Positions 1 through 64,000 of a DNA stretch of 64,000 nt are shown here, piece after piece. The DNA is taken from contig DATBAK010000010.1 in NCBI GenBank assembly GCA_036271555.1, positions 62,001 through 126,000 of the forward strand, in the 5' to 3' direction. Position 1 is the first letter of the stretch; the number at the start of each line of letters is the position of its first letter. A program made the translations under genes and the position numbers. This DNA is from Acidimicrobiia bacterium (lineage in GTDB: Bacteria > Actinomycetota > Acidimicrobiia > IMCC26256 > PALSA-610). The notes below the pieces were generated by a model. It searched no databases. It had not been told where the DNA came from and saw only the letters and a program-made list of their open reading frames with translations.

Positions 1-374
1 CCGAGCCCGTCGAGCGCGTCGAGCCGCTGCCGGCCGGCGCGGTAGCCGCCGATGCCGGCGAGCACGACGCCGAGACCGAGCGCCTCCTTCCAGCTGCCCA
101 GCGGGCGGACGACCGCGCCGGGCACACCCCATCGGTAGAGCTGCGCGAGCAGGAGGCCCTGGAACGGAAGCAGCGCGACGAGCACGAGCAAGCTGCGATC
201 CGGTCGGCGGGCCGCGAGCAGGACCACGACCGCCGCCGCGAGCGCGGCGAGCGCTCGGGACACGTACGCGCCGTGGGTCCCGTAGACGAAGGCTGCGAGC
301 GCGACAGGGACGAGCCACGGCCATCCCTCGACCGCCGCCCGTCGCACCGCCCGCGACCGCGTGGAGACGGTCAC
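1..374 (-). CDS. O-antigen ligase-like membrane protein, partial (N-terminus only)
   Basis: The reading frame runs off the left edge of the window, so only about 124 N-terminal residues are visible. After a short Arg-rich start it shows two or three hydrophobic segments: one from about residue 18 containing LVPVALAAFVYG, one with ALAALAAAVVVLLAA, and one with LLVLVALLPFQGLLLAQLY. Short loops with positive charges separate them. This pattern, and the LLPFQGLL stretch, resemble the N-terminus of O-antigen ligase/polymerase-type membrane proteins. That would suit its position, divergent from a glycan-synthesis operon starting at 540. The start is a GTG; an overlapping ATG two bases upstream runs straight into a stop. 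The membrane character is seen in the sequence; the ligase assignment is an inference from topology and context. Confidence 0.5.
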   Translation of the reverse strand, partial: MTVSTRSRAVRRAAVEGWPWLVPVALAAFVYGTHGAYVSRALAALAAAVVVLLAARRPDRSLLVLVALLPFQGLLLAQLYRWGVPGAVVRPLGSWKEALGLGVVLAGIGGYRAGRQRLDALDGL

Positions 375-539
375 ATCAACGTAGGGACCCGCGTCCCAGC
401 CCCAGCACGGCTGCGTCTTACCCGCGCGGCCCCGACTCATGCGTAGTGCGAGGGGTTTCGGGTAGAGCGACCGCCGGGCCGGGCCGCGGGGGTTCGGCCG
501 GCGCGAATTCGCCGGGCACGGACCGGCCGAGGCGGTTCG

Positions 540-2333
540 ATGGCCCGCATCCTCACGCTCACGAGTTGGTACCCGCCGCACCACTTCGGCGGCTACGAGC
601 TCTCGTGTTTCGATGTGATGACGCGCTGGGTCCAGCGCGGTCACGAGGTTCGTGTCGTCTGCAGTGACGAGCGGGTACCTCGTGCGCGTCCCGCCGACGC
701 CGCGCACGAGGCGCTCGTCCGCCGCGAGCTCCGGCCGCACTACCACGAGGCGACGCGAACGAAGCCGGGCCTGCGGGAGCTCGTCGCGATCGAACGGGCG
801 GATCACCGCGTCCTCGCCGAGCAGCTCGCCGAGTTCCGGCCCGACGTGGTGTCGGTGTGGCACATGGTCGCGATCCCGGCGAGCTTGCTGCAGCTCCTGA
901 CGGAGTCCGGGCTCCCGATCGTCTACGTCGTCTGCGACAACTGGCCCGTCTACACCGCGTCGACCGACCCCTGGATCGCGCGCTTCGAGGGTGGAGGTCC
1001 GCTGCGCGCGCTCGCGGGACGGGCAGTGCAGCGCGTCAGCGGCATGCCGACGACTCGCGGCCGATTCACCGATCGCGGCAGCTTCTGCTTCGTCAGCGAC
1101 ACGACCCGCGCCGCGGTGATCGACGCCAAACCGTGGTCGTATCCGCGCTCGACCGTGGTCTACAGCGGGATCGAGCCGGCCGATTTCCCGACCGAGTCGT
1201 CGTCCGACGAAAACCCGGAGCGGGTCGTCGGACGCCTGCTCTACGTCGGCCGGCTCGACGCCTTGAAAGGGGTCGACACGCTGTTGCGAGCGCTGACCCT
1301 GCTCCCGCCCGAGGTGACGCTCGAATGCTTCGGCCGCGGCGCGGACCACGAGCGGGCACGACTGCGAGCGCTCGCGCAGTCGCTCGGCGTCGCGACACGG
1401 GTCGAGTTCGGATCGCTCGAGCGGAACGAGCTCGCGGCCCGCTACCGCGCGGCCGACGCGGTGGTGTTCCCGAGCGAGTGGCCGGAGCCCTTCGGTCTCG
1501 TGCCGCTGGAAGCGATGGCGTGCGGAACGCCGGTCGTCGCGTCGGGCGTCGGCGGATCGGGCGAGTTCCTGCGCGACGGCGAGAACTGCGTGCGCTTCAA
1601 ACCGCGCGACGAGCACGCACTCGCCGGCGCGATCACGCGCCTGCTGCGCGACCCGGATCTGCGGCGGCTCGTGGTGAAGGGCGGCTTCGAGACGGCTCGG
1701 GAGCTCACCGTCGACCACCTGGCCGACACGCTCGACGACTGGCACCGCGCGGCGATCTCCGGCGACTCGGGACGCGACCGCGGCCGAGACCTCGCCGCGG
1801 CCGGCGTGATCCGGATCCCGCCCCGCGGACCGGTCGACGATCGCGACCGCGTCGTCGCCGCACTGCTGAACCGGTCACACGGTCCGGTGCTCGACCTCAC
1901 GACCGACGACCGCACGGTTCGAGCCGCGGGCGCGATCGTGCGGGCCGACGCGCACGCGTTGCCGTTCCGCGACCACGCGTTCGCCGCCGCCGCCGCACAC
2001 GACACCCAGGGGAGCAAGGAGCTCGCGCGCGTCGTGCGCGCCGGTGGGTCCGTCGTGTTCAGCACGACCAATCGCTTCGACGCGCGGCTCGCGTCCCGGC
2101 GCGTGCTCGAACGAGTCCGCCTCGGACCTGACCGCGCGCGCACACGCCATGCGGTCGATGCTCTCGACGCGCACTTCGACGTCGTCGGCCGGCATCCCGT
2201 CGCGTGGACCGGCGGCCGCAAGCGCGCGCTCGCGGCACGGGTCGTGCGCCTCGGACCGCTGCGCCGGTTCGGCCCTGCGACCGTGCTCGAGACGAAGCCC
2301 CGTCAGCCCTTGATGCCGATCCGGCCCGTGTAG
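540..2333 (+). CDS. GT4 glycosyltransferase with C-terminal methyltransferase-like domain
   Basis: Predicted cytoplasmic GT-B glycosyltransferase of family 4 that would transfer an activated sugar to a growing glycan. The N-terminus (LTSWYPPHHFGGYEL, residues 7-21) is the usual acceptor-side opening. The nucleotide-sugar half has VGRLDALKG near residue 236 and FPSEWPEPFG followed by PLEAMACGTPVVAS near 310-335, the E-x7-E type motif. At 597 residues it is about 200 longer than a normal GT4. The extra C-terminal part (from about 430) has RADAHALPFRDHAFAAAA and ELARVVRAGGSVVFSTTN, which recall motifs II and III of class I SAM methyltransferases, but no clear Gly-rich motif I, so it may be degenerate. 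A GAGG ribosome site lies seven bases before the ATG. It leads the plus-strand glycan operon. The sugar and acceptor are unknown. Confidence 0.85.
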   Translation: MARILTLTSWYPPHHFGGYELSCFDVMTRWVQRGHEVRVVCSDERVPRARPADAAHEALVRRELRPHYHEATRTKPGLRELVAIERADHRVLAEQLAEFRPDVVSVWHMVAIPASLLQLLTESGLPIVYVVCDNWPVYTASTDPWIARFEGGGPLRALAGRAVQRVSGMPTTRGRFTDRGSFCFVSDTTRAAVIDAKPWSYPRSTVVYSGIEPADFPTESSSDENPERVVGRLLYVGRLDALKGVDTLLRALTLLPPEVTLECFGRGADHERARLRALAQSLGVATRVEFGSLERNELAARYRAADAVVFPSEWPEPFGLVPLEAMACGTPVVASGVGGSGEFLRDGENCVRFKPRDEHALAGAITRLLRDPDLRRLVVKGGFETARELTVDHLADTLDDWHRAAISGDSGRDRGRDLAAAGVIRIPPRGPVDDRDRVVAALLNRSHGPVLDLTTDDRTVRAAGAIVRADAHALPFRDHAFAAAAAHDTQGSKELARVVRAGGSVVFSTTNRFDARLASRRVLERVRLGPDRARTRHAVDALDAHFDVVGRHPVAWTGGRKRALAARVVRLGPLRRFGPATVLETKPRQPLMPIRPV

Positions 2334-2535
2334 TCGATCCGGTGCAGGAAGGTCGGCCGCGCCATCCGTGGAGAAGTACGCGTCGTTGACGAGCCGAGAG
2401 GGCGTCGGCTCATCCCCGCCGCGCCCGCGTCACACCGGGAGGTGTGAGGCGAGCGTGATGCGGGAAGAACGGGCGCCGTGCCCCGGGAGGACCGGATCTG
2501 ACGGTCGTCGGGGCGGGGGACCGGGGCTGGAGGCC

Positions 2536-3294
2536 GTGGAAGCGAAGCTCTTGGATGCGAGTCGCGAGGGCGGCGCGGCCGGCGACGGTCCGCGCTTCCT
2601 GGTCGTCGACCGCGAACGTCTCCACCGCCCGACGCGCGGGCACCCGCTCGCGCACATCATCCGCGAGCTGCGCACCGTGCTCGGCGAGCTGACCGGCGCC
2701 CTCGACCTCTCGCCGTGCTCGACCGTCGTCGACTACGGCTGCGCCGACATGAAGTACCGCGACCTGTTCGGCGACGTCGTCTACCTCGGCGCCGATCTGC
2801 GCGGAAACCCCGATGCCGCCATCGAGCTCACGCCCGACGGTCGGCTGCCGTTGCCCGACGCGAGCGCCGACGCGATGTTCTCGTGCCAGGTGCTCGAGCA
2901 CGTCGAGCGTCCCGACCGCTACCTCGCGGAATGCGCGCGCGTGCTGCGACCCGGCGGCCGGCTGCTGCTCTCGACGCACGGGATCATGGCGCTGCACCGC
3001 GACCCGGTCGACTACTGGCGCTGGACCGCCGACGGACTGCAGCACGTCGTCGCCGACGCGGGGCTCCGGATCGAGCGGTTCGAGGGGATCATGGGCCTCG
3101 CCGCGACCGGCATCCAGCTCTTCCAGGACGCCACCCACCAGCGCGTGCCCCGGCGGTTGCTCCGCACCTACTTCTGGCTGATGCAGGGGCTCGTCGCCGC
3201 CTTCGACCGGCAGAGCTCCGCGAGCCGCGCGGAGAACGCGCTCGTGTTCGCGCTCGTCGCCGTCAAGCCCGACCAGGAGAGGTCTCGACGATGA
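2536..3294 (+). CDS. class I SAM-dependent methyltransferase
   Basis: Predicted Rossmann-fold methyltransferase of about 252 residues. Motif I is VVDYGCADMKY, the acidic ribose-binding loop is YLGADLRGNP, and the motif II/III region is DAMFSCQVLEHVERPDRYL followed by CARVLRPGGRLLLSTHG, all typical of Methyltransf_11-type enzymes. I chose GTG at 2536 because a GGAG site sits seven bases before it; the open frame runs back to 2368, but that part is Arg/Gly-rich and unlike coding sequence. Its stop overlaps the next gene's ATG (ATGA), so the two are probably translationally coupled. In a glycan locus it most likely methylates a sugar or lipid carrier. The substrate cannot be read from the sequence. 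Confidence 0.85.
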   Translation: MEAKLLDASREGGAAGDGPRFLVVDRERLHRPTRGHPLAHIIRELRTVLGELTGALDLSPCSTVVDYGCADMKYRDLFGDVVYLGADLRGNPDAAIELTPDGRLPLPDASADAMFSCQVLEHVERPDRYLAECARVLRPGGRLLLSTHGIMALHRDPVDYWRWTADGLQHVVADAGLRIERFEGIMGLAATGIQLFQDATHQRVPRRLLRTYFWLMQGLVAAFDRQSSASRAENALVFALVAVKPDQERSRR

Positions 3295-5219
3295 CCACCA
3301 CGATGGATCCGCCCCGCCGGCGCGAGCTCGGCGACATCGCGGCCAAAGCCGCGGCGGTACCCGGCGAGCTGTACCGCGCGTACCAGTCGCGCGGCCGTCC
3401 GCCGTCGCCCGCGGGCGAGCGCATCCTCCTCGAGTTCGAGCGCACGTATCCGAACGCGTTCTTCGTGCAGGTCGGGTCGAACGACGGCGAGCAGTGCGAT
3501 CCGCTGCGCGCGGCGATCCTGCGCCAGCCGTGGCACGGCATCATGATCGAGCCCGTCCCGTACGTGTTCGCGCGACTGCAGCAGAACTACGGCCGGTTCT
3601 CCGATCGCATCACGCTCGAGCCCGTCGCGATCGGCGACTCCGACGGTGAGCTGCCCTTCTACCACCTTGCCCCGGTTCCCGATCACGAGGCCGTGGGTCT
3701 GCCGCAGTGGTACGACGGCATCGGCTCGTTCCGGCGTGAGCACGTGTTGAAGCACGTCGAGCACATTCCCGACATCGCCGACCGCATCGTCCGCACGGAC
3801 CTGCCGACGCTCACGTTCGAATCGCTGTGCGCGCGTCACGGTGTCGGTCGGATCGACCTCGTGCACATCGACGCCGAAGGCTCGGACTTCGACGTCGTGA
3901 AGGCGATCGACTACGCCGCCCACCGCCCGCGACTCGTGATCTACGAGCACTACCACCTGTCGGCCGACGACCAGGGTCGCTGCCGCGAGTTCCTCCACGC
4001 GCACGGCTACGAGACCTGGGAGTACGGCATGGACACGTGGTGCCTGCTGCGCACGCACCTCGGTCCGGACGACCGCAAGTTCGTCGACCTCTGGGACGCG
4101 GTGCGTCGCGAGGAGCGCGTCGGCGCGTCGAACTCGCTGCGGCGCGCGCTCGTCGAACGCCCCGCGTTGCAGCGCACCGCGCGGAAGGCGTGGCGGCGAC
4201 TCAAGCGGCTCGCGGAGGGCGACCAGCGCTTCGCGGTGGAGCTGTGGCTCGAGGCCGCGCTCCCGCAGCTCACGCCGATCGAGTGGAAGATGCTCAGCCA
4301 GAACTTCGACGACACGCGCGCGTTGCCGACCGGAGCATCGGAGGCGCTCGCCGTCGATCACCCGCGGCTCGCCGAGTTGCGCGGCGCGTACGCGGCGACC
4401 GGTCTGCCCGTGATCGTGCCGTCGGTGTGGAACCAGGAACGCATCGACGCGCAGCTCGACCTCGCGCACTTCCGCGGCGAGAACGCCTACGTGTGGCACT
4501 ACCGCGAGTGGCCGCGCGTGATGCAGCTCAAGTACTTCGCCTACTCGGAGTACGTGCGCGCGCGTGATCCGCGCGGGCTCGTCGAGCAGCTCGGCGAGGA
4601 CGGGCAGTTCGGCTGCTGGACGTTCGACTTCCCCGGCCGGACGCGCGTGAGTCGCGACCTGCTCGACTCGGTGAACGAGCTCGCCTTCCTCGACCGGCAC
4701 CTGCACGTGCTCGACCGCTCGCACCTGCGTGTGCTCGACATCGGTGCGGGCTACGGGCGCATGGCGCACCGCATGTCGGGCGCGGCGCCCGGCCTCGACG
4801 ACTACTGCTGTGTCGACGCGATTCCCGAGTCGACGTTCCTGTGCGAGTACTACACGCAGTTCCGAGGCTGCGCGCCGCCGGCGCGCGTCGTCCCGCTTCA
4901 CGAGCTCGACGGCGCGCTCGAACCCGGCGCGTTCGATCTCGCGGTGAACATCCACAGCTTCTCGGAGTGCACGTACGACTCGATCGGCTGGTGGATGGAT
5001 CGCGTCGCGGCGCTGCGCATCCCGGATCTGTTCATCGTCCCGAACGACCGCGACGAGGTCCTGAGCTTCGAGCGCGACGGGTCGCGTCACGACGCGCGCC
5101 CACTCATCGAGGCTGCGGGCTACGAGCTCGTCGAATCCGAGCCGGTGATCTCGGATCCCGCGGTGCGCGACCTCATGAAGGTCACCGACCACTTCCTGCT
5201 GTTCCACCGCGCGGTCTGA
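3291..5219 (+). CDS. FkbM-family methyltransferase fused to a sugar O-methyltransferase-like domain
   Basis: A 642-residue protein with two methyltransferase modules. The first (about residues 55-235) is FkbM-like: FFVQVGSNDGEQCDPL, IMIEPVPYVFARL and DLVHIDAEGSDFDVVKAID are the SAM-binding and catalytic-region motifs of that family. The second (about 345-642) opens with PSVWNQERIDAQLDL and HFRGENAYVW and has its own motif I, LRVLDIGAGYGRMAHRM, near residue 480. This resembles the bacterial 'putative sugar O-methyltransferase' group. The ATG overlaps the preceding stop and has a GGAGAGG site upstream. The protein would place two methyl groups, or recognise one glycan with two sites, in the cytoplasm. 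Family assignments are by motif recognition; the sugar positions are unknown. Confidence 0.85.
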   Translation: MTTTMDPPRRRELGDIAAKAAAVPGELYRAYQSRGRPPSPAGERILLEFERTYPNAFFVQVGSNDGEQCDPLRAAILRQPWHGIMIEPVPYVFARLQQNYGRFSDRITLEPVAIGDSDGELPFYHLAPVPDHEAVGLPQWYDGIGSFRREHVLKHVEHIPDIADRIVRTDLPTLTFESLCARHGVGRIDLVHIDAEGSDFDVVKAIDYAAHRPRLVIYEHYHLSADDQGRCREFLHAHGYETWEYGMDTWCLLRTHLGPDDRKFVDLWDAVRREERVGASNSLRRALVERPALQRTARKAWRRLKRLAEGDQRFAVELWLEAALPQLTPIEWKMLSQNFDDTRALPTGASEALAVDHPRLAELRGAYAATGLPVIVPSVWNQERIDAQLDLAHFRGENAYVWHYREWPRVMQLKYFAYSEYVRARDPRGLVEQLGEDGQFGCWTFDFPGRTRVSRDLLDSVNELAFLDRHLHVLDRSHLRVLDIGAGYGRMAHRMSGAAPGLDDYCCVDAIPESTFLCEYYTQFRGCAPPARVVPLHELDGALEPGAFDLAVNIHSFSECTYDSIGWWMDRVAALRIPDLFIVPNDRDEVLSFERDGSRHDARPLIEAAGYELVESEPVISDPAVRDLMKVTDHFLLFHRAV

Positions 5220-5234
5220 CGCGGAGACGACGCC

Positions 5235-6188
5235 ATGACGATGCACGTCGCGTGCGCGGCCGACGAGGCGTACGTCGGCCACTGCGCAACCATGCTGCAC
5301 TCGCTGCTCACGCGGCACGCATCCGACGGCGTCGTCGTGCACTTCCTGCACGCACCGACGTTCGACGCCGACGATCGCGCACGGCTCGCCGCTCACATCG
5401 AGCGCAACGGCGGAACCGTCGAGCTCCACGCGATCGACGACGCGCACCTCGCCGGTCTCCCCGCGATCAACGGGATCCCGCCGATCATGTGGAACCGGGT
5501 GTTCCTTCCCGAGCTGCTCCCCGACGTCGACCGCGTGCTCTACCTCGACGCCGACACGTTGATCGTCGACGACCTCCGGCCGCTGTGGCGGGAGCCCCTC
5601 GCGGATACGTACGTCGCCGCGGTCACGAACGTGCTCGAGGCCGCGCACGCACACCACGCGCGCGAGCTCGGGCTCCCCCCCGACCAGCCCTACTTCAACA
5701 GCGGGGTGCTGCTCTTCAACCTCGACGAGATGCGCGCGGGCGACTGCACGGCCCGGATCACGCGCTACGCGCGCGGCGAACGGCTGCGCTGGCCCGACCA
5801 GGACGCGCTCAACGCCATCCTCGGTACGCGGTGCCGCTCACTGCACCCGCGCTGGAACTGCATGAACAGCCTGTTCCTCCTGCCCGAGGCGACGGACGTG
5901 TTCGGCGCAACGGTGGTCCGCGAGGCGCGCGCGCATCCGGCGATCGTGCACTTCGAGGGTCCGGTGCTCGCGAAGCCGTGGCACTACCTCAGCAAGCACC
6001 CGTTCCGGCGCGCGTACCTGGAACACCGCGCCGCGACGCCGTGGCCGGACGCGCCGATGACGGGACGGACTCTGGGTAACCGGCTCCTGCGGCCACTGCC
6101 GCCGAGGGTCACGCTCGGCGTGCTGCGCGGGGTCGCCATCGCACGCCGACGCGTGCTCACCACGGTCGGTTCCGGGGCCGGCCAATGA
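5235..6188 (+). CDS. glycosyltransferase family 8
   Basis: Predicted retaining GT-A transferase of the galactosyl/glucosyltransferase family 8 (LgtC/glycogenin group), 317 residues, close to the family's usual length. The N-terminus has HVACAADEAYVGHCATML, the nucleotide-binding start. The metal-binding DxD is in RVLYLDADTLIVDDL (about 100-115), the acceptor-side motif is YFNSGVLLFNLDEM, and the C-terminal part has WPDQDALNAIL. A GGAG site lies eight bases before the ATG. It sits 15 bases after the FkbM fusion gene and its stop overlaps the next ATG, so it belongs to the same operon. It should add a hexose from a UDP-sugar to the glycan; the exact sugar is not visible. Confidence 0.88.
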   Translation: MTMHVACAADEAYVGHCATMLHSLLTRHASDGVVVHFLHAPTFDADDRARLAAHIERNGGTVELHAIDDAHLAGLPAINGIPPIMWNRVFLPELLPDVDRVLYLDADTLIVDDLRPLWREPLADTYVAAVTNVLEAAHAHHARELGLPPDQPYFNSGVLLFNLDEMRAGDCTARITRYARGERLRWPDQDALNAILGTRCRSLHPRWNCMNSLFLLPEATDVFGATVVREARAHPAIVHFEGPVLAKPWHYLSKHPFRRAYLEHRAATPWPDAPMTGRTLGNRLLRPLPPRVTLGVLRGVAIARRRVLTTVGSGAGQ

Positions 6189-7063
6189 TTCGGCAACGGC
6201 CGTCGCTGCCGCCGCGAGTGCGCAAGGCGGGGTTCGAAGGCGCGCTGGCCGCGGCCGAGCGACTCTCGGGCCGGCGCGCGTTCCTCACTTCGTACCCGAT
6301 CGATCCGCAGCCGCGCTGGGGTTGGGGTCAACCCGCGAACGCCGCGCTCGAAGCGCTGCTCGCGCGTGATCTCGACCTGTTCGAGGCCGCGCGCAAGTCG
6401 GTCGGCGCGCACCTCGACTTCCTCGCGTCGATCCCTGCGCACGGCGGTCCGACGACGCTGCACTGGGACAACGACTTCTGGGGCGCGCTCGACGCGGGCT
6501 TCCAGTGCGCGTCGTTGATCGACCGCGCCCCCGCGAACTACGTCGAGGTCGGGTCGGGCTACTCGACGATGTTCGCTCGGCGCACGATCGAACGTCACGG
6601 TCTACCGACCCGCATCACGTCGATCGATCCCGCGCCGCGCGCCGAGGTCGACGCGCTCTGCGACCGTGTCGTGCGCAGCCCGGTGCAGGACGTCGACCCC
6701 GAGCTGTTCACGGCGCTCTCGCCCGGCGACATCGTGCTGTTCGACGGGTCGCACGAGGCGTACACGGGTGCCGACACGGTCGTGATGCTGCTCGACCTGC
6801 TGCCCGCGCTGCCCCCGGGTGTGCTCGTCGGCATCGACGACGTCTTCCTGCCGTGGGACTACCCGGCCGATTGGACCCGGCGCTTCTACGCCGAGCAGTA
6901 CCTGCTCGCCGCGTACCTGCTCGGTGGCGCCGCGGGCGCGTGCGTCGTGCTGCCCGCCTTCTACCTCACGCGCGCCGACGACCAACCGCACGAGCTCGAC
7001 GCGTGCGCGCCACGACTCGGCAGTTTCGGCAAGTCCTTCTGGCTCGAGCGCACAGGTCGATGA
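6185..7063 (+). CDS. class I SAM-dependent methyltransferase (Methyltransf_24-like)
   Basis: A 292-residue protein with the order of motifs of small-molecule or glycan methyltransferases. Motif I is NYVEVGSGYSTMFARR, the next acidic strand is ITSIDPAPRAEVDAL, and the following strand region is DIVLFDGSHEAYTGADTV, then PPGVLVGIDDVFLPWDYP. The DGSHxY and DDVFLPWDYP pieces are typical of the TylF/Methyltransf_24 neighbourhood. Its ATG overlaps the GT8 stop and its stop overlaps the next ATG (ATGA both times), so expression is tightly linked to the glycan operon. There is no signal peptide or membrane segment. The acceptor is unknown. Confidence 0.8.
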   Translation: MIRQRPSLPPRVRKAGFEGALAAAERLSGRRAFLTSYPIDPQPRWGWGQPANAALEALLARDLDLFEAARKSVGAHLDFLASIPAHGGPTTLHWDNDFWGALDAGFQCASLIDRAPANYVEVGSGYSTMFARRTIERHGLPTRITSIDPAPRAEVDALCDRVVRSPVQDVDPELFTALSPGDIVLFDGSHEAYTGADTVVMLLDLLPALPPGVLVGIDDVFLPWDYPADWTRRFYAEQYLLAAYLLGGAAGACVVLPAFYLTRADDQPHELDACAPRLGSFGKSFWLERTGR

Positions 7064-7902
7064 AACTCGGTCGCCGCGACTGGCTGAAGGTCCCCAACCC
7101 GACGTTGGACTGGCATGGCGTTCAGGAGCCGGGGTTGCCGCGCCGACATCTCGCGCGGATCGGTGACTGCAGCTGGCAGATCATCGACTTCGCGCACACC
7201 ATGGGTCCGCCGGGGTATCCCGCGGCGCTCGCCGACTTGCTGCGCCGGCAGGGCATCGCGATGGGGTTCTCCAACTACTTCGCCGGGACGGCCGCGGAAG
7301 TGACCGAGGCCGGCCTGGAGCGGCTGGTGCCGGTCGAGTCGGACGCGATCATCCTGCAGTTCGGAGGACGGCACGGAATGCGGCGGCTGCTGGCTTCGAC
7401 CGGCCCGCGCACGGCTTCCCTGGCGCTGTGGGCGAACTGGCGCGCGGGCTCGCTCGGCGGCTCGCTGCACCGCCATGTGACCGGGCCGGCACTCAACCGT
7501 TGGGGTCGCTCCTACTGGCCCGAGCCCGAGAGCATCGTTCGCGAAGAGGACGTCCATCGCGTGCTCTCGTGGCTGGCCGAGCATCGGCCCGGCGTTCCGT
7601 GCGCGATGTTGTCCTCGCATCCGGTACTGCGGTCGGGGTGGACGGACCGGCAGCTCGTCGAGCAGGCGACCGAGCGTTACATGCGGTTCGCGCAGGATCA
7701 TGGCCTGTTCGTGCTCGACTACCGGACGGCGATCCTGGGCCGGCTCGACTCGGGGCAGCTGCACGAGCGTGACGTGTTCGGCGCGACGGGCTACGACCTG
7801 CGCGCCGCGGGCCAATCGGTGATCGCCGAAGCGCTGTGTGACTGGCTCGGCACTCGTTGGCTGGATGGCTCCGAAGCGCCCCGGGCTTGCGGAACGCTCT
7901 GA
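7060..7902 (+). CDS. SGNH/GDSL-hydrolase-like protein of the glycan operon
   Basis: A 280-residue protein, last gene of the plus-strand glycan run, starting inside the preceding stop (ATGA). It has features that recall SGNH-fold proteins: LARIGDCSWQIIDFAH near residue 30 (GDC where GDS is usual), AIILQFGGRHGM in the middle, and FGATGYDLRAAGQSVIAEAL near the end, where block V normally carries DxxH. The Asp is present but the expected His is Arg. Such proteins in polysaccharide loci are often acyl- or acetyl-transferases or esterases acting on the glycan. The key residues are off-consensus, so it may be a divergent or inactive member, or a different fold altogether. No signal peptide is visible. 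Confidence 0.5.
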   Translation: MKLGRRDWLKVPNPTLDWHGVQEPGLPRRHLARIGDCSWQIIDFAHTMGPPGYPAALADLLRRQGIAMGFSNYFAGTAAEVTEAGLERLVPVESDAIILQFGGRHGMRRLLASTGPRTASLALWANWRAGSLGGSLHRHVTGPALNRWGRSYWPEPESIVREEDVHRVLSWLAEHRPGVPCAMLSSHPVLRSGWTDRQLVEQATERYMRFAQDHGLFVLDYRTAILGRLDSGQLHERDVFGATGYDLRAAGQSVIAEALCDWLGTRWLDGSEAPRACGTL

Positions 7903-7936
7903 TCGACGACGTCGCCGACTCGCCTCGCGCGTCGCG

Positions 7937-8869
7937 TCAGACGCGTGCCCTGATCACCGCGCGCCAGGGACCGACCGCGCTGTCGATGTCGGAGAGGCTG
8001 TAGGTCGTCACGAGCTCGACGTCACGGAAGCCCGCGTCGGCGACCATCTGCACGAGCGTGGAGAGCGCAGGCGCCCACCAGGTCGCGTCGTGGAAGCCGC
8101 CGCGGTAGCGCGTGAGGCCCGGCCCCGCACCGAGCGCGTCGATCGACGGGTCGAAGAGGTCGGCGAGCAACGCCTCACCTGAGCACACCCCGCGCAGGCG
8201 CTGCAGCGCGAGCGCGGGATCACGCAGGTGCAGGAGGATGTCGCCCGCGTGCACGAAGTCGAACGTGCCGATCGACGCGGGGTCGAGGTCGTAGATCGCG
8301 GAGTTCACGAGCTTCACCTTCGATCCGAGTCGCCGGTGCGCGATCTCCATGCCCTGCCGGAACGACAGGTCCATGTCGCGGTCGACGAACAGCGCGTGGA
8401 TCGCGCGCGGCATGTCGACCTCCGAGAATGTCTCGATGTCGACGCTGGTCACCTCGGCGCCCGTGCGCTCGAGCGCGAAGGCCCAGAAGCCGTCGCCGCT
8501 GCCGACGTCGAGCGCGCGCTTACCTGTGAGGTCGACGGGCAGGCCGTAGTGGGGGAGCAGCGGCCGGTGATCGAAACGACCGGGGGTCACCACGCCGCCG
8601 GGCAGCTCGATCGTGTGGTACCAGCCCTGCGCGGCGATCTCGTCGGCCGGCTCCTGCCGCGGGCGCGACTCCTCCTCGGCGATGAAGGCGCGCATGAACG
8701 CCATCTCCTTCTCGCGCCGGTCGATGTCGACGCTGGGCGGCGGCGCGAACGACAGCTTGTCGGGCGTCGCCGCCGGCTTCGGCCGCACCGCGCGCACCAT
8801 CTTCCCGAGCCAGTCGGGGACCTCGACCGTGACGCCGAAGCCGCCGGCGTGCGCTCCACGCTTGCTCAT
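7937..8869 (-). CDS. SAM-dependent methyltransferase, DUF1698/CmoB-like
   Basis: A 310-residue protein whose central part matches the DUF1698 methyltransferase group, related to the tRNA-modifying CmoB fold but common in glycan loci. The opening WYHTIELPGGVVTPGRFDHR is characteristic. Motif I is RALDVGSGDGFWAFALER, followed by VTSVDIETF, with the later strands FDFVHAGDILLHLRDP and GEALLADLFDP. The first 75 residues are charged and probably flexible. It is the last gene of the minus-strand exporter cluster, 36 bases after the Wzt gene. Because no tRNA-modification partner is nearby and the whole neighbourhood is glycan biosynthesis, a sugar methyltransferase is the more likely role. Confidence 0.8.
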   Translation of the reverse strand: MSKRGAHAGGFGVTVEVPDWLGKMVRAVRPKPAATPDKLSFAPPPSVDIDRREKEMAFMRAFIAEEESRPRQEPADEIAAQGWYHTIELPGGVVTPGRFDHRPLLPHYGLPVDLTGKRALDVGSGDGFWAFALERTGAEVTSVDIETFSEVDMPRAIHALFVDRDMDLSFRQGMEIAHRRLGSKVKLVNSAIYDLDPASIGTFDFVHAGDILLHLRDPALALQRLRGVCSGEALLADLFDPSIDALGAGPGLTRYRGGFHDATWWAPALSTLVQMVADAGFRDVELVTTYSLSDIDSAVGPWRAVIRARV

Positions 8870-8905
8870 CGATCCGTCCTTTCCTTCGTGCGGTCCTGAG
8901 TGCGC

Positions 8906-10141
8906 TCACGCGCCTTCGAGCGCTGCGGACCGCCGGTCCTCGAAGCGCAACGAACGCTGGTCGGTACGGTCCTCGTCGTCGATCTCGATCCGCGCTTCCA
9001 TGTCGCTCACGCCAACGACACCGCGCAACGGCTCGACGAAGAAGGTCAAGCCCTGCTCGTCGTGCACGAGCGGTATCGCGCCGTCGGCCGAGGTGACGAT
9101 CATGGCGATTCGGAAGGTGCCGCCGCCGCCGAGCCGCGGCCGGAACGGCACGGTCACGCTCGCCTCTTCGCCCGCGGCGAACGTGCGCCACTGCTCGCCG
9201 ACCGCCGTCTGCATCTGGTAAGTCAGCGTGCTGTCCTCGGCGAGGACTCGGAAGAGCACCTGCGGACTGGCCACGGCGTGCGCGAAGCGCACGCGCATCC
9301 GGAACGTCAGTGTGCGGTCCTGCGTCGTCGTGCGCACCGGACGGCCCTCAGGGTCGACGAGCTCGCGGTCGAGGATCTCGACCGCCTCCTCCTCGCCCGG
9401 CGCGCGCTCGTCGTGCGACAACAGCTCGTGCAGACGCGCGATCGCGCCCTCGGTGGGACCGTCGAACACGATGCGACCGCCGTACATGCACACCGCGCGC
9501 GGGCACAGCAGCTGCACGGCCTGGAGCCAGTGACTCACGAACACGAGCGCGGTTCCCGAGCGCTGGAGCTCGCGCATCTTGTCGAAGCTGCGAAGGCGGA
9601 AGCCGATGTCGCCGACCGCGAGCACCTCGTCGACGAGCAGGATGTCGGGCTCGACGTGGATCGCGACCGAGAAGCCGAGTCGCATGTACATGCCCGACGA
9701 ATAGAACTTCACCGGCGTGTCGATGAAGTCCTCGAGCTGCGAGAACGCGACGATCTCGTCGAACAGCTGGTCGATGCGGTGCCGGCCGAATCCGAGGAGC
9801 ATCCCGTTCACGTAGATGTTCTCGCGGCCGGTCATCTCCTGATGGAAGCCGACACCGACACTCAGCAGCGGAGCGACACGGCCGCGCGTGGTGACCGTGC
9901 CGACGGTCGGGCGGGTGACGCCCGCGAGCAGCTTCAGCATCGTCGACTTGCCCGCGCCGTTCGGACCGATGATGCCGATGGTCTCGCCCGCGTCGACGCG
10001 CAGGTCGGCCTCGTGCAACGCCCACAGCTCGCTGCGGTTCGGCGGACCGAACGGCACGAGCGCGCGCAGCAGGCTGCGCTCCTTGATCTTCCAATAGCGC
10101 TTGCCGACGTTGGCGAGCTCGATCGCGGCGGGGGCGTTCAC
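8906..10141 (-). CDS. wzt: polysaccharide ABC exporter ATP-binding protein (Wzt type) with C-terminal glycan-recognition domain
   Basis: ATPase subunit of an O-antigen/teichoic-acid-type ABC exporter. Residues 1-240 form the nucleotide-binding domain: Walker A GIIGPNGAGKSTML, the family's FHQEMTGRENIYVNG stretch, signature KFYSSGMYMRLGF, Walker B DILLVDEVLAVGD, and H-loop LVFVSHW. The last 150 residues are beta-rich (RTLTFRMRVRFAHAV, VLFRVLAEDSTLTY, GGTFRIAMIVTSADG) and match the Wzt C-terminal carbohydrate-binding module that selects finished chains. Length is 411 residues. Its GTG overlaps the stop of the permease gene (GTGA), as expected for a Wzm/Wzt pair. It should power export of the glycan assembled by the surrounding genes. 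Confidence 0.92.
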   Translation of the reverse strand: MNAPAAIELANVGKRYWKIKERSLLRALVPFGPPNRSELWALHEADLRVDAGETIGIIGPNGAGKSTMLKLLAGVTRPTVGTVTTRGRVAPLLSVGVGFHQEMTGRENIYVNGMLLGFGRHRIDQLFDEIVAFSQLEDFIDTPVKFYSSGMYMRLGFSVAIHVEPDILLVDEVLAVGDIGFRLRSFDKMRELQRSGTALVFVSHWLQAVQLLCPRAVCMYGGRIVFDGPTEGAIARLHELLSHDERAPGEEEAVEILDRELVDPEGRPVRTTTQDRTLTFRMRVRFAHAVASPQVLFRVLAEDSTLTYQMQTAVGEQWRTFAAGEEASVTVPFRPRLGGGGTFRIAMIVTSADGAIPLVHDEQGLTFFVEPLRGVVGVSDMEARIEIDDEDRTDQRSLRFEDRRSAALEGA

Positions 10142-11025
10142 AGCAGGTCCACGAAGAGTCGGTCGTGGCGGCGGTGCGCGGCCACCGCGACCGCGCCCAG
10201 CACGACGGTGCCGAACACGGAGACGAGCAGCGCGCGCGCCGATGGCACCGACGCGCCGACCGCCGCCCGCTGGAAGAGGCCGACGATGCCGGTGAGCGGG
10301 TTGAAGTCGAGCAGCGAGCCCGCGTGGTGCAGCGCGCTCGGCGGATACACGATCGGCGTGACGTAGATCCAGACCATGAGCGCAGCCGACACCATGAACT
10401 TCACGTCGCGGAAGTACACGTACAGCGCGCCGAGCGCGAGCGACATCGCGGCCGTGAACGCGCAGAGCAACCCGATCGCCGGGATCACCAGCAGGAAGCG
10501 CAGTCGGATCGACGAGCCGACGACGGGCAACGCGACGAGGAGCAGCACGGTGGAGATGCCGAGGGTCACGAGGTTCGCAGCCGGCGTGACGAGCGGCAGG
10601 ATCGCACGCGGGAAGAACACCTTGTCGGTGAGGTCGCTCGAGTCGACGATCGAGGTGGTCGCGTTCAGCAACGACGTCGACAGATACAGCCACGGCACCA
10701 TGCCCGCGAGGACGAAGCCCGCGTAGTTGAACTGCGAGTTCCCGAAGTGGCCGACGCGGGAGAAGATGAACACCATCACCGCGGACTGCAGCACGGGTAG
10801 CGCGACCGACCAGAGGATCCCGAGCGAGGCGCGCTTGTAGCGGACGCGGAAATCCTTGTGCGCGAGCGCGACGAGCAGCGCGCGGGCACCCCACACGTTC
10901 TGCAACCATTCACCCACCCGCTCGGGGTGTGCGTCGAACCGGAGAACCGGCCCGGCGTCCCCGCGGGTCCCGCCGCCGTGCACGGCGACACCGTTCCCCG
11001 AACCCTGCGCGTCTAATCCGTTCAC
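10138..11025 (-). CDS. wzm: polysaccharide ABC exporter permease (Wzm type)
   Basis: Integral membrane subunit of the exporter, 295 residues. After a 60-residue hydrophilic N-terminus comes the amphipathic entry motif KDFRVRYKRASLGILWSVAL, diagnostic of ABC-2 polysaccharide permeases. About six hydrophobic helices follow, including VFIFSRVGHFG, FVLAGMVPWLYLSTSL, VFFPRAILPLVTPAANLVTL, FLLVIPAIGLLCAFTAA and SVFGTVVLGAVAVAAHRR. The loop YFRDVKFMVSAAL is another family hallmark. The GTG start overlaps the stop of the upstream glycosyltransferase and the stop overlaps the wzt start, so GT2, wzm and wzt are one coupled unit. It would form the channel that moves the undecaprenyl-linked glycan across the membrane. 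Confidence 0.92.
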   Translation of the reverse strand: MNGLDAQGSGNGVAVHGGGTRGDAGPVLRFDAHPERVGEWLQNVWGARALLVALAHKDFRVRYKRASLGILWSVALPVLQSAVMVFIFSRVGHFGNSQFNYAGFVLAGMVPWLYLSTSLLNATTSIVDSSDLTDKVFFPRAILPLVTPAANLVTLGISTVLLLVALPVVGSSIRLRFLLVIPAIGLLCAFTAAMSLALGALYVYFRDVKFMVSAALMVWIYVTPIVYPPSALHHAGSLLDFNPLTGIVGLFQRAAVGASVPSARALLVSVFGTVVLGAVAVAAHRRHDRLFVDLL

Positions 11026-12029
11026 AGCACGGCCAATCGGTAGCGCAGCGAGCCCACGCGCATGCCGGCGAACTGGGCGCTGTCGACCGCGATCCGCTCC
11101 GCGAGGAACCGCAGCCGGCGCGGGTGCTGGGGCGGCGGCATGCGCAGCCGCACGTACGGGACGACGAGCAGCAGCGCGGGGCGGTGACGAAGCGACAGCG
11201 CGAGGCCCGCGACCGCGAGCGTGAACGCCGCGTTCTCGCGCCGGAAGGCCCACGGCCGCCAGAACGCCTCCTCGCGGAACTCGGGGTGCCGGCGGGCGAG
11301 CCGCGCAACGTGGCGCTCGAGCAGCCCGGTGCGGAGGTGGTAGCGCACGCCGCGCTCTTCGACGTCGTGATAGGCGAGCGCCGCTTCCGCGAAGCCGCGC
11401 CGCCAGCCCGCGGCGATCACGGCCCAACCCGCGGCGCAGTCCTCGCCGTAGTTGCCGATGCCCTCGTCGAACCCCGGCGTCTCCGCGAGCGCGGCGCGCC
11501 GGTAGAAGATGTTGCAGGCCTCGAAGTACGGCGTCGGCGCGGTGATCTGCCGCCACACCGACCAGTCGCCGAGCGGCTCGCCCTCGGGCTTGCGGGTCTG
11601 ACCCTGCACCACGCCCAGTCGCGCGTCGGCGCGCATCGCGTCGAGCCCGGAGCTGAGCCAGTCCGGGTCGGGGACGCAGTCGTCGTCGACGAACGCGATC
11701 ACCTCGCCGCGCGCGGCCTTCCAACCCGCGTTCCGGGTCGCCGCGGGGCCGGGCGTCGTCTCGACCAAGGTGCGCAGCGTCAGTGGCGAGCGCGCCACGA
11801 GCTCGCGCAGCGCCCGTGGTGTGTCGTCGGTCGACGCGTTGTCGACGACGACGACCTCGAAGCGATCACGAGCGAGGGTCTGTTGCTCGAGCGCAGCCAC
11901 GAGCCGGCGGAGACGGTTCGCCCGGCAGAAGGTGGGTATGACGACCGAGATTTCAGGGGGGTGAGGCTGGTGCTCGAAGTCGGGACCGCGCTCGTCGATC
12001 GTTTCCTCGCAGATCCACCCGCGGTCCAC
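11022..12029 (-). CDS. glycosyltransferase family 2
   Basis: Predicted GT-A transferase. The catalytic core starts with PEISVVIPTFCRANRLRRLV, continues with VVVVDNASTDDTPRAL and GPAATRNAGWKAARG, has the metal-binding EVIAFVDDDCVPDPDWL (DDD), and later GNYGEDCAAGWAVIAAG (acceptor ED motif). A hydrophobic stretch, AFTLAVAGLALSL, follows near the end. The start is uncertain: the core begins near 11958 without any start codon. The first in-frame start codon upstream is GTG at 12029, which overlaps the first residues of the divergent methyltransferase gene by about 69 bases. The stop overlaps the wzm start (GTGA), so it belongs to the export unit. Confidence 0.85.
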   Translation of the reverse strand: MDRGWICEETIDERGPDFEHQPHPPEISVVIPTFCRANRLRRLVAALEQQTLARDRFEVVVVDNASTDDTPRALRELVARSPLTLRTLVETTPGPAATRNAGWKAARGEVIAFVDDDCVPDPDWLSSGLDAMRADARLGVVQGQTRKPEGEPLGDWSVWRQITAPTPYFEACNIFYRRAALAETPGFDEGIGNYGEDCAAGWAVIAAGWRRGFAEAALAYHDVEERGVRYHLRTGLLERHVARLARRHPEFREEAFWRPWAFRRENAAFTLAVAGLALSLRHRPALLLVVPYVRLRMPPPQHPRRLRFLAERIAVDSAQFAGMRVGSLRYRLAVL

Positions 12030-12689
12030 GCGATGGCCGCCGGACCCGATCCGGAGATCGGTCTGTGGGGCACCGACCGCGAGTGCTACGCGCTGATCGC
12101 CGAGACCGTCAGGCCCGGCATGCACACGCTCGAGACCGGCTCGGGGCTCTCGACCGTGATCTTCGCGGCCACCGGCGCCGACCACACCTGCGTCACTCCG
12201 TCGGCCGACGAGGCCGCGCGCATCCTCGCCTACTGCGAACGCCAGGACGTGTCCACCGACGCGCTGCGCTTCGAGCTCGGCGCTTCCGACGAGGTCCTGC
12301 CCCGGCTCGCCGGAGGACCGCCCCTCGACGTCGTGTTCGTCGATGGCAATCACGGCTACCCGACGCCGATGATCGACTGGTTCTACGCGGCCTCGCGTCT
12401 CGTGCCCGGCGGACTGCTCATCCTCGACGACATCCCGCTGCCCGCGGTCGCGCACCTCTGCGCCTTCATCGAGCGCGACCCGCGATTCAGCGTGCATCGA
12501 CGCACCGCCAAGTGGATCGCGTACCGCACCGTCGCCGGCGGATCGCTGCGCCAGGACTGGTTCGAGCAGCCGTTCTACACATCGCCGACGTCCGCGAGCC
12601 TGCGCGCGATTCCGGGACGGGCGGCGAGACGCGTCTCGCGCGAGCTGCACGCTCGGTTCGGCGATCGGTCCGCGAGCTCCTCCAAGTAG
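11961..12689 (+). CDS. class I SAM-dependent methyltransferase (Methyltransf_24-like), embedded in the opposite-strand cluster
   Basis: A 242-residue methyltransferase, the only plus-strand gene between 7903 and 17543. Motif I is HTLETGSGLSTVIFAATG, then HTCVTPSADEAARIL, then PLDVVFVDGNHGYPTPMIDW and VPGGLLILDDIPLPAVAHL. It is related to the 6185-7063 protein in motif order. I used GTG 11961; GTG 11970 has a better-spaced GTGAGG in front, and ATG 12033 is a third option. I prefer an early start because FLADPPAVH looks like part of the fold. Its 3' end overlaps the opposite-strand GT2-GT4 gene by 115 bases and its 5' end overlaps the GT2 gene, so it is wedged between two genes. It probably methylates the same glycan. 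Confidence 0.8.
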   Translation: MRLVLEVGTALVDRFLADPPAVHAMAAGPDPEIGLWGTDRECYALIAETVRPGMHTLETGSGLSTVIFAATGADHTCVTPSADEAARILAYCERQDVSTDALRFELGASDEVLPRLAGGPPLDVVFVDGNHGYPTPMIDWFYAASRLVPGGLLILDDIPLPAVAHLCAFIERDPRFSVHRRTAKWIAYRTVAGGSLRQDWFEQPFYTSPTSASLRAIPGRAARRVSRELHARFGDRSASSSK

Positions 12690-14788
12690 TCGAGCACCGG
12701 CTGCGCGACCCGCTCCCAGCGGAACCGCGCGTCGACGTGGGCGCGAGCGCGCGCCGCGAGCGCTTCGGCGTCACCGCGCGACTCGAGGAGGTCGACGATC
12801 GCGGCGGCCATCGCCTCGGGATCGTCGACGATGCGCGCGTGCTCACCGTCGAGGAGGTCGAGCCCTTCGAGCCCGACGCTCGTGCCGACGAGCGGGCGGC
12901 CCGCGGCCATCGCCTCGAGTGCCTTCAACCGCGTGCCGGTTCCGACGTGTAGCGGGACGACGACGACGCGTGCCCAGTCGATCCAGGGCTCCATGCGCGG
13001 CACGTCGGCGTGCACATCGATGCCGGGACGCTCCGACAGCGCACGGATCTCGGGTACCGGATCGCGTCCCGCGAGCACGAACCGCGCGTCGGGCACGGCG
13101 GCGCGCACCCGCGGGAACACCTCGTCGCAGAACCACAGTGCCCCGAGCACGTTCGGGCGGTAGTTGAGCGACGCCGGCAGGAGCAGGCTCGGCGCGTCGG
13201 AGAGCTCGACCGGCGCGCGATCCGTGCGTACGCCGTTGGGCACGACGAGGAAGTCGTGCGCGGCGCCGCCCGTGAGCGCGGCCGCGTCGCCGTCGCTCAC
13301 GACGATCACCCGGTCGTACGCGGCGATCATGCGCGCTTGGAAGCGGTGCGCGTGCGCGCGTTCACGTGCGAGCAGCCAACGCTGGCGCGCGCCCGTCTCG
13401 GTCGCGGCTTCCTGGCGCGCGCGCTCACTCGGAACGTTGTGGACCTCGACCACCCAGTGCCCGCTCGTGCGCGCCTCGATCAACGGTGCGAGCGCGAGGT
13501 GCTGCACGATCACGGCATCGAACTCGGGTGCGATGCGGCGCAGGACGGGGAGCAGCGCGTGACGGGTTCGTGCGGAATCCTCGACGTCGGCGGGACGCCG
13601 TCGGACGAGGACGCGGCCGAGGTCGCGGACGCGGCGGCGCAGGGCTCGATGCGACTCGCGCGACCGTGGGCGCGGGCGCGGGACCTCGAGCACCGCGGTG
13701 ACCCGTGCGCGTACCGAATCGTCGCTGAGGTGACCCGCGAGCAGCACGGTGACGTCAGCGCCGTCGGCCAGCACGTCGAGCAGCGCGGCCTGACGGATGT
13801 TCCCGCCCCCGCCGTTGCGGTCCGGCGCCTCGTCGGTGACCCAGAGCACTCGCGCGCGTCCGTGTGCATGCACGCCGTCCGACACATCGGCGCGGTCGTC
13901 GAGATATCGCTCCGGCGCCAACCGCATCCCGCGGCGCAGGCCACCCACGAATGCGACCGTCATGCGCGGGCGGAACCCGCCGCCCCGTGCCCGCCGCTCG
14001 TCGCGCCACATGCCGCGCTCGTGCAGCAGCCGCAGCGCGAACGTCTTCGCCGCGCCCCGCGCGTCTCGACGCAGTGCGGCGCCGAGATACGCGCCGCTCC
14101 CACGTTGGTAACCGAGCAGGTTGACGCGGTTCTCGGCGTCGTCGCGCCAGTCGAGATGGTGCACGGTCGCGCCCCCGGCGATCGCGCAGAGCCAGCCACG
14201 CGCCGCGGCGCGCATCACGACGTCGGCTTCCTCGCCGCCGCGGCACTCGCTGCCTGCGCCGAGCCGCTCGTCGAACCCGCCGATGTCGCGGAGCGCGCGT
14301 CGGCGGACGGCCATCGACGCGCCGTGTGCGTAGTTCCAGTGCTCGGGCGGCGCCGCACCCGGAGGCAGCGACACGCCTGCACGCGCGCCGGGAAGCTCGG
14401 AGAGCCCCCGCACGGATCCGAACACCACTCCGACCGCCGGATTTGCGAACGGCGCCGTCATCTCGTCGACCCAGTCGCGCGGCACGCGGCAGTCGTCGTC
14501 GGTCAGGAGGACGACGTCGTGGCCGGCCCGGCGCAGTGCGGTGTTCAGCTTGGCGCACTTCACCTGGTGCGCTTCCGCGAGGTGCGTGACGGGAACCGGA
14601 AGATCCCCGAGCGCCTCGGCCGCATCGGGGTTGCAACATTCGACGACGACGAGCTCGTCGCCGGGTCTCATCGCGTCGGCGAGGTGCGTCACGCACTCGC
14701 GCAGCAGCTGTGGCCGCCCGTGCGTCGCGAGGACGATGGTCGCCGGCGCGCGCCGCTCTTGCGCGGTCGAGGCGTCAGGCGCGGGCAC
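12575..14788 (-). CDS. two-domain glycosyltransferase: GT2 fused to GT4
   Basis: A 737-residue protein that should carry out two consecutive sugar transfers. The N-terminal half (about 15-270) is GT2: TIVLATHGRPQLLRECV, ELVVVECCNPDA, VKCAKLNTALRRAG, the metal-binding VLLTDDDCRVPRDWV, then GGFDERLGAGSECRGGEEAD. After a linker the C-terminal half (about 308-710) is GT4: VLWVTDEAPDRNGGGGNIRQ, EVHNVPSERARQEA, VVPNGVRTDRAP, LNYRPNVLGALWFCDEVFPR and VVVPLHVGTGTRLKALEAMA, similar to the PslH/TuaH group. The start is a GTG overlapping the end of the BY-kinase gene by 14 bases. The last 38 codons overlap the plus-strand methyltransferase. Both halves keep their catalytic motifs. Confidence 0.88.
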   Translation of the reverse strand: MPAPDASTAQERRAPATIVLATHGRPQLLRECVTHLADAMRPGDELVVVECCNPDAAEALGDLPVPVTHLAEAHQVKCAKLNTALRRAGHDVVLLTDDDCRVPRDWVDEMTAPFANPAVGVVFGSVRGLSELPGARAGVSLPPGAAPPEHWNYAHGASMAVRRRALRDIGGFDERLGAGSECRGGEEADVVMRAAARGWLCAIAGGATVHHLDWRDDAENRVNLLGYQRGSGAYLGAALRRDARGAAKTFALRLLHERGMWRDERRARGGGFRPRMTVAFVGGLRRGMRLAPERYLDDRADVSDGVHAHGRARVLWVTDEAPDRNGGGGNIRQAALLDVLADGADVTVLLAGHLSDDSVRARVTAVLEVPRPRPRSRESHRALRRRVRDLGRVLVRRRPADVEDSARTRHALLPVLRRIAPEFDAVIVQHLALAPLIEARTSGHWVVEVHNVPSERARQEAATETGARQRWLLARERAHAHRFQARMIAAYDRVIVVSDGDAAALTGGAAHDFLVVPNGVRTDRAPVELSDAPSLLLPASLNYRPNVLGALWFCDEVFPRVRAAVPDARFVLAGRDPVPEIRALSERPGIDVHADVPRMEPWIDWARVVVVPLHVGTGTRLKALEAMAAGRPLVGTSVGLEGLDLLDGEHARIVDDPEAMAAAIVDLLESRGDAEALAARARAHVDARFRWERVAQPVLDYLEELADRSPNRACSSRETRLAARPGIARRLADVGDV

Positions 14789-15539
14789 GGCGCCGCTCGT
14801 CGAGCCGGCCGCGCCGCATCTCCGCGTCGGAGGGCCCGTATCCGGGAGCGCCCTCGTAGGCGTCGGCGGCGTGCTTCGCGTCGAAGCGGTTGAGTACCAC
14901 GCCCATGAGGTTCACGCCGCCGCGCGCGAGCGCGTCCCGAGCGCGGGTGACCGACGGCAGGGTCGTCTGCGCGGCTTCGACCACCAGCACGACACCGCCG
15001 ACCGAGCGTCCGATCTCGATCGTGTCCGCCACCGCGAGGACGGGCGGCGCGTCGATGAGCACGACGTCGGCGCGCATCGTCATACGCGAGATGAGCTCGG
15101 TCGTGCGCGACGACGTGAGCAGCTCGCTCGGGTTCGCGACCGGCTGGCCCGCGGGCAGGAACTCGATCGACGGGCGGACCGGCTCGATCGACGTGAAGGT
15201 CAGCTCTTGGAGGCACTCCTCGAGCCGCCGGCCGCCGAGCAGGACGTCGGAGACGCCGTGCTGCGCGGTCGTGCCGAGGACGCGATGCGAGTCGGGGCTG
15301 CGCAGGTCGAAGTCGGCGAGCACGACGCGCAGGCCCGCGGCCGCGAGCGACTGCGCGATCCCGACGCACGTCGATGTCTTGCCCTCGCCCGGCATCGCGC
15401 TCGTGACCGCGACCGACGGGCGCTCGAGCCCCGTGATCGCGACGAGCAGGTTCGAGCGCATCACGCGGAACGCCTCGCGTGCGGTCTCGCGTCGCTTCTT
15501 GTCGCGGCGCCCCGCGCGCGGCACCGTCATCTTGCTCAT
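14775..15539 (-). CDS. polysaccharide biosynthesis tyrosine autokinase (BY-kinase)
   Basis: Cytoplasmic BY-kinase of the CpsD/CapB type, 254 residues. It has the P-loop VTSAMPGEGKTSTCVGIA (Walker A), the Walker A' VVLADFDLRSPDSHRVLG and Walker B DVVLIDAPPVLAVADT, followed by GGVVLVVEAAQTTLP. The C-terminal tail is basic with only a few Tyr (AYEGAPGYG), fewer than the usual Tyr cluster. Its partner, the Wzz-like activator, is the separate upstream gene, and the start overlaps that gene's stop (ATGA). This two-polypeptide layout is that of Gram-positive CapA/CapB systems. It would set glycan chain length or output by phosphorylation cycles. Its own phosphorylation sites are not certain. Confidence 0.88.
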   Translation of the reverse strand: MSKMTVPRAGRRDKKRRETAREAFRVMRSNLLVAITGLERPSVAVTSAMPGEGKTSTCVGIAQSLAAAGLRVVLADFDLRSPDSHRVLGTTAQHGVSDVLLGGRRLEECLQELTFTSIEPVRPSIEFLPAGQPVANPSELLTSSRTTELISRMTMRADVVLIDAPPVLAVADTIEIGRSVGGVVLVVEAAQTTLPSVTRARDALARGGVNLMGVVLNRFDAKHAADAYEGAPGYGPSDAEMRRGRLDERRRARA

Positions 15540-16303
15540 TGGAGGCTCCCCGTCCACCCCGCGGATTCCTTCGCGCGGGGCAATCGTTCGTCGGCGCTTG
15601 CAGTCGGCGACAGCGGCAGGCGCCGGCCGAGGCTCGGCACGACCGCGAGGACCGGCACGTCGAGCTCGCGCTCGGCGTCCTCGGCCGAGCGGACCGTGAT
15701 GTCGAGGTGCTCGAGCAGCGCGAGCACGATGCCCGCGACGATCAGGCCGAGGAGCGCGGCGAGGCCGAGGTCGCGCTTGAGCGGCGAGTGGTTGACCGTC
15801 GCCGGGGGTGCGGACTCGTAGAGCGAGAGCACCTGGTCGGAGGCGCCCGTCGTCGCGCGCGGCTCGAAGGAGCGGACCTGGTCGATGAGCGCGCTCGCCG
15901 CGCCGTCGGCGAGGGCCTGACTCGCGGCCGCGCTGCGATCGGTCACCGAGATCCGGATGAGGTTCGTGCCCGTCGGCTGCTTCGCCGTCGTCTCGGAAGC
16001 CACCTGGCCGGGACCACGATCGACGTGCGCGGCCGTGATCGCGGCCGCCGCGACCTTGTCGGTGCTCACCATCGCGGAGAAGGTCCCGATGAGCCGATCG
16101 AAGCCGGCGACGCGGTTCCCGGAGATCTGGCCACTCGTCGGCGCGATGTCGATGGAGCGCTCGCCGACGTACAACGTGCTCGTCGCGGTGTAGGTGTGGC
16201 CCTTCGGCGCGACGAGGTAGCCCGCGGCGACCGCCGCGAGCACGATCGCGAGCACCAGCACCACGTGACGGCGGAGGATCGACAGATAGCGACGCAGTTC
16301 CAT
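15536..16303 (-). CDS. Wzz/CapA-like chain-length determinant membrane protein
   Basis: A 255-residue co-polymerase. The N-terminus MELRRYLSILRRHVVLVLAI leads into TM1 (VVLVLAIVLAAVAAGYLV). About 150 extracellular residues follow (YTATSTLYVGERS, then GTNLIRISVTDRSAAASQALA), ending at NHSPLKRDLGLAALLGLIVAGIV with TM2. The cytoplasmic tail (ITVRSAEDAERELDVPVLAVVP) is the classic junction that activates the BY-kinase. Both ends overlap neighbours by four bases (ATGA). It belongs to the Wzz/YveK family and should work with the downstream kinase to regulate polymer length. Confidence 0.9.
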   Translation of the reverse strand: MELRRYLSILRRHVVLVLAIVLAAVAAGYLVAPKGHTYTATSTLYVGERSIDIAPTSGQISGNRVAGFDRLIGTFSAMVSTDKVAAAAITAAHVDRGPGQVASETTAKQPTGTNLIRISVTDRSAAASQALADGAASALIDQVRSFEPRATTGASDQVLSLYESAPPATVNHSPLKRDLGLAALLGLIVAGIVLALLEHLDITVRSAEDAERELDVPVLAVVPSLGRRLPLSPTASADERLPRAKESAGWTGSLQ

Positions 16304-17427
16304 CAGCGGGTCCGTTCGTCGACGACGCAGTGGTAGAGCTCGGTGAGCGCGGCGCTCGCCTGCTCGATGTCGAACCGGGCAGCGATGCGGTCGCGCGCGG
16401 CCGCGCCGAAGCGGTGGCGCAACTCGGCATCGTCGAGCAGGTTCACGATCGCGTCGGCGAGCGCGTCCGGGTCCTCGGGCGGGACGATGAATCCCGACCG
16501 TCCGGACTCGACCGACTCGCGATTGCCCATGACGTCGGTGACGACCACGGGCGTGCCCGCTCGCATGGCTTCCATCGCCGCGAACGGCGCGCCCGCCTCG
16601 TAACGCGACGACAGTGCGAACACGTCGAACTGACTCATGAGGCGGTCGCCGTCGGGTCGGTCGCGCAGCAAGAGGAACCGCCCGTCGAGACCGCTCGCGC
16701 TCAGCTCGGAGCGCACGCGACTCACCAGCGGGCCGTCGCCGACGAGCACAAAACGCGCGTTCGGCACCTTCATCGCGACAAGCGCGCAGGCGCGTACGTA
16801 GACCTCGGGCGCCTTCTGCGGCGCGAGCCGCGCGACGCTGCCGACGAGCAACGTGTCGTCGGGCACGCCGAAGACCGCGCGCACGTTGAACGGTGCCGCC
16901 ACGTCGCCGTCGACGTCGAGACCGTTCGGGATCACGGCCATGCGCTCCCGAGGTACGAGGCGCAGATGCTGCGCGAACTCGCCCTCCGACGTCGACGCGG
17001 CGATCAGCCGGTCGGTGAGCGGGCCGAGCGCGCGCTCCATCGCGCACGCGCTGAGCGAGGGGTAGAGACCGTGCGGCGTGTACACGCGGGCGGACGACGT
17101 GCCGACTGCCGCCAGGCGGGCGACCGCACCGCCGATCGCGGAGTGACCGTGCACCACCGACGGCTTCTTGCGCGCGATGAGGCGGTGCACCTTCGGCACC
17201 GCGGCGAGCGTGCGCGGGCTCGTGGGCGAGCGCCGCATGTCGAGGTATTCGACGGTCGCGCCCGCCGCGCCCATCGCTGCGATCGCGGCGTTGTCGGTGA
17301 CACCACCGACGCGCTCGGGCGGTACGACGACGATGTGATCGGCGTCGACATGGCGCACGAGGTTCGTGATGTGGCGCGCGACGCCACCTTCGATCGCCTC
17401 GAGCACGTGCAAGACGGTCATCCTCAC
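16303..17427 (-). CDS. GT4 glycosyltransferase
   Basis: A 374-residue GT-B enzyme with standard GT4 layout: N-terminal VLHVLEAIEGGVARHI, VVHGHSAIGGAVARL, then VIPNGLDVDGDV, LLVGSVARLAPQKAPEVYVR, RFVLVGDGPLVSRV, and the donor-site LSSRYEAGAPFAAMEAMRAG with E-x7-E. It is the first gene of the minus-strand run and overlaps the Wzz-like gene by the ATGA at its end. The start is GTG 17427; ATG 17421, two codons in, is equally plausible. The 116-base gap upstream, shared with the divergent glycosidase gene, should hold its promoter. It would add a sugar early in glycan assembly. Confidence 0.88.
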   Translation of the reverse strand: MRMTVLHVLEAIEGGVARHITNLVRHVDADHIVVVPPERVGGVTDNAAIAAMGAAGATVEYLDMRRSPTSPRTLAAVPKVHRLIARKKPSVVHGHSAIGGAVARLAAVGTSSARVYTPHGLYPSLSACAMERALGPLTDRLIAASTSEGEFAQHLRLVPRERMAVIPNGLDVDGDVAAPFNVRAVFGVPDDTLLVGSVARLAPQKAPEVYVRACALVAMKVPNARFVLVGDGPLVSRVRSELSASGLDGRFLLLRDRPDGDRLMSQFDVFALSSRYEAGAPFAAMEAMRAGTPVVVTDVMGNRESVESGRSGFIVPPEDPDALADAIVNLLDDAELRHRFGAAARDRIAARFDIEQASAALTELYHCVVDERTR

Positions 17428-17543
17428 CGTCGCACCCCAGCGTGCATGACACTCCGCCCCGTCGAGCCTCCCGTCGCGACGGCGCTACCCACGCCGCGCG
17501 CGAACTAATCGAACATTGCGCGCATCAGTGCAGATGAGAGGGC

Positions 17544-19334
17544 GTGGTCGCAAAGGTCCCATCAAGCGACACGCGCGCTGCGTCGATCAACCTCTCGATG
17601 CTGGGCATGTCGGGTTCCCGTCGCGTGCGCGTCGCGTCTCTCGGAGTCGCGATGGCCGTGCTCGCAACCGGATGGCTCACGCCGGGCAGCGCGTCGGTGC
17701 CGGCCGGCGCGCGACCGGCGGGCCAAGCGGCGAAGCCCGAGCTCACGTCGTTCCGTGTCGCGCCCGCGGGCGCGACCGAACAGCTCGCGTTGTCGTGGAG
17801 CTACGGCACCGCGCCGGTCACACGGTTGCACCTCGACCTGTACTCGATCGCCGCGGGGAACGCGGTACGGCTCGGGTCGACGATCGTCGGCAACACCGTC
17901 GAGCCGCGCTCGTACTCGATCCCGGTGCCGCCCGGAACATGGGCCGTGCGCGCGACGCCCGAGAATGCGAGCGGCTTCGGTGTCGGCATCACCTCGGCCG
18001 CGGTCACCGTCCGCAACTCGTGTGCGAGCGCGGGGCTGTGCGTCACCGTGACGAATCCATCCCGCCGCGTCGCGATCCGGCTCGCGGGACAAGGCTTCCT
18101 GAACGGCACGAGCTCGTGGACGACGAGCCGCATCAGCAGCGCGCTCACGCCGCTCGCTCCGAAGCAGTTGCGCGCCGCCGGGTCGGCCGCGCACGCGCGG
18201 GCCGCACAGGTGCACGCGTCGAGCACACAGGTGCTGTCGGATCTCTGGAACAACGCGACCGCGCGCTTTGGCTACGCGCAGACGCCGTGGTCCGACTGGA
18301 ACCGCTGGAAGTCGTTCGTCGCATCGACGGTCGCGACCGCCGAGCGCCAGGGTTGGGCGCCCAACTACTGGGACGTGTGGAACGAGCCCAACGGCACGTG
18401 TTGCCCGCGGTTCAGCCCGGTGGATCTCGCGACCGCGAGCGTCGACAAGTGGCTCGAGACCTATGTCGTAGCGTGGCAGGCGATCAAGTCGGTCGATCCG
18501 CGCGCGCAGGTGATCGGGCCCAGCCTCAGTGCGCTGCAGTGGGCGCCCGGGAGCCCGAGCGAGTTCGACCTCGACACGTTCCTCGCGTACTCGGCCGCGC
18601 ACCACGTCGTGTGGTCGGCGATCTCCTGGCACGAGAACACGAACGCGCCGTCGCCCGGCGACATCGCGTCGTCGGTCACGAACGTCGACCGCCACGTCGC
18701 GATGGCGCGGGCCGTGATGGCGCGCCACCCCGGCACGGTCACCGGCAATCGCATCTTCGTCAACGAATACGACCCTGCGAGCACGCACCTGCTGGCGGGA
18801 TGGGCCGTCGGGTACTTCCACGCCTTCGAGGCCGACGGTGTGAGCCAGGCGAACCTCGCGTGCTGGGACGCCGGCGACTGCACCACCGATCTCGACGGTC
18901 TGCTCACGCCCACGGGCCAGCCGACCGCGGTCTGGTGGGCGCACCGCGCGTACGCGCAACTCGCGGGTCAGCCGCAGATGACGGTCGGCACCAACGCGGC
19001 GTGGCAGCTCGACGGGCTCGCCACACGCGACGACGCGCACCACACCCTGCGCGTTCTGTTGGGCCGGCACTACTCGTGCAACGAGCCGGTGAACCCTTGG
19101 TGCACCTACGACGCGCACATCGCGCCGACGTCGGTCTCGATGTCGATCGCGTGGCCCTACGGCAGCGCGCCGGTGACGGTCACGACGAACCGGCTGCCGG
19201 CGGGTGACGGCGCGCTGCGCGCGCCGGTCGTCATCGGTACCACGAGGGTGCGTCCGGTGAACGGTCGGCTCAGCGTTCGGGTTGCGTCGGTCGCCGACGG
19301 TGACGCGCTCTCGATCGTCGCCCGCCCCGCCTAG
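17544..19334 (+). CDS. secreted glycoside hydrolase, GH39/clan A-like
   Basis: A 596-residue exported protein. The basic N-terminus followed by VASLGVAMAVLATGWLTPGSA (about residues 30-52) is a signal peptide. A beta-sandwich-like segment follows (SFRVAPAGATEQLALSWSYG). The catalytic TIM-barrel region has the acid/base motif YWDVWNEPNG (Glu in NEP, near residue 278) and a second strand-end Glu in RIFVNEYDP (near 410), the probable nucleophile, as in clan A hydrolases such as GH39. Then come WDAGDCTTDLDGLLTPTG and PTAVWWAHRAYAQLAGQP, which close the barrel, and a C-terminal beta domain. It sits next to the glycan operons and divergent from them, so trimming or release of the exported glycan is likely. 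GTG 17544 has a GAGAGG before it; ATG 17598 or 17607 are alternatives. Confidence 0.72.
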   Translation: MVAKVPSSDTRAASINLSMLGMSGSRRVRVASLGVAMAVLATGWLTPGSASVPAGARPAGQAAKPELTSFRVAPAGATEQLALSWSYGTAPVTRLHLDLYSIAAGNAVRLGSTIVGNTVEPRSYSIPVPPGTWAVRATPENASGFGVGITSAAVTVRNSCASAGLCVTVTNPSRRVAIRLAGQGFLNGTSSWTTSRISSALTPLAPKQLRAAGSAAHARAAQVHASSTQVLSDLWNNATARFGYAQTPWSDWNRWKSFVASTVATAERQGWAPNYWDVWNEPNGTCCPRFSPVDLATASVDKWLETYVVAWQAIKSVDPRAQVIGPSLSALQWAPGSPSEFDLDTFLAYSAAHHVVWSAISWHENTNAPSPGDIASSVTNVDRHVAMARAVMARHPGTVTGNRIFVNEYDPASTHLLAGWAVGYFHAFEADGVSQANLACWDAGDCTTDLDGLLTPTGQPTAVWWAHRAYAQLAGQPQMTVGTNAAWQLDGLATRDDAHHTLRVLLGRHYSCNEPVNPWCTYDAHIAPTSVSMSIAWPYGSAPVTVTTNRLPAGDGALRAPVVIGTTRVRPVNGRLSVRVASVADGDALSIVARPA

Positions 19335-19373
19335 CGCAGGACGCGTCGGGGGCGGTCAGGAGCTGCGATGGGC

Positions 19374-20645
19374 TCAGGGCGCGCGCCGCTCGGGAAGCTC
19401 GGCCTCGTCGGGCAGGGGAGCGGCCTCGACCGAGCCGGGGAAGTGGTCGACGTCCCGCAGCGCGGGGAACACCGTCCACCAGAGCACCGCGATCGCGAGC
19501 GTCGCCACCCCGCCGATGATCACGGCCGACGCCGGTCCGAGCACCTGGCCGACGACGCCGGACTCGAAGGCGCCGAGCTCGTTCGATGCACCGATGAACA
19601 CGGCCTCGACCGCGAGCACGCGTCCGCGCTTCGCGAACGGCGTCACCAGGGGGACGAGCGTGCCGCGGATGAAGACGCTGATCGAGTCGGCTCCCGACAG
19701 CGCCGCGAGCGCGACGAACGCCACGAAGAAGTTGCGAGTGACGCCGAGGACGATCGTGCCCGCGCCGAAGGCCGCGACCGCGACGAGGAGCGTCCGCCCG
19801 ACCCGGCGGGCGAGCGGTCGCACGGTGAGGAACAGCGTGACCGTGCCCGCACCGATGCCCACGGCGGCGCGCAGCACGCCCAGCCCGACCGCGCCCGCGC
19901 CCAACCGGGTTTCCGCGATCGCCGGGAGCAGCGCGACCGCGCCGCCGAAGAGCACCGCGAAGAGATCGAGCGAGATCGCGCCGAGCAGGATCGGTTGCGA
20001 GCGCACGAACCGGACGCCTTCGGCGGCCTCGTGGAGTCCGCCCCGTCCCTTGCTGCCGCGCGTGACCCGCTCGCGCGGCTGCACGAACGTGATCGCCGCC
20101 GCGCCGAGGACGAGCAGCACCGCGCCGAACGCGTACGGCACGCGCACACCGACCACGTAGAGGAAGCCGCCGACGACCGGGCCTGCGATCGCGGCGAGCT
20201 GCCACGCCGCGGTGTCGCGCGCGACGAGCCACGCGAGCCGGTCCGGCGCCACGGTGTCGGCCGGCATCGCACGCGTCGCCGGGGTCGAGAACGCGCCCGC
20301 GGCGCCGTACGCGATGACGAGGACGAAGATCGGGAGCGTCGAGGTCGGGGCGGTGCCCGCGTACCAGGCGAGCACCGCGATCACGATCGCCTGCGCGCCG
20401 AGCCCGGCCGCGGCGACCTTCCTCCGGTCGATCCGGTCGGCGACAGTGCCGGTCACGAAGACGAGGAGCGCGGCCGGCGCGAACTCCGCCAGACCGAGCA
20501 GGCCGAGGGCGAGCTCGCTGCCGGTGAGGTCGAACACCTGCTTGCCGAGCACGGTCGTGAGCAGCGCGGTCGCCGACGACGAGCAGAAGATCGACGTGAG
20601 GAGGGCGACGATCGACCGGGTCTCACGCGTCCGGAAGGGGCTCAT
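19374..20645 (-). CDS. MFS transporter (EntS/MFS_3-type exporter)
   Basis: A 423-residue integral membrane protein with about twelve hydrophobic segments in two halves. The N-terminal half has LTSIFCSSSATALLTTVLG, the MFS motif A-like loop VTGTVADRIDRRKVAAAG, and PATRAMPADTVAPDRL, characteristic of the MFS_3/enterobactin-exporter group. The second half has ILLGAISLDLFAVLFGGAVA and the internal repeat-like VRPLARRVGRTLLVAV. It ends with an acidic, Pro-rich tail. It is convergent with the glycosidase gene and divergent from the big surface protein. The substrate is unknown; small lipophilic molecules are typical for the family. Confidence 0.85.
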   Translation of the reverse strand: MSPFRTRETRSIVALLTSIFCSSSATALLTTVLGKQVFDLTGSELALGLLGLAEFAPAALLVFVTGTVADRIDRRKVAAAGLGAQAIVIAVLAWYAGTAPTSTLPIFVLVIAYGAAGAFSTPATRAMPADTVAPDRLAWLVARDTAAWQLAAIAGPVVGGFLYVVGVRVPYAFGAVLLVLGAAAITFVQPRERVTRGSKGRGGLHEAAEGVRFVRSQPILLGAISLDLFAVLFGGAVALLPAIAETRLGAGAVGLGVLRAAVGIGAGTVTLFLTVRPLARRVGRTLLVAVAAFGAGTIVLGVTRNFFVAFVALAALSGADSISVFIRGTLVPLVTPFAKRGRVLAVEAVFIGASNELGAFESGVVGQVLGPASAVIIGGVATLAIAVLWWTVFPALRDVDHFPGSVEAAPLPDEAELPERRAP

Positions 20646-20773
20646 GCGGCGGCGATCATGGCCCGTGGCGGCGGTCCGGCGGTGCGGCGGATCGGCGTGA
20701 CGACCGACCTCGCGACCGTGTAACGCTGCGCGCCATTCTGATCACGCACCGCGCGAGAATGAGCCCCGACGAG

Positions 20774-20802
20774 TTGACGGCCCTCCGGGTTCGTCGTACG
20801 CT
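20774..20802 (+). promoter_or_regulatory. candidate sigma-70-type promoter for the repeat surface protein
   Basis: TTGACG (20774-20779) and TACGCT (20797-20802) are separated by exactly 17 bases. This places a start of transcription about 105 bases before the ATG at 20916. It lies in the 270-base gap between the divergent MFS gene and the surface protein. No other feature is visible in that gap. The match is by eye only. Confidence 0.4.
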
Positions 20803-20915
20803 CCGTTCACGCACAGTGGCCATGGGAGGGCACTGCGTGGTCACGGGGCTCCCGTGATTCTGGGGTTTTGGGCGACGGACGGGGGCGCGCGAGTGCCTCT
20901 CGAACGCACGGAGGC

Positions 20916-23900
20916 ATGGTGCGCACTCAAGGTTTCTGGGGCTTTGCTCGTCGGTCGGCGCGGGTCGCAGTCGCGACCGTGGCCGTCACCGCTCTCGGTA
21001 CGGGAGCGGTCATCGGCCTCGCCGCCGGTCCCGCGGCGGCCGCCGATCCCGGCAGCATCTCGGGTCGGGTGACGAACGCGGCGGGCGGTGCCGGCATCGA
21101 GGGCATCTGCGTCGGCGCGTACGTGCACGGCTCCGACGAGCAGACGCTGCTCGTCGACACCGCGACCGCGGCCGACGGCACGTACACGATCACGAACGTC
21201 CCGTCCGGTGCGGTCGACGTGCGCTTCAGCGCGACGGGCTTCTGCCCGAACGGACTCGCATCCGGTTTCGTCGGCGAGTGGTACAACAACCAGCCGTCCG
21301 AGGCGTCCGCGAACACGGTCACGGTGAACCCCGACGCGACGACGTCGAACATCAACGCGTCGCTGGCGAACGGCGGCACGATCAGCGGCAAGGTCACGAA
21401 CGTGGTCGGCGGTGCGGGCCTCTCGGGCATCTGTGTCGCCGCGCTGATCCCCGGCGGTGACGACGCGCTCGTCACGAGCAACGCGACCAACCCCGACGGC
21501 ACCTACGCGCTCACCGGAGTTCCGAGCGGCGGTGTGCACGTCGAGTTCTTCGCGACCGGCTTCTGTCCGGGTGGCACCGCGTCCGATTTCGTGACGCAGT
21601 GGTACAACAACCAGGTCTCGGTGCTGAACGCCGACACGGTGAACGTGGCGGCCGGCGGCACGACCGCGAACATCAACGCCGCGCTCCGCGCATCCGGCTC
21701 GATCAGCGGCAAGGTCACCGACGCGAACGGCGGCGCTGCGATCGCCGGTATCTGCATCTCCGTCTACGAGCCGTACCAGTCGGGTGTCGCGCCGCAGCTC
21801 GTCACGAGCACCGCGACCGCAGCCGACGGCACGTACACGCTCGACGGCGCGCCGGTCGGCGCCAACGACGTGAAGTTCTATTCGTCCGGCTTCTGCCCGG
21901 GCGGCCTCGCGTCGAACTACGCGATGGAGTGGTACAACAACGAAGCGCTCCAGTCCGCGGCCGACGTCGTGACCGTGAGCGCGAGCGCGACGACGCCGAA
22001 CATCAACGCCTCGCTCGTGTCGGGCGGCTCGATGTCGGGCAAGGTCACGGCGAAGACGGGTGGCGCGGGGCTCAACGGCATGTGCGTCGCGGCGTTCAGC
22101 ACCGGTGACGACCCGGTGGTCGTCGCGAGCATCGGCACGAACCCCGACGGTACCTACCAGCTCGACAGCATCCCGCCGGGCACCGTGCGGGTGCGCTTCA
22201 ACTCCCAGGGCTTCTGCCCCGGCGGCATCGGCAGCCTTCCCGGCATCTACGACCAGGTGTGGTATTCGAACGCGGCCGACTTCGATTCGGCCCAGGACGT
22301 GACGATCAACGTCGGCCAGACGACGCCGAACATCAACGCCGCGCTGGTCGGCCCGAGCTCGTTCTCGATCAAGGTCAACGGCTCGTCGACGACGAGCACG
22401 GTCGGCTACGGCTCGACGGTCGCGTTCTCCGAGACGGGCATCCCGACTGCGGCGACCGGCTCGGTCGTGTTCAGCTCGTCCGGTCACTCGAACCTCTGCA
22501 CGATCACGCTGCCGGCGACGAGCTGCAACGTTGCGAGCCCGCTGGCGGTCGGTTCGTACACGCCGATCAGCGCGAGCTTCCACGACACCGACGGTGGTCT
22601 CCACGACTCGACGTCGACCAACACGGTCGGCCTCACGGTGAACGTCGCAACCACGTCGTTCTCGATCGCGGCGAACGGCGTGACGAACGCCTCGGTGGTC
22701 CGTGGCAACCCGATCACGCTGTCGGCGTCGGGGATCTCGACGCTCGCGCACGGCTCGGTCGTGTTCTCGACGACCGACAACCCGAACGTCTGCACGGTCA
22801 CGCTGCCCACGACGAGCTGTGAGCTCGACGGTCTCGCGGTGGCTTCCTACGGGCCGGTGAGCGCGGCATTCACCTCGACCGACGGCAACTTCACGAGCGC
22901 GGCGGCGACGAACACGGTGTCGTACATCGTGAGCGCAGCGCCGACGTCGTTCACGCTCGCGGTGAACGGTGGTGCGAGCGCGGCGGTATCGCGCGGCGCG
23001 ACGCTCACGTTCTCCGAGTCCGGTCTGCCCGTCGACGCGGCCGGCACGGTCACCTTCTCGACCACCGACCGTCCGAACCTCTGCACCGCGACGCTGCCTG
23101 CAACGAGCTGCGACGTGGTGCACGGCCTGCCGGTCGGCTCGTACGGACCGATCAGCGCGACCTTCGTGACCGCGGACCTGAACTACGCGGGCTCGACGGC
23201 GACGAACACGGTGACGGCCGACGTCGCTCCGGTCGCGCCGAGCGCGCCGCGTGCGGCCCACTACTCGGTCTCGTCGCACAACGCGACGGTTCGGTGGAGC
23301 GCACCGAGCGACAACGGCGGCTCGAGCATCACCGCCTACTCGGTGACGCTGAACCCCGGCCACAAGACGGTTGCGGTGTCGGGTGCGACGACCGAGGCAA
23401 CCTTCGCGAACCTCAACCCGGGCTCGACGTACGAAGTGACGATCACGGCGACCAACACGGCCGGCACCGGCCCGGCGTCGTCGCTCGCGGTCTCGGTCGC
23501 CAAGCCGCTGTCCGGCTACTGGATGCTCGGCGCCGGCGGCCAGGTCTATGCGTTCGGCAACGCCAAGGCGTTCGGCAACGCGCCGGGCGCGGTCGTGGCC
23601 ATGACGGCTCGTCGTGACGGCAGCGGCTACTGGACGGTCGACTCGCACGGCACGGTGCACGCATTCGGTGCCGCGGCCCTGCACGGCGGGAACCCGGCGC
23701 TCCGTGCGGGTGAGTCGGTGTCGACGATCGCGTCGACGCCTTCGGGCAACGGCTACTGGCTCTTCACCGACCAGGGCCGCGCCTTCGCCTACGGCGACGC
23801 GCAGTTCTTCGGCGACATGGCGAAGGTGCACCTGAACGGCCCGATCGTGGCGTCGGCGGCGACGGCGACCGGCAAGGGCTACTACATGGTCGGTTCCGAC

Positions 23901-24245
23901 GGCGGCGTGTTCAGCTTCGGCGACGCCAAGTTCCACGGCTCGACCGGCGCGATGAAGCTCAACAAGCCGATCGTCGGCATCTCACCGACGCCCGACAACC
24001 GCGGCTACTGGCTCGTCGCATCCGACGGCGGGGTGTTCGCCTTCGGTGCGCCGTTCCGTGGCTCGATGGGCAGCCACAAGCTCAACAAGCCGGTGAACGG
24101 GCTCGTCGCCTTCGGCAACGGCTACCTGATGGTGGCGTCCGACGGGGGCATCTTCGACTTCTCGAACAAGCCCTTCGTCGGCAGCCTCGGTGGGGTGTCG
24201 ATCCCGGCGCCGATCATCGGGGTGACGGCGTTCGCCACCGAGTGA
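20916..24245 (+). CDS. large secreted repeat protein (4 CnaB-like, 3 Ig-like, FN3, GYW repeats)
   Basis: A 1109-residue exported protein. After a signal peptide (ARVAVATVAVTALGTGAVIG, cleaved near AAAA-DPG) come four repeats of about 108 residues starting SGRVT/SGKVT. They resemble carboxypeptidase-regulatory/CnaB folds and each carries a conserved Cys pair (GICV... and GFCPGG). Three Ig-like repeats (SFSIKVNG, SFSIAANG, SFTLAVNG), one FN3 domain (NATVRWSAPSDNGGSSITAY) and six C-terminal GYW repeats (GYWLVASDGGVFAFG type) follow. It probably forms an elongated cell-surface or matrix adhesin. There is no LPXTG or C-terminal membrane anchor. ATG 20916 sits just after GGAGG; TTG 20868 and GTG 20919 are alternatives. 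It heads the plus-strand secreted-protein block. Confidence 0.85.
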   Translation: MVRTQGFWGFARRSARVAVATVAVTALGTGAVIGLAAGPAAAADPGSISGRVTNAAGGAGIEGICVGAYVHGSDEQTLLVDTATAADGTYTITNVPSGAVDVRFSATGFCPNGLASGFVGEWYNNQPSEASANTVTVNPDATTSNINASLANGGTISGKVTNVVGGAGLSGICVAALIPGGDDALVTSNATNPDGTYALTGVPSGGVHVEFFATGFCPGGTASDFVTQWYNNQVSVLNADTVNVAAGGTTANINAALRASGSISGKVTDANGGAAIAGICISVYEPYQSGVAPQLVTSTATAADGTYTLDGAPVGANDVKFYSSGFCPGGLASNYAMEWYNNEALQSAADVVTVSASATTPNINASLVSGGSMSGKVTAKTGGAGLNGMCVAAFSTGDDPVVVASIGTNPDGTYQLDSIPPGTVRVRFNSQGFCPGGIGSLPGIYDQVWYSNAADFDSAQDVTINVGQTTPNINAALVGPSSFSIKVNGSSTTSTVGYGSTVAFSETGIPTAATGSVVFSSSGHSNLCTITLPATSCNVASPLAVGSYTPISASFHDTDGGLHDSTSTNTVGLTVNVATTSFSIAANGVTNASVVRGNPITLSASGISTLAHGSVVFSTTDNPNVCTVTLPTTSCELDGLAVASYGPVSAAFTSTDGNFTSAAATNTVSYIVSAAPTSFTLAVNGGASAAVSRGATLTFSESGLPVDAAGTVTFSTTDRPNLCTATLPATSCDVVHGLPVGSYGPISATFVTADLNYAGSTATNTVTADVAPVAPSAPRAAHYSVSSHNATVRWSAPSDNGGSSITAYSVTLNPGHKTVAVSGATTEATFANLNPGSTYEVTITATNTAGTGPASSLAVSVAKPLSGYWMLGAGGQVYAFGNAKAFGNAPGAVVAMTARRDGSGYWTVDSHGTVHAFGAAALHGGNPALRAGESVSTIASTPSGNGYWLFTDQGRAFAYGDAQFFGDMAKVHLNGPIVASAATATGKGYYMVGSDGGVFSFGDAKFHGSTGAMKLNKPIVGISPTPDNRGYWLVASDGGVFAFGAPFRGSMGSHKLNKPVNGLVAFGNGYLMVASDGGIFDFSNKPFVGSLGGVSIPAPIIGVTAFATE
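21054..22352 (+). repeat. four tandem ~324-base repeats coding CnaB-like domains
   Basis: Repeats begin at 21054, 21378, 21699 and 22029, with lengths of about 324, 321, 330 and 324 bases. Each encodes S-(I/M)-S-G-(R/K)-V-T at its start, a Gly-Gly turn, a GICV/GMCV Cys, a DGTY turn, GFCP(G/N)G and a closing NINA(S/A)L strand. The WYNN tetrapeptide recurs in the first three. Confidence 0.8.
23514..24242 (+). repeat. six GYW repeats at the C-terminus of the large surface protein
   Basis: The six units start GYWMLG, GYWTVD, GYWLFT, GYYMVG, GYWLVA and GYLMVA, each about 36-46 residues with a (D/S)GG(V/I)F-x-FG core. The regular spacing suggests a small beta-propeller or beta-rich array. The array is closely matched in the next gene (25129-25860). 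Confidence 0.75.
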
Positions 24246-24252
24246 CGAATCC

Positions 24253-25863
24253 ATGAAGCGAGCGACACGGCGACGGCCGGCGCGCGGGCTCCTGCTCGCG
24301 GCGCTGGCCGCCGTCGCGACCATGGCGCATGCGGCGCCGGCGCGCGCGGCGATGCCCGCGCCCGTCGCCGCGGTGACGGCGGGCGACCTCGGCTACCCGT
24401 ATCCGAGCGCGCCGGACTGCGACGAGCAGACCGGAACGAACTGCGTCGCGGACCAGTGGGGCTTCGTCGAGGGCCAGTGCCACTCGTGGGTCGCGTACCG
24501 GCTCAACGAGCTGAACGCGGCCGAGCTCGGCGGCACGTTCGACGTCGACTACCGCATGCCGGCCGGCGACGAGTGGGGCAACCCGTCGAACTGGGACACG
24601 GCCGCGCAGGACGCGGGCATCACGATCAACGCGACGCCCGCGCTCGGCTCGGTCGCGTGGTGGGCGGCGGACGGCGGGCACGTCGCGTACGTCGAGGCGG
24701 TCAACGCCGACGGCAGCGTCGAGATCTCGGAGATGAACTCCGATTATCACAACGGCTTCGACTTCGCGACGCTGACGCCGACGACGCGCTGGCCGGACGC
24801 GTTCCTTCACATCGCCGACCGCCCGCCCGTCGTGTCGGCGCCGATCGCGCCGGGCGCGCCGACGACGGCGCACGCGACGCAGTCTGCGCACACGATCGTC
24901 CTGACGTGGAAGGCGCCGAGCAACAACGGAGGTTCGGCGATCACGCACTACTCCGTCGCGATGAGTCCGGGTAGCCGCACGGCCACGACGGCCGGTTCGT
25001 CGACGCGTACAACCTTCACGAACGTCGCGGCCGGGAGCTACACGCTCCGGGTGCGCGCGCAGAACGCCGCGGGAACCGGCGCGTGGTCGAGTGCGTCGAA
25101 CCGCGTCGTCGTTCCCGCATCGCGCTCGGGGTACTGGATGCTCGGCGCGGGCGGTGCCGTGTACGAGTTCGGTGATGCCGTGCGCTACGGCGATGCCGGG
25201 AAGCCGATGGTCGCGATGGCCGCGCGTCGCGACGGGCTCGGATATTGGACCGTCGATTCGCGTGGCCGCGTCCATTCGTTCGGCACCGCGACCGCTCACG
25301 GAGGCAGCCCGCTGTTGCGCGTGGGTGAGTCGGTGTCGACGATCGCGGCGACGCCTTCGGGCAACGGCTACTGGCTCTTCACGAACCAAGGGCGCGCCTT
25401 CCGTTACGGCGACGCGCACGTGTTCGGCGACATGTCGAACGTGCACCTGAACGGCCCGATCATTGCTTCCGCGGCCACCGCGACGGGGAAGGGCTACTTC
25501 ATGGTCGGTTCCGACGGCGGTGTGTTCAGCTTCGGCGACGCCCGGTTCCACGGCTCGACCGGCGCGATGAAGTTGAACCAGCCGATCGTCGGCATCTCAC
25601 CGACGCCCGACAACCGGGGTTACTGGCTCGTCGCGTCCGACGGCGGCGTGTTCGCATTCGGTGCCCCGTTTCGGGGTTCGATGGGGCACGTGCGCTTGAA
25701 TCGACCGGTGAACGGACTCGTGGCGTTCGGCAACGGCTACCTCATGGTCGCCTCCGACGGTGGCATCTTCAATTTCTCGAATCAACCGTTCTTCGGCAGC
25801 CTCGCCGGGCGGCCGCTGCCGGCGGCGATCGTCGGGATCTCCGCGTTCGCGACGAATGGATGA
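24253..25863 (+). CDS. secreted CHAP-domain protein with FN3 and GYW repeats
   Basis: A 536-residue exported protein. The signal peptide is residues 1-32 (RGLLLAALAAVATMAHAAPA). The CHAP amidase/peptidase domain (about 48-185) has the probable catalytic Cys in VEGQCHSWVAYRLNELN (Cys76) and His in DGGHVAYVEAV (His143), with Trp-rich surroundings typical of the family. An FN3 domain (about 190-285) and six GYW repeats (from about 293) follow. It should cut peptidoglycan cross-links or stems, with the repeats tethering it to the surface. It starts 7 bases after the large repeat protein and probably shares its transcript. The C-terminal third is nearly the same as that of the upstream protein. 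Confidence 0.82.
   Translation: MKRATRRRPARGLLLAALAAVATMAHAAPARAAMPAPVAAVTAGDLGYPYPSAPDCDEQTGTNCVADQWGFVEGQCHSWVAYRLNELNAAELGGTFDVDYRMPAGDEWGNPSNWDTAAQDAGITINATPALGSVAWWAADGGHVAYVEAVNADGSVEISEMNSDYHNGFDFATLTPTTRWPDAFLHIADRPPVVSAPIAPGAPTTAHATQSAHTIVLTWKAPSNNGGSAITHYSVAMSPGSRTATTAGSSTRTTFTNVAAGSYTLRVRAQNAAGTGAWSSASNRVVVPASRSGYWMLGAGGAVYEFGDAVRYGDAGKPMVAMAARRDGLGYWTVDSRGRVHSFGTATAHGGSPLLRVGESVSTIAATPSGNGYWLFTNQGRAFRYGDAHVFGDMSNVHLNGPIIASAATATGKGYFMVGSDGGVFSFGDARFHGSTGAMKLNQPIVGISPTPDNRGYWLVASDGGVFAFGAPFRGSMGHVRLNRPVNGLVAFGNGYLMVASDGGIFNFSNQPFFGSLAGRPLPAAIVGISAFATNG
25129..25860 (+). repeat. six GYW repeats at the C-terminus of the CHAP protein
   Basis: Units start GYWMLG, GYWTVD, GYWLFT, GYFMVG, GYWLVA and GYLMVA in the same order as the array at 23514-24242. 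Long stretches match it at DNA level, for example the region coding SVSTIAATPSGNGYWLFT against SVSTIASTPSGNGYWLFT. Confidence 0.75.
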
Positions 25864-26716
25864 GCGCGTGACGACACGACGGTCTGCGTTTCGCGCGCTC
25901 TCGATCGCGCTCACGACGGCCGTGCTCGCGACCGTCGTCGGCGTGTCGCTGCCGTTGCGCGTCGCGTCGGCCGCGACCACACCCGGCGCGCTCGGCTACC
26001 CGTATCCGAACGCACCCGACTGCAACGAGCAGACCGGCGCGCACTGCCGCGCGGACCAATGGGGCTTCGTGCAGGGCCAGTGTCACTCGTGGGTTGCCTA
26101 CCGGTTGAACGAGCTCAACGCGGCGGAGCTCGCGGGCACGACCTTCAACGACCACTGGCGCATGGACCCCGGTGACGAGTGGGGGAGCGTCTGGCACTGG
26201 AACACGGCCGCGACCGAAGCCGGCGTGACGATGGACGACACGCCCGCGCTCGGATCGGTCGCGTGGTGGGGCGCCGACGGTGGCCACGTCGCGTACGTGG
26301 AAGCCGTCTACGCCGACGGCAGCGTCCGCATCTCCGAGATGAACGCCGACTATCACAACGGCTTCGACTTCGCGCGGTTGCGCCGCAGCGGCCGCTGGCC
26401 CGACGCCTTCCTGCACATCGCCGATCGTCCCGCCGTCCCGGCGGCGCCGAGGCAGGTCGCGGCGACCGCGGGATCGCGTCGCGCGACGGTGACCGTGACC
26501 TGGAAGGCGCCTCCGAGCAACGGCGCGACGGTCACCGGCTACGTCGTCACCGCGTCCCCAGGGGGCGCGACCGTGACCGTCGGCGCTCGGGCCCGGCACG
26601 CAACGGTCACGCACCTCGCGAGCGGCAGCAGCTACACGTTCCGCGTGCACGCGACCAGCAACAACGGCGCCGGGGGCGACTCACACCCGTCCAACTCGGT
26701 CGTGCCCACGGGCTGA
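25856..26716 (+). CDS. secreted CHAP-domain protein with one FN3 domain
   Basis: A 286-residue paralogue of the preceding protein's first half. A signal peptide (ALSIALTTAVLATVVGVSLP) ends near residue 40. The CHAP domain has Cys in VQGQCHSWVAYRLNELN and His in DGGHVAYVEAVYADG; the Cys-containing start (YPYPNAPDCNEQTGAHCRAD) is shared with its neighbour. One FN3 domain follows (VTVTWKAPPSNGATVTGY). The GYW array is absent, so this copy is probably released or only weakly wall-bound. ATG 25856 overlaps the upstream stop by eight bases; GTG 25868 is possible. It likely forms a pair of cell-wall hydrolases with its neighbour. Confidence 0.82.
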   Translation: MDERVTTRRSAFRALSIALTTAVLATVVGVSLPLRVASAATTPGALGYPYPNAPDCNEQTGAHCRADQWGFVQGQCHSWVAYRLNELNAAELAGTTFNDHWRMDPGDEWGSVWHWNTAATEAGVTMDDTPALGSVAWWGADGGHVAYVEAVYADGSVRISEMNADYHNGFDFARLRRSGRWPDAFLHIADRPAVPAAPRQVAATAGSRRATVTVTWKAPPSNGATVTGYVVTASPGGATVTVGARARHATVTHLASGSSYTFRVHATSNNGAGGDSHPSNSVVPTG

Positions 26717-26808
26717 TACCGCGCCGCACGAGGGCACAGGAGGTTCGCACCCGGTCCGGAGGGCGGTACCGTGGTGGGCTTGACCGTCTTCACGTTCGGG
26801 GGTGACTC

Positions 26809-28881
26809 GTGAAAGCACGGAAGCTGAGCGCTGTGATCGGGTCCTGCGCACTCGTCGCGGGCCTGCTCACCACGGTCGCGCTGCCGGCCGCCGCTACGGC
26901 GAGCAAGCCGGCGGCACCGGCCAAGACCATGCCCGACGCGGCCGTCAACGGCTGCGACGTGCTGCTGACCGCGCCGAAGGGGCACGACTGCCTGCTGCCG
27001 TGGCCGAACGACGGGTTCACGCTGCCCGACGCGAGCTCGCCGACCGGTCGGCGGCTGAACATCTCGTCGAAGGTCGATCCCAAGAACAAGGACGGCGTGC
27101 ACGTCGACGCGTCCGCGCAGAACCGCAGCGACGGGTTCTCACCGGGCGCCGAGATCATCGCCTACGTGCCGAACCTGAGCATCGCCAAGTCGAAGATCGC
27201 GACCTCGACCGACATCGGCTCGTCGCTCGCCGACAACGCGCCGATCGTCATCCTCGACACCACGACACACGCGCGCGTCCCGTACTTCGCGGAGCTCGAC
27301 GCGCAGACGTCGAATGCGGCCGAGCAGCTCTTGCTCATCCACCCCGCGGCCGCGCTGACCGAGGGACATCGCTACGCGGTCGTGCTGCGGCATCTCGTCG
27401 ACACCTCCGGAAACCACCTCGTCGCGTTGCCTTCGACGCGCGCCGCGCTCTCGGGTCGGCTGCATCCGAAGACGCGCGGCAAGCACATCAAGTGGGTCAT
27501 CAACCACGACCTCCGCTCCGTGCTGCACGGCGCGACGCCGTACCTGGCGTGGGACTTCACGGTTGCGAGCGAGCAGAGCCTCGCGACTCCCGGTCTCACG
27601 ATGCACGACCTCGCGTACAAGTGGCTCGGCAAGCACCACGTGATGGCCGCGCCCGGGGCGGCGGCCGACGACGACGCGCCGGCGTACACGGTGACGTCGC
27701 AGAGCGACGACAACGGTGTGCGTGACGTGCACGGCACCTTCCAGGTCCCGCTGTTCCTCGCCGACACGACGCCGTACTCCGGCATGGTCACCGATCAGAA
27801 CGGCAACCCGAAGATCAACGGCCAGAAGACGTGGACGGCCAACTTCATCTGCGTGATGCCCGACACGGTCCAGGCCGGTGGGCCCGCGACCCCGACGGTC
27901 TACGGCCACGGATTGCTCGGTGATGCGAGCGAGGTCGAAGGCGGTTCGTTCTCCGCGGGCATCTCGCGCGATCTCATGGGCTGCGCGACCGACTGGGTCG
28001 GGATGTCGAGCAGCGACGTGCCGAACGTCGCGCGCAACCTCGCCGACATGTCGACCTTCGAGACCCAGGTCGACCACATGCTCCAGGGCTTCGTGAACTT
28101 CCAGTTCCTCGGCCGGCTGATCAACTCCGACTCCGGCTTCGTCACCGACCCTGCGTTCCAGGCGAACGGTGCCGCGCTCTTCAAGACGCACGACTGCCAC
28201 TACATGGGCTACAGCCAGGGCGGGATCATGGGCGGCGCCGCGTCGGCGCTGTCGACCGAGTGGACGCGATCGATCCTCGGCGTGCCCGGCATGGACTACG
28301 GCGGGCTCCTGCTCAACCGTTCCGTCGACTGGGACGAGTTCGCGGCGATCTACGACCAGTCGTACACCGACGCCGACGACCAGCAGGTCGTGCTGCAGCT
28401 CGCGCAGTTGCTGTGGGATCGCGGCGAGAACGAGGGCTACGCGCAGCACCTCACCGCGAACCCGTACCCGGGCATCCCCGCGAAGCAGGTGTTCATCATC
28501 GAGAACTACGGCGACCATCAGGTCGCGAACGCCTCGGCCGAGATGCTCGCCCGCACGATCGGTGCGCGGAACCATCAACCCGCGTTCGATCCGAGCTTCT
28601 TCGGTGCTCCGCCGCGTGCCGACGTGCCGGTCGTACCGCAGTGGGGTCTGCAGAAGCTCGACCACGCGAAGCCCGTCACCGCCGGCCTCGTGCTGTGGGA
28701 CTACGGGACGCCGACGCCGCCGACCGACAACCTCGCTCCGGACGGCTCGCAGTACGGGCAGGACCCGCACGGCTTCGGCCGCGGCAACACGCTCCTGCTC
28801 GACCAGATCACGTCGTTCCTGACGACGGGCGTGATTCCGAACGAGTGTGGCCGCTTCGCCTGCCAGAGTGAGACGCCTTGA
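26809..28881 (+). CDS. secreted alpha/beta hydrolase
   Basis: A 690-residue exported enzyme. The signal peptide is KLSAVIGSCALVAGLLTTVA with cleavage near AAATAS. The N-terminal third (GCDVLLTAPKGHDCLLPWPN, DGFTLPD) holds a Cys pair and a beta-rich segment with LSIAKSKIATSTDIGSSLAD. The catalytic half has an oxyanion-type VYGHGLLGDASE, the nucleophile elbow YMGYSQGGIMGGA (Ser near residue 468), and ENYGDHQVANASAEML, which could supply the Asp/His. Length and the HG/GYSQG spacing fit secreted esterase or depolymerase-like proteins, but I do not recognise the substrate family. The ATG is preceded by GGGGGTGA. The following lipoprotein starts inside its stop (TGATG), so they are coupled. Confidence 0.7.
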   Translation: MKARKLSAVIGSCALVAGLLTTVALPAAATASKPAAPAKTMPDAAVNGCDVLLTAPKGHDCLLPWPNDGFTLPDASSPTGRRLNISSKVDPKNKDGVHVDASAQNRSDGFSPGAEIIAYVPNLSIAKSKIATSTDIGSSLADNAPIVILDTTTHARVPYFAELDAQTSNAAEQLLLIHPAAALTEGHRYAVVLRHLVDTSGNHLVALPSTRAALSGRLHPKTRGKHIKWVINHDLRSVLHGATPYLAWDFTVASEQSLATPGLTMHDLAYKWLGKHHVMAAPGAAADDDAPAYTVTSQSDDNGVRDVHGTFQVPLFLADTTPYSGMVTDQNGNPKINGQKTWTANFICVMPDTVQAGGPATPTVYGHGLLGDASEVEGGSFSAGISRDLMGCATDWVGMSSSDVPNVARNLADMSTFETQVDHMLQGFVNFQFLGRLINSDSGFVTDPAFQANGAALFKTHDCHYMGYSQGGIMGGAASALSTEWTRSILGVPGMDYGGLLLNRSVDWDEFAAIYDQSYTDADDQQVVLQLAQLLWDRGENEGYAQHLTANPYPGIPAKQVFIIENYGDHQVANASAEMLARTIGARNHQPAFDPSFFGAPPRADVPVVPQWGLQKLDHAKPVTAGLVLWDYGTPTPPTDNLAPDGSQYGQDPHGFGRGNTLLLDQITSFLTTGVIPNECGRFACQSETP

Positions 28882-29708
28882 TGCATCGTCCCCGTCATTG
28901 GGTCGCGCTGCTCGCGGCGCCGCTCGTGCTCGCGCTCGGGGCGTGTGGCACGTCGGCCGGCGCGAAGCCGAGCGCCGCGCCGCACGCGACGACGCGTCAA
29001 CGGGTCACGACGACGACGCTCGGGCCCGACGGGATGACCGCCGAGGAGATGGCGCACATGAAGCGCGCGCTCGTGCCGGCGCGCGAGATCCCGGTGCTGG
29101 CCGACGGCGACTTCGACCCGAGCCGCATCAACCTCGGCGGCACACCGGGCGTCACCCCCACCGAGCAGCGCGGCGCGCAGAACCTGCTGCGCGAGACGGT
29201 CGAGGTGCTCCCGGAGTGGGACAGCACCGCGAAGGCCGCGGCCGACGGTTTCCACTCGATCGGCGACGCGCTCACGGGCGACGAGCACTGGATCCACTGG
29301 AACTGGATCGACGACAACGACTACCTCGACCCGCACCACCCGGAATCGCTCGTGTACCACGTCGACCAGGCGACCGGGAAGCGCACGCTCGAGGCTGCGA
29401 TGTTCATCCTGCCGGACCGCTTCACGTTCAAGAACCTGCCGACCGTCGGCGGCCCGTTGCTGCAGTTCCACATCCACGACAACCTCTGCTTCACGAGCGA
29501 CCCGGTCGCGCCCCAGGTCGCGGGGCTCAACTTCGGGGGCTCGTGCAACCCGCCGCTCGTCGCGTTCCACCCGAACGTGATGGTGCACGTGTGGATCCGG
29601 CCGAACCCGTGCGGGCCGTTCGCCGCGCTCGAGGGCGTCGGTGCCGGCCAGGTCGCCCCCGGACAGACCCGGGCCTGCGACACCATGCACGGCGAGGCGA
29701 GCCTCTAG
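28881..29708 (+). CDS. lipoprotein of unknown function, coupled to the secreted hydrolase
   Basis: A 275-residue predicted lipoprotein. Hydrophobic VALLAAPLVLALGACG ends in a lipobox Cys (about residue 22), followed by a Thr/Ala-rich linker. The mature domain is rich in Trp, His and Asp: DEHWIHWNWIDDNDYLDPHH, GPLLQFHIHDNLCF and VAFHPNVMVHVWIRPNPCG. The clustered His residues and two Cys (NLCF, GSCN) suggest a metal site or disulfide-stabilised fold. I do not recognise a family. The ATG overlaps the hydrolase stop by one base. A shared extracellular role is likely but unproven. Confidence 0.65.
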   Translation: MHRPRHWVALLAAPLVLALGACGTSAGAKPSAAPHATTRQRVTTTTLGPDGMTAEEMAHMKRALVPAREIPVLADGDFDPSRINLGGTPGVTPTEQRGAQNLLRETVEVLPEWDSTAKAAADGFHSIGDALTGDEHWIHWNWIDDNDYLDPHHPESLVYHVDQATGKRTLEAAMFILPDRFTFKNLPTVGGPLLQFHIHDNLCFTSDPVAPQVAGLNFGGSCNPPLVAFHPNVMVHVWIRPNPCGPFAALEGVGAGQVAPGQTRACDTMHGEASL

Positions 29709-29741
29709 CTCGTCACCGTCCTGTCGTGGTCTGCAGTGGTG

Positions 29742-29789
29742 TAGTGGTACTGCGTTGTTCGGCTATACGCCGACAACGCAGTACCACTA
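29742..29789. terminator. palindromic hairpin, copy 1 (likely bidirectional terminator)
   Basis: The arms are TAGTGGTACTGCGTTGTTCGGC-type and its complement, about 21 bases each with one bulged T, around a TATAC loop. It lies between convergent genes, and the crotonase stop codon (29787-29789) is part of the right arm. A second copy lies at 49692-49737. There is no U-tract on either side. Confidence 0.7.
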
Positions 29790-30653
29790 ACTGCCGTTGT
29801 CGTGGGGCTCGGTCGTGCGGTAGTCGCCGAAGGGCGCGTCGCGCTCCTGGAGCGCGGTGGTGAGTCCCTTCTCGCGCGCCGCGGTCACGAACTGACGCAT
29901 CGATCCCGCGTGCGTACCGAGCGCGCAGAGCTCGGTGCCCGCGCGGATGCCGGCGCGCAGTCCCATGGCGTCCATCTGTCGGTGAACCACGCGCTTGTTC
30001 AGTTGGAGCAGCTCGATCGGCACGAGCGCGATGCGCTGCGCGACCTCGAGCACGCGCGCCTCGAGCTCGTCGGCGGGGAAGGCCTCGTTCGCCCAACCTC
30101 GGCGCGCGGCCTCGATGCCCGACACCGAGTCGCCGGTCAGCATCATCTCCATCGCCTTACGCATCCCGAGGAACCACGGATGGAAGTGCATGTCGGGCAC
30201 GCCGAAACGGACGGCCGGGTAGCCCATCTGCGCGTCCTCGGCCATGTACACGAGGTCGCAGCCGGTCGCGAGCTCGCTCGCGCCTGCGAGGCAGTAGCCG
30301 TGGATCTGCGCGATCACGGGCTTGGCGAGATCCCAGATGCTCATCCAGCCCTCGGTGACGTGGCGCGGCCACGCACCCTCGCCGCCGGGCGTGTAGTACG
30401 GCATGTCGTAGCCCTCGTTGCCGCCGCCGAGGTCGTAGCCCGCGGAGAACGACGAGCCCGCGCCGCGGATGATCGTCACCGACACGTCCGGGTCGGCGTC
30501 GTGCTCGCGCAGCGTGTCGAGGATCGCGCCCCGCAACGGATGCACGAGGCTGTTGCGCTTCTCGGGCCGGTTCATCGTGATGCGCCGCACGCGTGGCGCG
30601 GGCTCGTCGACGAGGATCACGTCGTCGGGCGCGGCCTTCCCTGACGCGGTCAC
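29787..30653 (-). CDS. enoyl-CoA hydratase/isomerase (crotonase) family protein
   Basis: A 288-residue crotonase-fold protein that should act on an acyl-CoA. The strand VRRITMNRPEKRNSLVHPL, the oxyanion loop GAGSSFSAGYDLGGG, and the second loop IHGYCLAGASELATGCDLVY are family motifs. The Glu in GASEL corresponds to the first catalytic Glu. The second catalytic Glu, usually in a PE motif, is replaced: here the sequence is MGYPAVRFGVPDMHF. Simple hydration may therefore be impaired, and isomerisation or hydrolysis is also possible. The GTG start overlaps the stop of the nitronate monooxygenase gene (GTGA). The stop lies in a palindromic hairpin. Confidence 0.82.
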   Translation of the reverse strand: MTASGKAAPDDVILVDEPAPRVRRITMNRPEKRNSLVHPLRGAILDTLREHDADPDVSVTIIRGAGSSFSAGYDLGGGNEGYDMPYYTPGGEGAWPRHVTEGWMSIWDLAKPVIAQIHGYCLAGASELATGCDLVYMAEDAQMGYPAVRFGVPDMHFHPWFLGMRKAMEMMLTGDSVSGIEAARRGWANEAFPADELEARVLEVAQRIALVPIELLQLNKRVVHRQMDAMGLRAGIRAGTELCALGTHAGSMRQFVTAAREKGLTTALQERDAPFGDYRTTEPHDNGS

Positions 30654-31756
30654 TGCAGACCCCTCTCGAGCTTCTCGACGGTCTCGATGTACTCCTCGAC
30701 GAGTCCGAAGATCACGTCGCGCACGGGACGAACCTGGTTCATGCGGCCGACGATCTGACCGACGGGCGCGAACTGGATGTCCTTGCGGTCCGAGCGCGAG
30801 ATGCGTGCGTTCGCCTCCGACGTGAGGATGTTCTGCAACGGCATGCCGAGTGGACCGGGACCCTTCGGGTCCTCCCACGCGTCGGTCCACTGGTTGCGCA
30901 GCATGCGTGCAGGCTTGCCGGTGTAGCAGCGCGAGCGCACGGTGTCGGCCGACGTGGCGTCGAGGTACGCGCCGAGCACCGCGGGACTCGAGTTGCTCTC
31001 CGCGGTCGTGAGCCAGAGCGAACCGAGCCACACACCCTGCGCGCCGAGCGACAGCGCGGCCGCGATCTGACGGCCGCTGCCGATGCCGCCCGCACCGAGG
31101 ACCGGGACCGGCGCGACCGCGTCGACGACTTCGGGCACGAGCACCATCGTCGCGATCTCACCGGTGTGTCCGCCCGCTTCGTAGCCCTGGGCGATGATCA
31201 CGTCGACACCGTTGTTCACGTGCCGTTGCGCGTGCACCGCCTTGCCCGCGAGCGCGGCCACCTTCACGCCGTGCTCGTGCGCCTGGTCGATCACGTCCTT
31301 CGGCGGCGAGCCGAGCGCGTTGGCGATCAGCGAGATCGGGTGCGCGAGCGCGATCTCGACGTGCCGGTGCGCGACGTCGTCGGTCCACCCGAGCACGCCG
31401 TGCCCGCCCGAGCCTTCGGGCAGCGGGGCGAGATCGAATCGCTCCATGAGCTCGTCGACGTAGCGCCAGTGGTTCGCGTCGATCATCGACTTGATCGTCG
31501 CGAGCATCTCGTCGGCGCTGCCGCCCTCGACCGCGACCGACTTCTGCGGCATCACCGTGTCGACGCCGTAGGGCTTGCCGTCGACGTGCTCGTCGATCCA
31601 GTCGAGCTCGATCTCGAGTTGCTCCGGACTGAAGCCCACGGCGCCCAGCACCCCGAGCCCGCCGGCCTTGCTCACGGCGGCGACGACGTCGCGGCAGTGG
31701 GTGAACGCGAAGATCGGGTACTCGACCCCGAAGACGTCGCACAGCTCGGTTCGCAT
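30650..31756 (-). CDS. nitronate monooxygenase-type FMN protein
   Basis: A 368-residue TIM-barrel flavoprotein of the NMO/2-nitropropane dioxygenase family. The opening FGVEYPIFAFTHCRDVVAAV, then GGLGVLGAVGF, NNGVDVIIAQGYEAGGHTGE (catalytic His and phosphate loop) and PVPVLGAGGIGSGRQIAAAL (FMN phosphate site) are characteristic. The C-terminus has CYTGKPARMLRN and QFAPVGQIVGRMNQV. It is first in a coupled pair with the crotonase, so it may handle an acyl-CoA or nitro-type intermediate in lipid breakdown rather than nitroalkanes. A 12-base palindrome of KstR type lies 27-38 bases upstream of the ATG. Confidence 0.85.
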   Translation of the reverse strand: MRTELCDVFGVEYPIFAFTHCRDVVAAVSKAGGLGVLGAVGFSPEQLEIELDWIDEHVDGKPYGVDTVMPQKSVAVEGGSADEMLATIKSMIDANHWRYVDELMERFDLAPLPEGSGGHGVLGWTDDVAHRHVEIALAHPISLIANALGSPPKDVIDQAHEHGVKVAALAGKAVHAQRHVNNGVDVIIAQGYEAGGHTGEIATMVLVPEVVDAVAPVPVLGAGGIGSGRQIAAALSLGAQGVWLGSLWLTTAESNSSPAVLGAYLDATSADTVRSRCYTGKPARMLRNQWTDAWEDPKGPGPLGMPLQNILTSEANARISRSDRKDIQFAPVGQIVGRMNQVRPVRDVIFGLVEEYIETVEKLERGLQ

Positions 31757-31782
31757 CGCCTGACCTCCACCTCGCGGAAACG

Positions 31783-31794
31783 AGAACCGGTTCT
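31783..31794. promoter_or_regulatory. candidate TetR/KstR-like operator before the NMO-crotonase pair
   Basis: AGAACCGGTTCT is a perfect 12-base palindrome. With its flanks it matches 13 of 14 positions of the KstR-type pattern TNNAACNNGTTNNA. A possible -10 (TAGCGT, minus strand 31810-31805) lies just upstream, so a bound repressor would block transcription. The identity of the regulator is an inference. Confidence 0.45.
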
Positions 31795-31824
31795 AGGTGT
31801 GGCGACGCTAACCGACGGGGGCGG

Positions 31825-32370
31825 TCACGAGCCCGAAGGCTCCTGACGCACCACGAGGTCGAGGTGCATGCCGTCGTGGTAGTGGCCCGGCAAGTTGCAG
31901 ACGACCGCATAGTGGCCGGCCTCGAGGTGGGCGAACAGCGCCCGCGACGAACCCGGCTTCAACGCGCTGCCGCTGTCGACGACGTCCTTCAGCTCCGGCG
32001 AGTCCTCGATGACGTCGCCGTCCTTGCCGAGGGGCAGCTGATCGGCCGGCAGGTCGGTCTTGAACACGACGAACTCGTGACCGATGGACGCGTCGTTGTG
32101 GACGTCGAACCCGATCTTGCCGTCGTTCACCGTCGTGCGGGACAGCGTGATCCGGAAGCTCCGCTCGTGCACGACGATCTTCTCGGAGCCCTTGAACTCC
32201 TCGGAGTTCGCGTGGTGTCGCGCCAGGACGCCGAGTCCGAGCGCGACGACGCAGCCGAAGAGGATGACGAGCGCGGCGACGACGGTCGGCGCGACCGTCG
32301 AACCCGGCGCGACCTGGTGCCGACCCGAGCTCTGCACCTCGTCCTGTTGAGCCACCTCGATCTGCGTCAC
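31825..32370 (-). CDS. membrane-anchored cupredoxin
   Basis: A 181-residue protein: a short cytoplasmic N-terminus, one membrane helix (TVVAALVILFGCVVALGLGV, about 28-48), then an exported cupredoxin fold. Type I copper ligands can be proposed as His in SIGHEFVVF and Cys-His-Met in YAVVCNLPGHYHDGMHL. Strand motifs such as IGFDVHNDASIGHEF fit sulfocyanin/plastocyanin-like proteins. It would shuttle electrons or handle copper on the outside of the membrane. It is divergent from the TauD-like dioxygenase and 68 bases from the NMO gene, so it is not clearly part of either operon. Confidence 0.8.
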   Translation of the reverse strand: MTQIEVAQQDEVQSSGRHQVAPGSTVAPTVVAALVILFGCVVALGLGVLARHHANSEEFKGSEKIVVHERSFRITLSRTTVNDGKIGFDVHNDASIGHEFVVFKTDLPADQLPLGKDGDVIEDSPELKDVVDSGSALKPGSSRALFAHLEAGHYAVVCNLPGHYHDGMHLDLVVRQEPSGS

Positions 32371-32461
32371 GATCGAACGCTACGACCGTCGCAGGCGTCC
32401 TGGCCAGTACGGGCGTAACGTCGCGCCCCGCAGCGCCTCGTCCTCGCGGGAAGGAGCGGCC

Positions 32462-33346
32462 GTGACCATCACCGACGCCGTCGACCTCGACGTCACGCCC
32501 CTGTCGGCCACGATCGGCGCGGCGATCCGCGGCGTCGACCTCCACGCGCCCGTGTCGGACGCCGTGATCGCGCAGATCCGCGAGTGCCTCTTGCGCTACG
32601 GCGTGATCTTCCTGCCCGGCCAGCACCTCGGTCCCGCGGAGCACCTCGAGTTCGCGCGGCGCTTCGGCGAGCCGACGCCCGCGCATCCGGTGATCCCGGG
32701 CGTCCCGGGGTTCCCGGAGATCTTCGAGATCGACTACACGAAGACCGCGAAGGTGCGCGAGACGTACGGCGACGTCGTCGACCGCTACGACGGGCTGTCG
32801 TGGCACACCGACGTCACGTTCGTCGAGCGCCCGCCGCTCGGCTCGATCCTCAATGCGCTCGTGATCCCGCCCGCCGGTGGCGACACGATGTTCTCCGACC
32901 AGCGCGCCGCGTATGAATCGTTGAGCGCGCCGATGCGCGCGTTCCTCGACGGCCTCACCGCCGTGCACGACGGACGCGCCGCGTTCGGCGCCTTGCTGAA
33001 GCGACGCAAGGACGGCGGTGGCGATTGGGACGGGAAGCGGTACAAGGCGCTCGAGCCGTCGGAGCACCCCGTCGTGCGCACGCATCCGGAGACCGGGCGC
33101 AAGAGCCTGTTCGTGAACCCCGGCTTCACGTCCCACATCAGAGGACTGACGCGCGGCGAGAGCAACGCGTTGCTCCAGTACCTCTACGCGCATTCCGTCG
33201 AGCCTCGCTTCACCGTGCGCTACCACTGGTCCGCCGGCGACCTCGGCTTCTGGGACAACCGGGTGACCCAGCACAGCGTCGTCGGCGACTTCACCGGACA
33301 TCGCGTCATTCAGCGCGTGACGCTGCACGGCGACCGTCCCGCCTGA
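32462..33346 (+). CDS. TauD/TfdA-family 2-oxoglutarate-dependent dioxygenase
   Basis: A 294-residue Fe(II)/2OG dioxygenase. The N-terminus IGAAIRGVDLHAPVSDAVI and GVIFLPGQHLGPAEHLEFAR are family hallmarks. The metal site is LSWHTDVTFVERPP (HxD, near residue 118) with the distal His in VTQHSVVGDFTGHRVIQR, whose final Arg should bind 2-oxoglutarate. MFSDQRAAYESLS is also typical. It could act on taurine, alkylsulfates, herbicide-like ethers or other acids; the neighbours do not decide this. GTG start with GGAAGGAG six bases upstream. Confidence 0.9.
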   Translation: MTITDAVDLDVTPLSATIGAAIRGVDLHAPVSDAVIAQIRECLLRYGVIFLPGQHLGPAEHLEFARRFGEPTPAHPVIPGVPGFPEIFEIDYTKTAKVRETYGDVVDRYDGLSWHTDVTFVERPPLGSILNALVIPPAGGDTMFSDQRAAYESLSAPMRAFLDGLTAVHDGRAAFGALLKRRKDGGGDWDGKRYKALEPSEHPVVRTHPETGRKSLFVNPGFTSHIRGLTRGESNALLQYLYAHSVEPRFTVRYHWSAGDLGFWDNRVTQHSVVGDFTGHRVIQRVTLHGDRPA

Positions 33347-33436
33347 CCGCGTCCACGCCGAAACGGGGCGAGGTTGCGAGCCCGAGCAGAGAAGCGCCGT
33401 GCAACCGATCGCGGCGCCCGCCCGTCTTCTTCACTC

Positions 33437-33967
33437 GTGCGGGAACGCGGTGTTTGGAGTCGGTCCGAGCTCGCCGAGCAGTTCACGGCGCGCGCACCCG
33501 GTCTACGACGTACGGCGTATCTGCTGTGTGGAGACTGGACGCGCGCCGAGGACCTCGTGCAGACGGTGTTCGCCAACGTGTACGCGCGGCGACGCCGACT
33601 GCGCAGTCGTGAGGCACTCGGCGCGTACCTCCGGCAGTCGCTGACCCGCACGTACCTCGACGCGAACGCGCGTCACTGGAAGCGAGAGCACGCGACGGAC
33701 GAGCTGCCCGATGTCGCGCTGCCGCACGACGACGCGATCGAGGACCGGTTGGTACTCCTCGACGCGCTCGAGCGTGTCCCCCCGAGGCAACGCGCGTGCC
33801 TCGTGCTCCGCTTCTACGACGACTGCTCCGTCGAGGAGACCGCGACGCTGCTCGATTGCAGCGTCGGCACCGTCAAGAGCAATACCGCGCGCGGGCTCGA
33901 CGCGTTGCGTGCGGTGCTCGCCGACGAGGCACCCGACCTCGTCACGACCCCTTGGAGGCACTCATGA
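33437..33967 (+). CDS. RNA polymerase sigma factor, SigE family (ECF)
   Basis: A 176-residue ECF sigma factor. Region 2 is LRRTAYLLCGDWTRAEDLVQ followed by TVFANVYARRRRLRS. Region 4 is LERVPPRQRACLVLRFYDD then CSVEETATLLDCSVGTVKSN, the DNA-binding helix-turn-helix. This spacing is that of the actinobacterial SigE/sigma-70 family. I used GTG 33437, which gives the usual length; TTG 33374 would add 21 Arg-rich residues. It overlaps the following membrane-protein gene (ATGA), the normal arrangement for a sigma/regulator pair. Confidence 0.85.
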   Translation: MRERGVWSRSELAEQFTARAPGLRRTAYLLCGDWTRAEDLVQTVFANVYARRRRLRSREALGAYLRQSLTRTYLDANARHWKREHATDELPDVALPHDDAIEDRLVLLDALERVPPRQRACLVLRFYDDCSVEETATLLDCSVGTVKSNTARGLDALRAVLADEAPDLVTTPWRHS

Positions 33968-34776
33968 GTCCCGACCTCGACACCGCCGAGACGCGTGTGC
34001 GGCACGCGTTCGACCATCTGATGTCCGACGAACCGCCGCTGCACGTCGACGCGGCCGCCGCGATCACGCGCGGCCGGCGCGTGCGGCGCCACCGGCTGAT
34101 GGTCGGCGCGACCGCGATGGCCGCGGCGGTCGCCACCGTGACGGCGGTCGCGGCGACGACCGTGCAGCACGATGCCGGTCAATCGCGCGCGACGGCCGCA
34201 ACGCCGCGGGTCGCGACCCCGTTCCGCCTGACCGCGCAGCACGGCGAGGTGGCCGCGGTCGAAGGGCCGCAGCCGTCGGGTCCCGTCGACGCCGCGATCA
34301 TCGACGCGATCAAGGCGAACAGCCCGGCGTCGTGGAGCTTCACCTTCGGTGGGGGCGGCACCAACCCGGCGAGCATCGACGGCACCGCGAACGACGGCGC
34401 CGGACCGGGACGCGTGTACGTGTACGTGAACGGGCCCGGCGCGATGACGCGCGAGCCGTGCGGCGACCCCGACTTCGTGTCCGGCGTGACCTGCACCGAG
34501 ACGCATCTGGGCGGCGATGCGATCCTCTCGGTGCGCGGGCTCTTCGACTACGAGGGCGTCGAGACGTACGAGATCGCACTGACGCACGCCGACGGCTCGG
34601 GTGTCGGAGCCGAGTCCGGCAACTTCACGCTGCACCCCGTGCCCACGATCATGAAGTTCACGCCGTCGCTCAAGCGCCGGCTCATCAAGCCCGACACGTC
34701 GCGCCCGCACCCGACGTACGACGGTACGCAACTCGCGAAGATCGTGGAAGCCGTCGACGCGGCCACGAATCGCTGA
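33964..34776 (+). CDS. single-pass membrane protein paired with the sigma factor (probable regulator)
   Basis: A 270-residue protein starting inside the sigma stop. About 50 cytoplasmic residues (ETRVRHAFDHLMSDEPPLHV) are followed by a basic stretch and a membrane helix (MVGATAMAAAVATVTAVAAT), then about 190 exported residues without a family I recognise (SWSFTFGGGGTNPASIDG, GRVYVYVNGPGAM, a Cys pair in EPCGD/VTCTE). No zinc-finger Cys/His motif is present in the cytoplasmic part. Position and topology suggest an anti-sigma-like regulator, as is common next to SigE-type factors. A strong hairpin follows it. Confidence 0.65.
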   Translation: MSPDLDTAETRVRHAFDHLMSDEPPLHVDAAAAITRGRRVRRHRLMVGATAMAAAVATVTAVAATTVQHDAGQSRATAATPRVATPFRLTAQHGEVAAVEGPQPSGPVDAAIIDAIKANSPASWSFTFGGGGTNPASIDGTANDGAGPGRVYVYVNGPGAMTREPCGDPDFVSGVTCTETHLGGDAILSVRGLFDYEGVETYEIALTHADGSGVGAESGNFTLHPVPTIMKFTPSLKRRLIKPDTSRPHPTYDGTQLAKIVEAVDAATNR

Positions 34777-34801
34777 CCGACGCACCAACGCCAGACCTCG
34801 C

Positions 34802-34832
34802 GCTTCCCCGGCGCGCGCTGCGCCGGGGAAGC
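34802..34832. terminator. bidirectional terminator hairpin
   Basis: GCTTCCCCGGCGC (34802-34814) pairs perfectly with GCGCCGGGGAAGC (34820-34832) around a five-base loop. It sits between the convergent ends of the sigma-partner gene and the basic coiled-coil gene. Confidence 0.75.
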
Positions 34833-34838
34833 CGCGTT

Positions 34839-35291
34839 CTAGTGGCTGGTGAGGTCGTCGACCTTCTCGCTGATCGTCTGCGCGAGCTTCTCCGCACGGG
34901 GCGAGACCACCTCACGCGCGTGCTTCGCGTTCTTGCGCGCGGCACGGGCGGCCTTGCGCCCGCGCTTCGCACCTTCGCGGCCCGCGTCACGCATCGTGCC
35001 CGCGGTCTGATGCACGAGCGGCTCCGCCGTCGACATGAGCTCGCCGAGACGCGCGGCACGGCGCTTCTTGCGCTTGCCGTTCGCCTTCTCGAGCTTCTTG
35101 TCGCTGCGCGCGGCCTGCGAGGTCGCGTGCTTCAGGCGCTTCTCGGCGACCGCGACACGGCCCTCGGCCGCTTCCCGATCGTGCTGCTCCCTCGCGAGCT
35201 CACGCTCGGCGCGGCGCAGCTTCTCCTTCTTGCTCCGGAACGACACCACACCGAGCGTTCCGACTGAGAGTGTCTTTCGCACCATTCCCAT
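34839..35291 (-). CDS. small basic coiled-coil protein of unknown function
   Basis: About 150 residues, very rich in Lys, Arg, Ala and Glu. After a short hydrophobic start (TLSVGTLGVVSF) comes a long helical heptad-like stretch (KEKLRRAERELAREQHDREA, VAVAEKRLKHATSQAAR), then a second basic helix (REGAKRGRKAARAARKNAKH). It could bind nucleic acid or membranes, or be a structural protein. I do not recognise a family. The start is ambiguous: ATG 35291 or 35285, or one further up at 35327. It ends just after a strong terminator hairpin. Confidence 0.55.
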   Translation of the reverse strand: MGMVRKTLSVGTLGVVSFRSKKEKLRRAERELAREQHDREAAEGRVAVAEKRLKHATSQAARSDKKLEKANGKRKKRRAARLGELMSTAEPLVHQTAGTMRDAGREGAKRGRKAARAARKNAKHAREVVSPRAEKLAQTISEKVDDLTSH

Positions 35292-35327
35292 GGGCCGGTT
35301 CTTACCCGATCGACCTCGCGATGACAC

Positions 35328-36083
35328 TCACTGCAGGCCCGGTCCCTCCCAGAGCTTGATGCCGCCGAGCAGCCCCGCGCGGTTGTCGACGAGGCGCACC
35401 TTCGGGCCGAGATCCGCCGTGATGTGCTTCGCGTTGCCCCCGCCGACGAGGATCGCGTCGGGGAGCACGAGTGCGTCGACGGTCTCGACCGCCTTGGCGA
35501 CGCGCTTGTTCCACTTCTTCTTGCCGATCTTCTGCAGCGCGGCGTCGCCGAGGTATTCGTTGTACGTCTCGCCACCCGAGAGTGGATGGTGCGCGAGCTC
35601 GAGGTGCACCGCGAGCGCGCCATTCGAGAACACCGCGGTGCCGACACCGGTCCCGAGCGTCATCACGAACTCGAGTCCCTTGCCCGACACCGCGCCCGCT
35701 CCCTGCACGTCGGCGTCGTTCGCGACGCGGCACGGTTTGTCGAGCCTCTTGCCGAGCGCCGTCGCGAGGTCGAAGCCGCTCCACGCGCGCACGAGGTCGT
35801 CGTCGATGTCGGTGCCGAGGCCCCGCTCCGTCGAGAACGCGGGCGCGGTACGAATCTTGCCGTCGCGCACCGCGCCGGGGAAGCCGACCGATACGCGGTC
35901 GTAGGGCGGCAGGTCGGCGACGAGCTTGGCGAGATCGTCGACCAGCTTGGTCGGCGGCATCGGGAACGTCGTCGGCACGCGGACGCGATCGTGCAGCGGC
36001 TTGCCCTTCGCGTCGAGCACGGTCGCCTTGAGCCCCGTCCCACCGATGTCGATCGCCAAGGTGGTCGTGCTCACCGGTCGCAC
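35328..36083 (-). CDS. ppgK: ROK-family sugar kinase, polyphosphate glucokinase-like
   Basis: A 251-residue kinase that would phosphorylate glucose using polyphosphate or ATP. The N-terminal phosphate loop LAIDIGGTGLKATVLD, the segment VGFPGAVRDGKIRTAPAFS, the sugar-binding NDADVQGAGAV, FVMTLGTGVGTAVFSNGAL and the C-terminal AILVGGGNAKHITADL follow the order of actinobacterial PpgK proteins, and the length fits. The RVPTTFPMPP segment is also PpgK-like. The first start is GTG 36083; GTG 36074 is possible. The gene is not clearly in an operon: an 85-base gap with a dispersed repeat separates it from the PhyH gene. Confidence 0.7.
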   Translation of the reverse strand: MRPVSTTTLAIDIGGTGLKATVLDAKGKPLHDRVRVPTTFPMPPTKLVDDLAKLVADLPPYDRVSVGFPGAVRDGKIRTAPAFSTERGLGTDIDDDLVRAWSGFDLATALGKRLDKPCRVANDADVQGAGAVSGKGLEFVMTLGTGVGTAVFSNGALAVHLELAHHPLSGGETYNEYLGDAALQKIGKKKWNKRVAKAVETVDALVLPDAILVGGGNAKHITADLGPKVRLVDNRAGLLGGIKLWEGPGLQ

Positions 36084-36133
36084 TCGCTCGGCTCGTGCTC
36101 CATGACGCGTGATGGGGCGAAGCGAAGTCGCTT

Positions 36134-36150
36134 GCTCGCTCCGCTCGCCG
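36134..36150 (-). repeat. dispersed intergenic repeat, copy D (partial, 17 of 20 bases)
   Basis: Reverse complement of CGGCGAGCGGAGCGAGC, continuing with the AAGCGAC extension also seen in the copy at 55799. It lies in the gap between the ROK kinase and PhyH genes. Confidence 0.6.
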
Positions 36151-36168
36151 CGTTCCGGTGCATCATCA

Positions 36169-37149
36169 TCACCCTCCTTCGGCAGCGCGGGCGGACGGCT
36201 GGAGTGCGGCGTACCAGGGGCCGAGATCGAGCTCCGGATAGCGCTCGTGCGTCAGCGCCAGCAGGTCGTCGTCCCAGACTTCGTGACCGGGCGGCGGGAA
36301 GCCGAACAGCGCGAGCTCGCGCGGCGTGCAGCTCTCGACGAACGCGGTCCACGACGAGTCGGTCGCGCGCGACTGCTGCGTGTGGAAACCGACCCACTCC
36401 TGGCTTGCGAGCCGGAAGCTGACGTTCAGCAGGTAGCGCGCGCCACGCGGGTGCGTGAGGTCGATCGCGCGGTGGAACACATCGGGCCGGTATACGAGCA
36501 ACGAGCCGCGCGGTCCGCGCGCGGGACGTTCGGCCGCGTACAACGCCGGGTCCCACTTGGGCAGCACGAGCAGCTCGGTCGGTGTGTGGTCGCGCGAGTC
36601 GCGCAGCGCCACGAGGTGCGTCGGCGCGCAGTCGTCGTCGACGTCCGAGAGGTAGAGGAACGACTCGACGTGACGCAGCGGCGCGTCGGCGCGCGCAGGC
36701 AGCCACGAGTGATTGCGATCGGTGTGCATCGGCTGCTCGTAGTTCGTGAGCCCCGTGTACTTCGCCGACACCGACGCCTGGTACAGACGGATGTCGTCGG
36801 TGCCGAGCGCGCGCTCCGCGAAGTCGACGATCGACGGGTGCACGTACAACCGGTTGAGCGCGCCGGACCCCGGAAGCGGGAACTGACCCTGCCACCGGTG
36901 CTGCTCGGGCCGGAAACCCGGGCCGTCCTCCGGCCACGTGTACACCTCGTTGGCCGGCGGGGGCCGGCCGAGACGCCGCTCGGTCTCACCTTCCGGGTCG
37001 GCGTGATACTGCTCGGGCGTCGGGAACAGCTCGCGCAGGTCGACCGCAGCGGCGTCGATCTCGTCGGGGTCGATCAACCCGTCGAGCAACACCCAGCCGT
37101 CGGTCTCCCATGCCGCGATCTCGGCCGCGGTCGCGCGCCGGGAGCTCAT
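36169..37149 (-). CDS. phytanoyl-CoA dioxygenase (PhyH) family protein
   Basis: A 326-residue Fe(II)/2OG-dependent oxygenase of the PhyH type. The N-terminus AAWETDGWVLLDGLIDPDE is the family opening. The metal site is seen as YEQPMHTDRNHSWLPA (HxD) and the distal YRPDVFHRAIDLTHPRG. The conserved Arg in FRLASQEW may bind the cosubstrate. It starts inside the stop of an ABC ATPase gene (ATGA), so it is translationally coupled to a transporter, an unusual neighbour for this family. It probably hydroxylates a lipid-like or amino-acid-like molecule moved or sensed by that system; this is inference. Confidence 0.85.
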   Translation of the reverse strand: MSSRRATAAEIAAWETDGWVLLDGLIDPDEIDAAAVDLRELFPTPEQYHADPEGETERRLGRPPPANEVYTWPEDGPGFRPEQHRWQGQFPLPGSGALNRLYVHPSIVDFAERALGTDDIRLYQASVSAKYTGLTNYEQPMHTDRNHSWLPARADAPLRHVESFLYLSDVDDDCAPTHLVALRDSRDHTPTELLVLPKWDPALYAAERPARGPRGSLLVYRPDVFHRAIDLTHPRGARYLLNVSFRLASQEWVGFHTQQSRATDSSWTAFVESCTPRELALFGFPPPGHEVWDDDLLALTHERYPELDLGPWYAALQPSARAAEGG

Positions 37150-37823
37150 CGGGAAATCCAGGTCGTCACCGTCTCATCTGACCACGGTCCGTCGCCCGCG
37201 TGCGAGGCGGGCGCGAGCTCGATGCGGCGGTCGGCGCCTGCGGCGATGTCGGCCTCCCGCGTCGCGACGAGGCAGGCGGTTCCGCGCGCCGCTCGTTCGC
37301 GGAGGAGCCGCACGACGGTCTCGGCGTTCTGGCGGTCCTGGTGCGCGACCGGCTCGTCGGCGAGGATCACGTCCGGCGTACCTGCGAGCGCGCGGGCGAC
37401 CATCACCCGTTGCCGTTCGCCGACCGAGATCTCCTGCACGTTGCGGTGCACGAGCCGGTCGAGTCGCAACGCCTCCATCAACTCGGCGATCGCGTCGTCG
37501 GCGAGCTCGACGCCCGCGCGCGTCGCGAGGGTGATGTTCTCGATGACGTCGAGCTCGTCGACGAGCGCGAACTGTTGGGGCACGACCGCGACCGCCGACC
37601 ACGGCGGCGGGCTCGCGCTGGCGCCGACCCACTCGACGGTGCCGGAGTCGGGACGGTCCCATCCGGCGAGGAAGTTCACGAGGATCGTCTTGCCGCTCGC
37701 GGTAGGACCCGTCACCGCGACGAGCTCACCGCGCGTCAGCTCGACATCCGGGAACGTGAGCGTGCGCGGGGGTTGGTCGACCCGTTTCGTGACCGAGGTC
37801 GCGCGCACGCCGGTGATCGTCAC
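37146..37823 (-). CDS. ABC transporter ATP-binding protein (second ATPase of the FtsX-type system)
   Basis: A 225-residue ATPase. Walker A is AVTGPTASGKTILVNFLAG, the Q-loop is VAVVPQQFALVDELDV, the signature is EISVGERQRVMVARAL and Walker B is DVILADEPVAHQD. The switch region reads TACLVATREADIAAGA: the H-loop His normally found as THD or SHD is not there. It may thus be the weaker half of a heterodimer with the neighbouring ATPase, which keeps its His. It overlaps both neighbours by four bases (GTGA, ATGA). Confidence 0.85.
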   Translation of the reverse strand: MTITGVRATSVTKRVDQPPRTLTFPDVELTRGELVAVTGPTASGKTILVNFLAGWDRPDSGTVEWVGASASPPPWSAVAVVPQQFALVDELDVIENITLATRAGVELADDAIAELMEALRLDRLVHRNVQEISVGERQRVMVARALAGTPDVILADEPVAHQDRQNAETVVRLLRERAARGTACLVATREADIAAGADRRIELAPASHAGDGPWSDETVTTWISR

Positions 37824-38635
37824 GGCTCGTCGATCCGCACGCGACCGTCGACGACCGAGAGCCGCACCCGCCGGTCGGGGAAGAGATCCACCGCGTCGTC
37901 CGGCAGCTGCACGCGTCCTGCGTCGTCGATCACCGCGAGCGGCTCCTCGCCCGCGCGCGCGGCGCGCGCCGCGAGGGTGCCCCGGCGGATGACGAGCAGC
38001 TGGTCGGCGACCTCGATCACGGCCGGGTCGTGCGACGAGATCAGGAACGTCTGCCCGGCGTCGGCGTATGCGGGAAGGCTCGCGACGAGCGCGGCCGTCG
38101 CATCCGGATCGAGCTCGGCCGTGGGTTCGTCGGCGACGACGAGCGACGGGTCGCCCGCGACCGCCATCGCGAACGCGAGGCGTTGCTGCTCACCCGCGGA
38201 GAGGCTGGACACGCGCCGGTCCGCAACTCCGGCGAGGCCGGCCGCCGCGAGCAGGCGGTCCGCCGCCGCGCCGTGCTCACCGCGCATCCGCAGCGCGAGG
38301 ACGAGGTGCGCGCGCACGCCCAAGTACTCGAGCAGGTTGTCGGCAGGACGCTGGAACACGTAGCCGATCCGGCGCGTCGCGATGCGTCGGCGCGCGCGGG
38401 CGCGCAGCATGGTGGTCGCGCGGCCGTCGACCCACACCTCTCCCGCCGCGGGTCGCTCGAGACACGCGACGAGCCGGAGAAACGTCGACTTGCCGGCGCC
38501 CGACGGCCCGATGACGACGGTGGTGCTGCCGGTGGGGAAGCGTGCCGCGACCCCGCCGAGGGCGAGCACCGCGCCGCCCGCGGCCGGATACATCTGCACG
38601 AGGTCGCGGCACTCGGCCGCGAGGTCAGTCGGCAC
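37820..38635 (-). CDS. ABC transporter ATP-binding protein (LolD/MacB type)
   Basis: A 271-residue ATPase with complete motifs: Walker A VVIGPSGAGKSTFLRLVAC, Q-loop YVFQRPADNLLEYLGV, signature SSLSAGEQQRLAFAMAV, Walker B SLVVADEPTAELDPD and H-loop FLISSHDPAVIEVADQL. A short C-terminal extension (PLAVIDDAGRVQLPDDAVDL) resembles a small regulatory tail. It overlaps the end of the permease gene by 11 bases and the next ATPase by four. It should power the 894-residue FtsX-like permease. Confidence 0.88.
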   Translation of the reverse strand: MPTDLAAECRDLVQMYPAAGGAVLALGGVAARFPTGSTTVVIGPSGAGKSTFLRLVACLERPAAGEVWVDGRATTMLRARARRRIATRRIGYVFQRPADNLLEYLGVRAHLVLALRMRGEHGAAADRLLAAAGLAGVADRRVSSLSAGEQQRLAFAMAVAGDPSLVVADEPTAELDPDATAALVASLPAYADAGQTFLISSHDPAVIEVADQLLVIRRGTLAARAARAGEEPLAVIDDAGRVQLPDDAVDLFPDRRVRLSVVDGRVRIDEP

Positions 38636-41309
38636 GGCGCAACATCTCCGCGAGGCTCCGCCGCGTCGCGGTGCGTTCGACGAGCGTCGCCAGCAGCAGC
38701 GTCGCGAGCACGGCGCCCGCGAGACAGATCGCGACGGCGACGAGGTCGATTCGGAACAGCGGCGCGGGCGGGATCTGCGGCGCGGGATCGATGTGCGAGA
38801 ACACGATGCCGATCGCGACGACCGAGAGGACGCTGCCGAAGATCACGGCCGCGCCGATCATCGTGCCGACCTCGGTCATCGTGGCCCCGATCGTGGCCCG
38901 GCGGCTCACACCGACATGCCGCGCGACCGCGATGCCGAGGCGACGACGATCAGCGATCGACGCGAAGTAGAGGCCGAGGCCGCAGAGGCTGACGATCCCG
39001 GCGACGAGACCGATGATCTGCAGGTAGCGGAGCGCCCACAGCTGCGGCGCGAGGTCGCCCGGCGCGAAGTCGCTCGCGCGCACGACCGACGTGATCGGCA
39101 TGCCCTCGGCGAGGAGCGTGGAGCGGATCGAAGGTGTCGTCCGGTTGACCCAGATCTCGGGCGTGTCGGTCACGCCCGCCTTCGTCAGCGCGGCGCGATC
39201 GATGACGACGAGTGGCTGGTCGCTCTCGAAGCCGAGCCCGGGGAACGCGTGCGGGCGCGCCACGACGTCGACTGCGAGCGTGGTCGACAGCGACCGCGTG
39301 CCGTGGTGCGCGTCGAGCGAGAGCACGAAGCGGTCCGGGAGCCCGTCGCCGATTGCGAGCGCGGGAACGCCGGAGTGGTCGTGCTCGGCGAGGGCGCGGA
39401 CGAGAGAGGAGAGCGAGCGGCTCGAGAACGGCCGCTCCCAGAACGCGCCGCGCGCGAACGTCGCGGGGTCGAGGCCGAGGACATCGGCCCGAGCGTGATC
39501 CGTACCGCCGTTGTTGTTCTCACGCGTGCGCGTCACCTCGGTCGCGTACGCGCCGAACGGTGAAGACTTCGGCAGCGGTCGCGCGCTCACGAGCGAGAAC
39601 GCCTGCGCGCTCCCGGGGCCGAGTGTCGACTTCGCGCGAATCGTCGCGCGCAGCGACGACGCGAGACACGCTGAGAAGACGACGATGCCGACCGCGACCG
39701 TCGCGCCCGCGATCAGCGGCACCGCGCGCGCCCGTGCCGCGGCGACCCGTCGGAGTCCGAGCCACAGGCTCGTCGCGCGGCGCGGACCGGCGAGGCGCGC
39801 GAGGTCGCTCCGAACGGCCGCGCGCGCGAGCAGCCCCCCGCAGCCGGCGATCAGCAGCACGGGGAAGAGGAGCACCAGCGTGTCGACGTGCGCGCCCGCG
39901 CTCGGTGAGCCCGGCGATCCGCTGCGCGTGCTGAGCTCGTACAGCGCGGCGCCCGCGACGGCGAGGACCGCCGGTTCCCACAACGCGAGCCGCGCCCGCG
40001 CGCTCACCGATTCCGGCGACAGCCCGATCTTGCGGACTCCGAGCCAGATCACGAGCGCGATCGCGGCGAGCGCGACCACGACGGCCGCACCGACGAGCTC
40101 GGCCGCGCTCACGACCGCGTGCGACGCGATCGCGGAGCTGGGTCCGACCGCGCGCACGAGCAGGTCGCCGGCCACGACGCCGATCGCGCCTCCGAGCAGC
40201 ATCGGCGGCGCGAGCTCGAGCACGCCCTTCATCGCCAGCGCGGCGGGCCCCGCCCCGCGCAGCGCCAGCACGACGACCTCCTTGCGCCGCCGATCGAGCC
40301 ACGTGTGCGCGGCGACGAGCAGCACCAGGAGCGCGACACCCGCGCCGCCGAGCGCGACCGGCCCGACCGTCGCCGATCCCGTCTTCGAGGCCTGATCGGA
40401 ATGCGCGAGCGTCGACTCGGAGTCGACACTCGAGGTACCCAAACCGAACACGCGCCCTTCCGGCAACGTGAAGTTGCTCGTCGCCGCGGCGATGTGCTCG
40501 AGCGCGGGGATCGTGCGCGTCGCGTTCGCGACCGTCCAGTGCGCGGGGTCGGGCGCGTACTCCCACCAGGCTTCGACCGCAGGCATGTGCGCGCGCGACG
40601 ACACGCCGAGCAGCGTCGACCGATCGAGGAACCCGGTCGGCGACGGGACCGCCACGCCGTAGCCGTCGAGCGCCTGCTGCAGCGAGCACCACGAGCGGTC
40701 GCGACGCCCGCCGGCGAGGTCGCGGAACACCGCGTGCACGACGAGCGGCGTGGCGACGAAGTTGTCGGAGAGCACGACGCGATCGCCGGCCGCAAGGTGG
40801 AGCGTGCGTGCGGTCGTGTCGGGGATCCAGATGCCCGGCGCCGCGACGGCGTGGACGACGTCGACGTGGTGCTCGAAGCCCGTCCGAGCGAGCACCTGCA
40901 TCGAAGCGCTCGACGCGCCGCCCTGCGGGCCGAGCCGCATCGTGCCGCCGAAGACGGTGATGACCACGGGCGAGAGGGCGGGCAGCTTCGCCACGTCGGC
41001 GTCGAGCGTCGTCGTGCCGACCGGCACGTCGACCGCGGGTCGCAGTGCGCCGCCCGCCGTCGCCGGCGCGGGTGAGACCGTCGACGCCTGGCGCTGGACG
41101 CGCAGACCCACGTCGGACGCGCAACCCTGATCGACGTCGGAACGCAGCGCCGCGGTCCCGGCCGACGAGGAGAAGAGCGGGCGCGAGCCGGCGGCGATGC
41201 CGAGCACGAGCGCGGCGACCGCGATCGACGCGAACAATGACGGTGCGCGGAGCAGACGGCCGGGTGCGCGCCGCCAGGGCGAGAGCGTCAGCAGACGCAA
41301 CCAACGCAC
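38625..41309 (-). CDS. FtsX-like ABC permease with large extracellular domains
   Basis: An 894-residue membrane protein. TM1 (LFASIAVAALVLGIAAG) is followed by a long exported region with LRVQRQASTVSPAP and ILVPLS-free beta segments. Then come hydrophobic helices (VGPVALGGAGVALLVLLVAA, VSAAELVGAAVVVALAAIAL) and a second exported domain, ending with LQIIGLVAGIVSLCGLGLYF, VGTMIGAAVIFGSVLSVVAI and FRIDLVAVAICLAGAVLATL. The two-domain layout with helices around RKEVVVLALRGAGP and RRRLGIAVARHVGVS fits the FtsX/MacB superfamily, duplicated. These systems transmit ATP hydrolysis to the outside or extract lipids rather than pump small solutes. GTG start; first in an operon with two ATPases and PhyH. 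Confidence 0.82.
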   Translation of the reverse strand: MRWLRLLTLSPWRRAPGRLLRAPSLFASIAVAALVLGIAAGSRPLFSSSAGTAALRSDVDQGCASDVGLRVQRQASTVSPAPATAGGALRPAVDVPVGTTTLDADVAKLPALSPVVITVFGGTMRLGPQGGASSASMQVLARTGFEHHVDVVHAVAAPGIWIPDTTARTLHLAAGDRVVLSDNFVATPLVVHAVFRDLAGGRRDRSWCSLQQALDGYGVAVPSPTGFLDRSTLLGVSSRAHMPAVEAWWEYAPDPAHWTVANATRTIPALEHIAAATSNFTLPEGRVFGLGTSSVDSESTLAHSDQASKTGSATVGPVALGGAGVALLVLLVAAHTWLDRRRKEVVVLALRGAGPAALAMKGVLELAPPMLLGGAIGVVAGDLLVRAVGPSSAIASHAVVSAAELVGAAVVVALAAIALVIWLGVRKIGLSPESVSARARLALWEPAVLAVAGAALYELSTRSGSPGSPSAGAHVDTLVLLFPVLLIAGCGGLLARAAVRSDLARLAGPRRATSLWLGLRRVAAARARAVPLIAGATVAVGIVVFSACLASSLRATIRAKSTLGPGSAQAFSLVSARPLPKSSPFGAYATEVTRTRENNNGGTDHARADVLGLDPATFARGAFWERPFSSRSLSSLVRALAEHDHSGVPALAIGDGLPDRFVLSLDAHHGTRSLSTTLAVDVVARPHAFPGLGFESDQPLVVIDRAALTKAGVTDTPEIWVNRTTPSIRSTLLAEGMPITSVVRASDFAPGDLAPQLWALRYLQIIGLVAGIVSLCGLGLYFASIADRRRLGIAVARHVGVSRRATIGATMTEVGTMIGAAVIFGSVLSVVAIGIVFSHIDPAPQIPPAPLFRIDLVAVAICLAGAVLATLLLATLVERTATRRSLAEMLRRAD

Positions 41310-41349
41310 GGCGTCACCGTACCGGCCCGGTCGCGGGGGATCGCGGCAG

Positions 41350-41355
41350 TAGCGT
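41350..41355 (+). promoter_or_regulatory. candidate -10 of a leaderless promoter
   Basis: TAGCGT ends seven bases before the ATG at 41363 and there is no ribosome site, a layout typical of leaderless transcripts in actinobacteria. Confidence 0.35.
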
Positions 41356-41362
41356 CGAAGCC

Positions 41363-42211
41363 ATGCGCGTGTCGTTCAAGACCGTTCCGCAGGACTCCGA
41401 CTGGGGGTCCATGCGCGACATGTGGCTCGCCGCCGACGACATCGACGTCTACGACGCGGGCTGGAACTTCGACCACTTCTATCCGATCCTCCAGGACGAC
41501 CGGACCGGTCCGTGCTTCGAGGGCTGGACGATGCTCGCGGCGCTCGCGACGATCACGCGCCGCATCCGGCTCGGCGTGATGGTGACCGGCAATCCGTACC
41601 GCCACCCCGCGCTGCTCGCGAACATCGCCGCGAGCGTCGACGTGATCTCCGACGGGCGGCTCGAGCTGGGCATCGGCGCGGGCTGGAACGAGGAGGAGAG
41701 CACTGCGTACGGGATCGACCTCCCGCCGCTGCGGGAGCGCTTCGATCGCCTCGAGGAAGCGTGCGAGGTGATCGACCTGCTCCTCACGAAGGAGACCGCG
41801 TCGTTCCGCGGCCGCTACTACCAGCTGACCGACGCGCGCTGTGAGCCCAAGCCGGTGCAGAAGCCGCGCCCGCCGATCCTCATCGGCGGCGGTGGCGAGA
41901 AGCGCACGCTTCGGATCGCGGCGCGGTGGGCCGACCAGTGGAACGCTCCGGGCGCGAGCCCCGAGGTGCTCGCGCACAAGATCGAGGTGTTGCACCGGCA
42001 CTGCGCCGACGTCGGGCGCGACCCTGCGCAGATCGAAGTCTCGGTGCAGGTGCGATCGGGCGCGGATGCCGCGCAGGTTGCCGCCGACGCATCGGCACTC
42101 GTCGACGCCGGCGCGCAGCACATCATCGTCGGCTTCCGCGCGCCGTTCGATCCCGCGCGTCTCGAGCCGATCGCGCGCGCGTTGCAGGACGCGCTGCCGC
42201 TCAGCCGTTGA
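41363..42211 (+). CDS. F420-dependent LLM-class oxidoreductase
   Basis: A 282-residue luciferase-like monooxygenase-family enzyme, predicted to use coenzyme F420. Motifs: YDAGWNFDHFYPILQDD, CFEGWTMLAALATITRRIRL, GVMVTGNPYRHPALLANIAA, DVISDGRLELGIGAGWNEEE and PRPPILIGGGGEKRTLRIAA. These are hallmark positions of the F420-binding barrel in Mycobacterium-like LLM proteins. The start lacks a ribosome site but has a TAGCGT box seven bases upstream. It is divergent from the FtsX operon. Substrate unknown. Confidence 0.9.
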   Translation: MRVSFKTVPQDSDWGSMRDMWLAADDIDVYDAGWNFDHFYPILQDDRTGPCFEGWTMLAALATITRRIRLGVMVTGNPYRHPALLANIAASVDVISDGRLELGIGAGWNEEESTAYGIDLPPLRERFDRLEEACEVIDLLLTKETASFRGRYYQLTDARCEPKPVQKPRPPILIGGGGEKRTLRIAARWADQWNAPGASPEVLAHKIEVLHRHCADVGRDPAQIEVSVQVRSGADAAQVAADASALVDAGAQHIIVGFRAPFDPARLEPIARALQDALPLSR

Positions 42212-42770
42212 GCGCGATCGTCGCCTGGGTCAGCTCGGCGAGTCCCTGGTTGAACGACTGCGCGGCGGCCGCATAGTCGCCGGCCGCGCACGACTGCGTT
42301 CCCTGGGTCAAGACGGTCAGCGCCGATTGCACGTGCGTCCGGATGTCGGCGCCGATTCCGGCCGTCACCCGGCCCTGTGCTGCCTCGGCGTCGGTCCGGA
42401 GCTTCCGACACTCCGCGGCCAGCGCGTCGAACTTGCCGGCGCTCCCGTCGGTGGCGATCGGCTCCAGGTCGTCGGCCAGCTGCGAGAGGCCGGATCGCAG
42501 GTCGACGACGCCCGGCGTTTCGCTGACGATCGAGCCCGTGCCCTGCCTCGACGCGAGGGAGCGGTTGCCGTTGTGGACCAGGTTGATCGTGACGAGGACG
42601 CCCACGACCAGCACGACCAGCACGGCCAGCGCCTTGATCGGCACCCGGACGACCTTGACGTCGACGAGGGGCGGCGGCGACGGCAACGGCGGTGGAAACG
42701 CGGCTGCCAGCGGCGGCGCCGGCGGCGCTCCGGGAACCGGAGTGTCGCTGTGCCAGCCGGCCCCACCCAT
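42201..42770 (-). CDS. Pro-rich membrane protein with extracellular helical domain, unknown function
   Basis: A 189-residue protein. The N-terminal 40 residues are Pro/Ala-rich (PGAPPAPPLAAAFPPPLPSP). A single membrane helix (KALAVLVVLVVGVLVTINLV) follows, then about 120 exported residues, helical and polar (GLSQLADDLEPIATDGSAGK, LAAECRKLRTDAEAA, AAQSFNQGLAELTQATIAL) with two Cys. It resembles small actinobacterial surface proteins but no family is recognised. Its last 11 bases overlap the end of the F420 enzyme gene on the other strand. Confidence 0.6.
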   Translation of the reverse strand: MGGAGWHSDTPVPGAPPAPPLAAAFPPPLPSPPPLVDVKVVRVPIKALAVLVVLVVGVLVTINLVHNGNRSLASRQGTGSIVSETPGVVDLRSGLSQLADDLEPIATDGSAGKFDALAAECRKLRTDAEAAQGRVTAGIGADIRTHVQSALTVLTQGTQSCAAGDYAAAAQSFNQGLAELTQATIALNG

Positions 42771-42838
42771 GTGCTCCAACCTCTGCCGCCCGACCCCACC
42801 GGGAGCGTCGAGATTACGACTCTTCGTGGTGCAGCACC

Positions 42839-43657
42839 TCAAGGTCCGGCAAAGACCGGCGGCGCGGCGGCCGCGAGGAAATCGAGGATCTCGGGGAGCG
42901 CACCGGGGTCCTGCGCGAAGAAGGCGTGACCGCCCTCGTAGACGCGCAGCTCCGCGTTCGGCACCCGTTGTGCGATCGCCTCCCCGTTTGCGACCGGCGC
43001 GATGCCGTCGTAGCGACCGCTCGCGACGAGCGTCGGACACGTGATCGCGCCGAGCCGGTCGAGAACGTCGTGGCCGGCGCGCGCCCGCAGCTGCTCGATC
43101 TCGCCGCGCGCCCGCTCGCTGCCCGCGGGCGCGGTCTCGCGGTCGGCCATCATCGCCGCGAGCCGGCGGTCGCCTTCGTGCGCGGCGAGCCATTCGGGTG
43201 TGAAGCGCGTGTCGAGCAGTTGCGGACGCAGCGCGGCGCGCGCGTCGGGCGTGAGATCGGCGAGCTCGTGCAGCGGATACGACGCGCTCGCGCCGCCCGG
43301 CGACGTGCACACGAGCGCGAGCCGCGCGACGCGATCCGGGAACGTCGCTGCGAGCTCTTGCGCCACCATTCCACCGAAGCTGATGCCGACGACCCGCACG
43401 CGCTCCCATGCGAGCGCGTCGAGCAACGCGACGGCGTCGTGCGCGTAGTCGGCCATCGAATACGGGCCCGACGGCACGTCGGTTCGCCCGAGGCCGCGCT
43501 GATCGTGCGCGGCGACGTCGAAGCGGCTGGTGAAGAGGTCGAGGAGCATCCCGCTCGTGGCGAGCGTCGCGCCGGAGCCGTTGAGGAGGAGCAGCGGCGG
43601 CCCGCTGCCGCGGCGTTCGTAGTAGACGCGCAGTCCGTCGGTATGGAGCTCGGCCAC
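42839..43657 (-). CDS. alpha/beta hydrolase
   Basis: A 272-residue hydrolase. The oxyanion region is PLLLLNGSGATLATSGM, the conserved AAHDQRGLGRTD strand follows, the nucleophile elbow is RVVGISFGGMVAQELA (Ser near residue 96), the acid is in LVASGRYDGIAPVANG and the His is in LRVYEGGHAFFAQDPGAL. All members of the triad are present. The order is that of haloperoxidase/lactonase-like hydrolases (PcaD-type). Cytoplasmic; GTG start. Substrate unknown. Confidence 0.88.
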   Translation of the reverse strand: MAELHTDGLRVYYERRGSGPPLLLLNGSGATLATSGMLLDLFTSRFDVAAHDQRGLGRTDVPSGPYSMADYAHDAVALLDALAWERVRVVGISFGGMVAQELAATFPDRVARLALVCTSPGGASASYPLHELADLTPDARAALRPQLLDTRFTPEWLAAHEGDRRLAAMMADRETAPAGSERARGEIEQLRARAGHDVLDRLGAITCPTLVASGRYDGIAPVANGEAIAQRVPNAELRVYEGGHAFFAQDPGALPEILDFLAAAAPPVFAGP

Positions 43658-43708
43658 GACGGCAGATTATGGGAACCCGCATCCCGAGAAGTCGGGGCCG
43701 CGGTTGGG

Positions 43709-43714
43709 TAGCGT
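43709..43714 (+). promoter_or_regulatory. candidate -10 of a leaderless promoter
   Basis: TAGCGT ends six bases before the ATG at 43721; no Shine-Dalgarno is present. It is the same box sequence as at 41350. Confidence 0.35.
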
Positions 43715-43720
43715 CCCGGC

Positions 43721-45709
43721 ATGCTCGGCTTCCGACCTGAAGACGTCGCGCTGCTGGCCACCGCGTCCGATCCCCGGCTCGCCCCGGACGGCGCCCGCGT
43801 CGCGTACACCATCACCACCGTCGACCTGGAGCACAACCGCTACGCCTCCCGCGTCGAGGTCTCCTCGTGCGACGGGTCGGGCGATCCCGTCGTGCTCTCC
43901 GGGGCCGGCGCGAGCGCGGGGCTCGCGCGCTGGTCGCCGGACGGGCGGCGCATCGCGTTCACGAGTCACCCCGTCGACGACGACCAGGCGGTGTCGGAGA
44001 TCCACGTCGTCGACGCGAGCGGCGGCGAACCGGTCGTCGTGTGCGCGTGCCCGTCGTCGCCGACGGAGATCGAGTGGTGTCCGGACGGCTCGTCCCTCGG
44101 GTTCGTCGCGCGCGACCCCGACCGCGAGCGCTACGGCGCGCCGGGCGAGGAGCGCAAAGAGAAGGACATGTCGCCGCGCCGCATCGAGCGGCTCTTCACG
44201 CGTCTCGACAACGAGGGTTGGATAACCGACCGTCCATCGCGCGTGTTCGTCGTCGACGCGGCTGCGTCCTCGCAGCCGCGCGTCGTCACCGACGGCCCGT
44301 TCGAGGCGGGTGGGCTCGCGTGGTCGCCCGACGGCCGTCGCCTCGCGTTCGCGTCGGCGCGCCACGACACGTGGGACATCGACTGGGCCCTCGACCTCTT
44401 CGTCGCCGACCTTGCGGGCGGCGCTCCGCAGCGGGTCACGACGACGGGACCCGTCTACGCGTTGCCGGCGTGGTCGCCCGACGGCGCTCGCCTTGCGTGC
44501 ACCCGCATGCCGCCCGAGCTCGACGGACCGTGGAACGGGCAGGTCGCGGTCCTCGACCTCGACGGCTCCAACGAAGCCGTGCTCACCGAGGCGATCGACC
44601 GCAACTGCTCGCCGTATCCCGCGTCACGCGGTCCGCAGTGGCGCGACGACGAGATCCTGTTCATGGTCGAGACCGGAGGCTGCGCGCACCTCTGGCGCGC
44701 GGCGGCGACGCGCGCCGGCGCGTGCGAGCCGATCGTCACGGGCGAGCGCATGCTGTCGGGCTTCGACGCCGCCGGTGACACGATCGCGTTCGTCGCGGGC
44801 GCGCCGGGCTCGCTTCCCGACGTGTTCGTCGTCGCGAATGGTCGGGAGACGCAGATCACCGACGTGACCGCCGCGCTCCGCGATGCGGGCCGCACGATCG
44901 CCGAGCCGACCGCCTTCACGGCCTCGCCCGCGGAAGGCGTCGACGTCGACTGCTGGATCATCGAGCCCGAGCACGATCCCGACGAGCGCGTGCCGCTGCT
45001 CCTCAACATCCACGGCGGTCCGTTCTCGCACTACGGCAGTCGTTGCTTCGACGAGTTCCAGCTCGAGGTCGGCGCGGGGTTCGGCGTCCTGTACTGCAAC
45101 CCGCGCGGCTCGGCGAGCTACTCGCAGGATTGGGGTCGCGCGATCCGCTGGCCCGAGTGCGAGACCGACCCCGGTTCGGGCTGGGGCGGCGTCGACTACG
45201 ACGACGTCATGGCGTGCGTCGACGAGGCGCTGAAGCGCAACGACTGGATCGACCCCGACCGCATCGGTGTGCTGGGCGGAAGCTACGGCGGCTACATGAC
45301 GTCGTGGATCATCGGGCACTCCGACCGTTTCGCGGCCGCGATCTCCGAGCGCTCGGTGAACAACCTGCTCACGCTCGATCACGGCTCCGACATCGCGGGC
45401 TCGTTCGTGAGCTACGTCGGCGTGCGCCACATCGACGATCCCGAGCCCTACCTGCGCCAGTCACCGATCAAGTTCGTGCGGGCCATGAACACGCCGCTGC
45501 TCATCCTGCACTCCGAAGACGATCTCCGCTGTCCGGTGAACCAGGCCGAGGAGCTGTTCGTCGCGCTGCGGCTCCTCGGGCGCACACCGGAGTTCGTGCG
45601 CTTCCCGGGTGAAGGCCACGAGCTGTCGCGTTCTGGTGCGCCGCGCCATCGCGTGCAGCGCGCCGACATCGTCATCGACTTCTTCCGCCGCCACCTCGGG
45701 ACGCGTTGA
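43721..45709 (+). CDS. S9-family prolyl oligopeptidase/acylaminoacyl-peptidase
   Basis: A 662-residue serine peptidase. The N-terminal beta-propeller (about 1-380) shows repeated blades such as RWSPDGRRIAFTSHP, AWSPDGRRLAFASARH and AWSPDGARLACTRMP. The catalytic alpha/beta hydrolase domain has LLLNIHGGPFSHYG, the nucleophile motif GVLGGSYGGYMTSWI (Ser near residue 526), Asp in LLILHSEDDLRCPV and His in FPGEGHELSRSG. It should release short acyl-peptides or dipeptides. No signal peptide is visible, so it is cytoplasmic. A TAGCGT box ends six bases before its ATG, suggesting leaderless transcription. Confidence 0.93.
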   Translation: MLGFRPEDVALLATASDPRLAPDGARVAYTITTVDLEHNRYASRVEVSSCDGSGDPVVLSGAGASAGLARWSPDGRRIAFTSHPVDDDQAVSEIHVVDASGGEPVVVCACPSSPTEIEWCPDGSSLGFVARDPDRERYGAPGEERKEKDMSPRRIERLFTRLDNEGWITDRPSRVFVVDAAASSQPRVVTDGPFEAGGLAWSPDGRRLAFASARHDTWDIDWALDLFVADLAGGAPQRVTTTGPVYALPAWSPDGARLACTRMPPELDGPWNGQVAVLDLDGSNEAVLTEAIDRNCSPYPASRGPQWRDDEILFMVETGGCAHLWRAAATRAGACEPIVTGERMLSGFDAAGDTIAFVAGAPGSLPDVFVVANGRETQITDVTAALRDAGRTIAEPTAFTASPAEGVDVDCWIIEPEHDPDERVPLLLNIHGGPFSHYGSRCFDEFQLEVGAGFGVLYCNPRGSASYSQDWGRAIRWPECETDPGSGWGGVDYDDVMACVDEALKRNDWIDPDRIGVLGGSYGGYMTSWIIGHSDRFAAAISERSVNNLLTLDHGSDIAGSFVSYVGVRHIDDPEPYLRQSPIKFVRAMNTPLLILHSEDDLRCPVNQAEELFVALRLLGRTPEFVRFPGEGHELSRSGAPRHRVQRADIVIDFFRRHLGTR

Positions 45710-45746
45710 CCGGTTCCAGCCGCCGGTCCGAGCGATCGAACGCGCT

Positions 45747-46736
45747 TCAGGGACCCGTCGAATCGGGCAAGACCTCGCCCAGCAGCGCGGGGAACACCCG
45801 GCCGACCTTCGCGAGCAGGTAGTCGCCGTAGGTGCCCGACCATTCGTGCACGCTGGCGCCGTCCCAGCGGCCGGTCGCGTCCGACGTCGGGTCGGTCATG
45901 CCCGGGATCGGCAATACATCGGCGTCCCACGCGGGGTCGAGGAACAGCGGGAACGAGATGCGGTCGGCGCCGGTGGTGTTACGCACGCGGTGCGGCGTCG
46001 ACCTGTAGCGCCCGCCGGTCATGCGCTCGAGCATGTCGCCGAGGTTGACGACGAAGCCGTTCGGCACCGGCGGCGCCGCGATCCAACCGTCGGGACCGTG
46101 CACCTCGAGACCCCCCGACGCATCCTGCCCGAGGATCGTGATGAGCCCGTAGTCGGTGTGCTCGCCGACGCTCCACTGGTTCGGCGTCGCACCCGCGGGA
46201 AGGGGCGGGTAGTGGAAGATGCGGAACAGGACGACGGGGTCGGTCGTGAGGTGGCGCGCGAACCACTGCTCGTCGAGTCCCAACGCGCGCGCCATCAACT
46301 CGAGCAGCGCGTGACCGAGGCGCGTCACCGCATCGACGTACTCCAAGACGGCGGCACGCAACTCGGGCGGTCGGCGCGGGAAGAGATTCGAGCCGTGGAG
46401 CGGCCGGCCCGCACGGACGCGCGGGTCGTCGGGACCGAGCTCCTCGCCGAAGTAGAAGCCCTCCTTCATGTCGGGCACGCCCGCCGTGAGCTCGCCGCCG
46501 ACGGGAAACCAGCCGCGCCAGGCGCGCCCGCCGTGCGGCATCGCGACTTCGCGCTTCTCGTCGTCGGACAACGCGAAGAACTCACGCGCGCGGGACTCGA
46601 CACGCGCCGTCAGCGACGCGGACACGTCGTGACCGACGACGACGAAGAAGCCCGACGCGCGGCAGGCGTCGTCGATCTCGTGCGCGATCGCGTCACGATC
46701 CGCCGCCGAGACGTCGACGATCGGCAGCGACTCCAA
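45747..46736 (-). CDS. isopenicillin N synthase-family Fe(II)/2OG oxygenase
   Basis: A 329-residue oxygenase. The N-terminal region SLPIVDVSAADRDAIAHEID and ASGFFVVVGHDVSASLTARV is typical of the IPNS/DIOX_N group. The metal-binding site is QWSVGEHTDYGLITILGQD (HxD) with the distal His in YRSTPHRVRNTTGADRISF, followed by the RxS cosubstrate motif. The start is uncertain: the best is TTG 46736, right after the stop of the decarboxylase gene, giving a five-base gap. This pairs it with a PLP decarboxylase, suggesting a small biosynthetic or degradative route. Natural-product, amino-acid or hormone-like substrates are possible. Confidence 0.82.
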   Translation of the reverse strand: MESLPIVDVSAADRDAIAHEIDDACRASGFFVVVGHDVSASLTARVESRAREFFALSDDEKREVAMPHGGRAWRGWFPVGGELTAGVPDMKEGFYFGEELGPDDPRVRAGRPLHGSNLFPRRPPELRAAVLEYVDAVTRLGHALLELMARALGLDEQWFARHLTTDPVVLFRIFHYPPLPAGATPNQWSVGEHTDYGLITILGQDASGGLEVHGPDGWIAAPPVPNGFVVNLGDMLERMTGGRYRSTPHRVRNTTGADRISFPLFLDPAWDADVLPIPGMTDPTSDATGRWDGASVHEWSGTYGDYLLAKVGRVFPALLGEVLPDSTGP

Positions 46737-46741
46737 GCGAG

Positions 46742-48127
46742 CTACTCGGGCAAGCCCTGGTGCTTGTCCATCATGTCGGCCATGACCGCACGGATGAACT
46801 CGTCGGCCTCGGTCGACCAGCCGCCCGGGATCCCGCCGTAGATCGAGCCGCTCTTCGCGGGCTCGTCCTTGTGCTGGCGCGCGTACTCGACCGATTCGGC
46901 GAGGGCACCGGTCCATGCGTCGCGCACACCCGGCAGCGTCTGCGGACGCGTGACGCACATGTGGATCGAGTTCGGGTACTGCTGGCCGTTCATGCGCCAC
47001 CCGCGCTCGCGCAACGCGTCGTTCACCAGATAGATGTCGAACTCGTCGCTCGTGAAGGAGAAGCAGAACGTCGGCTTGCCCATGATGCGCAGCTCTGAAT
47101 GCGAGCGCACGTCGGACTGCATCGCGAACGCGGTCTCGAAGATCGCCTTCGCGTACTTCAAGTAGCCCTCGCGGCCGAGCGACACCATCGACGCCCAACT
47201 CGCGGCGAGCAGCCCGCTCGAACGCGAGCCGTCGATGCCGGGGGAGCAGTACTTGCCGCCGCTCCAGCTCGTCTGGAAGAAGTACTGACCGTCGCGCAGC
47301 GCCATGTCGCGGAACAGCAGCAGCGAGGTGCCCTTGAGGCTGTAGCCGTACTTGTGCGTGTCGGCCGAGATCGTGGTGACCCCGGGAACGCGGAAGTCGA
47401 ACGGCGGGATGTCGTAACCGAGCTGCTCACCCCACGGGAGGATGAACCCGCCGAGGCAGCCGTCGACGTGCAGTCCGACACCGCGTTCGAGCGCGAGCGC
47501 GCCGAGCTCCGCGATCGGATCGATCGTGCCGTAGCCGTAGTTGCCCGCAGATCCGATGATCGCGACCGTGTTCGCGTCGATCGCCGTGCGCACCGCGTCG
47601 ACGTCGACCTGCGTGGTCGCGAGATCGATCGGCACGACGCGCAGCTCGACGCCGAGGAGGTGACACGCCTTGTCGAACGCGGGGTGCGCGGTCTCCGGCT
47701 TCACGACGTTCGGCTGGGTGATGCCGCGGCGCGCGCCCTGCTCGCGGTAGGAGAGCATCGCGTGGAGGATGCTGCCGCTCCCGCCGCTCGTGACGAGACC
47801 GGCCGGCTGCGTGTCGGTGACCGTGTCGGAGTGCATGAGCTCGAGGCCCATCGCGATGATCTCGCCCTCGAAGCGCGTGGAGCTCGGGCACACGTCGCGC
47901 TGCAGCGCGTTCATGTGGCCGTAGTAGCCGAACGCCTCGTTCAGGAACTCGTAGTGCTCGTGCGAACCGCAGTACATCGAGCCCGAGACCTTGCCGTTCT
48001 CCCACGACGCGTCCTCGCGCTGCGACATGTCGCGCAGCTCGCGCAGGATCTCGTCGCGCGGTCGACCCTTTTCGGGAAGGCTGCGCAGGACCGGGAACTC
48101 GTCTGCGTACGGGTAGAAGCTGCTCAT
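46742..48127 (-). CDS. PLP-dependent decarboxylase/lyase, sphingosine-1-phosphate-lyase-like
   Basis: A 461-residue fold-type I PLP enzyme. The opening GKVSGSMYCGSHEHYEF and MNALQRDVCPSSTRFEGEI is much like bacterial S1P lyases and group II decarboxylases. The cofactor loops are VTSGGSGSILHAMLSYRE and ETAHPAFDKACHLLGV; the Schiff-base Lys is in TTISADTHKYGYSLKG. The C-terminus ends with GIPGGWSTEADEFIRAVM. ATG 48127 has GAGG eight bases upstream; GTG 48148 is possible. It is divergent from the FGGY kinase gene with a 25-base gap, and followed by the IPNS-like oxygenase. Confidence 0.82.
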   Translation of the reverse strand: MSSFYPYADEFPVLRSLPEKGRPRDEILRELRDMSQREDASWENGKVSGSMYCGSHEHYEFLNEAFGYYGHMNALQRDVCPSSTRFEGEIIAMGLELMHSDTVTDTQPAGLVTSGGSGSILHAMLSYREQGARRGITQPNVVKPETAHPAFDKACHLLGVELRVVPIDLATTQVDVDAVRTAIDANTVAIIGSAGNYGYGTIDPIAELGALALERGVGLHVDGCLGGFILPWGEQLGYDIPPFDFRVPGVTTISADTHKYGYSLKGTSLLLFRDMALRDGQYFFQTSWSGGKYCSPGIDGSRSSGLLAASWASMVSLGREGYLKYAKAIFETAFAMQSDVRSHSELRIMGKPTFCFSFTSDEFDIYLVNDALRERGWRMNGQQYPNSIHMCVTRPQTLPGVRDAWTGALAESVEYARQHKDEPAKSGSIYGGIPGGWSTEADEFIRAVMADMMDKHQGLPE

Positions 48128-48139
48128 CGACGCCTCGGA

Positions 48140-48145
48140 TAGGGT
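48140..48145 (+). promoter_or_regulatory. candidate -10 of a leaderless promoter
   Basis: TAGGGT ends seven bases before GTG 48153 with no ribosome site, in the short divergent gap between the decarboxylase and kinase genes. Confidence 0.3.
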
Positions 48146-48152
48146 CACGAAC

Positions 48153-49694
48153 GTGCGGTCGGTTGCACCTTACGTCCTGGCTATCGACCTGGGAACCACG
48201 GGCGTGAAGGTCGCCGCGGTCGCTCGCGACGGGCTCGTGCGGGGCGCCGCGAGCGAGTCGTTCACGACGGCGTTCACCGCCGACGGCGGTGCCGAGCAGG
48301 ACGCCGAGCAGTGGTGGCAGGCAATCGGTCGCTGCGCACGACTCGCGGTGCACGACAGCGGTGATCCCGACGGCGCGGTCGCGGTCGCGGTGACCGCGCA
48401 GTACATGTCGGTCGTCGCGATCGACGCGCAGGGCGTTCCGCTCGCGCCCGTCGTGATGTGGATGGACACGCGCGGCGAAGCGCATCATCCGCTGCGCGAC
48501 GACGGCGACGCCTTCATGCTGTGGCTCGACCGGCACGGTCTGCCGCCACTGCCGAACGACGACCTCGCGCACGCGGCGGTGCTGCGCTCGACGCATCCGG
48601 AGATCGAGGCGCGCGTGGCCGCGATCGTGGAGCCCGTCGACGCTCTCGTCGCGCGCTTGTCCGGCCGCATTGTCGCGACCGCGACGACCGCGTTCCCGCT
48701 CATGTGCACCGACAACCGCGAGTGGTCGCGCGTCGCGTACGACCCGGAGCTCGTCGCGCGCGCGGGCGTCGATCCCGCACAGCTGCCGCCGATCGTTGCG
48801 AGCGACGAGCCGATCGGGCCGCTCACCTCTGAAGCAGCCGCGCACCTCGGCCTTCCGTCGAGGGTGCTCGTGATGCCGGGAACGGTCGACTCCATCACGT
48901 CGGCGGTCGGCGGCGGTGCGCTCGATCCGTCGCGCGTCGCGCTGGTGATCGGCACGACGTCGGTGATGGCGACGCACGTCGGTGCGAAGGCCGCCGACCT
49001 CGCGCACGGCATCTCGAGCATGCCGAGCCCGCTGTCGGAGCGTTACTTCGTGATGGCCGAGAACGGTGTCGGCGGCCGCGCGCTCGACACGTGGCTACAT
49101 CAGGTCGTGTTCGCCGACGACGAGCTCGCGTCCGGCGCGCCGCCCGCCGACGGGTTCGCGCGCGCAGAAGCGGCGGCCGCGCGCGTCGCGCCCGGCAGCG
49201 GCGGCGTCATCTACTTCCCGTGGCTCACCGGGTCGATCGCGCCCGCGCCCGACGACGACGTACGCGGTGGCTTCGCGGGTCTCGGGCTCTCGACGTCGCG
49301 CGCGGAGATGACGCGCGCGGTCTACGAGGGCGTCGCGCTGAACGCGGCGTGGTTGCTCGAGCCGTTCGCCGCGTTCACGGGTGTCGACTACGACGTGATG
49401 ACGTTCGGCGGTGGCGGCGCGCGCAGCGCGCTCTGGGGTGAGCTCCTCGCAGACGCGTGCGGCATCGCGATCGAGCGCCTCGCGGAGCCGCAGTACACGA
49501 ACGCGCGCGGCGCGGCCCGCCTCGCCTTCGGCGTGCTCGGTGAGATCGACCCGGACTCTGGTCCGCCTCCGCCGGTCGCGCAGGTCCACCACCCCGATCC
49601 CGAGCGCCACGAGCTGTACCGCGCCCTGCGCGACCGCTTCGCCGCCTTCCACACCGCCGCGAGCGGTTGGTACCGGGCCGCCCGCCGCGGTTAG
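48153..49694 (+). CDS. FGGY-family carbohydrate kinase (xylulokinase-like)
   Basis: A 513-residue two-lobe sugar kinase. The N-terminal phosphate loop is VLAIDLGTTGVKVAAVARDG. The sugar-binding segment is VTAQYMSVVAID and VMWMDTRGEAHHPL. The second-lobe motifs are MPGTVDSITSAVGGGALDPS, ALVIGTTSVMATHV, and the FGGY signature region YDVMTFGGGGARSALWGELL. The order and length fit xylulokinases, but erythritol, glycerol or other polyol kinases share it. The GTG start appears leaderless. The stop codon TAG is also the left edge of a palindromic hairpin. Confidence 0.88.
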   Translation: MRSVAPYVLAIDLGTTGVKVAAVARDGLVRGAASESFTTAFTADGGAEQDAEQWWQAIGRCARLAVHDSGDPDGAVAVAVTAQYMSVVAIDAQGVPLAPVVMWMDTRGEAHHPLRDDGDAFMLWLDRHGLPPLPNDDLAHAAVLRSTHPEIEARVAAIVEPVDALVARLSGRIVATATTAFPLMCTDNREWSRVAYDPELVARAGVDPAQLPPIVASDEPIGPLTSEAAAHLGLPSRVLVMPGTVDSITSAVGGGALDPSRVALVIGTTSVMATHVGAKAADLAHGISSMPSPLSERYFVMAENGVGGRALDTWLHQVVFADDELASGAPPADGFARAEAAAARVAPGSGGVIYFPWLTGSIAPAPDDDVRGGFAGLGLSTSRAEMTRAVYEGVALNAAWLLEPFAAFTGVDYDVMTFGGGGARSALWGELLADACGIAIERLAEPQYTNARGAARLAFGVLGEIDPDSGPPPPVAQVHHPDPERHELYRALRDRFAAFHTAASGWYRAARRG

Positions 49695-49737
49695 TGGTAC
49701 TGCGTTGCCGGCGTATCGCCGGGCAACGCAGTACCAC
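49692..49737. terminator. palindromic hairpin, copy 2 (terminator of the FGGY kinase gene)
   Basis: Arms of about 19 bases (TAGTGGTACTGCGTTGCCGGC and its near complement, with one bulged base) enclose a GTATC loop. The left arm begins with the kinase stop codon. It is the second copy of the hairpin found at 29742-29789. Confidence 0.7.
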
Positions 49738-49807
49738 CGAGAGGCCATGGTGAACGATCGGAGCGCCCTGGACGTGTCATGAGCATCGGCCATGGGGGAG
49801 GTCTCCG

Positions 49808-51082
49808 ATGCGGTCACGACGGCTCGTCCCGGCACTCGTTCTCGGACTCGCGCTCGCGCTCGCACTGGGCGCCTGTGGCAGCACCGTCGACGGCGCGGCG
49901 CCCACGCGAACGACGGCCACCGCGGCGCCGCCAACGCACCGGCTCGCCGATCCCGCGGTGGTCGTGGCGACCAGCGACGGCATGGTCTCGGTCCGCACCG
50001 CGACCGGCCAGGTCGGCTTTCGCGCGCCGAACGGCATCGTGTCGCCCGATCGCTCGACGATCGTGCAGGCCGAGGCGATGACGACCGGCACGCGCGTCGT
50101 GGCGTCTGACGCCGCGACCGGCACCGTGCGCTGGAGTCACGACGTGCCCGGCAACCGTCGGGTGCGGGTGGCGTCGCCCGGCGGGCGCTTCGTGGCCCTC
50201 GTCGACGGCAACCTGAGCTACGCAGCGTCGCCGCGCGCGACCACGACGGTCGACGTCGCGACTGCGACCGGCGCGCACCGCTACCGCTTCGCCGGCAACT
50301 TCGATCCCGAGGCGTTCAGCACCGATGGTCACACGCTGTTCGTCCTCGACTTCCTGCCCGCGATGAAACCGACGCGCTATTCCGTCCGCGAGGTCGATCT
50401 CGCGTCGGGTGCAATCCGCGCGGTGCCCGACCGCGACGGCAGCATCCGCGCGCCGATGCCCGGCTACGCGCTGGCACAGACGATGAGTCCCGACGGCACG
50501 CAGCTCTACACGTTCTACGCGTCGAGCGAGCCGATCTCGGGCGACGACGGCGACCAGTACCACGCGTGGATCCACGTGCTCAACCTGCAACACAAGTGGG
50601 CGCACTGCCTCGAGCTCGACGAGGACATCGGCATCCAGGGCGGCGCGAACGCCGCGCTGGCAGTGAGTGCGGACTCGAAGCGCCTCTACGTGAGCGACCG
50701 GTTGACGGGCGCGTTCGTGAGCATCGACACCGCTTCACTGCGCGCGACGCGCACCCGTTTCGTTCGCGATCTCGAGACCAGCACGGGTGCGGTGCTCGCC
50801 GCCACCGGCGACGCGCTCTACGCGAACGCGGGTCCGCACGGCGTCGTTCGCCTCGACGCGCGCACGCTCGAACCCGACTCCGGAACGTTCGAGTCGTCTC
50901 GCGCGGTCCTCGCGCTGCAGGTCGACCGTTCGGGGCAGGCGCTCTACGTGCTCGCGACCGACGGCCTCTTCGTCGTCGACCCGCGCGGGCGCGTCCTCGA
51001 ACGATGGGCGGCGCCCGGGAGCGCGACGAGCATCGCCCCGTCGCCCATGCCGGGCCGTGGCACCTATTTCTGCGCGTGCTGA
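49808..51082 (+). CDS. beta-propeller lipoprotein (YncE-like)
   Basis: A 424-residue lipoprotein. The signal is VPALVLGLALALALGACG with the lipobox Cys near residue 24 and a Thr/Ala/Pro linker. The body consists of propeller-like repeats: VVVATSDGMVSVRTATGQVG, GTRVVASDAATGTVRWSHDV, HTLFVLDFL, GTQLYTFYA, KRLYVSDRLTGAFVSIDT and QALYVLATDGLFVVDPRGRV. It probably binds a ligand or partner outside the cell. ATG with GGGGGAGG upstream. The following ECF sigma and anti-sigma genes are close behind (33 bases), so it could be an accessory of that signalling unit. Confidence 0.75.
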   Translation: MRSRRLVPALVLGLALALALGACGSTVDGAAPTRTTATAAPPTHRLADPAVVVATSDGMVSVRTATGQVGFRAPNGIVSPDRSTIVQAEAMTTGTRVVASDAATGTVRWSHDVPGNRRVRVASPGGRFVALVDGNLSYAASPRATTTVDVATATGAHRYRFAGNFDPEAFSTDGHTLFVLDFLPAMKPTRYSVREVDLASGAIRAVPDRDGSIRAPMPGYALAQTMSPDGTQLYTFYASSEPISGDDGDQYHAWIHVLNLQHKWAHCLELDEDIGIQGGANAALAVSADSKRLYVSDRLTGAFVSIDTASLRATRTRFVRDLETSTGAVLAATGDALYANAGPHGVVRLDARTLEPDSGTFESSRAVLALQVDRSGQALYVLATDGLFVVDPRGRVLERWAAPGSATSIAPSPMPGRGTYFCAC

Positions 51083-51115
51083 GCCCGCCCCGACCTCTGG
51101 CCCGCCGACCGCTTC

Positions 51116-51772
51116 GTGGACGACACTTCGGCATCTCACCGGGGCCGCCGCGTGCTCGAAGCTGATCCGCACATCATCCGCACCGCGGCGACCGGCGACC
51201 ACCGCGCGTTCGAGATCATCGTCCGCACCTACCAGGAGCCGGTCGTGCGGTTCCTCGCGCATCTCCTCAGCGACCGCGTCCTCGCCGACGACGTCGCGCA
51301 GGAGACGTTCCTGCGCTGCTATCAGAAGCTCGATCACTACTCGTTCGAGGGTCGCTTCTCGACGTGGCTGCTGCGAGTCGCGCACAACGCCGGCATCGAC
51401 GCGATCCGGAGTCGCGTGCGCCGGGAGCGACTCGACGGCGCGGGAACGATCGTGAGCGCGACCGACCCGGTGCTGCGCGCGGAGCTCGTCGCCGCGCTCG
51501 GGACGCTGCCGGTGCGGCTGCGTGAGCCGCTGCTGCTCGTCGAGGTCACGGGTCTCCGCTACCGCGAGGCCGCGGAGGTGCTCGGTATTCCCGAAGGGAC
51601 GGTCAAGAGTCGCGTGGCCCACGCGCGCTCACGGCTCGCGCGGTGGTTCCGCGCGGGCGACGAGTCGAGACCCGGGGCCGGCGAGCGGTCGGGTCGCAAC
51701 GATGTCGAAGCGCCGTATCGCGACGAGCGAGGACGCGACGATGGAAAGGGGGCGAGCGGTGCGGTGTCGTGA
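51116..51772 (+). CDS. ECF RNA polymerase sigma factor
   Basis: A 218-residue sigma-70 family protein. Region 2: IVRTYQEPVVRFLAHLLSD, VLADDVAQETFLRCYQKLDH and FSTWLLRVAHNAGIDAIRSR. Region 4: LGTLPVRLREPLLLVEVTGL then REAAEVLGIPEGTVKSRVAH, the recognition helices. A charged tail follows. GTG 51116 is used; GTG 51152 would start just before the conserved core. The stop overlaps the anti-sigma gene by 14 bases, so the pair is coupled. Confidence 0.88.
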   Translation: MDDTSASHRGRRVLEADPHIIRTAATGDHRAFEIIVRTYQEPVVRFLAHLLSDRVLADDVAQETFLRCYQKLDHYSFEGRFSTWLLRVAHNAGIDAIRSRVRRERLDGAGTIVSATDPVLRAELVAALGTLPVRLREPLLLVEVTGLRYREAAEVLGIPEGTVKSRVAHARSRLARWFRAGDESRPGAGERSGRNDVEAPYRDERGRDDGKGASGAVS

Positions 51773-53132
51773 CGCAACGCCGCTGCTGTCGGCCGCGCTC
51801 GACGACGAGCTCGCGCCCGACGAACGGCAGGCGCTCACCGTGCACGTCGCGACGTGCGCGCGCTGCCACGACGAACAGCGCGCCTACGAGCGCCTCCGCG
51901 CGCAGCTGCGGGTCGGCGAGCCGATCGCCGTCGACCTGGTGCCTGCGCTCCGCGCGCAGCTCGACGACCGCCACGTGCTGGTCGACCTCGAGCCCGAGCG
52001 GGCGACCCGTCGACCCCGCCGCGCGCGCGTCGCCGGTGTGATCGCGCTGGTTGCGGCACTCATCGCCGCGCTCGTCGTGGTCGTGCGCCGACCCGCGCCC
52101 GTCCGTGTCGCCACGAGACCCGCGCCGGTGATCCCGCAACTGCGCGCTCCCGGTACGGCGTCGCTGCTGCTCGCGTGGACGACGGGGGGACTGCCGGCGG
52201 ACGCGACCGCGCGCACTCGCGCGATCGTCGGCGTGCGCGCGGTCACGGAAGTGCGCGGCACCGAGCTCCTGCTCACGGGCGAACACGACGCCGACGGCCA
52301 CGCGCGCCTCCACCTGCCCGCCGGCGCGACCATCCCGCTCGACGCGCTCGCGATCGATCCCGCGACCTACGCGCGCGACGTGCCCGGCAAGGCCGCGGCC
52401 GTGGTGCGCGCCCTCCCGCCCGACGGCGCGCTGCTCGGCGCGACCTCGGCGCGGCTGCGCGGGATCGGCGTCGGCGGCACGCTCACGTTCGGCGGCACGA
52501 CGCTGCGCGTCACCGGAGTGGTCGCCGATTCCCTCGTCGGCGCCGCGGAGATCGTCGTGCGCGACGACGGTCCGATGGCGGTTCCGACGCCGCGGTTCCT
52601 GTTGGTCGCGTACCGCGGCGATCGCTCGGACCTCGAGACCGCGATCCGCGTCGCACTGCAGCAGCCGGTCCGGTTCCGCGCGCCGGGAGAGACGCCCTAC
52701 CTTCGCCAGGGCGACGCGGTGCTGCCGCAGGCGATCGTGAAGGCCCGCTTCGGCGAGTTCTGGTATCGCCGCGCCGGCGACGGCCTCGTGACCATCGATC
52801 CCGCATGGATCGCGCGCAACATCGTGACGATCGACGTGACCGGCCTCGGCCCTATCCGCGTCAACCGGGGCATCGCCTCCGCATTGAAGACCGCGCTCGA
52901 CGACGCCGGCCTGCACTCGACGACATCGCCCGTCGGCTTCGAGGCGGAGCCGCTCACGGCGCGTCTCGAGTTGTCGCGCCACACCTGGGGGATCGGCATC
53001 GCGCTCCCGGGCGCCGCGACGAGCCGCCCCGCGACGATCGCCGCCCTCGCACGAGCCGGATTCCGCTGGGGCGGGCTATGGCTGAACCGCAGCCCCGACT
53101 ACTTCGAATGGGTCGGCAGCGCGACACCCTGA
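51759..53132 (+). CDS. anti-sigma factor with zinc finger and M15-peptidase-like exported domain
   Basis: A 457-residue membrane regulator. The cytoplasmic zf-HC2 domain (ALDDELAPDERQALTVHV, then ATCARCHDEQ, with H-x3-C-x2-C) should hold the sigma factor. A membrane helix (AGVIALVAALIAALVVVV) follows, then about 330 exported residues. The end of the exported part looks like M15 D,D-/L,D-peptidases: ELSRHTWGIGIALPGAA corresponds to the S-x-H-x-x-G-x-A-x-D motif and FRWGGLWLNRSPDYFEWVG to the WGGdW...HFE motif. The Asp is Leu and the second His is Tyr, so peptidase activity is probably lost and the domain may sense peptidoglycan. GTG 51759 has AAGGGGG before it; ATG 51741 is an alternative. Confidence 0.82.
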   Translation: MRCRDATPLLSAALDDELAPDERQALTVHVATCARCHDEQRAYERLRAQLRVGEPIAVDLVPALRAQLDDRHVLVDLEPERATRRPRRARVAGVIALVAALIAALVVVVRRPAPVRVATRPAPVIPQLRAPGTASLLLAWTTGGLPADATARTRAIVGVRAVTEVRGTELLLTGEHDADGHARLHLPAGATIPLDALAIDPATYARDVPGKAAAVVRALPPDGALLGATSARLRGIGVGGTLTFGGTTLRVTGVVADSLVGAAEIVVRDDGPMAVPTPRFLLVAYRGDRSDLETAIRVALQQPVRFRAPGETPYLRQGDAVLPQAIVKARFGEFWYRRAGDGLVTIDPAWIARNIVTIDVTGLGPIRVNRGIASALKTALDDAGLHSTTSPVGFEAEPLTARLELSRHTWGIGIALPGAATSRPATIAALARAGFRWGGLWLNRSPDYFEWVGSATP

Positions 53133-53199
53133 CGCACAGTTCCCGCAGGAACGGCCGGGTCGCCTCGCGGGCCGGCCGCCCCGGAGCCTGAGGCGTCAG

Positions 53200-53220
53200 G
53201 AGCGGCGAGCGGAGCGAGCG
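53200..53220 (+). repeat. dispersed intergenic repeat, copy A
   Basis: GAGCGGCGAGCGGAGCGAGC plus a final G. It lies in the gap between the anti-sigma gene and engB. Other copies are at 55799-55818 (plus), 58494-58513 (minus) and, partially, 36134-36150 (minus). Confidence 0.65.
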
Positions 53221-53226
53221 CGACCA

Positions 53227-53814
53227 TCAAGCATCGAGCCACAGGCGCACGAGGTCGCGAAGCCGATCGATCCCCGTCTGCTTCACCGCGCTCACCCACA
53301 CCACGTCGCCGGGGTCGAGCATGCACCCCTGCGCGAGCTCACGCCGGCGCTTGTCGCGCTTCGCGGGTCGCACCTTGTCGTGCTTCGTCGCGACCACCGT
53401 GTGGGGGAGCGCGTTCTCGCGCAGCCAGTCGAGCATCTGCACGTCGAGCTTCGTCGGCCCGATCTCGCCGTCGACGAGCACGAGCACCATCGTGAGCCCG
53501 TCGCGTTCGACGAGGTAGCGCTCGATCATCGGCTGCCATGCGGCGCGCGTCGTCTTCGACGTCGCCGCGTATCCGTAGCCGGGACAGTCGACCATCGTGC
53601 GGGTGCCGTCGCCGCCGAGCGCGAACAGGTTGAGCGTCTGCGTGCGGCCGGGCGTCTTCGACGTGTGCGCGAGGTGCTTGCGTCCCGAGACCGCGTTCAG
53701 GAGCGACGACTTCCCGACGTTCGATCGGCCGACGACCGCGAGCTCGCAGCGGGTACCGGGCAGCTGATCGACCGCCGTGGCGGAGCGGACGTACTCGAAT
53801 TCGAGGCGTGCCAT
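53227..53814 (-). CDS. engB: GTP-binding protein EngB/YsxC (ribosome assembly)
   Basis: A 195-residue small GTPase of the TrmE-Era-EngA-EngB group. G1 is VVGRSNVGKSSLLNAVSG; the switch region is LAHTSKTPGRTQTLNLFALG; G3 is DCPGYGYAATSK; G4 is VVATKHDKVRP; G5 follows as VVWVSAVKQTG. Length and order are standard for EngB, needed for large ribosomal-subunit maturation. ATG 53814 lies four bases after the end of the corA gene on the same strand, so they are co-transcribed. Confidence 0.93.
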   Translation of the reverse strand: MARLEFEYVRSATAVDQLPGTRCELAVVGRSNVGKSSLLNAVSGRKHLAHTSKTPGRTQTLNLFALGGDGTRTMVDCPGYGYAATSKTTRAAWQPMIERYLVERDGLTMVLVLVDGEIGPTKLDVQMLDWLRENALPHTVVATKHDKVRPAKRDKRRRELAQGCMLDPGDVVWVSAVKQTGIDRLRDLVRLWLDA

Positions 53815-53818
53815 CTGC

Positions 53819-54727
53819 CTATATCCATTGCTTGCGGCGGAAGTACCAGAGCTGGACGAGGGTGGTCGTGACGATCAGCAGCCACGAGAAGCCGTAGCCC
53901 TGCGCCCACCCGAGCTCGGGGATGTGCTTGAAGTTCTGGCCGTACAGCCCGACGATGAACGTCGGCAGCAGCAGGATCGACGCGACCGCGGTCAGCCGCT
54001 TCATCACCTCGTTTTGATCGTTCGAGATCTTCGACTGGTGGTAGTCGCGCACACCGGCGATGAGGTCGCGCGCCGACTCGAGACCGTCGTTCGCGCGCAG
54101 CAGCTTGTCGTAGGTGTCGCCGAAGTGGAGCTCGACGTCGCGGGCGAACAGCTCACCGTCGTCGAGCTCGACGCGGTCGTCGACGACGCGTCGCGCCGCG
54201 TCACGCGTCGGCGCGAGCGTCTTGCGGATGTGCAGCAGGTCGTGGCGCAGGTCGGAGAGCCGGTGCCGTACGACGTTGTTGCTCCACTCCTCGACGTGGT
54301 CCTCGAGCTCGTCGACCTCGTCGTGCAGATCGTCGACGAGGTCGAGGAAGGCCTCGGCGACCTGGTCGAAGATGCGGTACGCGAGCATCCCCGCGGTGAG
54401 CTGGCCGTGCCCTTCGGAGCGAACGTCGGAGAGGTCGATCGGCTCGCCGCGTTCGGGCGTCTTGCGCACCGTGAGCACCAGCGCCTCGGTGAGGACGAGG
54501 TCGATCTCCTGGTAGTAGACGCGGTCCTCGGTGGGCACCTCCACCGGCACGAGCAGGATGCCGAACACGTAGTTGCCGTGGCTCTCGAGCTTCGGGCGGG
54601 GGTCGTCGGCGTGCACCGCAGGCGCGGTCAGGTTGTCGAGCGCGAGCGGATGGAGCCGGCCGTCGAAGTGCGCGCGCAGGGTCGCTTCGTCGGGATCGAG
54701 GAGATCGACCCATTCCACCGATGCCAT
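53819..54727 (-). CDS. corA: CorA-family divalent cation transporter, GQN variant
   Basis: A 302-residue magnesium/cobalt-type channel. A large cytoplasmic N-terminal domain (VEWVDLLDPDEATLRAHFDG, GNYVFGILLVPVE, LVLTEALVLTVRKTPERGEP) is followed by long helices (FLDLVDDLHDEVDELEDHVE, DLRHDLLHIRKTLAPTRDAA) and two C-terminal membrane helices (LTAVASILLLPTFIVGLYG, and YGFSWLLIVTTTLVQLWYF). The pore loop normally reads GMN; here it is YGQNFKH, followed by the expected acidic PELGW. Magnesium is the likely cargo, but the changed Met could alter selectivity. Confidence 0.88.
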   Translation of the reverse strand: MASVEWVDLLDPDEATLRAHFDGRLHPLALDNLTAPAVHADDPRPKLESHGNYVFGILLVPVEVPTEDRVYYQEIDLVLTEALVLTVRKTPERGEPIDLSDVRSEGHGQLTAGMLAYRIFDQVAEAFLDLVDDLHDEVDELEDHVEEWSNNVVRHRLSDLRHDLLHIRKTLAPTRDAARRVVDDRVELDDGELFARDVELHFGDTYDKLLRANDGLESARDLIAGVRDYHQSKISNDQNEVMKRLTAVASILLLPTFIVGLYGQNFKHIPELGWAQGYGFSWLLIVTTTLVQLWYFRRKQWI

Positions 54728-54820
54728 GCCGTCACGCTAGATGGCCGGTGCCACGCGACCGCGTAGCATCCGAAGCGGGTCCGGACTGCGGGCCGGCAAG
54801 GCCGGGCCGGGAGGTATCGC

Positions 54821-55384
54821 ATGGTCAACCGCAATCCCGAGCACCTCCCCGAGACGATCGTCGGGATCTCGTTCGGCGACGTGTTCCGCGCGCAGGAGTT
54901 CCTCACCGCCGCGGCGCGGGTCGCGTCGAAGGGCGGGTTCGAGATCGTCGACGCGGTCATCGTCGTGAAGGACGTCGACGGACGCACGCACGTGCGCGAG
55001 ACGACCGACCCGACGCCCGGTCGCAGCGCGCTGTCGGGTGCGGTGTGGACGAGCCTCATCGGCTTCTTCGTCGGCGGGCCGGTCGGGTGGCTCGCGGGTG
55101 CCGCGGTGGGCGCGGGCGCGGGCGCGGTCACCGCGAAGGTGATGGACATCGGGATCTCCGACGAATGGGTGAAGTGGTTCCGCGATGTCGTGCAGCCCGG
55201 CACCGCGACCATCGTCCTCCTCGTGATCAAGCTCGAGCGCGACGCGCTGGCCGCCGAGCTCGAACGTTTCAGCGGCGCGGAGCTCGTGTACGCGAACCTC
55301 GACGACTCGACGGTCGAGCGGCTCAAGGCCGCGCTCGGCGACACGCACAGCGACGCTCCGGACGAGGCCGCACCGGCCCAATGA
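54821..55384 (+). CDS. DUF1269-like membrane protein
   Basis: A 187-residue protein. A N-terminal strand/helix region (IVGISFGDVFRAQEFLTAAA, FEIVDAVIVVKDVDGRTHVR) leads to a Gly-rich hydrophobic stretch (SLIGFFVGGPVGWLAGAAVG, AGAGAVTAK), then a soluble part (GTATIVLLVIKLERDAL, GAELVYANLDDSTVERLK). This order is that of the DUF1269/'predicted membrane protein' family. Function unknown. GGGAGG precedes the ATG by six bases. It is divergent from corA, and may be co-transcribed with the small protein at 55469. Confidence 0.72.
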   Translation: MVNRNPEHLPETIVGISFGDVFRAQEFLTAAARVASKGGFEIVDAVIVVKDVDGRTHVRETTDPTPGRSALSGAVWTSLIGFFVGGPVGWLAGAAVGAGAGAVTAKVMDIGISDEWVKWFRDVVQPGTATIVLLVIKLERDALAAELERFSGAELVYANLDDSTVERLKAALGDTHSDAPDEAAPAQ

Positions 55385-55468
55385 GCGCGAGGCGCAGACC
55401 GCCGGCGCGGTCAGCGGTGATCCAACTCGTCGCGCTCGGGATCGAGCGCCGAAGGTCGGAGCGGCCCA

Positions 55469-55774
55469 ATGAGCACTGAGGAGATGGAGACGCTCACTGA
55501 GGCGATCGACCGCCTCCGCGACGACGGCTACTCGCACGACTTCTTCGCGGTGACCGGCGGCAAGCTGCGGTGCCGGCAGTGCGGCAAGGAGATCGACGCG
55601 TCGACCCTCACGATCACCGACGTCGTGCGCTTCGAGGGCGAGTCGGATCCCGAAGATGAGAGCGTTCTCTACGGCCTCTCGTTCAACGGCGATCGCGCGG
55701 GTCTCTACAGCCCGCCCTACGGCGCGAGCGCGACGCCCGAGGACATCGCGGTGATCGGCGAGCTCGGGCAGTAG
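55469..55774 (+). CDS. small CxxC zinc-ribbon-type protein, unknown function
   Basis: A 101-residue acidic protein. The first half has ETLTEAIDRLRDDGYSHDFF and a CRQCGKEIDAS knuckle (Cys-x2-Cys), a possible metal site. The second half is SDPEDESVLYGLSFNGDRAG, then a tail with YSPPYGASATPEDIAVIGEL. Small proteins of this plan are common in actinobacteria and some are labelled phosphoribosylpyrophosphate synthetase-related; I cannot confirm that. It follows the DUF1269 gene by 84 bases on the same strand. Confidence 0.65.
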   Translation: MSTEEMETLTEAIDRLRDDGYSHDFFAVTGGKLRCRQCGKEIDASTLTITDVVRFEGESDPEDESVLYGLSFNGDRAGLYSPPYGASATPEDIAVIGELGQ

Positions 55775-55798
55775 CTCCACCAATAGCCGCAAGCGAAC

Positions 55799-55818
55799 GA
55801 GCGGCGAGCGGAGCGAGC
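55799..55818 (+). repeat. dispersed intergenic repeat, copy B
   Basis: Exact 20-base match to GAGCGGCGAGCGGAGCGAGC, continuing with AAGCGACCTCGCC. The extension is shared with the minus-strand copy at 36134. It lies between the small CxxC protein and the orphan permease gene. Confidence 0.65.
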
Positions 55819-55959
55819 AAGCGACCTCGCCGACTCCCATTCGGCGCCGGGTCGGGCGAGCCTGCGAGTCGGACCAGTAGACGTGTGGTGGTAGCACCCC
55901 ACGAGCGCGCCGGGCCGCCACCTTGGTCGCTCACCCTCGGAACGCGACACTGCGAGGCG

Positions 55960-58476
55960 ATGGGGCAGGTCGGGCGGTTCGCGTGGTACCGGTTCCGGAC
56001 CACGATCAGGCGGCGCGGGACGGGCTACGTCGCGCTGACCCTGCTGGTGGGATCGCTCGGTGGGCTCGCGTTGGCATCGGTCGCGGGTGCGCGCCGCACG
56101 CAGTCGTCGTATCCCGCGTTCTTCGCGAGCACGCATCCGTCCGACATGACGTTTCCGACTGCGCTCTACGGCCTCGACGGCGCGACATCCGGCTACGCGG
56201 CGTCGCGGCTGACTCGGATCGCGCACCTCCCGCACGTGCGGCACCTGGAGAGCTCGGCGCAACTCAACAACGCCGCGCTCGCGCCCGACGGGTCGGAGAT
56301 CGTGCCGAAGGGTCCGCTGCCGGCCAACTTCGAGGTCAGCACCGAGGCGAGCGTCGACGGCCTCGGCTTCGACCAGGACCGCGTGACGATCACGCAGGGC
56401 CGCGCCGCCGATCCTGCCCGCGCCGACGAGATGGTGATGTCGGCCGCGATCGCGAGACTCCTGCACTTCCACCTCGGCGAGGTCCTCCCGATGGGCTTCT
56501 ACACGAACGCGCAGGAGGCCGCGCCGGGCCCGAGCGGCGACGAGTGGCGCCCGCATCCGTACCGAACGGTCGCGATCCGGATCGTCGGCTTCGGCGTCCA
56601 GAACACCGCGATCGTCCAGGACGACGTCGACGCCCAGGCGTCGAACTTCGTGCTCTTCACGCCCGCGTTGACGCGCCGGCTGGTCGCGTGCTGCGCGTCG
56701 AGCACCACCACTGCGGCCGTGCTCGATCACGGCGCGCGCGACAGCGCGACCGTCGAGTCGGAGCTCGCGCGCATCAACCCGGTCCTCGCGACGCACGTCA
56801 CGGTGTCGTCGGGCGCGATCGCAAAGGCCGAACGGGCGGTGGAACCGGAATCGATCGCGCTCGCGGTGTTCGGCGGGATCGCCGCCCTCACGGTGCTCGT
56901 GCTCGCGACCCAGGCCATCGCCCGGCTCCTGCGCGTCGACCGCGAGGAGCTCGACACCGTTCGCGCGCTGGGTGCGACACCGGCGATGACGGCGACGTCC
57001 GCGCTCGTGGGCGCGCTCGGCGCAATCACGGGTGGCGTGGTGGTGGCCGGGCTCGTGGCGCTCGCGCTGTCACCGCTCGCGCCGTTCGGTCCCGCGCGTC
57101 ACGTGTACCCGCATCGCGGGATCACCCTCGACGCGACCGTGGTCGGCTTCGGCATGCTCGTGCTGCTCGGGTTCCTCGGCGTCGCGGCCGCGCTCCTGGC
57201 CGCGCGCGACGCCGTGCACCACGCAATGGCCGAAGGATCGCGCCGGCGGCGGGCGTCGTGGACGGCCGGCGCGTCGTACCTGCCGACGCCCGCGCTCACC
57301 GGAGTGCGCTTCGCGCTCGATCCCGGGCGCCGGCGCCGCGACGTACCCGTCCGCTCGGCCGTCGTCGGCACCGCGCTCGCGATCGCAGTCGTCGTCGGCA
57401 CGCTGACCTTCGGCGCGAGCCTGCACGTCCTCGTGTCGCGACCCGCGCTGTACGGGTGGAACTGGAACGACGAGCTGAGCGGGGGTGGGGGAGTCGGAGC
57501 GGTCCCGCGCGCGCAGGCCGAGTCGGCGCTCCGGCGCGACCACGACCTCGCCGCGTGGAGCGGCGTCTATTTCAGCACCGCGCGCATCCAAGGTCTGACC
57601 GTGCCGCTGATCGGCGCAACGCCCGGCGCCGCGGTCGCACCGCCGCTGCTCTCGGGTCGGGGCCTCGAACGCGCGAACGAGATCGTGCTCGGCGCGACGA
57701 CGCTCGCCGAGCTCCACCGCCAGGTCGGCGACACGGTCGAGGTCGACACCGGCGCTCGCGCACCGACGCGGCTCACGATCGCGGGGACTGCGAGCCTGCC
57801 GGCGATCGGCGGCAGCGGCGCGGGGAGCGCGCATCTCGAGATGGGCACCGGCGCGGTGCTCGACGCGTCGCTCCTTCCCGAGGGGCTCCGCAATGCCGCG
57901 GGCAACCGACCCAAAGGACCCAACGCGATCTTCGTGCGCTTCCGACCCGGCGTGAACCGCGCGGCCGCGGTGCGCGGGCTCGACCGGATCGCGGACTCGT
58001 TGAGCCTCCCGACGAACTGGGGCGTGACGGTGACGCCCGTGCAGCACCCTGCCGAGATCTCCAACGACCGATCGATCGACGGCACACCGCTCGTGCTCGG
58101 TGGCGCGCTCGCGCTCGGCGCGCTGTTCGCGTTGGGGCTCACGCTCGTCGCGTCGGTCCGGAGCCGTCGGTACGACCTCGCGTTGCTGAAGACGTTCGGC
58201 TTCACGCGCCGGCAGCTCGCCGCGGTCGTCGCGTGGCAGGCGACCACGGCGGTGTTGATCGGGGTCGTCGTCGGCGTGCCCGTCGGGATCATCGCGGGAC
58301 GCTCGTTGTGGGAGCTGTTCGCGCGCGAGATCCACGCGGTCCCGCGCCCGAGTGTTCCGACCGGCGCGATCTTCGTGATCGCGTTGGGTGCGTTGCTGCT
58401 CGCGAACCTCGTCGCCGCCGTTCCCGGACGCCACGCCGCGCGCACGCGGATCACCACCCTGCTGCGCGGAGACTGA
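55960..58476 (+). CDS. FtsX-like ABC permease without an adjacent ATPase
   Basis: An 838-residue membrane protein. A first helix (GYVALTLLVGSLGGLALASV) is followed by a large exported region (SSYPAFFASTHPSDMTF, VTITQGRAADPARADEMVMS, RIVGFGVQNTAIVQDD), then helices around ESIALAVFGGIAALTVLVLA, GALGAITGGVVVAGLVALAL and VVGFGMLVLLGFLGVAAALL. A second helical and exported set follows, ending LVLGGALALGALFALGLTLV, AAVVAWQATTAVLIGVVVGV and IFVIALGALLLANLVAAVPG. The loop YDLALLKTFGFTRRQLAAVV is a typical FtsX/MacB transmission helix. No ATP-binding partner lies nearby, unlike the related permease at 38625. ATG 55960 is used; a GTG at 55885 is possible. Confidence 0.8.
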   Translation: MGQVGRFAWYRFRTTIRRRGTGYVALTLLVGSLGGLALASVAGARRTQSSYPAFFASTHPSDMTFPTALYGLDGATSGYAASRLTRIAHLPHVRHLESSAQLNNAALAPDGSEIVPKGPLPANFEVSTEASVDGLGFDQDRVTITQGRAADPARADEMVMSAAIARLLHFHLGEVLPMGFYTNAQEAAPGPSGDEWRPHPYRTVAIRIVGFGVQNTAIVQDDVDAQASNFVLFTPALTRRLVACCASSTTTAAVLDHGARDSATVESELARINPVLATHVTVSSGAIAKAERAVEPESIALAVFGGIAALTVLVLATQAIARLLRVDREELDTVRALGATPAMTATSALVGALGAITGGVVVAGLVALALSPLAPFGPARHVYPHRGITLDATVVGFGMLVLLGFLGVAAALLAARDAVHHAMAEGSRRRRASWTAGASYLPTPALTGVRFALDPGRRRRDVPVRSAVVGTALAIAVVVGTLTFGASLHVLVSRPALYGWNWNDELSGGGGVGAVPRAQAESALRRDHDLAAWSGVYFSTARIQGLTVPLIGATPGAAVAPPLLSGRGLERANEIVLGATTLAELHRQVGDTVEVDTGARAPTRLTIAGTASLPAIGGSGAGSAHLEMGTGAVLDASLLPEGLRNAAGNRPKGPNAIFVRFRPGVNRAAAVRGLDRIADSLSLPTNWGVTVTPVQHPAEISNDRSIDGTPLVLGGALALGALFALGLTLVASVRSRRYDLALLKTFGFTRRQLAAVVAWQATTAVLIGVVVGVPVGIIAGRSLWELFAREIHAVPRPSVPTGAIFVIALGALLLANLVAAVPGRHAARTRITTLLRGD

Positions 58477-58493
58477 CTGTCCTTACCGGTCGG

Positions 58494-58513
58494 GCTCGCT
58501 CCGCTCGCCGCTC
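58494..58513 (-). repeat. dispersed intergenic repeat, copy C
   Basis: The reverse complement of the 20-base GAGCGGCGAGCGGAGCGAGC, exact, in the 43-base gap between the convergent permease and trpB2 genes. Confidence 0.65.
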
Positions 58514-58519
58514 GTGTGC

Positions 58520-59770
58520 CTACACGTCCATGAGGCGGTCGTGGTTGAAGTCGTCGTAGGCGGCGAGGTCGAGCAGTCCGTGACCGGAGTAGTTGAAGAG
58601 GATCACCTTCTCCTCGCCCGATTCCTTGCACGCGAGCGCCTCGTCGATCGCGGCGCGGATGCCGTGCCCGGTCTCGGGCGCGGCGATCCTTCCCTCGACC
58701 TTCGCGAACAGCGCGGCGGCTTCGAACGTCTTCGACTGCGGGTACGCGACCGCGTCCATGCGCCCGCACTTCACGAGGAGCGAGATGATCGGCGCGTCCC
58801 CGTGGTAGCGCAGACCGCCGGCGTGGATCGTCGGCGGCATGAAGTCCTTGCCGAGCGTGTACATCGGCAGCAACGGCGTCATGCCCGCGGTGTCGCCGAA
58901 GTCGTAGTCGAACTGGCCCGACGTGAGAGTCGCGCAGCTGGTCGGCTCGACCGCGAGGAGGCGTACGCGCGCGTCCTCCATGAACGGCAGCGCGATGCCG
59001 CCGAGGTTCGAGCCACCGCCGCACGGTGCGATCACGACGTCGGGATGCGATTCGCCCGCCATCGCGAGCTGTTCCTTCGCTTCGAGCCCGATGACGGTCT
59101 GGTGCAGGAGCACGTGGTTGAGCACCGAGCCGAGTGAGTAGTGCGTGTCGTCACGGCTCGCGGCGTCGGCGACCGCGTCGGAGATCGCGAGTCCGAGCGA
59201 GCCGGGGCTCGAGGTGTCGGCAACGGGCGACGGCACGCACTCCGCGCCCCACGTCTCCATCATCACGCGCCGGTACGGCTTCGACTCGAAGCTGCTCCGC
59301 ACCATGTACACCTTGCACTCGATGTCGAACTGCGCGCACGCGAAGCTCAGCGCGGTGCCCCACTGGCCGGCACCGGTCTCGGTCGCCAGTCGCTTCGTTC
59401 CTTCCTGCGCGTTGTAGTACGCCTGCGCGACGGCCGTGTTCGGCTTGTGCGATCCCGCGGGCGACACCGACTCGTCCTTGAAGTAGATGCGCGCGGGTGT
59501 GCCGAGCGCGCGTTCGAGCGCCTCGGCGCGCACGAGCGGCGTCGGGCGCCAGAGCCGCAGCACGTCGAGCACGCCGCCGGGGATGTCGATCGTGAGCGCG
59601 CCGCTCACCTCTTGCTCGATGAGCCCCATCGGGAACAGCGGCGCGAGATCGGCGGGTCCGATCGGCTCACGCGTCCCCGGATGCAACGGCGGCTGCATCG
59701 GCTCGGGCAGGCGCGGGACGGCGTTGAACCACGCGGTCGGCATCTTCTCGAACGGCAGGTTGAAGCGCAT
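58520..59770 (-). CDS. trpB2: tryptophan synthase beta chain-like protein, TrpB2 type
   Basis: A 416-residue fold-type II PLP enzyme. The long N-terminus ([40 protein letters not shown]) marks the TrpB2 branch, which often lacks a TrpA partner. The PLP Lys is in [36 protein letters not shown], the phosphate-binding [17 protein letters not shown], and [16 protein letters not shown] are conserved beta-subunit motifs. It should make tryptophan from indole and serine, or act on a related substrate. ATG 59770 has GGAGG six bases upstream. No trpA or other trp gene is in view. Confidence 0.9.
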
Positions 59771-59823
59771 GGCGACCTCCGGGGTGACGGCGCGGCGACG
59801 GTACCGCCGGAGCCCCGACCCGA

Positions 59824-61032
59824 CTACCCCGCGAGGTAGAAGGTGAGGAGGTCGGCCGACAGCGGCGGGAACAGCACTCGCATGAGGTCGGTCTGATCGC
59901 CGAGGAACGCGTCGGGGAAGCGGCCCTCGAGGCCGTCGGCGCCGCATCCGAGCACGAGGTGCGGGAACGCGTCGGGTGGGAGCCCGGAACCACCTTGCGA
60001 CACGATGATCTGGCGCGGTCCGCCGGTCGTGATCGGACCGACGTGCGCGTTCGCGATCGGGAACGCGAGCTGCGACTCCCAGAACGAGAGCTCCACGAGA
60101 CGGTCCGCGCTCGCGAACTCCGAGTTCGCGAGCCGCAGCTCGAGCTCGGGACGCAGGGCGCCGAGCAGCGCGGCCGGGTCGGAGACCCGCACGTAGTACC
60201 AGTCGGAGCGTTGCGGTGCACCGACCATCGCATCGAGTCCCGGAACGTTCGGGCGCAGCTCGACGGTCACGTCGCGTTCGCCGTCGGGGCCGCGTGCGGT
60301 CGCGAGCAGCGCGGCCGTCGCCTCCGCGTCGGCGGTCGCGATCTCGGCGACGATCATCGGCTCGTCGCTGTCGACCGGTGTCGTGCGCGCGCAGCCGACG
60401 AACTCGTGGCGTCGGGTTGCGACCCATTGGTGCGTGCCCTCGCGGTCGAGCAGCCACTGCCACGTCTCGTCGCTGTGCGGCATCGACAGACCGAAGCCTT
60501 GCTGCAGCCGCGCTTGCAGGCCGGCCATCTCCGGGATGTCGCTGTCGGTGGCGAGCCGCACGTCGATCGTCTCCGGACACTCCGCCGCGCCTTCGAGCGA
60601 CGCGTACGGGTGCATCTCGATCGCGTACACGTACCCGAACCGCCGGTAGAAGTACGGGATCCCGATCATCACTTGCGCGACCTGACCGAGCGCGTCGGAG
60701 CGCGCGTGACACCACTGCATGAGCGCGCGGATGTAACCGCGGTGCTCGAAGTCGGGTCGCGTCGCAACGAGCTCGACCTGACCGACGTCGATCTCGGTCA
60801 GGCCGACGACGAGGTTCTCTTCGAGCAGCGTCGCGGTCGCGGCGACCTGGCCGTCCTGCTCGACGACCGCCGTGCCTTCGATGCCGGCCTCGTCACCTTC
60901 GACGACGAGCCGCAGGTCGATCGCGTCCTCGGGCACACCGCGATCGGCGACGAGCGCGTAGAGCGCGTCGAGATCTTCGTGGCGCGCGGGCCGTACGACC
61001 GCGCCGTCGGGAAGCTTCCATGTCGTGTCCAT
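59824..61032 (-). CDS. GNAT-family N-acetyltransferase (Eis-like)
   Basis: A 402-residue protein with a three-part plan like Eis. The first GNAT domain (about 1-150) opens [20 protein letters not shown] and has the acetyl-CoA motif [21 protein letters not shown] second GNAT-like part follows ([36 protein letters not shown]). The C-terminal third ([37 protein letters not shown]) resembles the sterol-carrier-like tail. It probably acetylates an amine-containing small molecule or protein. Its ATG overlaps the TrmO stop (ATGA), so the two are coupled. Confidence 0.78.
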
Positions 61033-61502
61033 CACCAGTACCCGGCCATCAGCTCGTGGGACCACGACGGCTGGCGTGTTTCGCCGCGCGGTCCGAATTC
61101 GGTCATGTAGGGCTTGACGTCGAGCACCGGAGTGCCGTCGATCGCGTCGAGCCCGCGCACCCGCACGGTCGCGCCATCGACGGCCACGAGCTCGCATGTC
61201 GTCACCGCGATGCGGTTCGGTCGCATCTTGGCGCGCTGGGCGAAGATCCCGACCTCCGGCCACGCGGGGTTGCTGCGCGGCACGCGCGCACCGGTCTGCA
61301 CCGAGTCGGGGGCGACGCGATCGAACAGGAACACGACGTCGATGTGACTGAACGCGTCGAGGCCGCGCACCGACTCCGCGCCGTAGGGCGCATGGAGCGT
61401 GATCGTCGCTTCGATCGCGCCCCAGTCGTCATCGATCGCCTCGTCGCGCGGCGACGCGACGACGCCGATCGCGCGCACGACGAACTCGGCGTTGATGTCC
61501 AT
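61032..61502 (-). CDS. trmO: TrmO/TsaA-like tRNA N6-threonylcarbamoyladenosine methyltransferase
   Basis: A 156-residue protein of the TrmO (UPF0066) family, which methylates t6A37 in certain tRNAs using SAM on an unusual beta-barrel fold. Motifs: VRAIGVVASPRDEAIDDDWG, DAFSHIDVVFLFDRV, EVGIFAQRAKMRPNRIAVTT and GLDAIDGTPVLDVKPYM. Usually the fourth motif reads FAxRxPxRPNPIG; here PNRIAVTT is a slight variant, so another substrate is possible. ATG start. It forms a coupled pair with the GNAT gene. Confidence 0.85.
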   Translation of the reverse strand: MDINAEFVVRAIGVVASPRDEAIDDDWGAIEATITLHAPYGAESVRGLDAFSHIDVVFLFDRVAPDSVQTGARVPRSNPAWPEVGIFAQRAKMRPNRIAVTTCELVAVDGATVRVRGLDAIDGTPVLDVKPYMTEFGPRGETRQPSWSHELMAGYW

Positions 61503-61545
61503 GACCCCCCCCGAATCCCCCTGCCGCCCGGAGCGACGGCCTGGC

Positions 61546-61551
61546 TAGGTT
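61546..61551 (+). promoter_or_regulatory. candidate -10 of a leaderless promoter
   Basis: TAGGTT ends nine bases before ATG 61561; no clear Shine-Dalgarno is present. It is one of five such boxes in the window. Confidence 0.3.
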
Positions 61552-61560
61552 AGGGAACTC

Positions 61561-62382
61561 ATGCCGAGCCCAGCTGACAAATCCGAGCGTTTTCTCGCGC
61601 GCCATCGCGGCACGACCCCGCTCCTGCTGCCGAACGCATGGGATCCGGGATTCGCAAAGGTGTTCGAAACGCTCGGTTTCGAGGCGATCGCGACGACGAG
61701 CTCCGGGCACGCCGCGACCCTCGGCCGGCTCGACGGGGGAGTGACACGCGACGAGGTGCTGGCCCACGCGGCCGCGATGGTGGAGGCCGTCGACCTGCCC
61801 GTGAGCTGCGACTTCGAGAACGGCTTCGCCGACGATCCCGAGACGGTCGCGGCGAACATGGAGCTCGCGGTCGCGACCGGTCTCGCGGGCGGTTCCATCG
61901 AGGACTACGCGCGCCGGTCCGACGAACCGATCTACGAGATCGGTCTCGCCGCCGAGCGCATCGCCGCGGCGGCGGAGGTCGCGCACCGCGGCGCTGCGCA
62001 TTACGTGCTCACCGCGCGCGCCGAGAACTACCTACGCGGCAATCCGAGCCTCGACGACACGATCACGCGCCTGCAGCGTTATCAAGAAGCCGGAGCCGAC
62101 GTGCTGTTCGCGCCGGGCATCCGCGACGCGGCCGATATCAAGCGCGTCGTCGAGTCGGTCGATCTTCCCGTGAACGTCATCGCGGTTCCCGGTGCGCCGA
62201 CGATCGCGGAGCTCGGCGCGCTCGGCGTCGGACGCGTGTCGGTCGGCGGCACGTTCGCGGCCGTCGCCGCCGGCGCGGTCGCGCAGGCCGCGCGCGAGCT
62301 GCTCGAACAGGGCACGTACGGATTCGGTGCGCTCGCGAACGAGGGGCGCACGGTGATGCGGGCCGCGTTCACGAGCGACTGA
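61561..62382 (+). CDS. isocitrate lyase/PEP-mutase-family protein
   Basis: A 273-residue TIM-barrel enzyme of the ICL/PEPM superfamily (carboxyvinyl-carboxyphosphonate phosphorylmutase group). Motifs: LLLPNAWDPGFAKVFETLGF, ATTSSGHAATLGRLDGGVTR, VDLPVSCDFENGFADDPETV (metal-site Asp/Glu), AGGSIEDYARRS and HYVLTARAENYLRG. The length fits the bacterial phosphonomutase-like members with oxaloacetate-type or 2-methylisocitrate-lyase-like chemistry. No phosphonate or methylcitrate genes are adjacent, so the exact reaction is open. Confidence 0.85.
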   Translation: MPSPADKSERFLARHRGTTPLLLPNAWDPGFAKVFETLGFEAIATTSSGHAATLGRLDGGVTRDEVLAHAAAMVEAVDLPVSCDFENGFADDPETVAANMELAVATGLAGGSIEDYARRSDEPIYEIGLAAERIAAAAEVAHRGAAHYVLTARAENYLRGNPSLDDTITRLQRYQEAGADVLFAPGIRDAADIKRVVESVDLPVNVIAVPGAPTIAELGALGVGRVSVGGTFAAVAAGAVAQAARELLEQGTYGFGALANEGRTVMRAAFTSD

Positions 62383-63433
62383 TCGCGTAGACCTTTCCGG
62401 TCGCCCAGTCGCCGACGAACACCGTGGAGCCGTGCCGGATCACCGGTACCGGGCGCTTCAGCCCGGTGACGAATGCATGCACCGTGCCCGCATACGTCGA
62501 GCCGTTCTTTCGCAGCGCGACGCGCAGCACCTTGCCGTCCGCCCATTCCGCGACGAGCGCGGCGGTGCCGACGCTCGCGCCGAGCTCTCCGGTGACGATC
62601 GCGACCCCGCTCGCCGCGGCGTGCTCGTCGAGCTCGGCGACGGGGCGCGGCTCCGACTCGTAGGTCGCACTGGTCTGCCCGTAGTACGAGGGGAACTGCC
62701 AGTCGTCGCCGTCCTTCACGACCGAGAGCCAGTCACCGGGCGTGTTCGAGCCCAGATCGTCGCGCTGGTTCATCGTCACGAAGAGGTCGCTCGTGCCGGG
62801 GAAGAAGGTCAGACCGACCGCGGCACGGATGCGGCTCGCGTAGACGCGCAGATCGGAGCCGTCGGGACGGAACGAGAGGATCGCGGCGGAGTCCGCGACC
62901 TTCACGGTGCAGTGGTCGCACGCGGCCGAGACGCCGAGCAGCAAGCGGCCGTTCGGCGCGAGCACGAGCTCGTTCACCTCGCCGACACCGCTCGGCAACG
63001 TGAGGATCGTCGAATGACTCGCGAACCGCGTGCCGTCGAAGCCGCGGTACACGTCGACCCGCCGCTTCGACGCGACGTACAGCGCGCCTTCGTACCAGAG
63101 CAGCCCGAGCGGCGTGTGCTGCGACGCGATCACCTTGCGCGGTGTTGCACCGCTCGCACCGACGACGTACACCGCGTCGGTGCCGTCGTCGTCGTAGCCC
63201 GCGGTCGCGACCCACAAGCGATTCGAGTCGTCGAACGCGAGCGCGGCGACGTGCGTGAGGCCCGTCGCGTACGCCGAGGCCGTCGTGCCCGACGGACCCT
63301 GCAACCCCGCGCCGATCGAGACGAGGTCGTCGGCACTCGTGTTACCGGCGGTCGACGTCGCGCTCGCGCCCGCGCACGCGCCGAGCAGCAACGCGGTGGC
63401 GATGACGAGGCTGACGAGCCGGTGGGCACGCAC
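62369..63433 (-). CDS. lipoprotein with sugar-dehydrogenase-like beta-propeller
   Basis: A 354-residue lipoprotein. The signal VSLVIATALLLGACAGA ends at a lipobox Cys near residue 20. The propeller has VAALAFDDSNRLWVATAGYD, TPLGLLWYEGALYVASKRRV, GEVNELVLAPNGRLLLGVSA, AVGLTFFPGTSDLFVTMN, and RPVPVIRHGSTVFVGDWATG. This resembles soluble aldose dehydrogenase-like (PQQ-type) propellers, but I cannot see a clear set of PQQ/calcium ligands, so enzyme activity is uncertain. A Cys pair (CDHC) is present mid-way. GTG 63433 has GGAAGG seven bases before it. Its last 14 bases overlap the plus-strand ICL-family gene. Confidence 0.75.
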   Translation of the reverse strand: MRAHRLVSLVIATALLLGACAGASATSTAGNTSADDLVSIGAGLQGPSGTTASAYATGLTHVAALAFDDSNRLWVATAGYDDDGTDAVYVVGASGATPRKVIASQHTPLGLLWYEGALYVASKRRVDVYRGFDGTRFASHSTILTLPSGVGEVNELVLAPNGRLLLGVSAACDHCTVKVADSAAILSFRPDGSDLRVYASRIRAAVGLTFFPGTSDLFVTMNQRDDLGSNTPGDWLSVVKDGDDWQFPSYYGQTSATYESEPRPVAELDEHAAASGVAIVTGELGASVGTAALVAEWADGKVLRVALRKNGSTYAGTVHAFVTGLKRPVPVIRHGSTVFVGDWATGKVYAISRS

Positions 63434-63527
63434 GGTCGATCCTTCCGGAGTGAGCGTTCTGGCAAGAACGGGCGGGTCGCTTTGCGGCCAGGAGCGGCCA
63501 GCGAAGCGAGTGCGACCAGAAAGCGCA

Positions 63528-63559
63528 GACGGCTCCCGGCCGGAGCACCGGAAGCCGTC
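63528..63559. terminator. terminator hairpin after the small secreted protein
   Basis: GACGGCTCCCGG (63528-63539) pairs with CCGGAAGCCGTC (63548-63559) with one mismatch and an eight-base loop. It lies 27 bases beyond the stop of the minus-strand gene at 63587. Confidence 0.55.
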
Positions 63560-63586
63560 TCGCAAGGTGGGACGAGCGCCGAAGCG

Positions 63587-63781
63587 CTACATGTTCGGGC
63601 AGTTCGCCTTGGCCGCGCTGCCACTCGGAGCCGTCGACGAGCCGCTCGAGCTGGAGCTCGAGGTCGACGTCGTCGGCGTCTTCGTCGTGGTGGTCGTCGC
63701 CGCATGAGCGGCGGCCGCCCCGCCGAAGACGAGGGCACCGGTGACAGCCGTCGCCGCGATGGCTTTTCGGATGTGGTGCAT
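63587..63781 (-). CDS. tiny Ser/Thr-rich secreted protein
   Basis: A 64-residue protein: a short basic start MHHIRKAIAATAVTGALVFG with a signal peptide ending near AAAAHA, then a low-complexity stretch of Thr, Ser and Pro, and a tail with NCPNM carrying one Cys. It would be exported, possibly glycosylated or used as a surface spacer. A strong AGGAGGTG precedes the ATG by eight bases; ATG 63787 would sit too close to that site. No family recognised. A terminator hairpin follows. Confidence 0.7.
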   Translation of the reverse strand: MHHIRKAIAATAVTGALVFGGAAAAHAATTTTTKTPTTSTSSSSSSGSSTAPSGSAAKANCPNM

Positions 63782-63916
63782 GTTCATCACCTCCTTCCGT
63801 GATCGTCGGTGCCCATTCAAGAGAACGCGCCTGAGGATGAGCGGGGAGGCGCGGGTGAACGCGCAAAGACTTCGAACGTGCCCGCCGGCGCGACGGTCGA
63901 GACGCGGACGCGCCCG

Positions 63917-63922
63917 TACGAT
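63917..63922 (+). promoter_or_regulatory. candidate -10 of a leaderless promoter
   Basis: TACGAT ends seven bases before the ATG at 63930, with no ribosome site, in the divergent gap before the DUF2277-like gene. Confidence 0.4.
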
Positions 63923-63929
63923 GGTCCGC

Positions 63930-64000
63930 ATGTGCCGAAACATCACTGAGCTCCGAGGCCTCGAGCCGCCCGCGACCCGCGAGGAGATCGACGCGGCCGC
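63930..64000 (+). CDS. DUF2277-family protein, partial (N-terminus only)
   Basis: Only 23 residues are visible before the right edge: MCRNITELRGLEPPATREEI and then DAA. The opening MCRNI and EPPATxEEI is the signature of DUF2277, a small (about 90-residue) protein of unknown function common in actinobacteria and other groups. A TACGAT box seven bases upstream suggests a leaderless transcript. Confidence 0.85.
   Translation, partial: MCRNITELRGLEPPATREEIDAA

Follow-up and report, generated by a model that had tools for sequence, protein, structure and literature searches.

A putative Type VII ABC module with two distinct ATPases and a PhyH-like oxygenase probably captured into its operon in an Acidimicrobiia bacterium

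Organization of the four-gene locus

The window analyzed was a 64,000-nucleotide (64-kb) stretch of an Acidimicrobiia genome, referred to below as the source genome. Four genes on its minus strand are arranged in the order permease, ATPase 1, ATPase 2 and PhyH-like oxygenase, and inspection of the open reading frames bore out the overlaps of 4-11 bases given in the initial annotation, with values of 11, 4 and 4 bases for the successive junctions. The features are as follows.

41309-38625, minus strand: predicted FtsX/MacB/YbbP-like Type VII ABC permease, 894-aa ORF, Pfam FtsX
38625..38635, minus strand: permease stop and ATPase 1 start (GTG), 11-base overlap, start codon in the same place in 20/22 loci
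38635-37820, minus strand: ATPase 1 (NBD, consensus motifs, LD-type D-loop), 271 aa, Pfam ABC_tran, clade ABC1
37820..37823, minus strand: ATPase 1 stop and ATPase 2 start, 4-base overlap GTGA, 4 bases in 14/16 unfused pairs
37823-37146, minus strand: ATPase 2 (NBD, QD-type D-loop, H-loop His to Arg), 225 aa, Pfam ABC_tran, clade ABC2
37146..37149, minus strand: ATPase 2 stop and oxygenase start, 4-base overlap ATGA between the ORFs, PhyH-like frame detected in 0/31 other permease loci
37149-36169, minus strand: predicted PhyH-like Fe(II)/2-oxoglutarate oxygenase, 326 aa, H142-x-D144, H226 and R238, outside the conserved module
35328..36083, minus strand: ROK-family kinase, polyphosphate-glucokinase-like, 85 bases past the oxygenase on the same strand

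The overlaps that join the permease to ATPase 1 and ATPase 1 to ATPase 2 are beyond chance. The start codon of ATPase 1 lies at exactly this position in 20 of the 22 loci and the junction between the two ATPases is preserved in 14 of the 16 unfused pairs counted; the source locus is included in both counts and the L114 and L118 pairs, in which the frames are unclear, are omitted from the second. Among the other co-directional neighbors in the window (22 pairs by rough gene calls, minus the three of the four-gene block), two of 19 also overlap by exactly 4 bases and the overlap between ATPase 2 and the oxygenase is therefore weak evidence alone. The four genes likely share one transcript as predicted from the overlaps. 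A frame or coordinate artefact was ruled out: the frames are intact, and the N-terminal residues of the oxygenase align with those of close homologs (A2 alignment) which supports the annotated start.

The ROK kinase is possibly the tail of the operon, outside the three-gene module. A homolog of the kinase at E 1e-30 was present in only one of 13 other genomes of the family, where it does not adjoin the oxygenase. No conserved genomic site was found around the block. The block has a GC content of 0.70-0.74 compared to 0.67-0.73 in the surroundings, with no clear island. No plasmid match to the permease was detected at E 1e-8, a single distant plasmid match was found for the oxygenase (29.6% identity, E 5e-32), and no viral relative of the oxygenase was present among 20 pattern matches. 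On these comparisons, carriage of the block as mobile-element cargo was rejected.

Class and fold of the permease

The permease matches Pfam FtsX (PF02687) with 43.1 bits, compared to a cut-off of 25.5, and two FtsX stretches lie within the single chain. The description of the protein as a MacB/FtsX-type permease thus is broadly correct, with YbbP of E. coli as the closest fold. A structural model of moderate confidence (pLDDT 60.9, pTM 0.57), built from five sequences, predicts ten long helices, with one external domain following helix 1 and another following helix 7. YbbP was the best match to this model in Foldseek (E 3.4e-12, TM-score 0.39 by query) and aligned with Z 21.8 and rmsd 10.8 in VIA-align; the top fold matches were all within the Type VII (MacB/FtsX, ABC3) ABC superfamily. 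Moreover, dedicated cytoplasmic ATPases with ABC motifs are present at the locus, save for the H-loop histidine of ATPase 2. On the predicted fold, the permease and ATPases are a Type VII ABC system of ten-helix type that is closest to YbbP. The proposal of a mechanotransmission-type system consequently holds as membership of the Type VII class by Pfam and fold, with work outside the membrane as the function predicted for that class.

The three-gene module in the phylum

The permease family was detected in 24 of 396 sampled genomes of the phylum. The order permease-ATPase 1-ATPase 2 is present in 20 of 31 homologous permease loci, whereas neither ATPase adjoins the permease in six and the ATPases precede the permease in three. 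The order is therefore usual, but not universal. A contig scan with a single permease sequence revealed no loci, but a scan with a permease profile produced four, two of which share their contigs with L060 and L057. Three weak permease matches (G330, G403 and G393:C64) were left out of the neighborhood table, and two of the three (L083 and L084) were checked separately with 1.5-kb flanks. The genes downstream of ATPase 2 in other loci are unrelated to one another; in L114, for example, an FAA hydrolase gene follows with the same 4-base overlap. Judged by sequence comparison across these loci, permease-ATPase 1-ATPase 2 is a conserved module and the four-gene unit is really three plus one.

Two non-equivalent ATPases

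ATPase 1 and ATPase 2 match Pfam ABC_tran with 97.1 and 84.9 bits, respectively. The ATPase 1 and ATPase 2 sequences of 22 loci form two clades (support 100/99), and the two proteins differ from each other at the D-loop in all 22. By these phylogenetic and motif comparisons the two ATPases are anciently distinct. The proteins are fused as one in six loci and both are therefore argued to share one complex.

ATPase 1 of the source genome possesses every ABC motif. ATPase 2 of this genome retains the Walker B glutamate and the signature, and its Walker A sequence (GPTASGKT) departs from the family letters yet fits GxxxxGK[ST]; in the motif comparison the ATPase 2 row of L114 is without letters at Walker A where the frame is short. 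The H-loop histidine is present in ATPase 2 in 21 of 22 loci and is replaced by arginine only in the source genome. As this histidine has been lost, catalysis at one of the two ATP sites is probably weak. Two of the three longest branches of the ATPase tree belong to the source locus, with values of 2.43 for ATPase 2, the longest, and 1.51 for ATPase 1. The singular arginine and the long branches would fit a module that is decaying in the source genome, in which the machine may have lost its activity, with the oxygenase as the gene that selection maintains in the operon. Nevertheless, the intact frames, the motifs that are kept in ATPase 2 and the full complement in ATPase 1 make this reading very unlikely. 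Furthermore, one degenerate ATP site is common among heterodimeric ABC transporters. According to a passage in PMC5985334, ABC heterodimers can be competent with a single functional NBD.

The PhyH-like oxygenase

The match of the oxygenase to PhyH (PF05721) is 20.0 bits, just below the Pfam gathering cut-off of 22, and the protein is absent among the 10 hits of a search of the source genome (E <= 0.001). Residues H142, D144, H226 and R238 show no variation across the 14 aligned rows; we take R238 to be the 2-oxoglutarate-binding arginine. A profile of the oxygenase matched the 2OG-Fe(II) oxygenase of PDB entries 8XP6/8XPF with E 5.5e-48 at profile positions 88-314, with the H-x-D motif and the distal histidine aligned, whereas the match with the single sequence was much weaker (E 4.1e-25). 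No paper naming entry 8XP6 was found in a literature search. The AlphaFold model of the oxygenase, made from one sequence, has a pLDDT of 32.6. With the H-x-D...H metal triad and the arginine, the protein qualifies as an Fe(II)/2-oxoglutarate oxygenase in the wide sense, with a predicted activity that depends on Fe(II) and 2OG. There is no obvious signal peptide by eye and the oxygenase should therefore be cytoplasmic. A role similar to that of TesA, the enzyme partner of YbbP, was rejected since the compartment, judged by eye, is wrong.

Partners of the oxygenase in related genomes

No PhyH-like frame was detected in 31 other permease loci (A2 profile, E 1e-3), 17 of which extend 1 kb or more past ATPase 2, nor in the 1.5-kb flanks of the weak-match loci L083 and L084. 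Similarly, two genomes of the same class with a full-length permease (G204 and G246) yielded no oxygenase homolog. In the 396-genome phylum samples, the genomes with matches to the permease family and those with matches to the oxygenase family overlapped only in the source genome, with 2 and 5 candidates scored per genome. As the genomes compared are a sample of the phylum and of the class, with two to five candidates scored in each, absences are not proof; within the sampled genomes the association is unique to the source genome, the outcome that the initial annotation named as counting against its proposal, with misses possible. Orthologs of the oxygenase (54-66%) are present in 15 relatives, where their partners differ from the permease module. 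The suggestion in the initial annotation that the oxygenase belongs to the ABC system thus was not sustained. However, the source genome is the only member of its genus in the comparison and the PhyH linkage could therefore be old within an unsampled lineage.

The neighbors of the orthologs are given approximately, as genes in the relatives were called with a custom script based on ORFs and codons, and contigs L035, L043, L044, L047 and L049 end near the gene. An SDR gene is next to the ortholog with the same 4-base overlap in L036, with an acyl-CoA dehydrogenase gene ~1.7 kb away, and SDR genes were identified by Pfam among the neighbors in L041 and L045, the former also with a luciferase-like monooxygenase. 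A second PhyH gene and a convergent fatty acid desaturase gene are located near the ortholog in L043, and a P450 gene adjoins a more distant homolog in L048. These surroundings, together with the importers described below, are consistent with a refinement of the preferred view in which the oxygenase is a stand-alone catabolic enzyme that passes from operon to operon and acts in the breakdown of an imported lipophilic compound, with the ABC module upstream by chance. We give this refinement an even chance, as no one partner is common to all orthologs.

The ortholog is positioned directly behind a branched-chain-type (Liv-type) ABC importer on the same strand in G049 and G016, and is convergent with the importer in G020. 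An ABC ATPase gene is within 3 kb of three of 15 orthologs, all in the same Liv-type array. As 64-108 ABC ATPase matches occur per genome (four genomes), enrichment of oxygenase loci near ABC/FtsX genes, judged informally, is suggestive at most and was rejected as an explanation. In two PhyH-family loci (L034 and L165), the gene is tail to tail with a different FtsX-type permease on the opposite strand. Transport might be a recurring theme, with three orthologs by an ABC importer and two PhyH loci that face FtsX permeases.

These arrangements bear on the possibility of a functional pairing in this lineage, in which a lipid, peptide or antibiotic would first be hydroxylated by the oxygenase in the cytoplasm and the product then exported or extracted by the Type VII machine. 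The importer neighborhoods provide some precedent for a transport-linked role, the tail-to-tail loci point in the same direction, the catalytic H-x-D...H...R residues are conserved, and the oxygenase follows the machine on the same strand with an ATGA overlap. However, the permeases in the tail-to-tail loci are encoded on the opposite strand and differ from the one described here. FtsX-type domains (26 matches in the source genome, and 31 and 25 in two others) and ABC ATPases (108 matches in the source genome) are common anyway, and no oxygenase counterpart was detected in the 31 other permease loci or in G204 and G246. The pairing is unlikely in consequence. A more specific device, with an obligate ATPase heterodimer in which one member is degenerate and an oxygenase that hydroxylates a lipid-like substrate inside before its extraction, is distinctly unlikely.

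Interpretation

The reading that we prefer, and regard as probable, is that of a Type VII machine whose operon captured a cytoplasmic oxygenase in this lineage. The first three genes would specify a Type VII ABC machine with one ten-helix permease that bears two external domains and has, as its cytoplasmic motor, a heterodimer of dedicated, non-equivalent ATPases, one ATP site of which probably is weak as noted above. By analogy with YbbP and LolCDE, the machine probably pulls a hydrophobic molecule from the outer leaflet or moves an external partner, and no solute would pass through a pore. The permease, ATPase 1 and ATPase 2 probably are produced in concert, as each gene begins before the preceding one ends; the conserved overlap would tie their synthesis together. 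The oxygenase, a member of a local metabolic family, would have been placed directly behind ATPase 2 on the same transcript and, from the comparative context, appears to be no component of the ABC machine.

The four-gene pairing looks local and therefore is unfit for assigning function to either part. Instead, the three-gene core may be what matters, with two anciently separate ATPases on one ten-helix permease. Such an inherently asymmetric motor would offer a test of whether one firing ATP site suffices for mechanotransmission or two are required.

Comparison with known systems

Among the papers listed in a literature search, the titles, abstract starts and passages pointed to none that describes a two-ATPase Type VII arrangement, and the titles and abstract starts found for an oxygenase paired with a Type VII ABC system included none that bear on it. 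The nearest system is YbbAP-TesA, an E. coli Type VII ABC system (PDB 9GE6/9GE7) in which, as in the model of the permease here, a single ten-helix permease carries one external domain between helices 1 and 2 and another between helices 7 and 8, and the ATPase gene adjoins that of the permease. The identity of the permease with YbbP is only 12-13% in structural alignments. YbbAP includes two copies of one ATPase, YbbA, and the TesA partner is periplasmic, as described in passages of PMC12646458. In contrast, the genes of the present locus specify two distinct dedicated ATPases, and the adjoining enzyme, a cytoplasmic-looking oxygenase where TesA is a periplasmic hydrolase, shows no conservation together with the module.

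BceAB(S) also has a ten-helix single-chain permease (fold Z 19.2), and BceAB-type was the only FtsX-type solved structure that the permease sequence profile reached, albeit weakly (E 0.024). BceB has one external domain, one ATPase in two copies and the membrane partner BceS, as described in passages of PMC12646458 and PMC11466899, whereas two external domains are predicted for the permease here which is accompanied by two ATPases. Seven B. subtilis Type VII systems among those listed in table 6 of PMC11466899 each have the same ATPase twice. LolCDE, MacB and FtsEX share the FtsX-type core, and one half of the permease aligns with them at fold Z values of ~13-14. The permeases of these systems are half-size and paired, whereas the protein described here is predicted to be one full ten-helix chain.

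Overlapping gene block in the window

The four genes are located on the minus strand of the window:

38625-41309, minus strand, permease, FtsX domain (Pfam)
37820-38635, minus strand, ATPase 1, ABC ATPase (Pfam)
37146-37823, minus strand, ATPase 2, ABC ATPase (Pfam)
36169-37149, minus strand, PhyH-like oxygenase, PF05721 at 20.0 bits

The permease and ATPase 1 genes overlap by 11 bases, and ATPase 1/ATPase 2 and ATPase 2/oxygenase by 4 bases each, which matches the initial annotation exactly in coordinates and overlaps. The four genes are probably co-transcribed. A ROK-family kinase gene follows 85 bases beyond the oxygenase gene. The window also encodes, at 55885-58476 (plus strand), another FtsX/MacB_PCD permease, which differs from the first and has 863 amino acids. 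A large protein with carboxypeptidase-regulatory repeats and fn3 domains (20868-24245, plus strand) adjoins a large CHAP and fn3 protein (24253-25863, plus strand), and C-terminal parts of this pair recur in L034, L049 and L171, which are loci from other genomes.

The oxygenase as a probable addition to a three-gene module

The PF05721 score of the oxygenase is slightly below the cut-off of 22. All 14 aligned rows keep the metal-binding residues H142-x-D144...H226 as well as R238, and a search with the oxygenase profile matched 8XP6, a 2OG-Fe(II) oxygenase of solved structure (E 5.5e-48). The protein therefore is named PhyH-like, and not a confirmed PhyH. It would be cytoplasmic and act on a lipophilic compound.

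The initial annotation suggested that the oxygenase may modify a lipid, peptide or antibiotic handled by the adjoining mechanotransmission-type ABC system, and named conserved co-occurrence of the four-gene order as a check. No PhyH-like frame was detected by profile A2, built from oxygenase homologs, at E 1e-3 in 31 other permease loci, 17 of which extend at least 1 kb beyond ATPase 2, nor in two additional loci whose matches to the permease were weak. Genes 3' of ATPase 2 in other loci encode a class-V aminotransferase, a Calx-beta protein, a glutamate dehydrogenase and an integrase, and in L114 an FAA hydrolase gene follows ATPase 2, likewise with a 4-base overlap. A search of two permease-bearing class relatives recovered no oxygenase homolog; the query was positive in 21 of 61 genomes elsewhere. 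The oxygenase profile was positive in 28 of 395 class-sample genomes and in 4 of 396 phylum-sample genomes (E 1e-40, five candidates scored per genome). In the phylum samples of 396 genomes, the four oxygenase-positive and 24 permease-positive genomes share the window genome only, and co-occurrence was not borne out. PhyH linkage is not conserved in these samples. The oxygenase is probably an addition to the permease-ATPase 1-ATPase 2 module, and the best explanation of the pairing is that the oxygenase is a neighbor specific to this lineage.

Oxygenase orthologs with 54-66% identity occur in fifteen relatives. In L036 a short-chain dehydrogenase (SDR) gene has a 4-base overlap with the ortholog and an acyl-CoA dehydrogenase is nearby; the end of the same SDR is visible in L035. 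In L041 the neighbors are an SDR and a luciferase-like monooxygenase; in L043 they are another PhyH gene and a fatty acid desaturase gene that runs convergently; and in L038 the neighbor is a methyltransferase. In L039 and L040 the ortholog adjoins a Liv-type ABC importer on the same strand, with ends nearly or actually overlapping, and in L045 the two are convergent. Different FtsX-type permeases lie tail to tail with the ortholog in L034 (9655-12129) and with a more distant homolog in L165 (6653-9232); no ABC ATPase frame adjoins either permease in the stretches covered, the nearest in L034 being ~8 kb away. The importer and tail-to-tail loci most favor a transport theme and were given weight, but the proteins involved are different ones, and these genomes are rich in FtsX and ABC genes. 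The simplest reading is that the oxygenase is a catabolic enzyme with changing partners. The L040 importer includes fusions of an MFS domain with an ABC ATPase (3135-5384) and of a two-permease protein with a second ATPase (5384-8242); Pfam was run on L040 only, and the L039 and L045 arrays are similar.

Distribution and conserved order of the module

The permease family is scarce among near relatives of the window genome. Among 295 other class genomes, two each carry a pair of full-length homologs with 29-36% identity, and the C-terminal domain alone was matched, weakly, in 3 of 60 relatives, the window genome aside. The phylum count of 24 of 396 includes the window genome (E 1e-20, two candidates scored per genome).

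The order permease, ATPase 1, ATPase 2 is present in 20 of 31 homologous loci, including six with the ATPases fused into one protein and one ending inside ATPase 2. Two loci end after ATPase 1, the ATPases precede the permease in three, and neither ATPase adjoins the permease in six. In 20 of 22 loci, including the window, a start codon is positioned so that ATPase 1 would overlap the permease gene by exactly 11 bases; in the other two the overlap would be 14 bases. The final permease codons contain GGAGGTG in 12 of the 22 loci, which could plausibly serve ATPase 1 as a ribosome-binding site. The ATPase 1/ATPase 2 overlap is 4 bases in 14 of 16 unfused pairs, the window included. A stop followed by a new start only a few bases away is thus long established in the module. 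Related proteins are encoded upstream of the permease in L123, L125 and L126 and are a possible external partner; the one scanned, from L125, gave weak beta-propeller matches only.

Two distinct ATPases

In a tree of 22 loci (the window, 15 other unfused and six fused), the ATPase 1 and ATPase 2 sequences formed two clades with support of 100/99. The D-loop reads LD in every ATPase 1 and QD in every ATPase 2 (22/22 each). The clade split, the D-loop difference and the fusions argue for the ATPases acting as a fixed heterodimer. The H-loop of ATPase 2 has R in the window and H in 21 of 21 homologs, and window ATPase 2 has the longest branch in the tree (2.43); therefore, one ATP site, the second, probably is weak in the window's machine. 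The Walker A motif of this protein, GPTASGKT, departs from the family's usual letters and still fits the general pattern.

Comparison with known Type VII systems

In an AlphaFold model of the permease from five sequences (pLDDT 60.9, pTM 0.57), there are ten long helices, and helices 1 and 7 are each followed by an external domain. Escherichia coli YbbP was the best match in Foldseek (E 3.4e-12, TM-score 0.39 by query) and in VIA-align (Z 21.8, rmsd 10.8, 493 residues), followed in the latter by BceB (Z 19.2) and then MacB, LolC/E and FtsX. Cysteines C63 and C208, both in the first external domain, are unchanged throughout the two permease alignments and possibly form a disulfide.

YbbAP is described as having ten helices with external domains between helices 1-2 and 7-8, the plan predicted for the module permease, as partnering the periplasmic esterase TesA, and as proposed to pull hydrophobic molecules from the membrane (PMC12646458). 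By analogy, the module may extract a hydrophobic compound. The module would work in the manner of YbbAP, except that YbbAP uses a single kind of ATPase, a feature that the module does not share. A MacB review notes separately encoded ATPases accompanying fused permeases (PMC5985334), and in at least seven rows of table 6 of PMC11466899 the Type VII systems of Bacillus subtilis each have the same ATPase twice. That the YbbP-like Type VII plan has a variant with two ATPases is a more lasting result than the oxygenase pairing.

Follow-up and report, generated by a model that had tools for sequence, protein, structure and literature searches.

In the window, that is, the whole stretch of 64,000 nucleotides analysed here, an ECF sigma factor gene is followed by the gene of a zf-HC2 anti-sigma factor whose exported part consists of a LolC/MacB-like domain and a degenerate M15 peptidase domain. 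That a zf-HC2 anti-sigma factor here carries a dead M15 domain finds strong support in the comparison with homologues, and the anatomy, homology, ligand loss and operon ancestry of this fused protein are established by the evidence given below. It belongs to a known type of ECF anti-sigma factor, but its sensor has been replaced by a fused degenerate wall peptidase, and the operons of its relatives indicate that it arose by losing an RseB-like sensor and joining the anti-sigma factor to the enzyme encoded downstream.

Architecture of the operon and of the fused protein

Three genes on the plus strand of the window, encoding a propeller-like lipoprotein, an ECF sigma factor and an anti-sigma factor, form a putative operon with the following features.

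49808..51082, + strand: beta-propeller-like lipoprotein, first gene of the putative operon; lipobox LGAC, C-terminus Cys-Ala-Cys
51116..51772, + strand: ECF sigma factor, 218 aa; Sigma70_r2 (2.4e-16) and Sigma70_r4_2 (7.6e-15), grouped by tree with the sigma factors of the standard operon (see below)
51759..53132, + strand: anti-sigma factor, 457 aa, with zf-HC2 domain, membrane helix, LolC/MacB-like domain and degenerate M15 domain
51765..51869, + strand: zf-HC2 (ZAS) domain, aa 3-37; Pfam PF13490, E 4.2e-9, above cut-off; Cys3 and H29-x3-C33-x2-C36
52029..52085, + strand: membrane helix, about aa 91-109; hydropathy 3.17 over 19 residues, same position in both fused homologues
52155..52697, + strand: exported LolC/LolE/MacB-like domain, aa 133-313, from predicted model and structural matches
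52704..52778, + strand: linker, aa 316-340, GDAVLPQ..VK..FGEF
52779..53117, + strand: degenerate M15 peptidase domain, aa 341-453, from profile match to 2vo9 and superposition on VanXYc/VanY
52980..52982, + strand: His408, the retained first zinc ligand, present in every intact homologue
53001..53003, + strand: Ala415, where every intact homologue has the zinc-binding Asp
53091..53093, + strand: Ser445, where every intact homologue has the catalytic Asp
53100..53102, + strand: Tyr448, where every intact homologue has the second zinc His

The propeller identity of the lipoprotein comes from sub-threshold matches to PQQ/SGL propellers, and its Cys-Ala-Cys C-terminus recurs in five homologues from other genomes (L122, L123, L125, L126 and L127). 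The anti-sigma reading frame has a GTG start and overlaps the stop of the ECF sigma gene, and its product displays one strong membrane helix followed by a long exported part. The original prediction of a zf-HC2 finger, a membrane helix and a coupled ECF sigma factor was confirmed by the Pfam match, the helix and the gene overlap; in the predicted model, the zf-HC2 domain superposes on RsiW with a Z score of 7.2. By analogy with such proteins, this domain would bind and inhibit the adjoining sigma factor.

The first exported domain was modelled with a pLDDT of 96-98 over most of its length and has the fold of LolC/LolE/MacB periplasmic domains, its structural matches being LolE (Z 13.4), MacB (3ftj, Z 11.9) and YknZ (Z 11.5) with Foldseek E values down to 4.6e-6; by sequence, MacB_PCD was matched at an E value of 0.011. 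In the linker that follows, intact homologues conserve G332 (99%), K328 (96%), F334 (95%) and E333 (93%), all of which are kept in the fused proteins, and the K...GEF core is conserved family-wide.

By fold and ancestry, the C-terminus is a degenerate M15 peptidase domain of the L-Ala-D-Glu/VanY type. The close homologues give M15 matches of 1.7e-13 and 2e-14 in this region, far above the cut-off, and all 56 members of the alignment match Peptidase_M15_4 (PF13539) at an E value of 0.1 or better. Although the window protein alone gives a sub-threshold Pfam match to this family (E 0.034), the profile built from the 56-member alignment matches 2vo9, an L-Ala-D-Glu peptidase, at 1.8e-6, the SRHxWGxAxDxN and DxxHFE motifs being aligned in register. 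This bears out the original alignment of SRHTWGIGIAL and FRWGGLWLNRSPDYFEWVG, both present in the window protein, with the M15 motifs. The model of the window protein (mean pLDDT 82.5, with values near or above 90 in most of the M15 domain but low ones in the poorly predicted pocket loop 384-401) superposes over residues 320-457 on VanXYc and VanY with Z scores of 6.2-6.5; since these are only modest, the M15 assignment is carried by the sequence evidence. A resemblance by chance was rejected because of the strong homologue scores, the in-register profile match to 2vo9 and the superposition.

The separate-gene operon of relatives and the origin of the fusion

The family combining LolC/MacB-like and M15 parts was found in 88 of the 395 class-sample genomes, a count that includes the three with fused proteins. 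Unfused homologues are exported, membrane-anchored proteins made up of a LolC/MacB-like domain and an M15 domain, and at 27 loci (5 in the class sample, 22 in the phylum sample) the gene lies directly behind a zf-HC2-type anti-sigma gene on the same strand. These loci span several families and carry an intact M15 domain in all cases but one (L160); an ECF sigma gene can be seen as well at 25 of them. This arrangement, referred to here as the standard operon, comprises loci L146, L149-L154, L156-L167, L170, L172, L173, L020, L056, L057, L060 and L109; in a sixth class-sample genome, the anti-sigma gene and the M15 gene are on separate contigs. Foldseek searches with the exported part of the standard-operon anti-sigma factor, using a model of low pLDDT (61), gave RseB of E. 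coli as best match (5.8e-9), followed by MucB, LprG and LolA. The standard operon, with its ECF sigma factor, RseB/LolA-like anti-sigma factor and LolC-like/M15 protein, was not found described in the literature searched, which left subscription journals mostly uncovered. The LolC-like/M15 gene is also retained in many strongly reduced genomes of one genus (family f22), being intact in the three copies read from genomes of about 1 Mb (L097, L098 and L100), and this retention suggests an important role for it.

Fused homologues occur in two other genomes of the same family as the window genome, with the same propeller, sigma and anti-sigma order. The propeller lipoprotein gene lies directly upstream of the sigma gene at all three fused loci, and it also adjoins the standard operon in one further genome (L057). 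A common ECF-type promoter motif was not established in the three fused operons, in which GAAC-like matches were inspected by eye. In the three fused proteins, the zf-HC2 domain and membrane helix run straight into the LolC-like and M15 parts and the RseB-like part is absent; the exported part of the window protein is accounted for by these other folds, and a profile search of the window genome for a full-length RseB-like anti-sigma factor (E 1e-20) gave no match. The zf-HC2/membrane end of the fused family matches standard anti-sigma factors of two genomes at 5.6e-13 and 2.8e-11.

In the sigma tree, the three sigma factors of the fused operons form one group (support 99), nested among those of the standard operon (96) and apart from the other ECF sigma factors of the family. 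This nesting, together with the separate-gene operon of relatives, argues that the RseB-like sensor was lost and that the anti-sigma factor was fused to the downstream protein. The M15/LolC tree places the fused proteins inside the operon-type clade but does not firmly unite the three, a fragment from L023 standing beside the window protein with moderate support, and the AU test does not reject a single fused clade (p 0.23). This M15 fragment (L023:5899-6843), from another genome of the same order, is truncated at its 5' end, has intact motifs and has no neighbouring sigma gene. Independent fusions, a reading prompted by its position, are argued against by the sigma tree and the common gene order, and one fusion with loss of the RseB-like sensor is for the same reasons the simplest history. 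Relatives show a switch that parted with its customary sensor and was fused to a functional enzyme, normally the product of the next gene; in the window lineage, an enzyme has therefore probably become a sensor.

Catalytic residues and conservation after fusion

When the motif SxHxxGxAxD is counted from Ser406, the zinc-binding Asp corresponds to residue 415 and the following Leu is residue 416. The zinc triad His, Asp, His of active M15 enzymes is thus represented in the window protein by His408, Ala415 and Tyr448, and the Asp three residues before the second His, which is the catalytic acid of M15C enzymes such as Ply500, is Ser445. His408 is the sole residue left of the four in the catalytic site. 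The first zinc His and the change of the second to Tyr had been correctly recognized in the original prediction, but the replacement of the zinc Asp by Leu was off by one; the structural overlay proposed there bears out the M15 fold, with a modest fit. Neither the loss of the catalytic Asp nor the LolC/MacB-like domain had been mentioned there.

Catalysis has most probably been lost in the window M15 domain, as previously suspected, and the distribution of losses lends this strong support: each of the three fused proteins is missing ligands, whereas all four catalytic residues (HDDH) are retained by 111 of the 117 unfused homologues in the phylum-wide sample. These four positions are invariant in the 53 unfused homologues of the class-level sample. 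Fisher's test for fused against unfused proteins gives a p value of 0.0003, the true weight of which is smaller owing to relatedness. At the positions 408, 415, 445 and 448, the fused proteins read HASY (window), HADR and STEH, each having lost a different set of residues. That ligand loss is exclusive to fused proteins was dropped in view of six unfused copies with losses in the phylum sample (one standard-operon copy, two paralogues in one family and three second copies near an intact copy), which imply that catalytic residues were lost more than once; five changes of these residues fall on the family tree.

Several unfused copies are of separate interest. The M15 protein of one standard operon (L160:1004-4012, - strand) has only its second zinc His changed, to Leu, and is possibly at an early stage of loss. 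Paired LolC-like/M15 genes, close together on one strand, were seen in L177 (3072-4319 and 4639-5922), L179 (2987-4240 and 5908-7194) and L190 (3047-4300 and 5872-7284), one copy being intact and the other degenerate (WRDL, KEQL and KQQL respectively), suggesting enzyme/pseudoenzyme pairs. In two genomes of one family, membrane-anchored unfused copies with lost ligands (L176:3010-4227, RANY; L191:3133-4341, HADH) lie directly downstream of an apparent dihydrolipoamide acyltransferase gene.

Identity among the fused proteins is 33-47% in the M15 part and 43-50% in the LolC-like part, whereas in unfused pairs matched for LolC-like identity, M15 identity is about 57-62% (5th percentile 45-51%). 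Conserved positions, defined as those kept in at least 80% of intact homologues, survive in all three fused proteins at 10 of 12 sites in the LolC-like part and linker compared with 11 of 28 in the M15 part (p 0.016, or p 0.04 without the four catalytic columns). The M15 fold core (W410, G411, G434, F435, W437, G438, G439, F449 and E450) is kept; R397, N417 and N421, which are near-invariant and surround the catalytic centre, do not survive in every fused protein. All three fused genes are open to the end with a full-length M15 part, and the codon pattern between the two other fused genes in this part (0.39/0.35/0.50) resembles that of the LolC-like part (0.36/0.37/0.59); between the window gene and these two, M15 differences at codon positions 1 and 2 are nearly as frequent as at position 3. 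With the frames open and the fold core and codon pattern kept, and with R397, N417 and N421 incompletely kept and ligands lost, the sequences indicate that the M15 domain is retained but its active site is not. Judged by the same pattern of conservation, the contact surface would lie in the LolC-like part and linker.

In the original proposal, stem peptides of the peptidoglycan occupy the dead M15 pocket uncleaved, and this occupancy governs sigma release. The M15 ancestry of the domain, the core retained in the window protein (His408, W410-G411, F435-x-W437-G-G and F449-E450) and the existence of anti-sigma factors that directly bind envelope-related ligands, such as RsiV with lysozyme (PMC5014341), are compatible with such a pocket; the excess divergence of the M15 part over unfused pairs of equal LolC/MacB divergence, the poor survival of its conserved positions, the incomplete retention of R397, N417 and N421 and the poorly predicted loop 384-401 speak against it. 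Since the LolC-like part was better kept than the M15 pocket after fusion, we consider the reading of stem peptides by this inactive site possible though unlikely. This better conservation would also suit a passive remnant, that is, an M15 domain persisting as a slowly degenerating stable cap while all sensing falls to the LolC/MacB-like domain and linker, and so would the different residues lost from each fused protein and the codon differences of the window gene. However, a domain that is full length and stop-free in all three proteins, with core motifs kept and with a codon pattern in the two other genes like that of the LolC-like part, makes a passive remnant unlikely as well.

An enzyme or metal binder with altered ligands could be read into the single ligand kept by each fused protein, and into the catalytic Asp kept in one and the second His in another, but the window protein is without two of the three zinc ligands and the catalytic Asp, and no replacement ligand is common to the three, making this reading very improbable. 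An active M15 enzyme of the usual kind was rejected on the same losses. The genomes being incomplete many-contig assemblies, at least one of them metagenome-derived, the fusion could conceivably be an assembly or frameshift artefact; the recurrence of an open fused gene in three genomes with the same three-gene order, at about 40-43% identity, led to its rejection and leaves it a negligible probability.

A probable condensed sigma switch and its relation to known systems

Taken as a whole, the reading preferred here, which we consider fairly likely, is that of a condensed sigma switch in which the RseB-like sensor was lost, the zf-HC2 domain and helix were joined to the LolC-like and pseudo-M15 parts, and binding at the envelope, or its loss, leads to sigma release. 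In many actinomycetote relatives, the operon encodes an ECF sigma factor, a zf-HC2 anti-sigma factor with an exported RseB/LolA-like sensor, and a membrane-anchored LolC/MacB-like protein with an intact M15 domain. In the window lineage, the RseB-like sensor has disappeared, the zf-HC2 domain and membrane helix have been joined to the third protein, and M15 zinc and catalytic residues have been lost. The zf-HC2 domain most likely holds the sigma factor at the membrane, as in known zf-HC2 anti-sigma factors, and the exported LolC-like/pseudo-M15 module most likely recognizes some ligand or partner at the cell envelope. A plausible partner is the propeller lipoprotein encoded in the fused operon. 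Binding, or its loss, would change the access of a protease to the anti-sigma factor, the regulated proteolysis of which would then free the sigma factor, as with RsiV. The loss of catalysis, the hold on the sigma factor, the signal, the bound partner and proteolytic release are inferred. More tentatively, a phylum-wide sensor may be envisaged, in which an RseB/LolA-fold anti-sigma factor is paired with a LolC-fold peptidase that itself reports the state of the wall to it, and of which the window is an end point, with a dead enzyme as the receptor wired to sigma; this wider reading is doubtful.

The fusion and the operon shared across the phylum tie a cell-wall peptidase to sigma-factor control in bacteria in which wall sensing is little studied. 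They offer an example of an enzyme made into a receptor that can be tested directly, sister lineages having the intact ancestral-type enzyme for comparison, and they make it plausible that an RseB/LolA-like sensor docks on a partner hydrolase of LolC-like type.

Nothing specific on anti-sigma factors with M15 domains was found in the literature searched, in which subscription journals were mostly uncovered. With the M15 L-Ala-D-Glu endopeptidases (Ply500 2vo9, LysB4, CwlK-type) and the VanY/VanXY D,D-peptidases, the family has in common the fold and the SxHxxGxAxD ... WGGxW ... HFE framework, and intact homologues keep all catalytic residues; the window domain, in contrast, is joined to an anti-sigma factor and has lost two zinc ligands, Asp and the second His, as well as the catalytic Asp. 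In its Cys3 and H29-x3-C33-x2-C36 residues, its helix and its overlap with an ECF sigma gene, the window protein resembles the RsiW-type zf-HC2 anti-sigma factors with a single membrane helix, but its exported part is LolC/MacB-like and degenerate M15. The RseA/RseB and MucA/MucB modules are paralleled by the standard-operon anti-sigma factor of relatives, which has an RseB-like exported domain in one polypeptide, whereas in the window protein this domain has given way to the M15 protein otherwise encoded downstream.

RsiV, the lysozyme receptor of Bacillus, is an anti-sigma factor that binds lysozyme (PMC5014341, PMC6066255) and frees its sigma factor by regulated proteolysis (PMC6066255). 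Like the window protein, it has an exported domain dealing with cell-wall enzymology; unlike it, this domain is a lysozyme-binding inhibitor of the DUF4163/DUF3298 type and not a dead hydrolase. GerS, a LolA-like protein of Clostridioides difficile, binds and activates the CwlD amidase (PMC8496864), and this pair, along with the LolA-LolC complex (6f3z), shows LolA/RseB-fold proteins binding a peptidoglycan hydrolase or a LolC domain. CwlD being an amidase and no sigma factor being involved, both differ from the operons described here, and by analogy they suggest how the RseB-like anti-sigma factor could dock on the LolC-like/M15 protein in the standard operon.
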